From positions 1 to 28,926 of the IMG/VR virus record IMGVR_UViG_3300042691_042157: a DNA stretch of 28,926 bases; one strand, written 5' to 3'. Shown here piece by piece: positions 1 through 28,926 of the stretch. Every line of letters begins with the position of its first letter. Position 1 is the stretch's first letter. Made by a program: the position numbers and the translations under genes. This stretch comes from a virus. Under the pieces are notes generated by a model. That model did no database searches and had not been told where the DNA came from. It saw nothing but the letters and a program-made list of their open reading frames with translations.

Positions 1-721
1 CTATCTTTTTCTTCTTTATTCGAGTTTCCTTAGCCTCGCTTAGTAACTCTTCAGCCTTCTGTGCGAGTAACGGAACCAGGACTGTTCTAGTCCACTCTGA
101 AAGCTCGTTGAGAGAAGTGATTCCATCTAAGTCCTTTTCCATCCAGTCTCTCCAGACATCTAGTAACCTGATGCTACGTTCAGAATAGACTGAAGAGATG
201 AAGTCACAATATGTCTCCTCAAAGGCATGGGCCTCGTCGATTATGAGTAACCTAGACTTTCGCTGGATCATCATCTCAGGCGAGTACATCGAATATGTGG
301 TGATGAGGTGAAAGTTAGTAAGGCTTAAGGGACTGCGTAAGAACTTGGACTGGGCCATCCTGTGAGGACACGGTTCACACTTGTTGTCGTTTGCTTTGTT
401 TATGATCTGTGCATCACCGCAACCCATGCCCTGACGACGGCACCAATAATTGTTCTTGCCCTTAAGGTTTGCAGCAAACTCAAAGTCTTTAATATACTGG
501 TCTTGCAGGATCTTGGTGTTGGTGACGATGTCTATCTTTGCTTTTTTGGTGACCTCATTTCGGTACCAATCGGCAATCATGATCGCAGCATAGGACTTGC
601 CCACTCCAGTTGGAGCGTCAATCATGATGAATTTTTTCTTCTCCTTAATGGATTCCTTGACGAAGTCTAGGATCTGAACCTGTTGTGGGCGAGGCTCAAA
701 GCCCAGTGTGATTTCGCTCAT
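1..721 (-). CDS. DinG/XPD-like superfamily 2 DNA helicase, C-terminus cut by window edge
   Basis: Reading left from the ATG at 721-719 the frame stays open for 240 codons and runs off base 1. Visible in the protein: a Walker A motif (APTGVGKS, about residues 36-43), a DEAH box in LLIIDEAHAF (about 158-167), and between them four cysteines (about 94, 101, 115, 118) spaced like the iron-sulphur cluster of XPD/DinG/Rad3 helicases. That family unwinds DNA 5'-3' using ATP. The C-terminal half with the later helicase motifs lies outside the window. The start overlaps the stop of the upstream 57-residue ORF (TAATG), suggesting translational coupling. The role is probably phage DNA replication or repair. 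The family is well supported; the exact role is not. Confidence 0.85.
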   Translation of the reverse strand, partial: MSEITLGFEPRPQQVQILDFVKESIKEKKKFIMIDAPTGVGKSYAAIMIADWYRNEVTKKAKIDIVTNTKILQDQYIKDFEFAANLKGKNNYWCRRQGMGCGDAQIINKANDNKCEPCPHRMAQSKFLRSPLSLTNFHLITTYSMYSPEMMIQRKSRLLIIDEAHAFEETYCDFISSVYSERSIRLLDVWRDWMEKDLDGITSLNELSEWTRTVLVPLLAQKAEELLSEAKETRIKKKKI

Positions 722-894
722 TAATTTATTTCAAGTTTTTTGATTATCTTTTCAAGATCAGGAAGGACCTCCTTCTCAATGTCGCTCAGTTCATCCTTCC
801 TTCTCTTCATGGAATCCAGCATCTGAGAGCAACACACCTGTACGATGATCTTTTCTCGTCGAGTCAGCCTGCCCCTAATTATTTTCTTAAGCAT
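721..894 (-). CDS. Small basic helical protein, 57 residues, unknown function
   Basis: ATG at 894-892 and TAA at 723-721, which overlaps the helicase ATG by one base. The protein starts MLKKIIRGRLTRREKIIVQV, contains a CC pair near residue 21, and ends in a charged, probably helical segment (DELSDIEKEVLPDLEKIIKK). I recognise no family. Its support is the tight TAATG junction with the helicase and the absence of any other gene in this gap. It probably belongs to the same minus-strand transcript as the helicase and perhaps the glycosylase upstream. Confidence 0.5.
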   Translation of the reverse strand: MLKKIIRGRLTRREKIIVQVCCSQMLDSMKRRKDELSDIEKEVLPDLEKIIKKLEIN

Positions 895-929
895 GGTAAA
901 AGTTTAGACATAGTATAAACTCTAGAATC

Positions 930-1724
930 CTAACTGGTTTTGATCTGGGAGTCATGATACCATAGGGTTCGACCGTTCTTGTCAACCATATGATTGGCTC
1001 GGCCGTAGCACTGCATCCACTCATTGAATCCTCCAGCTGGGGCCTCAAATGGGTTCTCCCAGTCCTTTAGTTGACCTCCCCCAAGAACGTATGCTTCTTT
1101 AGGAAGCCTTTCGCAAAGCTCAATGATTGCGGGATTTGTTGAGAGCGCAGTACGTGCTTCCATGAAGGGATCCTGATCAGCGTGAAAGAGGATCTCAGCT
1201 CGGAGATAATTACCGATGCCGTTAAAGTACCTTTGATTCATGAGCACGAGATGGATGGGTTTATTGAACTCTCGCTTCTCTAAGTTTCCTAGGATGTTGT
1301 GCTTGAACTCGGTAAAATCGTGTACTGGACACGGTCCACGGTTTTGGGACCAGTCTTCAACTACTTTCCATCTGGCGAATCGACGTACGTCAACTAGGCA
1401 AAGAGAGCCAAAGCCTATGTAATTAAACTTGAGGTGAGTGTGGTTTGGAGGAGAGAGTCCGGCAGGAACCTCTCTCCAGTGACCCGACATTCCCATCGCG
1501 AAGGAGATCTTCATAAAGGCGGACCCTCCTTGGGTAAGGGTGAGCATGAGCTCCTTGCCCCTAGACTCAGCTGAGATCCCAAATATCTGTAGGTCAGTAG
1601 GCTGAGTGATTCCTAGTTTTCTGTTCCCCGCGCTCTCTGAAAAGGAGATGCTCGTAAAATCCTTCTCCTGGCAGACCTCGTTGATGTAGTCGGCCATTAT
1701 TTTTATCTCTGCTAGTTCTGGCAT
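930..1724 (-). CDS. Fpg/Nei-family DNA glycosylase/AP lyase with a NEIL1-like zincless finger
   Basis: 264 residues, the usual family length. The N-terminus MPELAE gives the catalytic Pro2 and Glu3 exposed after Met removal. The family landmarks GMSGHW, VDVRRFARW and the helix-two-turn-helix GIGNYLRAEIL are present in order. The family excises oxidised bases and nicks the abasic site. At the C-terminus, where bacterial Fpg/Nei have a four-cysteine zinc finger, this protein reads CYGRANHMVDKNGRTLWYHD. It keeps the finger arginine (GRT) but lacks the zinc cysteines, as in eukaryotic NEIL1 and some viral Nei proteins. It is transcribed divergently from the first array gene. Substrate preference (oxidised purine or pyrimidine) cannot be read from the sequence. 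Confidence 0.9.
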   Translation of the reverse strand: MPELAEIKIMADYINEVCQEKDFTSISFSESAGNRKLGITQPTDLQIFGISAESRGKELMLTLTQGGSAFMKISFAMGMSGHWREVPAGLSPPNHTHLKFNYIGFGSLCLVDVRRFARWKVVEDWSQNRGPCPVHDFTEFKHNILGNLEKREFNKPIHLVLMNQRYFNGIGNYLRAEILFHADQDPFMEARTALSTNPAIIELCERLPKEAYVLGGGQLKDWENPFEAPAGGFNEWMQCYGRANHMVDKNGRTLWYHDSQIKTS

Positions 1725-1759
1725 AGTGACAAAATACTAAAAAATCGAGAAAAAGTAAA

Positions 1760-1770
1760 GATAAATAACT
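1760..1770 (+). promoter_or_regulatory. T4-late-type promoter element
   Basis: GATAAATAACT begins 27 bases before the ATG at 1787. It matches the T4 late promoter core TATAAATA at all but the first base and recurs at nearly identical spacing upstream of seven other plus-strand genes here. Confidence 0.6.
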
Positions 1771-1786
1771 AAAATAACTAAAAAAA

Positions 1787-3169
1787 ATGGGATACATTTT
1801 AGATTACAAGAGATGGAGAGCGGTGTACGAGGCTGCAACTGACATCGACAAAAATGCGATAATGCAGTCGAAGATGGAACTTACTCTGAACGATGGGTTC
1901 TCCATATTAAATGACGATTACTTGATGTACGGAGCCTCGACTAGAAGCTTCTTAGAGAAAAACGCAACGAATAAAAACATTGCTACCTTAGCGACGGGGT
2001 TAAACAATCACGTAGACACATTTGGAGGTATTAAATATGTTACTGCACATTCCACTGGTCTTGATGAAATCGGTGCTGATGTTGCAATCACTGGCTTGAA
2101 CAAAGAGGGAGGAAAGCTACTTAACGCGATGTTAACCGCAGCAATAGGCCAATTTACGGGTAAAGAGTATGAATTGCTCGATCCTAATAAGATCACATGG
2201 ACCAAAGCTGCCTATACTGTGAAATTCACTCCAGATTCTGCCAGTAAAGGATATGCTCTGACTAGAGGAACCCTTAGCCTCAGCGGTTATAAAGTGGAGA
2301 ACTTGGGCGAGGAATCGTCTACTGACTACGACTCTATATTACGATTTATGAATACCTACAACCTAAAGGCGAAGGGTCACGGCTCAAGCTTAGGCCAGTA
2401 TGACGGAACTGCAGACAATTTCACGAACGGGTACTTTGACTTTGAGAAGACTCCTGGCGCAAATGGAGTGGGTGATCCTTTGATCTTCTTTGTTCCTTCA
2501 GTGACTGAAGCCGCTTCCGCGACTCGATCAGAAGAAGAGATTAAGACTGAGATCGCTGGAATCCCAGCAGAGAAGCAGCAGGCTGACGTCGGTTTCGAAA
2601 CTCTTAGCTCAAAGTTGACTGCTGCAGGAGAGACTCAAGTGGCAGCACTAGCTAAAACAATAGCGGAAAGGTTTAAAAACAAAAAGGTTGAAACTTTTGA
2701 GCTGATCTCATCTGCGAGCCCAGAGTATAATGCATTAAAAGGAGGACCTAGTAAGTTGGAAGATTATACAACAAATAGTAAACCTACTTCTGGTAAAGGC
2801 GCGCCGACTGCACCCACTACAAACGCAGCGTCTGATTATTATTATCAAAATGCTAAGCTTGCATACGATAGAGGAGTTTCCTTCATGACTGCATTGAATG
2901 CTAACTTGGCAACGTTAAAGATGCCGACGTTTACTAACTACCAGATAAATTGGCAGATAGCTAATCAAGGAGGGCCTAACAATGATGGAAGATACGTTGA
3001 TCTTAACCTTTTGACCAATGAGACAAAAGCGACGGTAAAAACTGAAACCGTTATCTCAGGATCGACGACGGCTGGTGCTACTACAGGAGGTAAGGACAAA
3101 TTGGAATGTGTAGTTTATTACTTTGCTGTACAAAGAGTGGATAAAAAAGGAAACGTTGTTACTCAATAG
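1787..3169 (+). CDS. Array protein 1: candidate capsid-targeted internal protein, 460 residues
   Basis: Starts MGYILDYKRWRAVYEAAT, a variant of the N-terminus shared by all five plus-strand array genes. The motif ends in V-Y-E followed by Ala, compatible with T4-type prohead-protease cleavage ((L/I)-x-E). The remainder is not recognisable: a beta-rich first half, a helical central stretch around residues 245-305 (SEEEIKTEIAGIPAEKQQ and following), then a region ending in a strand-rich CVVYYFAVQRV. No signal peptide or membrane segment is seen. It has a late-type promoter element upstream and faces the CAP-domain gene across a shared terminator. It is the longest array member. The reading as a head-internal or ejected protein is inference; a conventional structural protein is the main alternative. 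Confidence 0.75.
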   Translation: MGYILDYKRWRAVYEAATDIDKNAIMQSKMELTLNDGFSILNDDYLMYGASTRSFLEKNATNKNIATLATGLNNHVDTFGGIKYVTAHSTGLDEIGADVAITGLNKEGGKLLNAMLTAAIGQFTGKEYELLDPNKITWTKAAYTVKFTPDSASKGYALTRGTLSLSGYKVENLGEESSTDYDSILRFMNTYNLKAKGHGSSLGQYDGTADNFTNGYFDFEKTPGANGVGDPLIFFVPSVTEAASATRSEEEIKTEIAGIPAEKQQADVGFETLSSKLTAAGETQVAALAKTIAERFKNKKVETFELISSASPEYNALKGGPSKLEDYTTNSKPTSGKGAPTAPTTNAASDYYYQNAKLAYDRGVSFMTALNANLATLKMPTFTNYQINWQIANQGGPNNDGRYVDLNLLTNETKATVKTETVISGSTTAGATTGGKDKLECVVYYFAVQRVDKKGNVVTQ

Positions 3170-3185
3170 TATTTCTTTATAAAAG

Positions 3186-3214
3186 AAAAAAGGAGAGCAC
3201 TGCTCTCCTTTTTT
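3186..3214. terminator. Bidirectional intrinsic terminator, pair 1
   Basis: Hairpin GGAGAG/CTCTCC, extendable by GCA/TGC, flanked by six A on the left and six T on the right. It can therefore terminate transcription from both 1787 (plus) and 3755 (minus). Confidence 0.85.
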
Positions 3215-3215
3215 G

Positions 3216-3755
3216 TTATGGTACAAAAGCATATCCGCTAGTTGTTTTCCAAACAGTGGGATCGTCTAAGGCGTGCCAGGAAGCGGTCACCGAAGTCTCA
3301 CCAGTCGACTTATCGTATCTAATGACAGTGGTGACCGTCGTAGCAACATATCTATTGATTGAGATAAAGTTTCTATGAGTGTCCGATGCGATCCAACTGT
3401 CGACTATGAGCTTAGCGATGGCTGAATAGTCAGAGGCGTCAATCATCTTCTGTAGACCGTTATTTGTGCCCTTTCTAGACTCTCTATAGATGCACTCAGC
3501 GGTTGTCACCGATCCGACGTCTTTGCTGTGAGAGATCACATCAGCATCAGCATTTGCTCGAGTGACTCCATAGCTGTACTCGCGAGAGAGGCTGTCCTCA
3601 AAGTGCTGGATAGGAGTCTTTCCTAGAGAGACTAAGTAGGAGTTGATCCTTTGCCAAACTAGGGAATCTAACTTCGAAGATTCTACGTATTGAACTTGAG
3701 AGAACGACTTGAATGCTACTACTAATAGGATCAAGATGATGATTAACTTTTTCAT
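3216..3755 (-). CDS. Exported CAP/SCP-domain protein
   Basis: 179 residues. Signal peptide MKKLIIILILLVVAFKSFSQ, with the F-S-Q ending typical of Bacteroidota secreted proteins. The mature part reads as a CAP (SCP/PR-1-like) domain: an N-terminal helix with W-Q-R-I-N-S-Y and L-G-K-x-P, then DVISHS (His76), AEC (Glu87, aligning with the family's GEN[IL] Glu) and W-I-A-S-D-T-H-R-N-F (His127). The His and Glu residues correspond to those lining the CAP cavity. It probably acts in the periplasm or outside the cell. CAP proteins have varied roles (lipid binding, adhesion, rarely proteolysis), so no specific function is assigned. The gene is convergent with array protein 1. Confidence 0.75.
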   Translation of the reverse strand: MKKLIIILILLVVAFKSFSQVQYVESSKLDSLVWQRINSYLVSLGKTPIQHFEDSLSREYSYGVTRANADADVISHSKDVGSVTTAECIYRESRKGTNNGLQKMIDASDYSAIAKLIVDSWIASDTHRNFISINRYVATTVTTVIRYDKSTGETSVTASWHALDDPTVWKTTSGYAFVP

Positions 3756-3791
3756 GGCGCTTAATTTATTTGGTTAAGTCTATAATACTAA
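3756..3791. repeat. Conserved divergent-promoter block, copy 1
   Basis: Leader of the minus-strand gene. On the plus strand it reads GGCGCTTAATTTATTTGG and then a GTTAAGTCTATAATACTA segment. Four near-identical copies lie at the other divergent junctions. It holds a TATAAT-like box readable in either direction and an AAATAAATTAA element 16 bases before the minus-strand ATG. Confidence 0.7.
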
Positions 3792-3810
3792 AAAATACAC
3801 TAATAGTAAA

Positions 3811-3820
3811 GATAAATAAT
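3811..3820 (+). promoter_or_regulatory. T4-late-type promoter element
   Basis: GATAAATAAT begins 28 bases before the ATG at 3839, with no Shine-Dalgarno sequence between. Confidence 0.65.
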
Positions 3821-3838
3821 AAAAAATTCTTTTTTATA

Positions 3839-4465
3839 ATGGAATACATTTTAGACTTTAATAAGTGGACTCGACTATATGAAAATACATCGGAAGGAGG
3901 TTCTACGATAACTCCTTTAGGCGATACTGGAATCAGTGTTGTTACGTTTGGTGAAGCGACCTCATTCATGGCACCAGATACCAAGCCGTACATTCTTCTT
4001 CTTGCAGATAGTGTGCAGTTTCAAGGATTCGCAGAAAAACCTAGCGCCAAAACCGTGTCAGTTACGTTAGAACCAAATGACATGGACAAAAAGGGAGCAT
4101 TTAAGAGCGTAACCACCTCTTCTGGTGAGCCTACTAGAACACAAATACTTTATGGCGTTTCTCCTACTCTTCCGCAAGCAATGTCACTAATGGCAGAAAT
4201 CGTTAAAGCTCTTTATATTTATAATGAATCAGTAGGAGTTTCCAAGGAAAGAGTGATGCAAACCATTAAAGCGATGAAGATCATCAAGAACGATTATGCG
4301 ACTGAGGTAGCAAATAACTCTTTATTCAGCAATTTGTATAAACAAATGATTGCTGTAAGTAATGCAAGAAGTCTAACAACTCTTTCTAAGTTACTTGATG
4401 GACAAAGACCGGGCAACGAACAAAACATTCTTGACGGAGCTGTTGCTGCAGTTACATCTAAATAG
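3839..4465 (+). CDS. Array protein 2: candidate capsid-targeted internal protein, 208 residues
   Basis: The start at 3839 (MEYILDFNKWTRLYENTS) is chosen over an in-frame ATG at 3770. It restores the N-terminal motif shared by the array and leaves the promoter element outside the gene. The candidate cleavage site is L-Y-E followed by Asn. The rest resembles array protein 5 (7809) throughout: PLGDTGI versus PLGDSKI, SSGEPTRTQILYG versus SSGEPGSSQFNIYG, then a helical C-terminal half with IKAMKIIKNDYATE versus TKAIKQLRKEYQPE. The two are paralogues. It faces the exported-protein gene at 4515, whose paralogue faces array protein 5. Function is unknown; packaging in the head is inferred only from the N-terminus and the late-type promoter. 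Confidence 0.8.
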   Translation: MEYILDFNKWTRLYENTSEGGSTITPLGDTGISVVTFGEATSFMAPDTKPYILLLADSVQFQGFAEKPSAKTVSVTLEPNDMDKKGAFKSVTTSSGEPTRTQILYGVSPTLPQAMSLMAEIVKALYIYNESVGVSKERVMQTIKAMKIIKNDYATEVANNSLFSNLYKQMIAVSNARSLTTLSKLLDGQRPGNEQNILDGAVAAVTSK

Positions 4466-4484
4466 ATAAATATTAAACACAAAT

Positions 4485-4513
4485 AAAAAGCTCAGAGAAA
4501 TCTGAGCTTTTTT
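4485..4513. terminator. Bidirectional intrinsic terminator, pair 2
   Basis: Stem AAAAAGCTCAGA pairs with TCTGAGCTTTTT around a GAAA loop. A and T tracts on the two sides allow termination of both converging genes. Confidence 0.9.
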
Positions 4514-4514
4514 G

Positions 4515-4997
4515 TTATTCGTAAATCCAATATCCGATTGATCGAAGCTGATCATTTATGAAGTAGACTCTGATCTCACATTTCTTACCTGCGTTATTAG
4601 TATAAATCCAATAATCTGTCACATAGTCGTCTATCAGATTCTCAGTATCAGTACTAGTAGGATAACTAGAAATAGTTTTTGGTAATCCCCTCTGTACCTC
4701 ATCAAGAATGGCTGAGAAAGTAGAATCATTAGTTGCAGTAATAGTCATGGTCCTAGTCCCATCAATATAGATCATTTTTGTAAATCTCTTGAATCCTTCC
4801 TTTTGATAAGCATTTAATAATTCACTATGAGATCCATTCTTCACTAGAGAAAGGACTTGGCCCTGTAAATAAAGGTTATTAGTAAAAGAAGGTTCTCTAT
4901 TTAAAGAACTTACTGCTTGTGCTATATCGTTTTCGATTTGAGAGAAGACGTTAGTTGCTAAAACCAATAGAACTAAAAGAATTACTAACTTTTTCAT
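4515..4997 (-). CDS. Exported protein, 160 residues, paralogue of the gene at 8504
   Basis: Signal peptide MKKLVILLVLLVLATNVFSQ, then about 140 residues with no recognised domain. It aligns over its length with the protein at 8504: NNLYLQGQ versus NNIYLQGK, SLVKNG versus GMIKNG, DDYVTDYWIYTNNAGKKCEI versus DSYVTDSWYYTDKKGRRCEV, VYFINDQL versus AYFINNQL. The product is probably periplasmic or secreted. It has a single cysteine near the C-terminus, conserved in the paralogue. The gene is convergent with array protein 2, and the corresponding neighbours at 7809/8504 are also paralogues, so the pair was apparently copied as a unit. Confidence 0.75.
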   Translation of the reverse strand: MKKLVILLVLLVLATNVFSQIENDIAQAVSSLNREPSFTNNLYLQGQVLSLVKNGSHSELLNAYQKEGFKRFTKMIYIDGTRTMTITATNDSTFSAILDEVQRGLPKTISSYPTSTDTENLIDDYVTDYWIYTNNAGKKCEIRVYFINDQLRSIGYWIYE

Positions 4998-5036
4998 GGC
5001 GTTTAATTTATTTGGTTAAGTCTATTATACTATAAA
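4956..5036. repeat. Perfect 81-base direct repeat, copy 1
   Basis: Bases 4956-5036 are identical to 6173-6253. The repeat covers the first codons of the minus-strand signal peptide, the ATG and the divergent promoter block. It extends into coding sequence beyond what promoter function needs, which points to recent duplication or recombination. Confidence 0.9.
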
Positions 5037-5053
5037 TCTGATCCACTTTAAAA

Positions 5054-5063
5054 GATAAATAAT
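5054..5063 (+). promoter_or_regulatory. T4-late-type promoter element
   Basis: GATAAATAAT begins 28 bases before the ATG at 5082. Confidence 0.65.
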
Positions 5064-5081
5064 AAAAAATATTTTTTAGAA

Positions 5082-5699
5082 ATGGGATACATTCTAGACT
5101 TTAATAAGTGGGTAAGAGTATACGAAGCTGAAGGAACAATGACAGCATTAGATACTCTACAGAAGCTTGCTGATAAGTACGGCGAGACTTTATATACGTC
5201 GGCTGACGGATTGACTAAGTCTACAGCAAGGTTCAAGATAACTGAAGGAGCAGCCGGCATTGATGATCCGGTAGTAATCGCAAACTTTACTGAACCTACT
5301 GCAGGTCAGCTTTATTTAAAGGCGACGATCGACGGAACCAAGCTGATCGAAGGAAACGTTACACTGACTGCGGACAAGATCACAAACGTGGCTGGTGTGG
5401 CACTTGACCAGTATGATTACAGTGACGGTCAAGGAGCGGTTGAAGTAACTAAAGTTTCTCATGACCTGTCAGATAAGTATCGACCGTTTTCTCCTATTGC
5501 TGGAGTAATTGCTCAGGCAATAAGTGACATGCCAAAGGTAAGAATGAAGTTTGCAGAGCTCGGTGGAGGCCCTGGTGCTGATGAGTCCTGGATAATTACA
5601 AGTACATTGGTAAGAGCTCACGAAGTGGATTTCGGACGAAGCAATAAGAAGTATTATGATGAGACTGCGGACAGGATGACTCCTACTCAAAAGCCTTAA
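5082..5699 (+). CDS. Array protein 3: candidate capsid-targeted internal protein, 205 residues
   Basis: Starts MGYILDFNKWVRVYEAEG, with a candidate prohead-protease site V-Y-E followed by Ala. The remainder is unrecognised. Residues about 45-125 look beta-rich (repeated short strands such as LYLKATIDGTKLIEGNVTLT). The C-terminal part has a helix (SPIAGVIAQAISDM) and a lysine/aspartate-rich tail ending in Pro. No signal peptide or membrane segment is visible. The N-terminal motif places it in the array family, but the body does not obviously match the other members. It is convergent with the exported protein at 5762. Confidence 0.75.
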   Translation: MGYILDFNKWVRVYEAEGTMTALDTLQKLADKYGETLYTSADGLTKSTARFKITEGAAGIDDPVVIANFTEPTAGQLYLKATIDGTKLIEGNVTLTADKITNVAGVALDQYDYSDGQGAVEVTKVSHDLSDKYRPFSPIAGVIAQAISDMPKVRMKFAELGGGPGADESWIITSTLVRAHEVDFGRSNKKYYDETADRMTPTQKP

Positions 5700-5720
5700 T
5701 TAGAAACTATATTAAACCAC

Positions 5721-5748
5721 AAAAGCTCCTCATTGAGGAGCTTTTTTT
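5721..5748. terminator. Bidirectional intrinsic terminator, pair 3
   Basis: Stem AAAAGCTCCT/AGGAGCTTTT with a short loop (CATTG), followed by further T. A and T tracts are on opposite sides, between converging genes. Confidence 0.9.
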
Positions 5749-5761
5749 GTATCTGGAGAAA

Positions 5762-6214
5762 TTATGCGGGTTGAACTATCGTAAACTTTGTGATCAAATC
5801 AACAATGGTCTGATCGGCACGTTCATCATAGTATTGATATAAGAATATGTTTGATCCGAAATTAGTATTTAGCGAGATTGAAGTAGTCACAACAAGCTCG
5901 CCGGTCTCAAGATCAGTATCGTATGAATAGATTGAATACACACCTGGAGAAACTTGAGTAAAATTGATCCTTACTTCGCTCACAAATTTTCCATTTCGAT
6001 AAAAGCTTGATGTGCTATCGCTAAAGTTAATGATGTATCGACAGTCAGTTGATCGTGGACTCTGTTTTAGGTCAGGCTCATCAAGAACGCTTTGGAAGTC
6101 GGTTCGACCGATGTCAATGTAGGACTGTGCTTCATTAACATCGATTGTAATTGTTTGAGAAAAGGCTTTAACTGCTAAAACCAATAGAACTAAAAGAATT
6201 ACTAACTTTTTCAT
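5762..6214 (-). CDS. Exported protein, 150 residues, unknown function
   Basis: Signal peptide MKKLVILLVLLVLAVKAFSQ, whose coding DNA is largely identical to that of the gene at 4515 through the 81-base repeat. The mature part is about 130 residues, mostly predicted strands (YIINFSDSTSSFYRNG, EVRINFTQVSPGVYSIYSY, ELVVTTSISLNTN), and does not match the other exported proteins. It suggests a small beta-sandwich or barrel in the periplasm. I recognise no family. It is convergent with array protein 3, so the same signal and promoter precede an unrelated mature domain. Confidence 0.7.
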   Translation of the reverse strand: MKKLVILLVLLVLAVKAFSQTITIDVNEAQSYIDIGRTDFQSVLDEPDLKQSPRSTDCRYIINFSDSTSSFYRNGKFVSEVRINFTQVSPGVYSIYSYDTDLETGELVVTTSISLNTNFGSNIFLYQYYDERADQTIVDLITKFTIVQPA

Positions 6215-6253
6215 GGCGTTTAATTTATTTGGTTAAGTCTATTATACTATAAA
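6173..6253. repeat. Perfect 81-base direct repeat, copy 2
   Basis: Identical to 4956-5036; contains the signal-peptide start and divergent promoter block of the gene at 5762. The next base differs between copies, so the repeat boundary on that side is exact. Confidence 0.9.
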
Positions 6254-6269
6254 AAATCTCTCTTTTAAA

Positions 6270-6279
6270 AATAAATAAT
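6270..6279 (+). promoter_or_regulatory. T4-late-type promoter element, variant
   Basis: AATAAATAAT begins 27 bases before the ATG at 6297. The first base differs from the G in the other copies. Confidence 0.6.
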
Positions 6280-6296
6280 AAAAAGAAAAAGAAAAG

Positions 6297-7394
6297 ATGG
6301 GATATATCTTAAACTACTCAAATTGGAGAAGAATATTTGAGGCTGAAGAAGAAAAGCAAGTTAGCATAGTTTTTGCATCGACTTCTATAGAAAAAATGCC
6401 TAATTCCACAAACGTAAAGAATAATGGACTCGTAACTCCTACTGATACTACGACATATCCAGACATTGAAAAAACTGTATTTTCAGCAAAGGTTTCAGAT
6501 TGGCTAAAGGGTCAGAAAGGCACTTCTGAGGGTGCAGCAAACACTCTATTGAGCGCATTTAAACCTGTTCGTACGACTTCTACTGGGATGGACGTTTTGA
6601 AGGTAGGATCCTTAGGCGGAGACTATACACAGGGGGGAGTGACTCCTTCAGGAGGAATACAGTTCATGTCAAATAGTACTGATGTGATCGAAGCGTCACA
6701 CAATGGGTTACTAGTTTTAGCAAGAGCTTTAGAGACATGGATCGATGCTGGAAAGCCTGCAGGTGTTAAATTTATGCTTAAGATGGGGCAAGCAAAACGC
6801 ATGGGAAGTTTCATAGACTTAGGTAACTTATCTAAATTAGATCATTCTTTGGGAACATGGGAGTCATACATGGCAGCCTCTCTAATACCCGATGGAATGT
6901 TTGCAGATAACACTTGGAAAGAAACATTCGATGGAAAAACCGCGGAGGAAAGAGCGACTGAATTGAGTACTTTTTTTTCCAATGGATGGGCGACTAGTGT
7001 TATAAAGCTTATGTTTCCGTTTACCACTACCACTGCTCCAGCTGGAGTAGACTATTCTAAGTGGATAACTAATTACTTTGGAAAAGTCACACAATTGGGA
7101 GAGTATGACACAGTTTCAGGATTACAAAAGGACTATGAGACCATGTTTATTGCCTGTAGAGATCACTATGTGAAAGAGATGAAGTCCATGTATGCTAACC
7201 TGCTTAAGATAATCGGAGGAACTAGCATTCCAGAAATAGACGAAAAGATAACTTCTATTTCTGCAAAAACTGCTACTCGAATAATAAGAAAGGCTAATCC
7301 TATCATGACAAAAGCATCAGGGTCAGGTTCAGGATCCAGCTCTACGACGAAGGCAGTTACTAGTCAGTATGAGTTAGGCCAAGCTAAAAACTAA
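6297..7394 (+). CDS. Array protein 4: candidate capsid-targeted internal protein, 365 residues
   Basis: Starts MGYILNYSNWRRIFEAEE, the most divergent of the five array N-termini but keeping Y-I-L-x-[FY]-x-x-W-x-R and a candidate cleavage site I-F-E followed by Ala. The body is unrecognised. It has a hydrophobic helix near residue 140 (NGLLVLARALETWIDAG), a helical stretch around 275-325, and a Gly/Ser-rich linker near the end (ASGSGSGSSSTT) before a short tail. No signal peptide is present. It is convergent with the small lipoprotein gene at 7444. Function unknown; the virion-internal role is inferred from the N-terminus and promoter. Confidence 0.75.
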   Translation: MGYILNYSNWRRIFEAEEEKQVSIVFASTSIEKMPNSTNVKNNGLVTPTDTTTYPDIEKTVFSAKVSDWLKGQKGTSEGAANTLLSAFKPVRTTSTGMDVLKVGSLGGDYTQGGVTPSGGIQFMSNSTDVIEASHNGLLVLARALETWIDAGKPAGVKFMLKMGQAKRMGSFIDLGNLSKLDHSLGTWESYMAASLIPDGMFADNTWKETFDGKTAEERATELSTFFSNGWATSVIKLMFPFTTTTAPAGVDYSKWITNYFGKVTQLGEYDTVSGLQKDYETMFIACRDHYVKEMKSMYANLLKIIGGTSIPEIDEKITSISAKTATRIIRKANPIMTKASGSGSGSSSTTKAVTSQYELGQAKN

Positions 7395-7410
7395 ATTAAA
7401 ATCAATAAAG

Positions 7411-7443
7411 AATAGCTAGATCAAGAAGTCTAGCTATTTTTGT
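7411..7443. terminator. Bidirectional intrinsic terminator, pair 4
   Basis: Stem AATAGCTAGA/TCTAGCTATT with loop TCAAGAAG, followed by T residues; lies between converging genes. The stem is AT-richer than in the other pairs. Confidence 0.8.
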
Positions 7444-7725
7444 TTATTTAGATTCAAACCAGAGAAACTTATAATTCTCATTCAATACTACGTATCTAGT
7501 TTCTTCTACAAGATAAACTAGAGTCCCTTTAGTTGGACTATATCGATATTCTAAAGAATCTGACTCAGTGACTGGATAACTCTCAACACCCGCTAGAGTA
7601 TCATTGGGATTATATCCAAAGTAAACTACCTCAAATCCATTTCGATCTAGATTAGACGCAGTCTGCATGGTTTTACAAGAAACTAGAAGTATGCTGCTAA
7701 ATAGGATCACTGCTAGATTTTTCAT
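7444..7725 (-). CDS. Small predicted lipoprotein, 93 residues
   Basis: Starts MKNLAVILFSSILLVSCKTM: a basic start, a hydrophobic stretch, and the lipobox L-V-S-C, so Cys17 should be lipidated after signal peptidase II cleavage. The mature 77 residues have no recognised domain and contain two tyrosine-rich, strand-like parts (FEVVYFGYN, GTLVYLVEETRYVVLNENY). It is the only lipoprotein among the five exported array proteins, the others having ordinary Sec signals. It is convergent with array protein 4. Phage lipoproteins sometimes act in superinfection exclusion, but nothing here shows that. Confidence 0.7.
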   Translation of the reverse strand: MKNLAVILFSSILLVSCKTMQTASNLDRNGFEVVYFGYNPNDTLAGVESYPVTESDSLEYRYSPTKGTLVYLVEETRYVVLNENYKFLWFESK

Positions 7726-7762
7726 GGCGTTTAATTTATTTGGTTAAGTCTATAATACTATA
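7726..7762. repeat. Conserved divergent-promoter block, copy 4
   Basis: Same GGCGTTTAATTTATTTGG and GTTAAGTCTATAATACTAT arrangement as the other junctions, here preceding a lipoprotein gene whose own coding sequence is different. Confidence 0.7.
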
Positions 7763-7780
7763 AAAATTCTTCTTTTTAAA

Positions 7781-7790
7781 GATAAATAAT
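7781..7790 (+). promoter_or_regulatory. T4-late-type promoter element
   Basis: GATAAATAAT begins 28 bases before the ATG at 7809. Confidence 0.65.
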
Positions 7791-7808
7791 AAAAAAATTA
7801 TTTTTATA

Positions 7809-8459
7809 ATGATATATATCTTAGACTTTAACAAGTGGACTAGATTATATGAGCAACAATCAGCAAAACCAGTAACTAATGCTCAATATGAAATAGATGC
7901 AGTAGGAAACGTTAAACTAGTTCCATTAGGCGATAGTAAAATAGCAGCAGCATATTTAAAAAAGGAAGGTGCTGGAACTAGTTCAGGTGAACCAGGATCG
8001 AGTCAGTTTAATATATATGGAAACACTGGAGAGTTTACGTTTCAAAAGAACTCTAAAGGAACTACTATGATGGAATTAGAGTTTAGGAATACTAAAGAAG
8101 GCCCTGGAGTATATGAAAGAGTTTACAAGCCAGCTGACGCTACTCAACCTGAATACACAATGATTACTTCAGGTCTAGCATTAACTGTCGAACACACAGT
8201 TAGAGTAATAAAAAGAATGGCTGAAATGTTGAATGATGGACAATCTGTAACTGCAGATAACGTTATTCGGCTAACAAAAGCGATTAAACAACTTAGAAAA
8301 GAATATCAGCCTGAATGGGATAGAAACCCTTTAATGAAAGCGTTACTTAGAAATATGGTAGAAATTAGAAATATTGGAGCGCAAACTTTATATACTAAAT
8401 ACGGTATGAAAGAGCCAATTATTGCAGATGGAATAAAGAAAGGTCTTGATGCTGTATAA
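7809..8459 (+). CDS. Array protein 5: candidate capsid-targeted internal protein, 216 residues, paralogue of array protein 2
   Basis: Starts MIYILDFNKWTRLYEQQS, almost the same first 15 residues as array protein 2, with a candidate cleavage site L-Y-E followed by Gln. It has a beta-rich first half (VKLVPLGDSKIAAAYL, QFNIYGNTGEFTFQ) and a basic helical second half (IRLTKAIKQLRKEYQ), matching array protein 2 segment by segment. Bases are more AT-biased at third positions than in the fibre or tail-tube genes. It faces the exported gene at 8504, the paralogue of the gene facing array protein 2. Function unknown. Confidence 0.8.
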   Translation: MIYILDFNKWTRLYEQQSAKPVTNAQYEIDAVGNVKLVPLGDSKIAAAYLKKEGAGTSSGEPGSSQFNIYGNTGEFTFQKNSKGTTMMELEFRNTKEGPGVYERVYKPADATQPEYTMITSGLALTVEHTVRVIKRMAEMLNDGQSVTADNVIRLTKAIKQLRKEYQPEWDRNPLMKALLRNMVEIRNIGAQTLYTKYGMKEPIIADGIKKGLDAV

Positions 8460-8479
8460 TTTTTATGAAGAGGTCAAAG

Positions 8480-8503
8480 AAAAAGGGGCGATTGCCCCTT
8501 TTT
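8480..8503. terminator. Bidirectional intrinsic terminator, pair 5
   Basis: Stem AAAAAGGGGC/GCCCCTTTTT with loop GATT. It abuts the stop codon of the minus-strand gene and can serve both converging genes. Confidence 0.9.
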
Positions 8504-8989
8504 TTATTTCACTTCAATCCGATATAACATGTTAACTAGCTGATTATTTATGAAGTATGCGGTCACTTCGCATCGTCTGCCTTTTTTATCAGTATAGTAC
8601 CAACTGTCAGTTACATAGCTATCAAATAATTCTTCATATTCAGTTTGACTCGGTCGAGTTTGAATATTACTTGGTAAATTTTTTCTAACCTCATTAATCA
8701 TCTCTAGAAAAGCGTTGTCTGATTTAATTTCAAAGGTATTCCACTCGCCAGCCTCATCGTGAACTTTAATACATCTAATAAAACCTGGCTCATTGTAAAC
8801 CTTTAGTAAATCTAAGGACTTTCCATTCTTAATCATCCCCATAAACTTTCCTTGTAAATAGATATTATTTACTTGAGATTCCTGTCTTTCTATTTGTGAT
8901 AGTGCTTCACTAATTACTGGGTCGACTGTTTGAGAGAAGGTTTTAGTCACTAGAACCAATAGAACTAAGATGATGATTAATTTTTTCAT
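8504..8989 (-). CDS. Exported protein, 161 residues, paralogue of the gene at 4515
   Basis: Signal peptide MKKLIIILVLLVLVTKTFSQ. The mature part is collinear with the 4515 protein: an N-terminal helical segment with NNIYLQGK, K-N-G, GFIRCIKV, a central NAFLEMINEVRKNLP, and the best-conserved C-terminal block YVTDSWYYTDKKGRRCEV followed by YFINNQL. One cysteine near the C-terminus is shared; this copy has a second (GFIRC). No known domain. It is probably periplasmic or secreted. Its convergent partner at 7809 is likewise the paralogue of the 4515 gene's partner. Confidence 0.75.
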   Translation of the reverse strand: MKKLIIILVLLVLVTKTFSQTVDPVISEALSQIERQESQVNNIYLQGKFMGMIKNGKSLDLLKVYNEPGFIRCIKVHDEAGEWNTFEIKSDNAFLEMINEVRKNLPSNIQTRPSQTEYEELFDSYVTDSWYYTDKKGRRCEVTAYFINNQLVNMLYRIEVK

Positions 8990-9026
8990 GGCGTTTAATT
9001 TAATTAGTTAAGTCTATAATACTACA
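8990..9026. repeat. Conserved divergent-promoter block, copy 5
   Basis: The most diverged copy (AATTAATTAGTTAAGTC replaces the usual AATTTATTTGGTTAAGTC). It marks the end of the array: the plus-strand side here drives the 9073 operon rather than another Y-I-L-D-F gene. Confidence 0.65.
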
Positions 9027-9045
9027 AAACTTCTTAACTATTAAA

Positions 9046-9055
9046 GATAAATAAT
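9046..9055 (+). promoter_or_regulatory. T4-late-type promoter element
   Basis: GATAAATAAT begins 27 bases before the ATG at 9073. Nearer the gene there is also AAAAAGGC, a possible weak ribosome binding site. Confidence 0.65.
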
Positions 9056-9072
9056 AAAAAAATAAAAAGGCA

Positions 9073-9312
9073 ATGAGTAATCCAGTTATGAATTACAACC
9101 AGTTCATGGCAGCATTTAAAAAGGCTGAGTCTGGCTATAGAGGAAAAGGCAACACTGCCGCTCACGATAGAAATGGTTCCATGAAGATCAACCAAGGACT
9201 AGTTGAAGGACCAGTTAAGGGTAAAGGAACTCCACACATCGATAAGTATACTAAGCAGTACATGACTACCGCTAAGAATAAGAGCATCGTAGGAGGAGGA
9301 AAACGTAAATAA
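9073..9312 (+). CDS. Small basic protein, 79 residues, possible head-internal protein
   Basis: Starts MSNPVMNYNQFMAAFKKAES; an internal Met at residue 6 (MNYNQF) is a second possible start. The protein is lysine/glycine-rich and basic, ends GGGKRK, and has no signal peptide or membrane segment. The N-terminal N-Y-N-Q-F-x-x-x-F-K-K-A-E resembles, loosely, the T4 internal-protein targeting peptide (Y-Q-E-F-I-A-E-A). It is the first gene of a plus-strand operon that uses the last array promoter, followed after 9 bases by the next gene. Function unknown. Confidence 0.6.
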   Translation: MSNPVMNYNQFMAAFKKAESGYRGKGNTAAHDRNGSMKINQGLVEGPVKGKGTPHIDKYTKQYMTTAKNKSIVGGGKRK

Positions 9313-9321
9313 TCCGGACTC

Positions 9322-9573
9322 ATGAAGAGAGCAATCACTAGCTTTCAAAGATATGCTCTACTGGAAAAGAAGGGCGACCTAAAGAAGCTTGTAGGTAAGG
9401 AAGAGGACGAGGAACTCACAGTTAACGACGCCAAGAGAATTGGGGTAAAGGTCGCTAACATGGAGGGCGAAGAAAAAAAGAAGTACGTTGGAATCATCAA
9501 CTTCTTGGGAGCCTCTTGTAACATCTATAACGAGCTTTGGAAGAACTATAAACGAGTTAGAGATCGTAAGTAA
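9322..9573 (+). CDS. Small charged helical protein, 83 residues, unknown
   Basis: Starts MKRAITSFQRYALLEKKGDL and is mostly charged helix (GKEEDEELTVNDAKRIG) with a C-terminal YNELWKNYKRVRDRK. The N-terminus S-F-Q-R-Y-A-L-L-E loosely resembles the array targeting motif with an L-L-E site. Its TAA stop overlaps the next gene's ATG by one base (TAATG), so it is probably coupled to the 9573 gene. It lies in a late structural operon. No family recognised. Confidence 0.6.
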   Translation: MKRAITSFQRYALLEKKGDLKKLVGKEEDEELTVNDAKRIGVKVANMEGEEKKKYVGIINFLGASCNIYNELWKNYKRVRDRK

Positions 9574-10724
9574 TGAATCGCATATTTGAGGCATCATATT
9601 CTGACGAGGCAAAGCTTAGGGACGGAGGGTTCATCTTCCAAGCAATCCTAAGCTATGATCTCTATTGGGTAATAGAGGACGGCGAGACCGTTTTTGACCA
9701 GAAGGATGTCTCAGCAAGGCTACACCAAGTGGACGCCTTTCCTGACATGAAGTTTCAGGAGGGCTATGCTACCCTAGCCTATGTGATCCTAAGCGAAGTG
9801 ACTCTACTCAAGCGTAAGCTGGACCTAGCAACCGAAGAGATTAAGAAAAGGATAAGTCCAGAGTACGCGGCTGCCTTTGAGATCGTACAGGAAAAGGGAC
9901 CAGACGCCGATGTAGAAAGTCTTGAGTTACCCGAACCAAAGAAACAATTAGGCCTGCCTGAACCTCAGAAGAGCTTAGGTAAAGGCCAAGATCAGTTAGA
10001 TAAGGGACAGGAAACTCTAGACAAAGGTCAAGACATGCTCAATGCTGGACAGGGTCAATTAAACAAGGGTCAAGACCTACTGAACAAGGGTCAAGAACAG
10101 CTTCCTCCAGGACAGAAGAGCCTACCTGAACCCAAGCCAGTCGCAGAATCCTTAAAGACCCCGGCGCTGACTGCAGCTCAGATGAAAGCACTAAACGACA
10201 AGTATTTTAAGGGTACTAGGTTTGGAGTAAGATTCACCACAAAGAGAACTGTTCTGCGTGAGGTATCAACAAGCGGACAGGACTCAGGAAGACCTAGTGT
10301 GACCTTAAAGCTTTCCACCGGCATGGTAAACACGTTAGACGGCAAGGAAATAAACAGCTGGGAAGGATTTAGTGTCGCAGTCTCAGGAGGATTTCTTAAT
10401 AACTTCATTATTGATGAATCTAGCGAACCTCCGATCTCCAAGATAATGGTTTACGATCAAGTAGATAACGTGACTGAACAGATATTCAAGACGATTCTAC
10501 CGTCCCTCACTCTAGAATTTTCTGGAGATAGGGTACAGATCGATACTTATTCTAATAGGTCTTCACAAGTAGCGGTTAGATCAGCGATCAACTTTGATAC
10601 TCTATTTGAACCGGATCTTAAGAAGACTCCGATTGAGGAGCCGATCGAGGGAGAAGACGTTAACACGGAAGAGGAAGCGGCAGAGGAAGAAGGCAAGAAG
10701 TTGACACCAAAGGAAGATAAATAA
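9573..10724 (+). CDS. Virion-associated candidate with a heptad Gly-Gln repeat, 383 residues
   Basis: Begins MNRIFEASYSDEAKLRDGG; the N-R-I-F-E followed by Ala resembles the end of the array N-terminal motif. Residues about 1-105 are a mixed alpha/beta region. About 117-187 is a low-complexity linker: Leu-Pro-Glu-Pro motifs flank seven heptads of the form L-x-K-G-Q-x-x. Residues about 195-355 form a strand-rich domain (FGVRFTTKRTVLREV, FSVAVSGGFLNNFIIDE, LTLEFSGDRVQIDTY). The tail is very acidic (EEPIEGEDVNTEEEAAEEE). It lies directly upstream of the tail tube gene, so a head or tail role is likely. I recognise no family. Confidence 0.7.
   Translation: MNRIFEASYSDEAKLRDGGFIFQAILSYDLYWVIEDGETVFDQKDVSARLHQVDAFPDMKFQEGYATLAYVILSEVTLLKRKLDLATEEIKKRISPEYAAAFEIVQEKGPDADVESLELPEPKKQLGLPEPQKSLGKGQDQLDKGQETLDKGQDMLNAGQGQLNKGQDLLNKGQEQLPPGQKSLPEPKPVAESLKTPALTAAQMKALNDKYFKGTRFGVRFTTKRTVLREVSTSGQDSGRPSVTLKLSTGMVNTLDGKEINSWEGFSVAVSGGFLNNFIIDESSEPPISKIMVYDQVDNVTEQIFKTILPSLTLEFSGDRVQIDTYSNRSSQVAVRSAINFDTLFEPDLKKTPIEEPIEGEDVNTEEEAAEEEGKKLTPKEDK
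9975..10121 (+). repeat. In-gene 21-base heptad-coding repeat, seven units
   Basis: Seven consecutive 21-base units encode L-[GDN]-[KAP]-G-Q-x-x heptads. The amino-acid pattern is stronger than the base identity, because synonymous codons vary, so selection on the protein linker is likely. Confidence 0.85.
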
Positions 10725-10725
10725 C
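10716..10725 (+). promoter_or_regulatory. T4-late-type promoter element for the tail tube gene
   Basis: GATAAATAAC begins 28 bases before the ATG at 10744 and overlaps the last codons and TAA of the preceding gene. Confidence 0.6.
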
Positions 10726-10743
10726 TAAAATAATCATTACAAA

Positions 10744-11319
10744 ATGGCAGGTTTACCGTATTGGAGTAATTCAGTAGCAGCAGTTAACTACTACGAGCCC
10801 ATATATCTTAACCAATTTGAGGTGGTGTTGACTCCACCAGCAGCGATCGGAGGCCCGAACGTTGCCCTATTAGTTGAACACGTCACTAAACTGACAGGTC
10901 TTCCTGAGATCAATTCAGCAGGGGCGCTAATTGAACAAAAGTATAAGTTCGCGACTAGAAGCTACGCTGGAGGAGTTCCAGACAAGACGACTACTGACTT
11001 GACTCTAGAGTTTACGGTCAACTTGAATGAGGAGAACGATGCCTATGTGTACAACATCCTTAGAGCATGGAACGATATCGTTTACAACCCACAAACGGGT
11101 TCACAAGGTCTCAAGAGAGAGTACGTTGGGGAGATGGCATGTGTCGTTTTCGACAAGAGAGGAAACATCTTTAGAGAGTGGAAGTTCCCATCAATAATTC
11201 CTAGTGGTAAGCTAAGTGAATATACACTAGACTATGCAACATCCGCTATCTACAACATTTCGATACAGTATAGAGCTGACTACTGGAGAGAGACTAGGAT
11301 TGGAGAAATCACAATATAA
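10744..11319 (+). CDS. Tail tube protein, T4 gp19-like
   Basis: 191 residues against 163 in T4 gp19. Landmarks from memory of the family: an N-terminal FEVVLTPP strand after PIYLNQ, ALLVEHVTKLTGLPEI, a central strand LTLEFTVNLNEENDAYVYNILRAWNDIV, and a C-terminal block K-L-S-E-Y-T-L-D-Y with IYNISIQYRADYWRE. The last block matches the T4 gp19 end (LQLDW ... VTLALDYWE) in pattern. The protein stacks as hexameric rings forming the inner tube of a contractile tail, so the phage is probably a myovirus. It has its own late-type promoter. The next gene begins 17 bases after its stop. Confidence 0.8.
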   Translation: MAGLPYWSNSVAAVNYYEPIYLNQFEVVLTPPAAIGGPNVALLVEHVTKLTGLPEINSAGALIEQKYKFATRSYAGGVPDKTTTDLTLEFTVNLNEENDAYVYNILRAWNDIVYNPQTGSQGLKREYVGEMACVVFDKRGNIFREWKFPSIIPSGKLSEYTLDYATSAIYNISIQYRADYWRETRIGEITI

Positions 11320-11335
11320 AAATAAAGGATTAGAG

Positions 11336-12130
11336 ATGGAAATGTTCAACACCCACCGTCGAGACATACTAAGCTTTGACAACTACATGGACCTAAAGAA
11401 GCCAGGATTTGGGGGACCCAAGTCTGCAATAGCTCTTCGAGACGAACGTGGAAGAAAGATCAATAAGGAGCCTAAATTAGCTGACTATCAGAGAACGGTG
11501 GAAAGGGACCCAGCATTCTCTAATCAAGTCTATAACCCTACTTACAAGGCAATGACTCATGACTTGGTTTACAAGCAGGAGAACAAGAAACCTTTTAAAT
11601 ACACTGATCCTTATCGAACTGCGGTGCCAGTGATTGAGTACGATCCGACTAGTGAGGGCAAGACCTATACGTCCTTCAATCGATTCATTAATGAGGATAA
11701 GTCACTAGAGGAGATCGAAGCCGAACTTCTTTCATACGAGTCTGGAGCAAACCCGGCTGGAGAAGAAGAGGAGAGCGTTGAAGATTTTGCAGCAAAGTTT
11801 CCGCCAGAATTTGGAAAACCTGACAAGGAGACCATGAATTGGTTAAAAGGAGTTGAGGCAGGCGCAAATCCTGAGGAATATTTCAGCTATGGAACGTATC
11901 CAGAGATGGAAAATCATGAGATCGCAGATGACGATGAAGGTTACAATTGGGAAAACTGGGAAGACAAATACGGAATGTATGGATCCAATCCTGAAGAAGG
12001 TGGCGAAGAGGACTCTGAGGAAGAGAGTGAAGAGGGCGAAGAAGGTATAGACTTATCTGATGTTACTGTCGATGCGACTGAGGCCGATCCTTATGAGTCA
12101 GACGGTTGGGGAGACGAATTTAACGGTTAA
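11336..12130 (+). CDS. Acidic protein downstream of the tail tube, 264 residues, unknown
   Basis: The start at 11336 (MEMFNTHRRDILSFDNY) follows AAAGGATTAGAG, one of the few Shine-Dalgarno-like leaders in the window. An in-frame ATG at 11234 would overlap the tail tube and is not preferred. The first half is basic to neutral (DERGRKINKEPK, KQENKKPFKYTDPY). The second half is strongly acidic, with [AS]-G-A-N-P or G-S-N-P motifs three times, each near Glu runs, and a final EEGGEEDSEEESEEGEEG stretch. No known domain. The position suggests a structural or assembly (scaffold- or chaperone-like) role. The 3' end overlaps the convergent gene by 11 bases. Confidence 0.7.
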   Translation: MEMFNTHRRDILSFDNYMDLKKPGFGGPKSAIALRDERGRKINKEPKLADYQRTVERDPAFSNQVYNPTYKAMTHDLVYKQENKKPFKYTDPYRTAVPVIEYDPTSEGKTYTSFNRFINEDKSLEEIEAELLSYESGANPAGEEEESVEDFAAKFPPEFGKPDKETMNWLKGVEAGANPEEYFSYGTYPEMENHEIADDDEGYNWENWEDKYGMYGSNPEEGGEEDSEEESEEGEEGIDLSDVTVDATEADPYESDGWGDEFNG

Positions 12131-12497
12131 TTATCTCTACCTTGCCATCAAGGTGAGATGGCTCAATGTCATCTGAATCCACTAAAAAGTAAAGAAAGCT
12201 AAAGTCTTCATACTCGGACTCAATAAAATCTATTGTATTTAAGACGGTTGCCGCAGAAAGATTAGAATTAAGATAGACTATTCTTGAATACTTTTCGTTC
12301 TTTAAAGTTATTGCCTTGTCTAAAAGCTTTTTTATCTCGTAATTTAAGAGAAATGACTGTACCTTGTTTGGTACTATAAATTTGGTGCTAAACTTGTCCT
12401 TTATTAGCTTGCTCACGTTTAGAATGTAGTCTTCCTTCTCCTTCTGACCGAAGTTTTGGATGAAGCTCTTGTAATCCCTCACGAATATTATTTTCAT
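12120..12497 (-). CDS. Unknown alpha/beta protein, 125 residues
   Basis: The start at 12497 (MKIIFVRDYKSFIQNFGQKE) gives a typical first beta-strand. An ATG at 12512 (MEKREMKII) overlaps the deaminase stop as TGATG and is an equally coupled alternative, adding five residues. An alternation of strands (KIIFVRD, SRIVYLNSN, FSFLYFLVD) with helices suggests a small Rossmann-like fold, but there is no P-loop or recognisable catalytic motif. It is the last gene of the nucleotide-metabolism operon, so a role in nucleotide or DNA metabolism is possible but unproven. Confidence 0.6.
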   Translation of the reverse strand: MKIIFVRDYKSFIQNFGQKEKEDYILNVSKLIKDKFSTKFIVPNKVQSFLLNYEIKKLLDKAITLKNEKYSRIVYLNSNLSAATVLNTIDFIESEYEDFSFLYFLVDSDDIEPSHLDGKVEIINR

Positions 12498-12511
12498 CTC
12501 CCTCTTTTCCA

Positions 12512-12931
12512 TCACACCGAAAGTTGAACCACATCTATTCCTGCCTCCCGCAATATCTTTACCCCTGAAAGGTCCCTGTATTCCTCTCGATAGATCACTC
12601 GCCTGATTCCAGACTGGACTATCATCTTGGAACAGTCCTTGCATGGAGAGTAGGTCACATAGAGAGTAGCGCCGTCAGTGCTTTGAGTCGAACGAGCCAC
12701 CTTTAACATCGCGTTTGCCTCAGCATGTAGGACGTACCAGTGAGTGTTACCGTCTGCATCCTCACAATCGTTAGGAAACCCCTTTGGAGTTCCATTAAAT
12801 CCGTCTGAGATTATGGTGCCGTCTTTGACGATCAGTGCGCCTACCTTTTTTCTTTTACAGCAAGAGAGTGATGCCCACTCAGAAGCCATGCGAAGATAGG
12901 TCACGTGGTATTTTAGGTCCTTTGTTGTCAT
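12512..12931 (-). CDS. dCMP deaminase
   Basis: 139 residues, zinc-dependent cytidine/dCMP deaminase family. The zinc and catalytic motif is H-A-E (His69, Glu71) with P-C-K-D-C (Cys97, Cys100). CKRKKVGALIVKDG and the substrate-side GFNGTPKGFPNDC match phage and bacterial dCMP deaminases. It converts dCMP to dUMP. The N-terminal helix (KYHVTYLRMASEWASLS) is standard for the family. The start at 12931 is therefore kept even though it overlaps the upstream membrane protein by 53 bases. It sits in an operon with a dCMP-hydroxymethylase/thymidylate-synthase relative, as expected for phage pyrimidine remodelling. Confidence 0.93.
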   Translation of the reverse strand: MTTKDLKYHVTYLRMASEWASLSCCKRKKVGALIVKDGTIISDGFNGTPKGFPNDCEDADGNTHWYVLHAEANAMLKVARSTQSTDGATLYVTYSPCKDCSKMIVQSGIRRVIYREEYRDLSGVKILREAGIDVVQLSV

Positions 12932-13136
12932 CCTTTTTTTCTTCTTGTTGTTTAAAAATATCCTTTCCTGGAAAGAGTAAGTTTGCTATGATCACGATAG
13001 AGTACCACTGAAGGAATGAGAACTCCATTCCAAACTTCTGATCTAGTCCAGACCAATCGTATGCTAGGTTACACACTAGTGCGATAAGGCACAGGGTAAC
13101 GATGGTGATCAAGATCTTTTTTATTTGGTGTTTCAT
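12879..13136 (-). CDS. Small membrane protein with two predicted transmembrane helices, 85 residues
   Basis: Starts MKHQIKKILITIVTLCLIAL (first hydrophobic helix, about residues 7-25), then a short linker and a second helix (FLQWYSIVIIANLLFPG, about 41-57). The C-terminal tail is charged (KQQEEKKDDNKGPK). The ATG overlaps the stop of the upstream gene as ATGA, indicating coupling. Its last 53 bases overlap the deaminase in another frame. No family recognised. An inner-membrane location is likely; it might attach to the nucleotide enzymes or affect the host envelope, but nothing decides this. Confidence 0.6.
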   Translation of the reverse strand: MKHQIKKILITIVTLCLIALVCNLAYDWSGLDQKFGMEFSFLQWYSIVIIANLLFPGKDIFKQQEEKKDDNKGPKIPRDLSSHGF

Positions 13137-14005
13137 GAGTTCAAGTTATTTAAGATCCAATCGAAAAGATCATCGCCAGTCCCTCCTACAACCCTGTCCT
13201 GAACATCAAATAGGTAACTAAATGCGGAAGTCGGTGACCCGTCTTCGGTTATGAGGTTATGCTCTACTGCTGGGATAGAGATCGGTTCAAACTTGTGAGA
13301 GATCATTCTATTCGCAAGATCAAAGTGTCTTTCGTATATGTGAAAGGAGTTTGCCATGTGAGTGTAGGTTCCTAACTCAAGGTCATGATAGTTTCCATGC
13401 TGACGTAGATGCTTTAGCATCTGACTCTGTAGAGTAGCAAAGAACGCTACATCAGTTGGAAGTCCCAAGATCACATCATTGCTGCGCATGTGAATCGTAA
13501 AATTCAGCTTGTTATTCCTGATCTGGAAGATTCCATAAACTGTACAGACAAAGTCCTTGTTACCGTGCCTCTGATGGATAGGCAAGTTAAAGTGCAGGAT
13601 TGCCTGTCGTGAATCTTTATCCCTGATCAATGATTCTAATGCCCACTGATATTGGCTCATCCCATGCTCATTCTTATTAGTAAAGAGAAGGTTTCCATAG
13701 GATGAGTTCACGGTGCCGTCACTGTTTTGAATGGATTCCCAAAATTTTGCAAATTTCGAGATGTATTCCACATCGTTTCTTCCCATGAAATACCATAAGA
13801 ACTCAGCGGCGATATATTTGAACTGAGAGGATCGTTCAGGATTTGTGTAGAGACATGAGAGAGGATTTTCGATCACTAGAGCGACGTCGCAAGACTCCTT
13901 GATCTTCATGTCTCGAGGCTGAGTTATGTACTCAGGATCCCTAATCAAGTCAAAAAGAGCTTCCTCATAGACTTCTGCAAATCCTTTAGATTGATAAATG
14001 ATCAT
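13133..14005 (-). CDS. Thymidylate-synthase-fold enzyme, probably dCMP hydroxymethylase (T4 gp42-like)
   Basis: 290 residues. The nucleophile is Cys154 in DFVCT, like T4 gp42 (DFMCT) and unlike the P-C-H of thymidylate synthase. M-R-S-N-D-V (173-178) matches gp42 exactly. Asp185 in GLPTDVA lies 31 residues after the Cys. That is the spacing of gp42 Cys148-Asp179 and of E. coli ThyA Cys146-Asn177; Asp here selects dCMP and Asn selects dUMP. HIYERHF (His222, Tyr224) is the usual sugar-binding segment. Predicted reaction: dCMP plus methylene-tetrahydrofolate to hydroxymethyl-dCMP (or a methyl product). A thymidylate synthase with unusual residues is the alternative. It is the first gene of its operon and is divergent from the fibre gene. 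Confidence 0.75.
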   Translation of the reverse strand: MIIYQSKGFAEVYEEALFDLIRDPEYITQPRDMKIKESCDVALVIENPLSCLYTNPERSSQFKYIAAEFLWYFMGRNDVEYISKFAKFWESIQNSDGTVNSSYGNLLFTNKNEHGMSQYQWALESLIRDKDSRQAILHFNLPIHQRHGNKDFVCTVYGIFQIRNNKLNFTIHMRSNDVILGLPTDVAFFATLQSQMLKHLRQHGNYHDLELGTYTHMANSFHIYERHFDLANRMISHKFEPISIPAVEHNLITEDGSPTSAFSYLFDVQDRVVGGTGDDLFDWILNNLNS

Positions 14006-14018
14006 TGTTTTACTTTTT

Positions 14019-14027
14019 AGTATTATA
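14019..14027 (-). promoter_or_regulatory. TATAAT-type promoter for the nucleotide operon
   Basis: TATAATACT on the minus strand, starting 22 bases upstream of the ATG at 14005. The same nine bases occur before the glycosyltransferase gene and in several array junctions. No clear -35 was seen. Confidence 0.45.
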
Positions 14028-14058
14028 TTCCTTCACTCTAAAAAAGTTTCACCATTGG

Positions 14059-14070
14059 GATAAATATAAT
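14059..14070 (+). promoter_or_regulatory. T4-late-type promoter element for the fibre gene
   Basis: GATAAATATAAT begins 27 bases before the ATG at 14086. Confidence 0.6.
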
Positions 14071-14085
14071 AAAGAAGTCACATAA

Positions 14086-17000
14086 ATGGGGGTTAGCCAC
14101 GTTTATCCTACAATAGATTTTACCCAGATTGATTATGCAAAGATTCCGGTCGGTGCGTATCTCATAGGGTTTGACTCAAGTAATGCTGGAAAGCTTTCCA
14201 AGATCGATAATTCTGGGACAATTACTGTGATAGAAGGAGTAGGAGGAGGCAGCCCAATCACAATTGAAGACGAAGGGTCAGTCATAACGTCGGCACTTGC
14301 GTCAATTGATTTTGTGGGAGCAGGAGTGACTGCAACTAATGTAGGGTCGGCTGTGACTGTGACCGTTCCGGGAGGAGGAACTAGTGGAAGTTCTGGCACC
14401 AGCGGTAGCTCAGGAACGAGTGGAGCGGCGGGCGCGATCGGTCCTGCCGGAACTAGCGGAAGCTCGGGAACTTCTGGATCGAGTGGAACGAGTGGAGCAG
14501 TGGGTCCAGCAGGAACTTCTGGATCGAGTGGAACGAGTGGAATCAATGGACTTACGTCTGGGCTGATATTCTATTTTAACTCATCAGTCACCCAGACGCC
14601 CTTAACATTCAAACAGATAGAGAGAGTTCCCACTAGTGCAGCACAGCAATCAACTGCGGTGACTCTGACTGGATCCACTAACAATCAGTTAGTCGAAACC
14701 TTCATAACTGATGCGACCGGATTGGGAGCAGGGGTTATTCCTGGTGGAGTACAAAGGTTTACTATTCATTTCCTAAAGGGCGCGAGCTCTCACAACATAG
14801 AAGCATACGCTCAGCTGGAATTAGCTAACTCCGCAGGAGTAGGATACGGCTCACCGGTAAACAGTAATACTGAAGTAGTCGGGTGGGTCAATGTCACAAC
14901 CCCAGACACAGTAGAAGTGGACATAACAATTCCGACGACTACTATAAATACGACAGATAGAATGATCATTAGGGTCTATGCTAATAACTTAGATGGACCT
15001 TCTCGAACAGTAAATTTCATAACAGAAGGAACTGCAAACTATTCATTCGTGGCGTCGACATTCGGTAATAATACAACTTCAGGAACTAGCGGCTCATCTG
15101 GAACTAGCGGCTCATCTGGATCTAGTGGATCTTCAGGCAGCTCAGGTACTTCTGGATCTAGTGGATCTTCAGGCAGCTCAGGTACTTCTGGATCTAGTGG
15201 ATCTTCAGGCAGCTCAGGTACTTCTGGATCTAGTGGATCTTCAGGCAGCTCAGGAACTTCAGGCTCTAGTGGTACCAGCGGATCGTCAGGTAGCTCTGGC
15301 TCATCTGGTACATCAGGTACGTCTGGTTCTTCAGGTTCAAGCGGAACAAGTGGTACTTCAGGAAGCTCCGGTAGCTCAGGAACTTCAGGTTCATCTGGAT
15401 CTTCAGGAACTTCGGGAACTAGTGGAACCTCAGGATCAAGCGGTAGTAGTGGAACGTCAGGTTCCAGTGGAACTAGCGGAACGTCTGGTTCTTCTGGAAC
15501 AAGTGGTACTTCAGGATCAAGTGGAACAAGCGGCAGTAGCGGAACTGCTGGATCTTCTGGGACCAGCGGCAGTAGTGGAACTTCTGGGTCATCTGGATCG
15601 AGCGGTACTAGTGGATCATCTGGCACGTCAGGAAGTTCGGGGTCCAGTGGCACTTCAGGTTCATCAGGAACTAGTGGAACTTCAGGATCTTCAGGAACCA
15701 GTGGAACAAGCGGTTCTTCTGGAACGTCTGGATCGAGTGGTACTAGTGGTTCTTCAGGAACGAGTGGAAGTTCAGGAACTTCAGGCTCTAGTGGATCATC
15801 GGGGACTTCAGGCTCTAGTGGATCAAGCGGCACGAGTGGAATAAACGGGTTTAGTACAGGCTTAATATTTTATTTTAACTCGTCAGTCACTCAAACTCCA
15901 CTCTCCTTTAAAGAAATAGAAAAGGATCCGACTGGAGCGGCTCAACAGACAACTACCCTGACTCTGACGGCATCGACTAATAATCAATTAGTAGAAACCT
16001 TCATAACTGACTCGACTGGATTGGGAGTCAGTGTCATTCCGGGAGGAGTTCAGAGATTTACTGTACACTTCTTAAAGGGAAACAGTGGAGATAACATAGA
16101 AGTGTATTCTCAAATAGAGTTGGCTGATTCTACTGGTACGGGATACGGCTCACCGGTAAACAGTAACGTTGAAGTAGTCGGATGGGTCAATTTGACTACA
16201 CCGGACACAGTAGAGGTGGACGTAACTATTCCGACAACGACAATCAACACAACAGACCGAATGATCGTTAGGCTCTATGCTAATAACTTGGATGCCGGAT
16301 CTAGGACTTTAAGCTTTGTGACTGAAGGAACCACAAATTATTCATTCGTGGCTTCGACGTTTGGTAACAACAACACGTCAGGAACCAGTGGTAGTAGCGG
16401 TTCATCCGGATCAAGCGGAACGAGTGGTAGCTCAGGAACTTCAGGCTCAAGCGGAAGTTCAGGTACCAGTGGATCTAGTGGAACTTCAGGATCTAGTGGA
16501 ACATCAGGATTGGCAGGAACTTCGGGTTCTAGCGGTACATCAGGTGCGAGTGGAGCCCAAGGAAACGACGGTTCCAATAGCGGAAGGTGGTATTTTGACG
16601 ATAGCACAGTAGCACCAAATAATCCAACATCAACGTTTTTTCTAACGGATAATGTCAATATTACTTCTATTCAGGACGTATCTATAAGTAGAGACGATAT
16701 CAATGCAACAGATTATTATGATTGGTTTAATTACTTGGTAACTAAATTTGCCTTTATTGGAGATGCATTTTTACAAATCACCGAGGTTGCCAGTAATAAC
16801 ATAATAGGAATTTATACTATCTCTTCGATAACTGATCAAACTAATTATTTTGATCTAGCTGTTTCTTTCTCTACTGGTACAGGAACTTTGACCGATGGAA
16901 ATGCTTATACGATTTCATGGATCTATAACGGGAATGATGGAACAAGTGGGACATCAGGAAGTAGTGGAACTTCGGGATCTAGTGGAACTTCGGGATCTAG

Positions 17001-17652
17001 TGGAACATCAGGATCTAGTGGAACATCAGGATTGGCAGGAACTTCCGGCTCAAGCGGTACTTCAGGATCAAGCGGAACGTCCGGATCAAGCGGAACTAGT
17101 GGTTCTTCGGGAACAAGTGGAAGCTCAGGAACTTCAGGTTCTTCTGGAACAAGCGGAGTAGGTACGTCAGGTAGTTCAGGTACGAGTGGAACCTCTGCAT
17201 CCGGCGGGTGGACTACTATTTGGAAATCAGCAGATGAGGCAGTTACCGCCGACACTGTTCTCAGTGACGACGCTTTCTTAAAGTTCACGACCGTTGCTAA
17301 TACTCAATACTTGTTTAGATTTGCAATAATGTCAAATACTAATGCTACTGCCGATTTTAAGTATGCGTTAAACCATAGCGGAACCACAACCGCGACCCGA
17401 TGGCAACCCGTAAGAGCAACGTCTGCTGGTGTCTATCCTATGATAGGATCAATCAGTCAGACAACTGCAAATGGTACAACTATTGCGGTCGCAGGAGCAT
17501 CTGCTGGAGACATACCGATCTATATACAAGGATACATACAAGTAGGAGCGGCGGGAGGTATACTGGCTTTCCAATGGGCGCAAAACACCTCTAATGCTGG
17601 CGCGACTACCGTTTACGAAGGATCCTATGTAGAATATCAAATAGTTATATGA
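14086..17652 (+). CDS. Tail-fibre/adhesin-like protein with Gly-Thr-Ser/Gly-Ser-Ser triplet tracts, 1188 residues
   Basis: N-terminal domain (about 1-96), then alternating low-complexity tracts and folded modules. Tracts are almost entirely Gly-x-Ser triplets (GTS and GSS, a few GTA, GLA, GPA): about 97-151, 332-585, 765-825 and 951-1040. The collagen-like Gly-X-Y spacing suggests an extended, perhaps trimeric, shaft without proline. Two near-copy modules (about 152-331 and 585-764) each start near GLIFYFNSSVTQTPL and end FVASTFGNN. A third module covers about 832-950. The C-terminal domain (about 1041-1188, GGWTTIWKSADEAV to VEYQIVI) looks like a beta-sandwich and may be the receptor-binding tip. 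Driven by a late-type promoter; the stop overlaps the next ATG (ATGA). A fibre or head-decoration role is inferred. Confidence 0.8.
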   Translation: MGVSHVYPTIDFTQIDYAKIPVGAYLIGFDSSNAGKLSKIDNSGTITVIEGVGGGSPITIEDEGSVITSALASIDFVGAGVTATNVGSAVTVTVPGGGTSGSSGTSGSSGTSGAAGAIGPAGTSGSSGTSGSSGTSGAVGPAGTSGSSGTSGINGLTSGLIFYFNSSVTQTPLTFKQIERVPTSAAQQSTAVTLTGSTNNQLVETFITDATGLGAGVIPGGVQRFTIHFLKGASSHNIEAYAQLELANSAGVGYGSPVNSNTEVVGWVNVTTPDTVEVDITIPTTTINTTDRMIIRVYANNLDGPSRTVNFITEGTANYSFVASTFGNNTTSGTSGSSGTSGSSGSSGSSGSSGTSGSSGSSGSSGTSGSSGSSGSSGTSGSSGSSGSSGTSGSSGTSGSSGSSGSSGTSGTSGSSGSSGTSGTSGSSGSSGTSGSSGSSGTSGTSGTSGSSGSSGTSGSSGTSGTSGSSGTSGTSGSSGTSGSSGTAGSSGTSGSSGTSGSSGSSGTSGSSGTSGSSGSSGTSGSSGTSGTSGSSGTSGTSGSSGTSGSSGTSGSSGTSGSSGTSGSSGSSGTSGSSGSSGTSGINGFSTGLIFYFNSSVTQTPLSFKEIEKDPTGAAQQTTTLTLTASTNNQLVETFITDSTGLGVSVIPGGVQRFTVHFLKGNSGDNIEVYSQIELADSTGTGYGSPVNSNVEVVGWVNLTTPDTVEVDVTIPTTTINTTDRMIVRLYANNLDAGSRTLSFVTEGTTNYSFVASTFGNNNTSGTSGSSGSSGSSGTSGSSGTSGSSGSSGTSGSSGTSGSSGTSGLAGTSGSSGTSGASGAQGNDGSNSGRWYFDDSTVAPNNPTSTFFLTDNVNITSIQDVSISRDDINATDYYDWFNYLVTKFAFIGDAFLQITEVASNNIIGIYTISSITDQTNYFDLAVSFSTGTGTLTDGNAYTISWIYNGNDGTSGTSGSSGTSGSSGTSGSSGTSGSSGTSGLAGTSGSSGTSGSSGTSGSSGTSGSSGTSGSSGTSGSSGTSGVGTSGSSGTSGTSASGGWTTIWKSADEAVTADTVLSDDAFLKFTTVANTQYLFRFAIMSNTNATADFKYALNHSGTTTATRWQPVRATSAGVYPMIGSISQTTANGTTIAVAGASAGDIPIYIQGYIQVGAAGGILAFQWAQNTSNAGATTVYEGSYVEYQIVI
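14539..15078 (+). repeat. Duplicated fibre module, copy A
   Basis: Codes for a module of about 180 residues repeated at 15838-16377. Several base-level identities persist (for example GGATACGGCTCACCGGTAAA in both), so the duplication is fairly recent or kept alike by recombination. Confidence 0.9.
15079..15840 (+). repeat. Longest Gly-Thr-Ser/Gly-Ser-Ser coding tract
   Basis: About 254 residues made of GTS and GSS triplets with one GTA. Codons for Ser, Thr and Gly are mixed freely, so the conservation is at protein level. The exception is a perfect 36-base tandem repeat from 15121 (three identical units and a fourth partly altered). Confidence 0.95.
15121..15264 (+). repeat. 36-base tandem repeat inside the fibre tract, four units
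   Basis: Units at 15121, 15157 and 15193 are identical over 36 bases; the one at 15229 diverges near its end. In-frame (12 codons), so unit number could change by slippage without breaking the gene. Confidence 0.9.
15838..16377 (+). repeat. Duplicated fibre module, copy B
   Basis: Second copy of the module at 14539-15078, with protein differences scattered (FKEIEKDPTGAAQQTT against FKQIERVPTSAAQQST). Confidence 0.9.
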
Positions 17653-17924
17653 TGGAGCACACTTGGACAATACTAGAAGAAAAAATTATTCCCGAACACC
17701 TAGGTGAACTTAATGTGGTGGCAACTATCTGGTTTAGGCTTAGTTCAGTAGAGGGAGAAAAATCTGCAAAAACGGACGGTAGAATAAATTTAGATACAAG
17801 TAATCTGGAGAACTTTATTGGATATGACTCACTAGACTTGGCGACAAGGATCCAGTGGATAAAATCCCATGCTGGAGAATTTTACGAAGAGATAAATGCA
17901 GCTAAGATTGTTGAACAGATCTAA
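17649..17924 (+). CDS. Small protein downstream of the fibre, 91 residues
   Basis: The ATG at 17649 overlaps the fibre stop as ATGA; a second ATG follows at 17652 and either may be used. The protein has Trp near the N-terminus (HTWTILEE), a strand NVVATIWFRLSSVEG, then G-R-I-N-L-D and FIGYDSLDLATRIQWIKSHAG. From memory this pattern resembles short proteins found beside structural genes in marine phages (W near the start, V-V-x-x-V-x-W, a late W-V/I-K before A-G/L-G). I could not verify that. No known activity. Translational coupling to the fibre gene suggests a fibre chaperone, attachment or accessory role. Confidence 0.65.
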   Translation: MMEHTWTILEEKIIPEHLGELNVVATIWFRLSSVEGEKSAKTDGRINLDTSNLENFIGYDSLDLATRIQWIKSHAGEFYEEINAAKIVEQI

Positions 17925-17934
17925 TTAGGCATTT

Positions 17935-17949
17935 AGAGTATAATACTCT
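17935..17949 (+). promoter_or_regulatory. Palindromic TATAAT box abutting the glycosyltransferase ATG
   Basis: AGAGTATAATACTCT is a perfect 7-base inverted repeat around a central A, ending one base before the ATG at 17950. If TATAAT is the -10 box, transcription would start at about the ATG, giving a leaderless message. An operator is the alternative. Confidence 0.4.
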
Positions 17950-20900
17950 ATGATAAGAGTAAGAGCACACACTTGCTACCTGGGAAGCACCGGGTACGCG
18001 CATCACGCAAGATCCTTCTTTAGAGAATTATCAAGATGGGTGGACCTTAGGGTCAGAAACTTTACTTGGGACGAATCTCCATCGTACTTGAATTCCACTG
18101 ACTTTGAAATAATCGACACAATAACTCTATCAAACTCAGATGGGTCCTTTTCTGACTATCCGATATCTCATTCCTTTCCTGACCTGCCTTGGAAACCTAG
18201 TGAAGGGTTCGAACCAGAAGTTGACCTTGTGTTAATGGATTCCAATCATCACTATTTTTACGATGAATATTCTGCTCCAATAAAGATAGCATACACCGTT
18301 TGGGAAAGCACTGAGATTGAGCAGGGATTCTTTGAACAGTTGCTCAAGTTCGACTATCTTTGGGTGGTAAGTGAATGGCATCGAGAAGTAGTCATTCGTC
18401 AGGGATATCCTGAACAAAGGGTCTTTATAGTGAGGGAGGGAGTAGAAGATTCTCTATACTTTAAACAAGATTCGAGAAAAGATAAAGAACGCTTTGAATT
18501 CATGTTCTTTGGAAGATGGGACTATCGTAAGTCTGTTCCTGAAATAATTAGATCTTTCCTAAAGGCATTTCCAAGGGAAGAGAACGATCGTGTGTCTTTG
18601 ATATTAAGCGCAGACAACCTATACTCAGTCGACCGTCTTAACTCTACTGAAGAACGATTAGCTCACTATGGATTTGAGGATGATAGAATAAAGATAGAAC
18701 ACTTTCCAAGTAGAGAAAAGTACGAGGATTACTTAAAGAACGGTCACGTATTAGTGAGTTGCGCTAGAAGTGAGGGATGGAACATTCCTCTAATAGAAGC
18801 AATGGTTGCCGGAACTCCTGTGATCTATTCTGACTGGGGAGCACAATTGGAATTCGCAAAAGGTAAGGGAAATCCTGTAAAGATCAAGGAGGAGTTACCT
18901 GCAAATATCGGTGCAGAACTGGGATTTGCAGGAAGCGTTCCCGGACTCTATGCTGAACCTGATTTCAATGATCTGGTTGAGGTAATGAGAGACTGTTATG
19001 ATAATTGGGAAGAAAAGAAAAGGCTAGCTAAGACAGAATCGGATGAGATTTATCAGGAATTCAATTGGGAAAGGATTGGTGAGGACGGATTCAATGCGAT
19101 AAAAAAGATCATTCCTGCGGAAGTTGAGAAAAGGACTGGCGAGTGTGCAGTGGTGATGTCCCATGCCGATACTCGAGAAAAGGTAGCACTATTGAGAAGA
19201 TGTGTGGTTGCTCTAAAGAATCAAGGACTCTCAACGGTGGTCGCATCTCACATAAGCTTACCTGAAGAGATAGTTAATATCGCAGATTACTGTGTGATAG
19301 AGAGTGACAATCCAGTAATCTATTCAGAAGAATATCATGAGTATTCGAACACTGTCCCTATCCACTACCTTAGGTATCCAGAGTTTGACTTAAGTTATTC
19401 TTTTGATTACAATCACGGATATGCCGCTCTAAGGCTGATAAGAATCGGGTCAGGGCTGGCTGAGAACATGGGTTACGAAAAGGTTCACTTTGTGAATTAC
19501 GATTATGTGATGGACGATCGTTCAACTCTTGAGGAAAATTCTAAAGAGTTAGACGGTGAAGAACATGATGTTGTTGTCTATCGATGGAATCCCGAAGACT
19601 CAATAAATTCAGGTCTATTCTCAGCAAAGGCACGAACTATCAATCGAGTACTGTACTCGTTTGATTCCAAGTCTAGTTACTTTAGGTATGAAGGAAAGGT
19701 GATATTGGAGGACGTGTTGTACTCCACCTTTAATGCTGCAGGTCTATCGATGAAGATAAAAGGCATTGAACGGGCCAAGAAGAATAATTTCTTGAATGGA
19801 GTAGTCCTACAGACATATCCACAGATAATCACAAAATCAGGTCAATCTAGCTACCTATACTTGGGTGAGTCAAATTCAGAGTTTTTTATCTGCGCAATGG
19901 GTAGCCCAGGAGAGCCATTGTCTCTTGAGATAGAGAACGAATCGTTCATTGTGAGTGAATATCCTATGCTCTTTATTAGGATACCTGCTAACCTATTGGA
20001 GTCAGGGTTCAGAGTTAATTTGCCTGAACTAGGAATATTTAAAGAGTACGACAATTCGACCAAAAGAGCATTTTGTGAAATTAGGAATCCTGAACTCATA
20101 AAGGAGCTTAATATTAACACTGGAATCAGATACAACATTAATTTCATAAGCGGTCCGTTCGTTGAAGTCATGGGTAGAAGTTCAGACCAGTTTTTAGTGG
20201 AATTCATCGATCAGGATGCTGGAAAAACTGTGTACTTCACGATAATAAAGACTGAACACTGGGCTAGATGTAGTAGAAAGTATTTCGTGAATTGGAAGAT
20301 CAGAATAACTAATTTATCTACTGGAGAGATCCATGAGGAAGATTTTAATCTTGAGAAGAAACGAGTTCTAGTATCGATAGATTCTAGCGCACTTGGTGAC
20401 TCGTTATCGTGGTTTCCTCACATTGATGAGTTTAGAAAAGAAAAAGGATGTGAAGTATACGTGAGCACATTCAAGAACGATCTCTTTATAGAAAACTATC
20501 CTGAACTAAATTTTATCACTCCAGGAACGGCGGTCAAGGACGTCTATGCTAATTATACGATAGGCTGGTTCTACAAGCAGGATGGAGACGTGAATTATGA
20601 GCATCATCCTAGAGACTTTAGAAAGCTCCCAATGCAAGCAACAACTTGTGACATATTAGGACTACCTCACTCTAACATAAGACCAAAGCTTAGCGTGCCT
20701 AACGAGCCTAGGCCGATCGAAGAAGAGTACGTGTGTATCGCCATTCACTCGACCGCTCAGGCAAAGTACTGGAATAACCCTACTGGTTGGCAAGAATTGA
20801 CTGACTATTTCTTAAATCGTGGAATAAAAGTCGTTGTGATTAGCCTAGAAGGAAACGGTTACATGCAAAACTATCATCCAGTCGGCGTGATGGAGAAGAG

Positions 20901-21831
20901 CGGACCTCCGACTCTAGAGAATGCCATGCTCTACTTAAAGCACTGTAAAATGTTCATAGGAATAAGTTCAGGACTAAGCTGGCTCTCATGGGCAGTGGGA
21001 GCACCAACAGTCATCATCTCAGGATTTAGCTGGCCAGGAACAGAGGTACTTGATGATAGCGTGATTCGAGTCTTTAAAGGAGGAGGATGTAATGGCTGTT
21101 TTAATCGAAGTCGATTGGATCCAGGAGATTGGAATTGGTGTCCTGACCAAAAGGGCACGCACCGCCAGTTTGAGTGCACTAGAATGATCACAGCCAAGGA
21201 AGTGATCGAAGAGATCGAAAAATACGAAGAACTAGGAAGGGCTGAGAAATCGACTGAGGTAATAGTACAGGAATCTTATGAATTAGGAATGGTGCAAAAC
21301 CATTTGGAAATATTAGGAGCAGCTAATTTCTTTAGAGAACTTGGCGTAGAAAACTTTATGGAAATTGGAACTGATCAAGGAGGAACCTTTGCGATATGGA
21401 GCAAGCTTTCCAAAAATGGAGTAAGAGTATCAGTCGATCTTCCTCATGGTGAATTTGGTAGAGCTGACTATGATGTCACCCTAAGGGACCTATATCTAAC
21501 TTCGCTTGGAGATAACGTTACCATGATTCACGGAAGCTCCCACGATCCTGAAATACTAAATAGAGCCAAAAATATAATTGGTGAAAAGAAATTGGATTTC
21601 CTATTCATCGATGGCGATCACACCTATGAGGGAGTCAAGCAGGACTACGAGATGTACAAGGATCTAGTGAAGAAGGGCGGATGGATAGGCTTTCACGACA
21701 TTAAGGACACGCCATTCCATCGAGGCGCAAACTGTCGAGTAGATCTCTTATGGAACGAATTAGAAGGAGAAAAGATTGAGTTTACAGATCCTCGATCAGA
21801 ATACGGAGGAATAGGTTTTATTAAGGTTTAG
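17950..21831 (+). CDS. Multidomain glycosyltransferase with TibC-like heptosyltransferase and methyltransferase domains, 1293 residues
   Basis: Four regions in order. (1) About 1-395: a GT4-type glycosyltransferase, N-terminal GSTGYAHHARSF and the E-x7-E segment EGWNIPLIEAMVAGTPVI (about 275-292). (2) About 396-620: a possible second transferase domain (ECAVVMSHADTREKVALLRR, HFVNYDYVMDD with a D-x-D-like motif), followed by a strand-rich stretch. (3) About 803-1090: a GT9/TibC-like O-heptosyltransferase domain with HSTAQAKYWNNPTGW, GISSGLSWLSWAVGAPTV and the metal finger Cys1047, Cys1050, Cys1064, Cys1076 around DPGDWNWCP. (4) About 1111-1293: a CmcI/Methyltransf_24-like SAM methyltransferase (MEIGTDQGG, LFIDGDHTYEG, HDI). 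The gene follows the Ser/Thr-rich fibre and probably modifies it; that substrate is inferred. The 3' end overlaps the convergent gp46 gene by 4 bases. Confidence 0.85.
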   Translation: MIRVRAHTCYLGSTGYAHHARSFFRELSRWVDLRVRNFTWDESPSYLNSTDFEIIDTITLSNSDGSFSDYPISHSFPDLPWKPSEGFEPEVDLVLMDSNHHYFYDEYSAPIKIAYTVWESTEIEQGFFEQLLKFDYLWVVSEWHREVVIRQGYPEQRVFIVREGVEDSLYFKQDSRKDKERFEFMFFGRWDYRKSVPEIIRSFLKAFPREENDRVSLILSADNLYSVDRLNSTEERLAHYGFEDDRIKIEHFPSREKYEDYLKNGHVLVSCARSEGWNIPLIEAMVAGTPVIYSDWGAQLEFAKGKGNPVKIKEELPANIGAELGFAGSVPGLYAEPDFNDLVEVMRDCYDNWEEKKRLAKTESDEIYQEFNWERIGEDGFNAIKKIIPAEVEKRTGECAVVMSHADTREKVALLRRCVVALKNQGLSTVVASHISLPEEIVNIADYCVIESDNPVIYSEEYHEYSNTVPIHYLRYPEFDLSYSFDYNHGYAALRLIRIGSGLAENMGYEKVHFVNYDYVMDDRSTLEENSKELDGEEHDVVVYRWNPEDSINSGLFSAKARTINRVLYSFDSKSSYFRYEGKVILEDVLYSTFNAAGLSMKIKGIERAKKNNFLNGVVLQTYPQIITKSGQSSYLYLGESNSEFFICAMGSPGEPLSLEIENESFIVSEYPMLFIRIPANLLESGFRVNLPELGIFKEYDNSTKRAFCEIRNPELIKELNINTGIRYNINFISGPFVEVMGRSSDQFLVEFIDQDAGKTVYFTIIKTEHWARCSRKYFVNWKIRITNLSTGEIHEEDFNLEKKRVLVSIDSSALGDSLSWFPHIDEFRKEKGCEVYVSTFKNDLFIENYPELNFITPGTAVKDVYANYTIGWFYKQDGDVNYEHHPRDFRKLPMQATTCDILGLPHSNIRPKLSVPNEPRPIEEEYVCIAIHSTAQAKYWNNPTGWQELTDYFLNRGIKVVVISLEGNGYMQNYHPVGVMEKSGPPTLENAMLYLKHCKMFIGISSGLSWLSWAVGAPTVIISGFSWPGTEVLDDSVIRVFKGGGCNGCFNRSRLDPGDWNWCPDQKGTHRQFECTRMITAKEVIEEIEKYEELGRAEKSTEVIVQESYELGMVQNHLEILGAANFFRELGVENFMEIGTDQGGTFAIWSKLSKNGVRVSVDLPHGEFGRADYDVTLRDLYLTSLGDNVTMIHGSSHDPEILNRAKNIIGEKKLDFLFIDGDHTYEGVKQDYEMYKDLVKKGGWIGFHDIKDTPFHRGANCRVDLLWNELEGEKIEFTDPRSEYGGIGFIKV

Positions 21832-23495
21832 ATCTTAATGATTTCCATTTCTGAGAAGTGATCTACTTGATTCACCATTATCTTGTAATCAAAGAACTCT
21901 TCAGGTAAGGATTCATGTGATACTACAAATATCGTCATGTTATATTTAGTGGCATACTCCTTTAGGATCTCAATAGCTTTATAAACATTTATCTTGTCTA
22001 GAGAACTAAAGATCTCATCTAAGAACATCACGTTCATGTGATTGTGCTTCATCTTGATGATCTCGATGAAAGCGAGCAAGATGATTAGATTCATCTTTTT
22101 TCTCTGGCCGCTAGATAAGCTATCCGGTGAGACCTGCATTCCTAAATAACTGATGATCGGATCGAATTCATCATTGAACTCAAATTGAAACTTAAATTCT
22201 AACTTTTTAGAGATCTCAAGTATCCTATTGTTCAGAGTTGGAATTATCTTGTTAATCATCGATTTCTTGATCCCATTATCTGAAAGCAGATCGTCAAGCC
22301 TAAGATAAAGATTTCTAGATTGATTTAGTTCATAGACTGAATTAGTATCTGCTTTTATCTGAACCTGTAGGTCACTGATTATCGTTGATATTGAAGACAA
22401 TTCTTCAGGATCGTCTGTTTCCTGAGCAGCCTCCAGTGAGCTCTCTAAAGAACTCAGCTCAGCCTTTCTATTGAAATAATCTGAATCAATATCGCTCTTA
22501 TCAAAGAGTAGAGAGGTGGATAACTCATCGAGATCATCTACCTTCTTTTGAGCATCAGGAAGAGATGCTCGCAGCTCTACTAGTTTCTTCTCTATTTTGT
22601 CCTTTATCTCAACCGAAGAGTCAGAATGTAGATCGTTTAGACAGTGAGGACATCTATTCTTTGAATAGACAGTAAGCTTACTTGAAAAGTCTGAGATTGA
22701 TGACTTGATCTTGTCCCTATCTGATTTTGCAGAGGTCAAGTTAGCTGTGACCTCTTTTATTTTAGTCTGGTGATCCTCCTTCTTTTTTTGAGCAGACTCA
22801 ACCTCCTTTCTTTTTGCCTCAATCTCAGTTGAGAGTCGGTCAGTAAGCTCCTCTTTCTTCTTAGCGAGTCTTTCCTTTAACGCCTCAAGCTGAGTCTCAT
22901 AATTAGAAAGATTGGTTTCATTTCTAGAAGAAGCAAGTTCAAGTAGGTCGAGCTCAGACTTGTTTTCTCTAAGCTTTTCCTTTACTTTGACTCTCATGTC
23001 ACTTAGGATATCAATGCCGAATATCCGATCGATGATCTTTCGCTTGTCGTCCTTGTTTAGGTTGACAAAGGATTTAAAGTCATCAAAAGAAAGAGAGATT
23101 GTGTTGCAAAAAACAGTAAAAGGAATTTTTACTAATTCCTCTTCAATGAACTCGTCAACCTTTCTCTTATCTGGAAGGTTAAAGTGTGCACTGTTTATCT
23201 TGATGTCACTAAAATTAGGATCGATTCCTCGGTCTATTTCGATTGTCTCTCCTGAATTGGTGACGAACTTTACATTTGTATAGGCATTACGGTTTATCCA
23301 GTTTGGAATGTCCTTCATCTTTCGGATGGCAGATCGACCGTATATTGAAACGGTTAACGCTTCTTTGATGGAAGACTTTCCAGCGCCGTTTTCTCCCTCG
23401 ACCAGGATTAGTCCAGGCTTCTCATCAAACTTAAAAGTCTGAAGCTTGTTTCCATAAGATATGATGTTCTTGTAAGAAAATTCCTTTAACCTCAT
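21828..23495 (-). CDS. 46: Recombination nuclease ATPase subunit, T4 gp46/SbcC/Rad50-like
   Basis: 555 residues, near the length of T4 gp46 (560). Walker A GENGAGKS (34-41), a long coiled coil (about 165-445) broken by a zinc hook C-P-H-C (Cys282, Cys285), the ABC signature SLSSGQRKKMN (about 465), and Walker B VMFLDE (about 490). With gp47 it forms the MR-type exonuclease/ATPase that resects DNA ends for recombination-dependent replication. Its start overlaps the gp47 stop by one base, so the two subunits are probably made together. Its end overlaps the convergent glycosyltransferase gene by 4 bases. Confidence 0.93.
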   Translation of the reverse strand: MRLKEFSYKNIISYGNKLQTFKFDEKPGLILVEGENGAGKSSIKEALTVSIYGRSAIRKMKDIPNWINRNAYTNVKFVTNSGETIEIDRGIDPNFSDIKINSAHFNLPDKRKVDEFIEEELVKIPFTVFCNTISLSFDDFKSFVNLNKDDKRKIIDRIFGIDILSDMRVKVKEKLRENKSELDLLELASSRNETNLSNYETQLEALKERLAKKKEELTDRLSTEIEAKRKEVESAQKKKEDHQTKIKEVTANLTSAKSDRDKIKSSISDFSSKLTVYSKNRCPHCLNDLHSDSSVEIKDKIEKKLVELRASLPDAQKKVDDLDELSTSLLFDKSDIDSDYFNRKAELSSLESSLEAAQETDDPEELSSISTIISDLQVQIKADTNSVYELNQSRNLYLRLDDLLSDNGIKKSMINKIIPTLNNRILEISKKLEFKFQFEFNDEFDPIISYLGMQVSPDSLSSGQRKKMNLIILLAFIEIIKMKHNHMNVMFLDEIFSSLDKINVYKAIEILKEYATKYNMTIFVVSHESLPEEFFDYKIMVNQVDHFSEMEIIKI

Positions 23496-24601
23496 TAGTC
23501 GTATTGTTTTGTGTTCTTTAACGAATCGTATATCTCTTTAAATGTAGAGGCAAGTAAGGAGGACTGTACGTCAGGTAGGTTCATTTCACGAAGGCTTTCA
23601 TCCAGTATGGTAAAGATATTGTACTCATAGTTCGAATCGATCTCGATCTCGCTATTCAACTTAAGCTGTTCTTTAGAATAGGAAAAGAACTCAGCTCGAC
23701 GATGGCCAAGATCCTTGATCATCTCTGTGAATTGTGACATGGGAAACCTTTGTGAAAAAGTAGATTCTATCATGAGATCAACAAAGTTATTCTTAAAGAT
23801 TTCGCCTATCTGGTCAAGATTCAGATCTAATAGATCAGAGATGTCCAGTTTTATGTGTTTGGGAGAAAAGGTATTTTCGATAAACTTTTCCTCTATCTCT
23901 TTTCCATCGACTCCAAGAACATAAAATCCTTTAGTGTTACCCCTATCTCCACGGTCCATCTCATATGGAGTCCCAACATAGAGCACGTTACCCTTTTCTT
24001 GTCGAATGTGGATATGGCCAGAATAGATTCTCTTGAATCCGGTAAGATCCTTTCCTTCAAGACCATGTTCCAGCTTTTGAACCTTATTTAAGTTAAATCC
24101 CTTGATGTCTGCATGACAGAACACAAAATCTGCAGGTTGACTTGATACTTTCTTTTTTAGCTCTTCAAGATTTTCTATCCAAGGCATCATCAAGAACTTG
24201 TGAGAATTGATGACTAGGACCTCAGGTTTCTCAAACACGTGAAAGTTCTTGTAGATCTTGTCGAATCCTTCCAATGAGTGAGTATCAGTTCGGTCTTTAT
24301 AATAGACGTCATGGTTTCCCAAGATCACAAAGACTCCTTTCTTAAATTTAGAGGTTAACTTCTCAGCGATGTGAAGAGAAAGCTTATAGATTCTAGTGTT
24401 AGTTGATTCTCTCACGTGATTCCAATCCCCTACTTGGACTAGAATGTCCCTCTCTGGATCAAAGCCCTCCTCATCTACCTTTTTTAGAAAAAAATCAAGT
24501 AAAAAATCACTCTGGATCTCAGACCATTCAAGAGAATTGTTTCTTACTCCAAGGTGAAGATCACCCAAAACAAATATTTTACGAACGTCCTTTAATATCA
24601 T
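23495..24601 (-). CDS. 47: Recombination nuclease subunit, T4 gp47/SbcD/Mre11-like
   Basis: 368 residues (T4 gp47 is about 340). Calcineurin-like phosphoesterase motifs in order: G-D-L-H (Asp14, His16), V-G-D-W (Asp59), G-N-H-D (Asn96, His97), F-C-H-A-D (His163) and S-G-H-I-H (His196, His198). These bind the two metals of Mre11-family nucleases. The C-terminal part (about 240-368) is the helical region that contacts the gp46 coiled-coil base in relatives. Partner of the 46-like gene downstream. The start overlaps the upstream 75-residue gene's stop by 4 bases (ATGA). Confidence 0.93.
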   Translation of the reverse strand: MILKDVRKIFVLGDLHLGVRNNSLEWSEIQSDFLLDFFLKKVDEEGFDPERDILVQVGDWNHVRESTNTRIYKLSLHIAEKLTSKFKKGVFVILGNHDVYYKDRTDTHSLEGFDKIYKNFHVFEKPEVLVINSHKFLMMPWIENLEELKKKVSSQPADFVFCHADIKGFNLNKVQKLEHGLEGKDLTGFKRIYSGHIHIRQEKGNVLYVGTPYEMDRGDRGNTKGFYVLGVDGKEIEEKFIENTFSPKHIKLDISDLLDLNLDQIGEIFKNNFVDLMIESTFSQRFPMSQFTEMIKDLGHRRAEFFSYSKEQLKLNSEIEIDSNYEYNIFTILDESLREMNLPDVQSSLLASTFKEIYDSLKNTKQYD

Positions 24602-24825
24602 CCCTGAACAGCTAACTGGTCAATATCTATTACTTTAGAAATGCTCACAAGTTTAGCTAAGAATCTAGAAAGATCGGCGGCTGTTGAAAAAGTATACGAT
24701 GTAGGTAGGATGGAATTTGCATCATAGAACGTTATCTCAGTACTAGAGGTTTGCTCGAATCGATATACTTGTTCAAGGTTTAGGTAGACTGATCCACCTG
24801 TGTGATTTATTTTAATCCAAATCAT
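24598..24825 (-). CDS. Small protein, 75 residues, unknown
   Basis: MIWIKINHTGGSVYLNLEQV, then strands and a C-terminal helix (AADLSRFLAKLVS). The layout of a short strand, Y-L-N-L/P-x-x-V, strands, then a helix recalls FlbD-type small proteins, but similarity at this length is not decisive. It lies in the replication operon with overlapping joints on both sides (TAATG upstream, ATGA downstream), so it is very probably expressed with gp47 and gp46. Confidence 0.65.
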   Translation of the reverse strand: MIWIKINHTGGSVYLNLEQVYRFEQTSSTEITFYDANSILPTSYTFSTAADLSRFLAKLVSISKVIDIDQLAVQG

Positions 24826-25391
24826 TAGTGCATTCTTTTTTTATTCATTTTTCCGTCTAAGAAACGGTACTTTTTGTTCAATTCTATTATTAGCATCTCT
24901 TGAGTTTCTGTCTCAAGTGAATCGAATATCTTCTTGTATTCCATTGAGGATATTGAAGATATTGCCTCGATGATGTATATTGGGCTGTAAAAACTTATTC
25001 CATGAGAGTTAGCATCAAGGTTATCATGTACCCTATTAAAAATAAAATTGATGTTTTCTTTAGAAAACTTGATCCTAGCAGTAGAGCCTTCTTGTATGAA
25101 ACCTTTAGTGTATTCTGAAAGAATCTCGTCGTTTTGAAAAAAGTCAAATATGATGTCCAATATGAATTTAGAGTCAAGTTGTTCTTCATAATCGTATAAA
25201 TCCTTTAAGTAATTATCTGAGTAGTCAGATGCAACTGAGATCTTTTTAGAAAACTCATATTCATCCGAGTCCTTTAGCTTCTCACCGTTGTAATAGCTAT
25301 TATTAAATATCTTGTCTTCACGAACCTCAAAACTTCCAGAGTCATCAGTCTCTTCGTTATTAACGTCCTCTATAAAATCATCGATAGTCAT
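24825..25391 (-). CDS. Acidic protein, 188 residues, unknown, replication operon
   Basis: The N-terminal third is acidic and probably disordered (MTIDDFIEDVNNEETDDSGS). The rest is helical with many aromatic residues (FILDIIFDFFQNDEILSEY, YKKIFDSLETETQEMLIIEL), ending in a basic tail (KMNKKRMH). No motif recognised. It sits between the helicase and the 75-residue gene, and its stop overlaps the next ATG (TAATG). The context suggests a replication or transcription accessory factor; nothing in the sequence identifies which. Confidence 0.65.
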   Translation of the reverse strand: MTIDDFIEDVNNEETDDSGSFEVREDKIFNNSYYNGEKLKDSDEYEFSKKISVASDYSDNYLKDLYDYEEQLDSKFILDIIFDFFQNDEILSEYTKGFIQEGSTARIKFSKENINFIFNRVHDNLDANSHGISFYSPIYIIEAISSISSMEYKKIFDSLETETQEMLIIELNKKYRFLDGKMNKKRMH

Positions 25392-25407
25392 TCATGTTTG
25401 ATTATTT

Positions 25408-26889
25408 TTATATTGAGTTGAAGAGAGCATCATAGTCATCATCGCTAGGAATATTGATGACTGTTTCACTCGGTGAGTTCAACTCAGAATATTCGGTCCG
25501 TAATTCATCGGCAAGTCGAGAGACCTCCTCATCGTCACTATAAAACTCGCTATTCACTCCGCTCTCTTCTGAGAGTCTAAAGTAATCCTTATGCATCGTA
25601 TAGAACTTATAACTTTCTTCATAGCCATTATCACGATTTGCGATTACTTTAATCTTCATGCGGCTCTCTAACGGGCTTCGCATAAGACCGAACAGTGAAT
25701 CTACTGTGTGGATAAGTCCAAACGACTCAGCTACTGAGTCCATGCCTAAGTCAAAGTTGTCAATGTCTTCTCTACGAATTTGAGTGGCACTGATTATGCA
25801 CCATTCGTTTCTCATAGCGACTCCTCTAAGTTCTTCAGAGATCGCCTTGATCTTTTCATAGAGACCGTTTTGATTATTGATAGGTTTTAGAAGGTTTAGG
25901 TAATCTACAACGATCACCTTGAATTTCTTATTTAGTTTTTGTTCAAGCCTGATAAAGTAGTTCTCAATATCTATTGCTGTTGCTCCACCGGTAGGAAATT
26001 CCTTTACGATAAGTTCACCTACTCTTTGACCTGATGCCTTAAGCTCCTCTATCTTTTGATGTACCATATGACTGGCTTGAGAATCGGTGATCCTAGAGTA
26101 ATCCTCTGATTTGATGCTTAAGATGTTTGAGCCGATTCTTTTCATGTACTGGCGGTCAGCTAGCTCAACTGTGACTAGACCTGTCACGTTTCCAGCAAGA
26201 AATGATCGAGCGGCAATGTTTCCAAGTACCATTGACTTTCCTACCTTAGGTCGGCCTTGAAATACCACTAGGGCTTTGGAATTCCAACCTCCTCCCTGCA
26301 CCTTATCTAGAAAAGCAAATCCAGTAGGACAGCCCTCCTTAGAGATCTGAATGTGGGATTCAGGATTGAAGAAATTAAGACCAGTATCTGCACTAGAAAA
26401 GTTTAGGGCCAATTTATTTGAAATATCGTTTCTTACCTTTTCAGAAACCTTATCGATGTTTTTAGGATCAATCACAGTAGTCTTTAAATAGGTAAATAGG
26501 TCCTGTACTGTCAAGTTTAGATTTCTTAAGAGTATAAAAGCTCTAACGTAACTATAGAGATAGTCATAGTTATACTCCTTAATGTTAAAGGAATATAGGT
26601 CTTCAAACTCATCCTCAGTCAAATTGACGTTGATTAGCTCTAGATAACTTCTTAGTTCTTTCTTGTTTGGAATCTTTTCGTATTCTTTAAAGAATTTAAG
26701 AGCCGCTTTATAGGCTTCTAATCTATCCTCATTGTTAAAGTAATTGGGCTTTACCATAGTGATGATCTCTTCCTTTCTAAGAGAATCATGATTAGACGGA
26801 CGTATCTCACTAGAATCATTATTTGGATTCAGGATAAAGTTCCACACCATTAGCTCTAGTGAGTCGATATTTTCGGTAAAGTCAATCAT
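25408..26889 (-). CDS. 41: Replicative DNA helicase, T4 gp41/DnaB-like
   Basis: 493 residues (T4 gp41 is 475). The N-terminal helical domain (about 1-150) is of the type that contacts primase in relatives. The RecA-fold ATPase domain follows: G-F-A-F-L-D-K before Walker A GRPKVGKS (212-219), Walker B VIVVDYLNLL (about 327-336), and A-T-Q-I-R-R with an adjacent acidic segment (about 370). The hexameric ring unwinds DNA at the fork, moving 5'-3'. Its start overlaps the end of the 114-residue gene by 8 bases. The order recombinase, small gene, helicase is the same as T4 uvsX-40-41. Confidence 0.92.
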   Translation of the reverse strand: MIDFTENIDSLELMVWNFILNPNNDSSEIRPSNHDSLRKEEIITMVKPNYFNNEDRLEAYKAALKFFKEYEKIPNKKELRSYLELINVNLTEDEFEDLYSFNIKEYNYDYLYSYVRAFILLRNLNLTVQDLFTYLKTTVIDPKNIDKVSEKVRNDISNKLALNFSSADTGLNFFNPESHIQISKEGCPTGFAFLDKVQGGGWNSKALVVFQGRPKVGKSMVLGNIAARSFLAGNVTGLVTVELADRQYMKRIGSNILSIKSEDYSRITDSQASHMVHQKIEELKASGQRVGELIVKEFPTGGATAIDIENYFIRLEQKLNKKFKVIVVDYLNLLKPINNQNGLYEKIKAISEELRGVAMRNEWCIISATQIRREDIDNFDLGMDSVAESFGLIHTVDSLFGLMRSPLESRMKIKVIANRDNGYEESYKFYTMHKDYFRLSEESGVNSEFYSDDEEVSRLADELRTEYSELNSPSETVINIPSDDDYDALFNSI

Positions 26890-27226
26890 TTAACGTATAA
26901 AAGTGAGTTATGCTTTTTTGGGTAAGAAACATGAAATCTCCTTGAGGTTCTATACACTTCTCAGAAATAAGTTCCTTTAAAGATTTAACTAAGTTTGTCT
27001 TAAAAGTTTCGTCCTTGATCCTGTCACCAAAAACATATTTTAGAGACTTGGATGAAAACTTCATTGCGCTTGGGTCCAGAGTCTTGCTCTTTGCCTCAGC
27101 AACCCTTATAAGGTACTGAGAGATCTCAAAGAGAAGGGTGAACTTATTGTTTAACCCTTCTTCGTTATAGAGACCCAAATAATATTTTATTGGAAGATCA
27201 GAACGAAGCCTCATCGTCTTCGTCAT
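26882..27226 (-). CDS. Small protein between recombinase and helicase, 114 residues, positional counterpart of T4 gene 40
   Basis: Starts MTKTMRLRSDLPIKYYLGLY; the Met at residue 5 (27214) is an alternative start. It overlaps the UvsX-like gene by 29 bases and the helicase by 8. The composition suggests a helical bundle or winged-helix domain (KFTLLFEISQYLIRVAE, TNLVKSLKELISEKC, then a short strand pair GDFMFLTQKS). Winged helices commonly bind DNA or helicases. T4 gene 40 lies in the same place, but I see no convincing sequence match to it. A helicase-loading or assembly role is possible. Confidence 0.7.
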   Translation of the reverse strand: MTKTMRLRSDLPIKYYLGLYNEEGLNNKFTLLFEISQYLIRVAEAKSKTLDPSAMKFSSKSLKYVFGDRIKDETFKTNLVKSLKELISEKCIEPQGDFMFLTQKSITHFYTLND

Positions 27227-28400
27227 TTAGGTTTCCAAGCTCATCGCTTTCTAGAAGATCTATCTCGTCCTGAGTTTCAGGAAACTTAAAGGTAGGTTTA
27301 ATGACTTTCTCATCTAGCTCTTGTAAAACCTCTTGAGTAAAGAGCCTAGCTGAAAAGAAATCTTTTATTGGAACAAGATCGCCGTTGTGTCTAATCACAT
27401 AGTTCTTTCCTAATTTTTTAGGTAAAAAGTAAAACTTTTCTCCAGCAACTTCGAATTCTGAACAGAGCGACTGCTCATCCGCTTTTAGTTTTGAGAACTC
27501 CTTTTCAGTAAGCTTATTACCTCGACCGACTCCACAATTTTCCCAGCTCACAAATTGCTCTAATCCAACGAACTGATTCATTCCTTTATGGAATGAAATG
27601 TGGAATTCAATGTCTATTGGCTTAGCTAAACGATTCTTTCTGGTCTTGGATCGAACGATGATTCCTGTCGTTGTCTTGGTCTCATCGCGTAATGTACCCT
27701 TACTTAGCATCAAGATTATTGAGGCTGAAAACTCAGGACCACCTCCTCCGGACATTCCTTTCGGCGTATACTGATCCATTGATGCGTATGTGTGATTTGT
27801 GAACAGGAATGGTACCTTTAAGTTTGATAGGTCAAGAGTAAAGGACTTAAACATGGCACGAAGCTCTTTAGACCTAAGTCCCATGTCAGCTGCGTTTTTA
27901 CCCGCATCCATGTCTCGCTTGCTCTTATCTGTATCGAGCATCCCAACTGAATCTACAAAGATTGCAGCCTTAAGTCCAGGATTCTCCTTCATTGTATCGA
28001 TAAAATCATTGATAAAGAACTTAACGTCGCTAATGAGTCCCATACGAAGATACTTTAGCTTATCAAGATCGACTCCAAACTTAATGTAGTCCGATCGATC
28101 AATAGCTCCCTCAGTGTCTATATAGAAGACAAAGTAATCCTTCTTTTGAAGTTCCCTAACTGCGTTTAAACAGAGAAATGTCTTACCTGCACCAGAATCA
28201 CCCGCGATTCCTATGCTTCGAGTGTTAGGATAACCTCCAAACACTGATCCTGAGATTTGAGCATTCAATAGGTAGTTTCCAGTAGGAATATACTCATCGA
28301 TGTCTGAAAATCCCATTAGGGTTACCTTCGACTTTACCTTCTTTTCAAGGAGGTCGTTGAATTTATTAAACGCTGAAATAGCATCATTCGCTTTTGCCAT
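27198..28400 (-). CDS. uvsX: UvsX/RecA-family recombinase
   Basis: 400 residues (T4 UvsX is 391). Walker A GDSGAGKT (67-74), the catalytic-Glu region YIDTEGAID (about 93-101), Walker B AAIFVDS (145-151), a DNA-binding loop region with TNHTYASMDQYTPKGMSGGG, and an acidic C-terminal tail (NLNDEDDEASF) as in UvsX. It forms filaments on single-stranded DNA and performs strand exchange for recombination-dependent replication and repair, using ends made by the gp46/gp47 pair in the same operon. The 44-base gap upstream separates it from the partial gene at the window edge. Confidence 0.93.
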   Translation of the reverse strand: MAKANDAISAFNKFNDLLEKKVKSKVTLMGFSDIDEYIPTGNYLLNAQISGSVFGGYPNTRSIGIAGDSGAGKTFLCLNAVRELQKKDYFVFYIDTEGAIDRSDYIKFGVDLDKLKYLRMGLISDVKFFINDFIDTMKENPGLKAAIFVDSVGMLDTDKSKRDMDAGKNAADMGLRSKELRAMFKSFTLDLSNLKVPFLFTNHTYASMDQYTPKGMSGGGGPEFSASIILMLSKGTLRDETKTTTGIIVRSKTRKNRLAKPIDIEFHISFHKGMNQFVGLEQFVSWENCGVGRGNKLTEKEFSKLKADEQSLCSEFEVAGEKFYFLPKKLGKNYVIRHNGDLVPIKDFFSARLFTQEVLQELDEKVIKPTFKFPETQDEIDLLESDELGNLNDEDDEASF

Positions 28401-28444
28401 GTTTATCGATTTTTTTATCTTTTACTTAAAAAGGGATAAAAGTT

Positions 28445-28926
28445 CTACTCTGAGATGTAAGAAATGAGTAGAATCGCACAAGATAAAGTTAGCGAATCAC
28501 AGATCTCTCCTTTGATGACTCTACTGAATCTTACCTTATCTATTGAGTGAAGTCTATCGTCTGGATCAGAAAGCTTTGGAGTGAATCCAGTTGGGTCTTC
28601 AGAATAATTAGTCACGTTTATCGCGTAACACTTATAGTTTTTAGTAAAGGGTACAGTGTGTCTTACTTGACCGAGATAATAAAGATCATTGACATCAACA
28701 TCGTCTAGCCCAAGCTCACGTTCGATGCACCCAGTGAGAGACTCATGGTACGTCTCAAAATCATCTGGCTCTAAGCTAGTTGTTATGCACCTGTGATTCT
28801 GTCCATCTAATACATAGTCATGATACTTTGCAAGATAAACGTTTTTGATTTTACCGTCTTCATTAACATCAAAAGGAAGCAAACATATTGCTTCCTTTGT
28901 GCAAGAAATTCTTTTGAATTTTCCCT
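28445..28926 (-). CDS. Nudix-like protein, N-terminus cut by window edge
   Basis: The frame is open through base 28926: codons upstream of the TTG at 28882 read K-F-K-R-I-S-C-T-K-E-A-I-C-L. The gene therefore starts outside the window, and the TTG is not a start. The visible 160 residues have a strand KEAICLLPFDV and a helix LTGCIERELGL, followed by LYYLGQVRHTVPF and KCYAINVTNY. That order matches a Nudix fold, with R-E-L-G-L in place of the R-E-x-x-E-E-x-G-x box. The key metal-binding glutamates of the usual box are not all visible, so catalysis is uncertain. It lies upstream of uvsX on the same strand. A non-catalytic Nudix relative or an unrelated protein is possible. Confidence 0.6.
   Translation of the reverse strand, partial: GKFKRISCTKEAICLLPFDVNEDGKIKNVYLAKYHDYVLDGQNHRCITTSLEPDDFETYHESLTGCIERELGLDDVDVNDLYYLGQVRHTVPFTKNYKCYAINVTNYSEDPTGFTPKLSDPDDRLHSIDKVRFSRVIKGEICDSLTLSCAILLISYISE

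Follow-up and report, generated by a model that had tools for sequence, protein, structure and literature searches.

A shared N-terminal tag on unrelated late proteins in a variable phage island of paired genes resembles the T4 capsid-targeting propeptide

Why would five genes of one phage begin with the same short motif and then encode largely unrelated proteins? The question is posed by the window (the whole stretch of 28,926 nucleotides analysed here, IMG/VR record IMGVR_UViG_3300042691_042157), whose source is a large T4-like phage and in which five plus-strand open reading frames (p1-p5, Table 1) have the N-terminus M-x-Y-I-L-[DN]-[FY]-x-x-W-x-x-[LIV]-[YF]-E in common. All five are genuine open frames from the starts listed, and residues 1-15 read, in gene order, MGYILDYKRWRAVYE, MEYILDFNKWTRLYE, MGYILDFNKWVRVYE, MGYILNYSNWRRIFE and MIYILDFNKWTRLYE (MGYILDFNKWVRVYEA being one form of the tag), with M1, Y3, I4, L5, W10 and E15 invariant. 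Beyond the tag, no two bodies can be aligned except those of p2 and p5, which are 27% identical with the tag included (E 7e-17) and 23% identical without it (E 1e-7). Two claims of an earlier note on this DNA, that the motif stands at five gene starts and that the bodies mostly differ while p2 and p5 are paralogues, are thereby borne out. A tag that forms part of one folded domain in all members, which the note had named as speaking against its reading, was ruled out: in the AlphaFold model of p1 the tag (pLDDT about 28) lies outside the folded domain, and the bodies are unrelated. The search of related phage genomes that the note had proposed did find the motif, in about 50 distinct proteins with about 28 unrelated body clusters.

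Table 1. Positions of the island genes, their flanks and the regulatory elements in the window.
Feature	Position	Strand	Details
Left fixed flank	930..1724	-	264 aa, MPELAEIK...
Divergent promoter gap 1	1725..1786		late element ATAAATAA at 1761
p1	1787..3169	+	460 aa; tag 1787-1831 (MGYILDYKRWRAVYE); predicted C-terminal OmpA-like peptidoglycan-binding domain
Stem-loop terminator, p1/n1	3186..3214		convergent gap
n1, partner of p1	3216..3755	-	signal peptide; CAP-like secreted protein family
Divergent promoter gap 2	3756..3838		late element 3812 (+); TTTACT-17-TATTAT on - strand
p2	3839..4465	+	208 aa; tag 3839-3883; paralogue of p5
Stem-loop terminator, p2/n2	4485..4512		convergent gap; matches both strands
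n2, partner of p2	4515..4997	-	signal peptide; 42% identical to n5
Divergent promoter gap 3	4998..5081		late element 5055 (+); TTTAAA-17-TATAAT on - strand
p3	5082..5699	+	205 aa; tag 5082-5126
Stem-loop terminator, p3/n3	5721..5745		convergent gap
n3, partner of p3	5762..6214	-	signal peptide
Divergent promoter gap 4	6215..6296		late element 6271 (+); TTTAAA-17-TATAAT on - strand
p4	6297..7394	+	365 aa; tag 6297-6341
Stem-loop terminator, p4/n4	7408..7441		convergent gap; matches both strands
n4, partner of p4	7444..7725	-	lipoprotein-type signal (LVSC)
Divergent promoter gap 5	7726..7808		late element 7782 (+); TTTAAA-17-TATTAT on - strand
p5	7809..8459	+	216 aa; tag 7809-7853; paralogue of p2
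Stem-loop terminator, p5/n5	8478..8505		convergent gap
n5, partner of p5	8504..8989	-	signal peptide; 42% identical to n2
Divergent promoter gap 6	8990..9072		late element 9047 (+); TTAATA-17-TATTAT on - strand
Right fixed flank	9073..9312	+	79 aa, MSNPVMNYNQFM...; late element at 9047
Conserved 83 aa gene	9322..9573	+	N-terminus MKRAITSFQRYALLEKK fits looser targeting grammar

Comparison of the five bodies with known families gave few leads. Pfam and PHROGs returned weak matches only, and nothing was found for p1 and p5 in a phage collection that includes T4. The family profile of p1 had no match among PDB sequences, and the OmpA-like assignment of its C-terminus is therefore a prediction from fold. 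p3 is a remote relative of a 226 aa protein of the related phage G001 (hhalign probability 96.5, tag included), a search for relatives of p4 found none, and the AlphaFold model of p5 has a mean pLDDT of 43.

Chance resemblance of the tags was excluded by HMM decoys and by shuffles of the site that follows the tryptophan: a tag HMM scores 17 tagged proteins of relatives at 20-40 bits, far above 3475 decoy segments (at most 7.0 bits). Among 54 tagged proteins collected without requiring a Glu, 49 have [LIVM]-x-E within 8 residues after the Trp, compared with a mean of 6.1 (maximum 14) in shuffles and 3.7 at internal positions. The spacing is usually W+5, with W+3, W+6 and W+8 also found, and the P3 residue of the 49 sites is L in 27, V in 13 and I in nine; V at this position goes beyond the strict L/I rule of the gp21 site.

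Each of the five tagged genes is followed by a signal-peptide gene on the minus strand (n1-n5), its partner, on which it converges, with a terminator between the two and divergent promoters outside. Body families and partner families travel together. Pfam CAP matches in the n1 alignment come from four relatives rather than from n1 itself. A late-type element lies 26-27 bases upstream of all five tagged genes and is also found at sheath, tube, protease and baseplate-like genes. Between the two fixed flanking genes the number of units varies, from zero to three in relatives to five in the window. The right flanking gene was sought in bacterial genomes with little or no result, which leaves no prophage or host clue. 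Neither the paired signal-peptide genes nor the modular island appeared in the earlier note, and we found no description of a putatively packaged and an exported protein that are inherited jointly.

The window is a fragment that ends before reaching the protease region and has neither protease nor capsid genes. Syntenic G001 encodes a gp21-family protease at 64342-66309 beside a gp23-like capsid protein, and such a protease is present in seven of the 14 tag-carrying contigs, many of which are fragments. In G001, N-termini of the form W-x-x-[LIVM]-x-E are confined to the capsid protein, the protease and four tagged proteins. With the tag HMM the capsid protein scores no higher than decoys.

The tag, the unit structure, the linkage of partners, the variability of the island and the protease gene of relatives can be read from the sequence, and we interpret the tagged proteins as a variant of the T4 capsid-targeting and internal-protein system, set in a hypervariable island of paired genes, with putative packaging, cleavage and ejection. 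The tag is probably a T4-type capsid-targeting propeptide that would be cleaved after Glu15 and whose cargo would be ejected, the tagged genes being the late halves of shuffling units. Late in infection the tag would bind the prohead core, most likely via L5, [FY]7 and W10 (the aromatics at i and i+3 are present in all five window tags), and unrelated proteins would thereby be built into the prohead. A gp21-like protease would cut after Glu15 at (L/I/V)-x-E and free the mature cargo, which would pass out of the head together with the DNA when a further cell is infected. The opposite-strand half of each unit encodes an exported (signal-peptide or membrane) protein, and it would mostly be entire units that are acquired, deleted, copied and exchanged between shared divergent promoters; the timing of the two promoters and any joint function of the partners are likewise conjectural. 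The capsid-targeting reading of the earlier note is supported in part: it held up in each test applied, with the site grammar, the late-type promoters, the protease and capsid proteins of relatives and dozens of unrelated bodies on its side, while it had missed the paired genes and the island and had not foreseen cell-wall cargo. More speculatively, the convergent pair may itself be a functional unit, in which the packaged tagged protein does its work in the next host's envelope, the exported partner, produced in the infected cell, serves it as cognate modulator, immunity or superinfection-exclusion factor, and the island is an exchangeable set of effectors and partners; we regard this as possible but rather doubtful.

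Since much of the recognisable cargo points to the cell wall, a tail or envelope role keeps some probability. Some tagged proteins have VanY, PG-binding or GH19 domains; several are cell-wall hydrolases or binders, types that are common in tails or lysis too, and some match endolysins and tape-measure proteins in PHROGs. Together with the predicted OmpA-like domain of p1, the tail-tube gene that adjoins the island and the tag-like start (MSFEAYLRNWLRLNEA) of a baseplate-region protein (G005 44797), this would suit an assembly peptide by which cell-wall-acting virion proteins dock on the surface of the particle, its baseplate or its tail, with (L/I/V)-x-E bound rather than cleaved. However, the Glu and the hydrophobic P3 are kept while their distance from the Trp varies, as a protease site would allow, the tag also stands on kinase-like and thioredoxin-like bodies, and its grammar agrees with that of T4 head propeptides; we consider docking unlikely. 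The same cell-wall theme and the predicted export of the partners could also indicate an amphipathic helix that directs late proteins, for lysis or another task in the envelope, to the membrane or periplasm of the host, so that they never enter the virion. This is very improbable, as it leaves Glu15 and the variable spacing unexplained and is at odds with the kinase-like cargo, a tag without a hydrophobic signal, and partners that use ordinary signal peptides.

That the shared N-terminus is merely the functionless coding edge of a recombining promoter and start cassette would agree with divergent gaps that are conserved within the window, with shuffling units and with a shared stretch that begins at the start codon. 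Yet Y3, I4 and E15 are the same residue with a different codon in 60% of pairs among the five window tags, which makes hitchhiking without selection unlikely, and the tag is not confined to the island, as G001 29277 and G004 show; we give this explanation almost no weight.

Returning to the targeting propeptide, a looser targeting grammar is enriched in relatives (G005, 20 versus 2.2; G010, 17 versus 2.4; LR756500, 26 versus 6.0), and it is also fitted by UvsX, which is not a head protein. The aromatic-x-x-aromatic grammar was not enriched in PAU or Chryseobacterium MA9V-1, and this exact form is thus not shared by the whole of the wider group. If the reading is true, a 15-residue label would predict from sequence alone which unknown proteins of these large phages are taken into the virion (the Trp tag marks several per genome, the looser grammar perhaps 15-20), a packaging signal would extend beyond the classical T4 phages, dozens of orphan genes would gain a link to cell-wall entry or the take-over of the host, and the island would be a modular locus where packaged and exported proteins are inherited jointly.

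The closest known system is that of T4, where the capsid-targeting sequence of IPI, IPII and IPIII, MKTYQEFIAE↓A, is removed by the gp21 protease, which cuts after L/I-x-E. As in T4, a short N-terminal label stands on unrelated, variable proteins of late genes and has an aromatic-x-x-aromatic followed by hydrophobic-x-Glu (the IPIII aromatics are Y4 and F7). Relatives of the window have genes for a gp21-family protease and a gp23-like capsid protein. Mutation of T4 IPIII assigned residues 4 and 7 to targeting and residues 8 and 10 to processing (PMC9026906). The window tag differs in being longer, with L5, an invariant Trp and a cleavage-type site that in most cases comes two residues later, and in standing on many more and larger proteins; its genes form convergent pairs with signal-peptide genes, and its putative cargo includes cell-wall binders and hydrolases.

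Similar tag sets of other sequence are found in two related phages, the cultured Sphingomonas phage PAU (MKTLxxLYE) and LR756500 (MKYIxEYEEFLLEA), where unrelated proteins likewise have a short N-terminus ending in hydrophobic-x-Glu, in both cases without the Trp. The PAU set lies near the portal, protease and capsid genes, with two members annotated as internal capsid protein, and unlike the window tag it falls outside the aromatic-x-x-aromatic grammar. The idea that PAU gp144 might be an ADP-ribosyltransferase found no support in Pfam, and the literature that we found on PAU-like phages held no virion mass spectrometry. In the phiKZ-like phage SPN3US the prohead protease gp245 trims head proteins after Glu, many of which are ejected (PMC5694885); phiKZ-like propeptides, compared here by their description, are mostly long with an A-x-E site.

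The island as a whole is also comparable to the mobile regulatory cassettes of T4-type phages. These were reportedly described by Arbiol in 2010 and by Comeau in 2014 (as PeSLs), and in cassettes and island alike intergenic regulatory stretches seem to mediate the shuffling of variable genes. Compared by layout, the island differs in having the divergent promoter gap and two conserved N-termini outside and the terminator inside each convergent pair, which puts the promoter of every gene at one end and the terminator at the other.

The five plus-strand genes p1–p5 carry the N-terminal motif that the earlier note described, a tag of about 15 residues (M-x-Y-I-L-[DN]-[FY]-x-x-W-x-x-[LIV]-[YF]-E). 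All five have M1, Y3, I4, L5, W10 and E15, with F or Y at position 7 and L, V or I at position 13. Codons vary at the conserved residues, so the conservation is at the protein level. That the bodies mostly differ was likewise borne out, related ones being found only in p2 and p5. Absent from that note is the alternation of the five tagged genes with five minus-strand partners (n1–n5). Of these partners, four open with a MKKLVILLVLLVLAxxxFSQ-type signal peptide, and the fifth has a lipoprotein-type signal.

The contig, part of a T4-like phage genome, encodes UvsX, a DnaB-type helicase, SbcC/SbcD-like proteins, thymidylate synthase, dCMP deaminase, a tail fibre and a tail-tube-like protein. Long GTSGSSGTSG repeats occur in the tail fibre gene, as do duplicated globular segments. 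Another gene encodes a 1293 aa multidomain protein in which PHROG matches place a glycosyltransferase at the N-terminus and, towards the C-terminus, a stretch resembling a methyltransferase. Among long relatives the nearest is G001 (the 78 kb contig of locus L006), which shares most of its gene order with the window around the island.

Location of features discussed in the text
Feature	Location	Description
Tagged genes p1–p5 (window, +)	1787-3169, 3839-4465, 5082-5699, 6297-7394, 7809-8459	
Partners n1–n5 (window, −)	3216-3755, 4515-4997, 5762-6214, 7444-7725, 8504-8989	
Island flanks (window)	930-1724 (−), 9073-9312 (+)	
Tail fibre gene (window)	14086-17652	
Multidomain protein (window)	17950-21831	
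UvsX (window)	27198-28400	
G001 capsid protein	L018:2645-4312	N-terminal W-x-x-[LIVM]-x-E, spaced as in tag
G001 prohead protease	L018:4342-6309	N-terminal W-x-x-[LIVM]-x-E, spaced as in tag
Tagged multidomain cell-wall hydrolases (related phages)	L102:4477-5979, L109:1199-2887	VanY + PG-binding (+ GH19-like)
Tagged multidomain cell-wall hydrolase (related phage)	L097:359-1912	PG-binding + GH19-like
Tagged protein	L178	PG-binding domain
Tagged protein	L135	Thioredoxin-like
Tagged protein	G001 29277	P-loop kinase-like, weak match
MKYIxEYEEFLLEA-type set, phage LR756500	L042-L065, e.g. 313382-317720	
MKTLxxLYE set, phage PAU	100248-113735 (L026, L071)	
M[SA]FINWGxEsxEQ family	G005 3348, 14327, 59641; G010 40049, 100473, 107990; G001 61260	

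Viral contigs were scanned for a late element, then ATG, then a loose tag up to the Trp. This gave 78 stretches, which together with the window and its relatives yielded 54 distinct proteins. Since the scan did not require the Glu, this set is the fair test of that residue: [LIVM]-x-E lies within 8 residues past the Trp in 49 of the 54, whereas shuffled sequences average 6.1 (at most 14 over 1000 shuffles) and random internal positions give 3.7. The other five look like chance hits. The Glu falls five residues after the Trp (W+5) in 43 proteins, at W+6 in three, W+3 in two and W+8 in one. The bodies form 32 clusters (about 28 once chance hits are removed). In a wider set, also of 54 but selected in part on the Glu, W10 and E15 are the sole invariant columns among 1427.

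ATAAATAA lies 26-27 bases upstream of all five tagged-gene starts, and the same late element is found 22-29 bases ahead of the sheath, tube, protease and two baseplate-like genes of G001 and the window. On contigs G005 and G010 it is far commoner at ORFs matching a looser grammar ([FYW]xx[FYW], 0-3 residues, [LIVM]xE, all within 20 residues) than at others (Fisher p 2e-4 and 6e-7). Because this element was built into the pattern of the viral-contig scan, only the counts from the window and from whole contigs are independent.

Eighty loci were collected using the right flanking gene as bait. Of these, 52 have both flanks, redundant contigs included. In 34 of them no tagged gene lies between the flanks, mostly just a promoter gap of 82-106 bp; eight have one tagged gene, eight have two and two have three, against five in the window. 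Most units are convergent, a tagged gene facing a minus-strand signal-peptide or membrane gene; a few beside the right flank have no partner, and one has it on the opposite side. Where the downstream neighbour of a tagged gene could be read (52 cases), it was in 31 a minus-strand gene whose start resembles a signal peptide, the background being roughly 9-11% of ORFs in the same genomes. In the window a stem-loop terminator lies in every convergent gap. All divergent gaps but the first have a minus-strand sigma-70-like promoter in the same place; sigma-70-like matches overall were not above chance. Body and partner families co-travel: 51 pairs co-cluster where 11.5 would be expected, and the highest value in 2000 permutations was 37, uncorrected for phylogeny. 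The p2-n2 and p5-n5 units are copies of one another, p3-n3 recurs in G001 and at another locus, and p1-type genes are mostly paired with CAP-like secreted proteins.

The C-terminal third of p1 gave a fair-confidence model (blocks of pLDDT 73-89) matching OmpA-like peptidoglycan-binding domains of PA0833 (E 7.6e-4), MotB, OprF and OmpA (probability about 1). Partner families comprise CAP, rhomboid and others without assignment. A cell-wall theme is visible among both cargo and partners, though most bodies have no assigned function.

In G001 the gene for a gp21-family protease (PF03420) directly adjoins the gp23-like capsid protein gene. This capsid protein is closest to those of the 462 kb metagenomic phage LR756500, Prevotella Lak phages and other huge metagenomic phages, followed by Tenacibaculum, Chryseobacterium, Flavobacterium and Sphingomonas phages. 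W-x-x-[LIVM]-x-E occurs within residues 1-40 of only six of 90 G001 ORFs. Besides four tagged proteins, these are the capsid protein (TWKPILEGYG) and the protease (NDWVLIVENV); 1.1% of internal segments match. The spacing is kept in relatives' capsid proteins and T4 gp23 (NKWKPLLEGEG), and is one residue longer in those of PAU and MA9V-1. The motif is possibly a common core-binding motif, and the shared spacing may tie the tag to the head; since the tag HMM did not lift the capsid protein above decoys, this link is suggestive only.

The looser grammar is strongly enriched in G005, G010, G004, G001 and LR756500, with no enrichment in PAU or MA9V-1. UvsX (FNKFNDLLE, conserved in relatives) fits it too, probably through a chance overlap with its own helix, and a single match is therefore no proof. 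About 24 LR756500 proteins begin with M[KE][YF]IxxYxxF[LIV]xE, their bodies including leucine-rich repeats, a DUF2201 metallopeptidase/VWA protein and others without assignment. A second N-terminus, M[SA]FINWGxEsxEQ, is common to a multigene family of 68 to 930 aa proteins, mostly behind late elements.

The best explanation, and one we hold to be quite likely, is that the tag is a targeting propeptide in the style of T4, carried by exchangeable cargo in a locus made up of predicted packaged/exported gene pairs, with packaging, processing and ejection proposed. The main rival reading is an address to the tail or envelope. A cultured parallel is found in Sphingomonas phage PAU, where about 20 proteins start MK[ST][LI]xxL[YF]E, many of their genes cluster near the portal, protease, scaffold and capsid genes, and two products (gp142 and gp154) are annotated as internal capsid proteins. 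In T4 IPIII the first ten residues are enough for incorporation, residues 4 and 7 serving targeting and residues 8 and 10 processing, and gp21 cleaves after L/I-x-E (PMC9026906). IPII and IPIII start MKTYQEFIAEA, that is Y4-x-x-F7 followed by I8-x-E10, whereas the window tag has [FY]7-x-x-W10, two further residues and then [LIV]13-x-E15; the W+3 variants (MSNILNFKNWLNES), without the two extra residues, have T4's spacing. Like the tagged proteins, with their diverse bodies behind a conserved N-terminal sequence, the T-even internal proteins form a highly diverse set in which the targeting sequence alone is conserved (PMC3012670).
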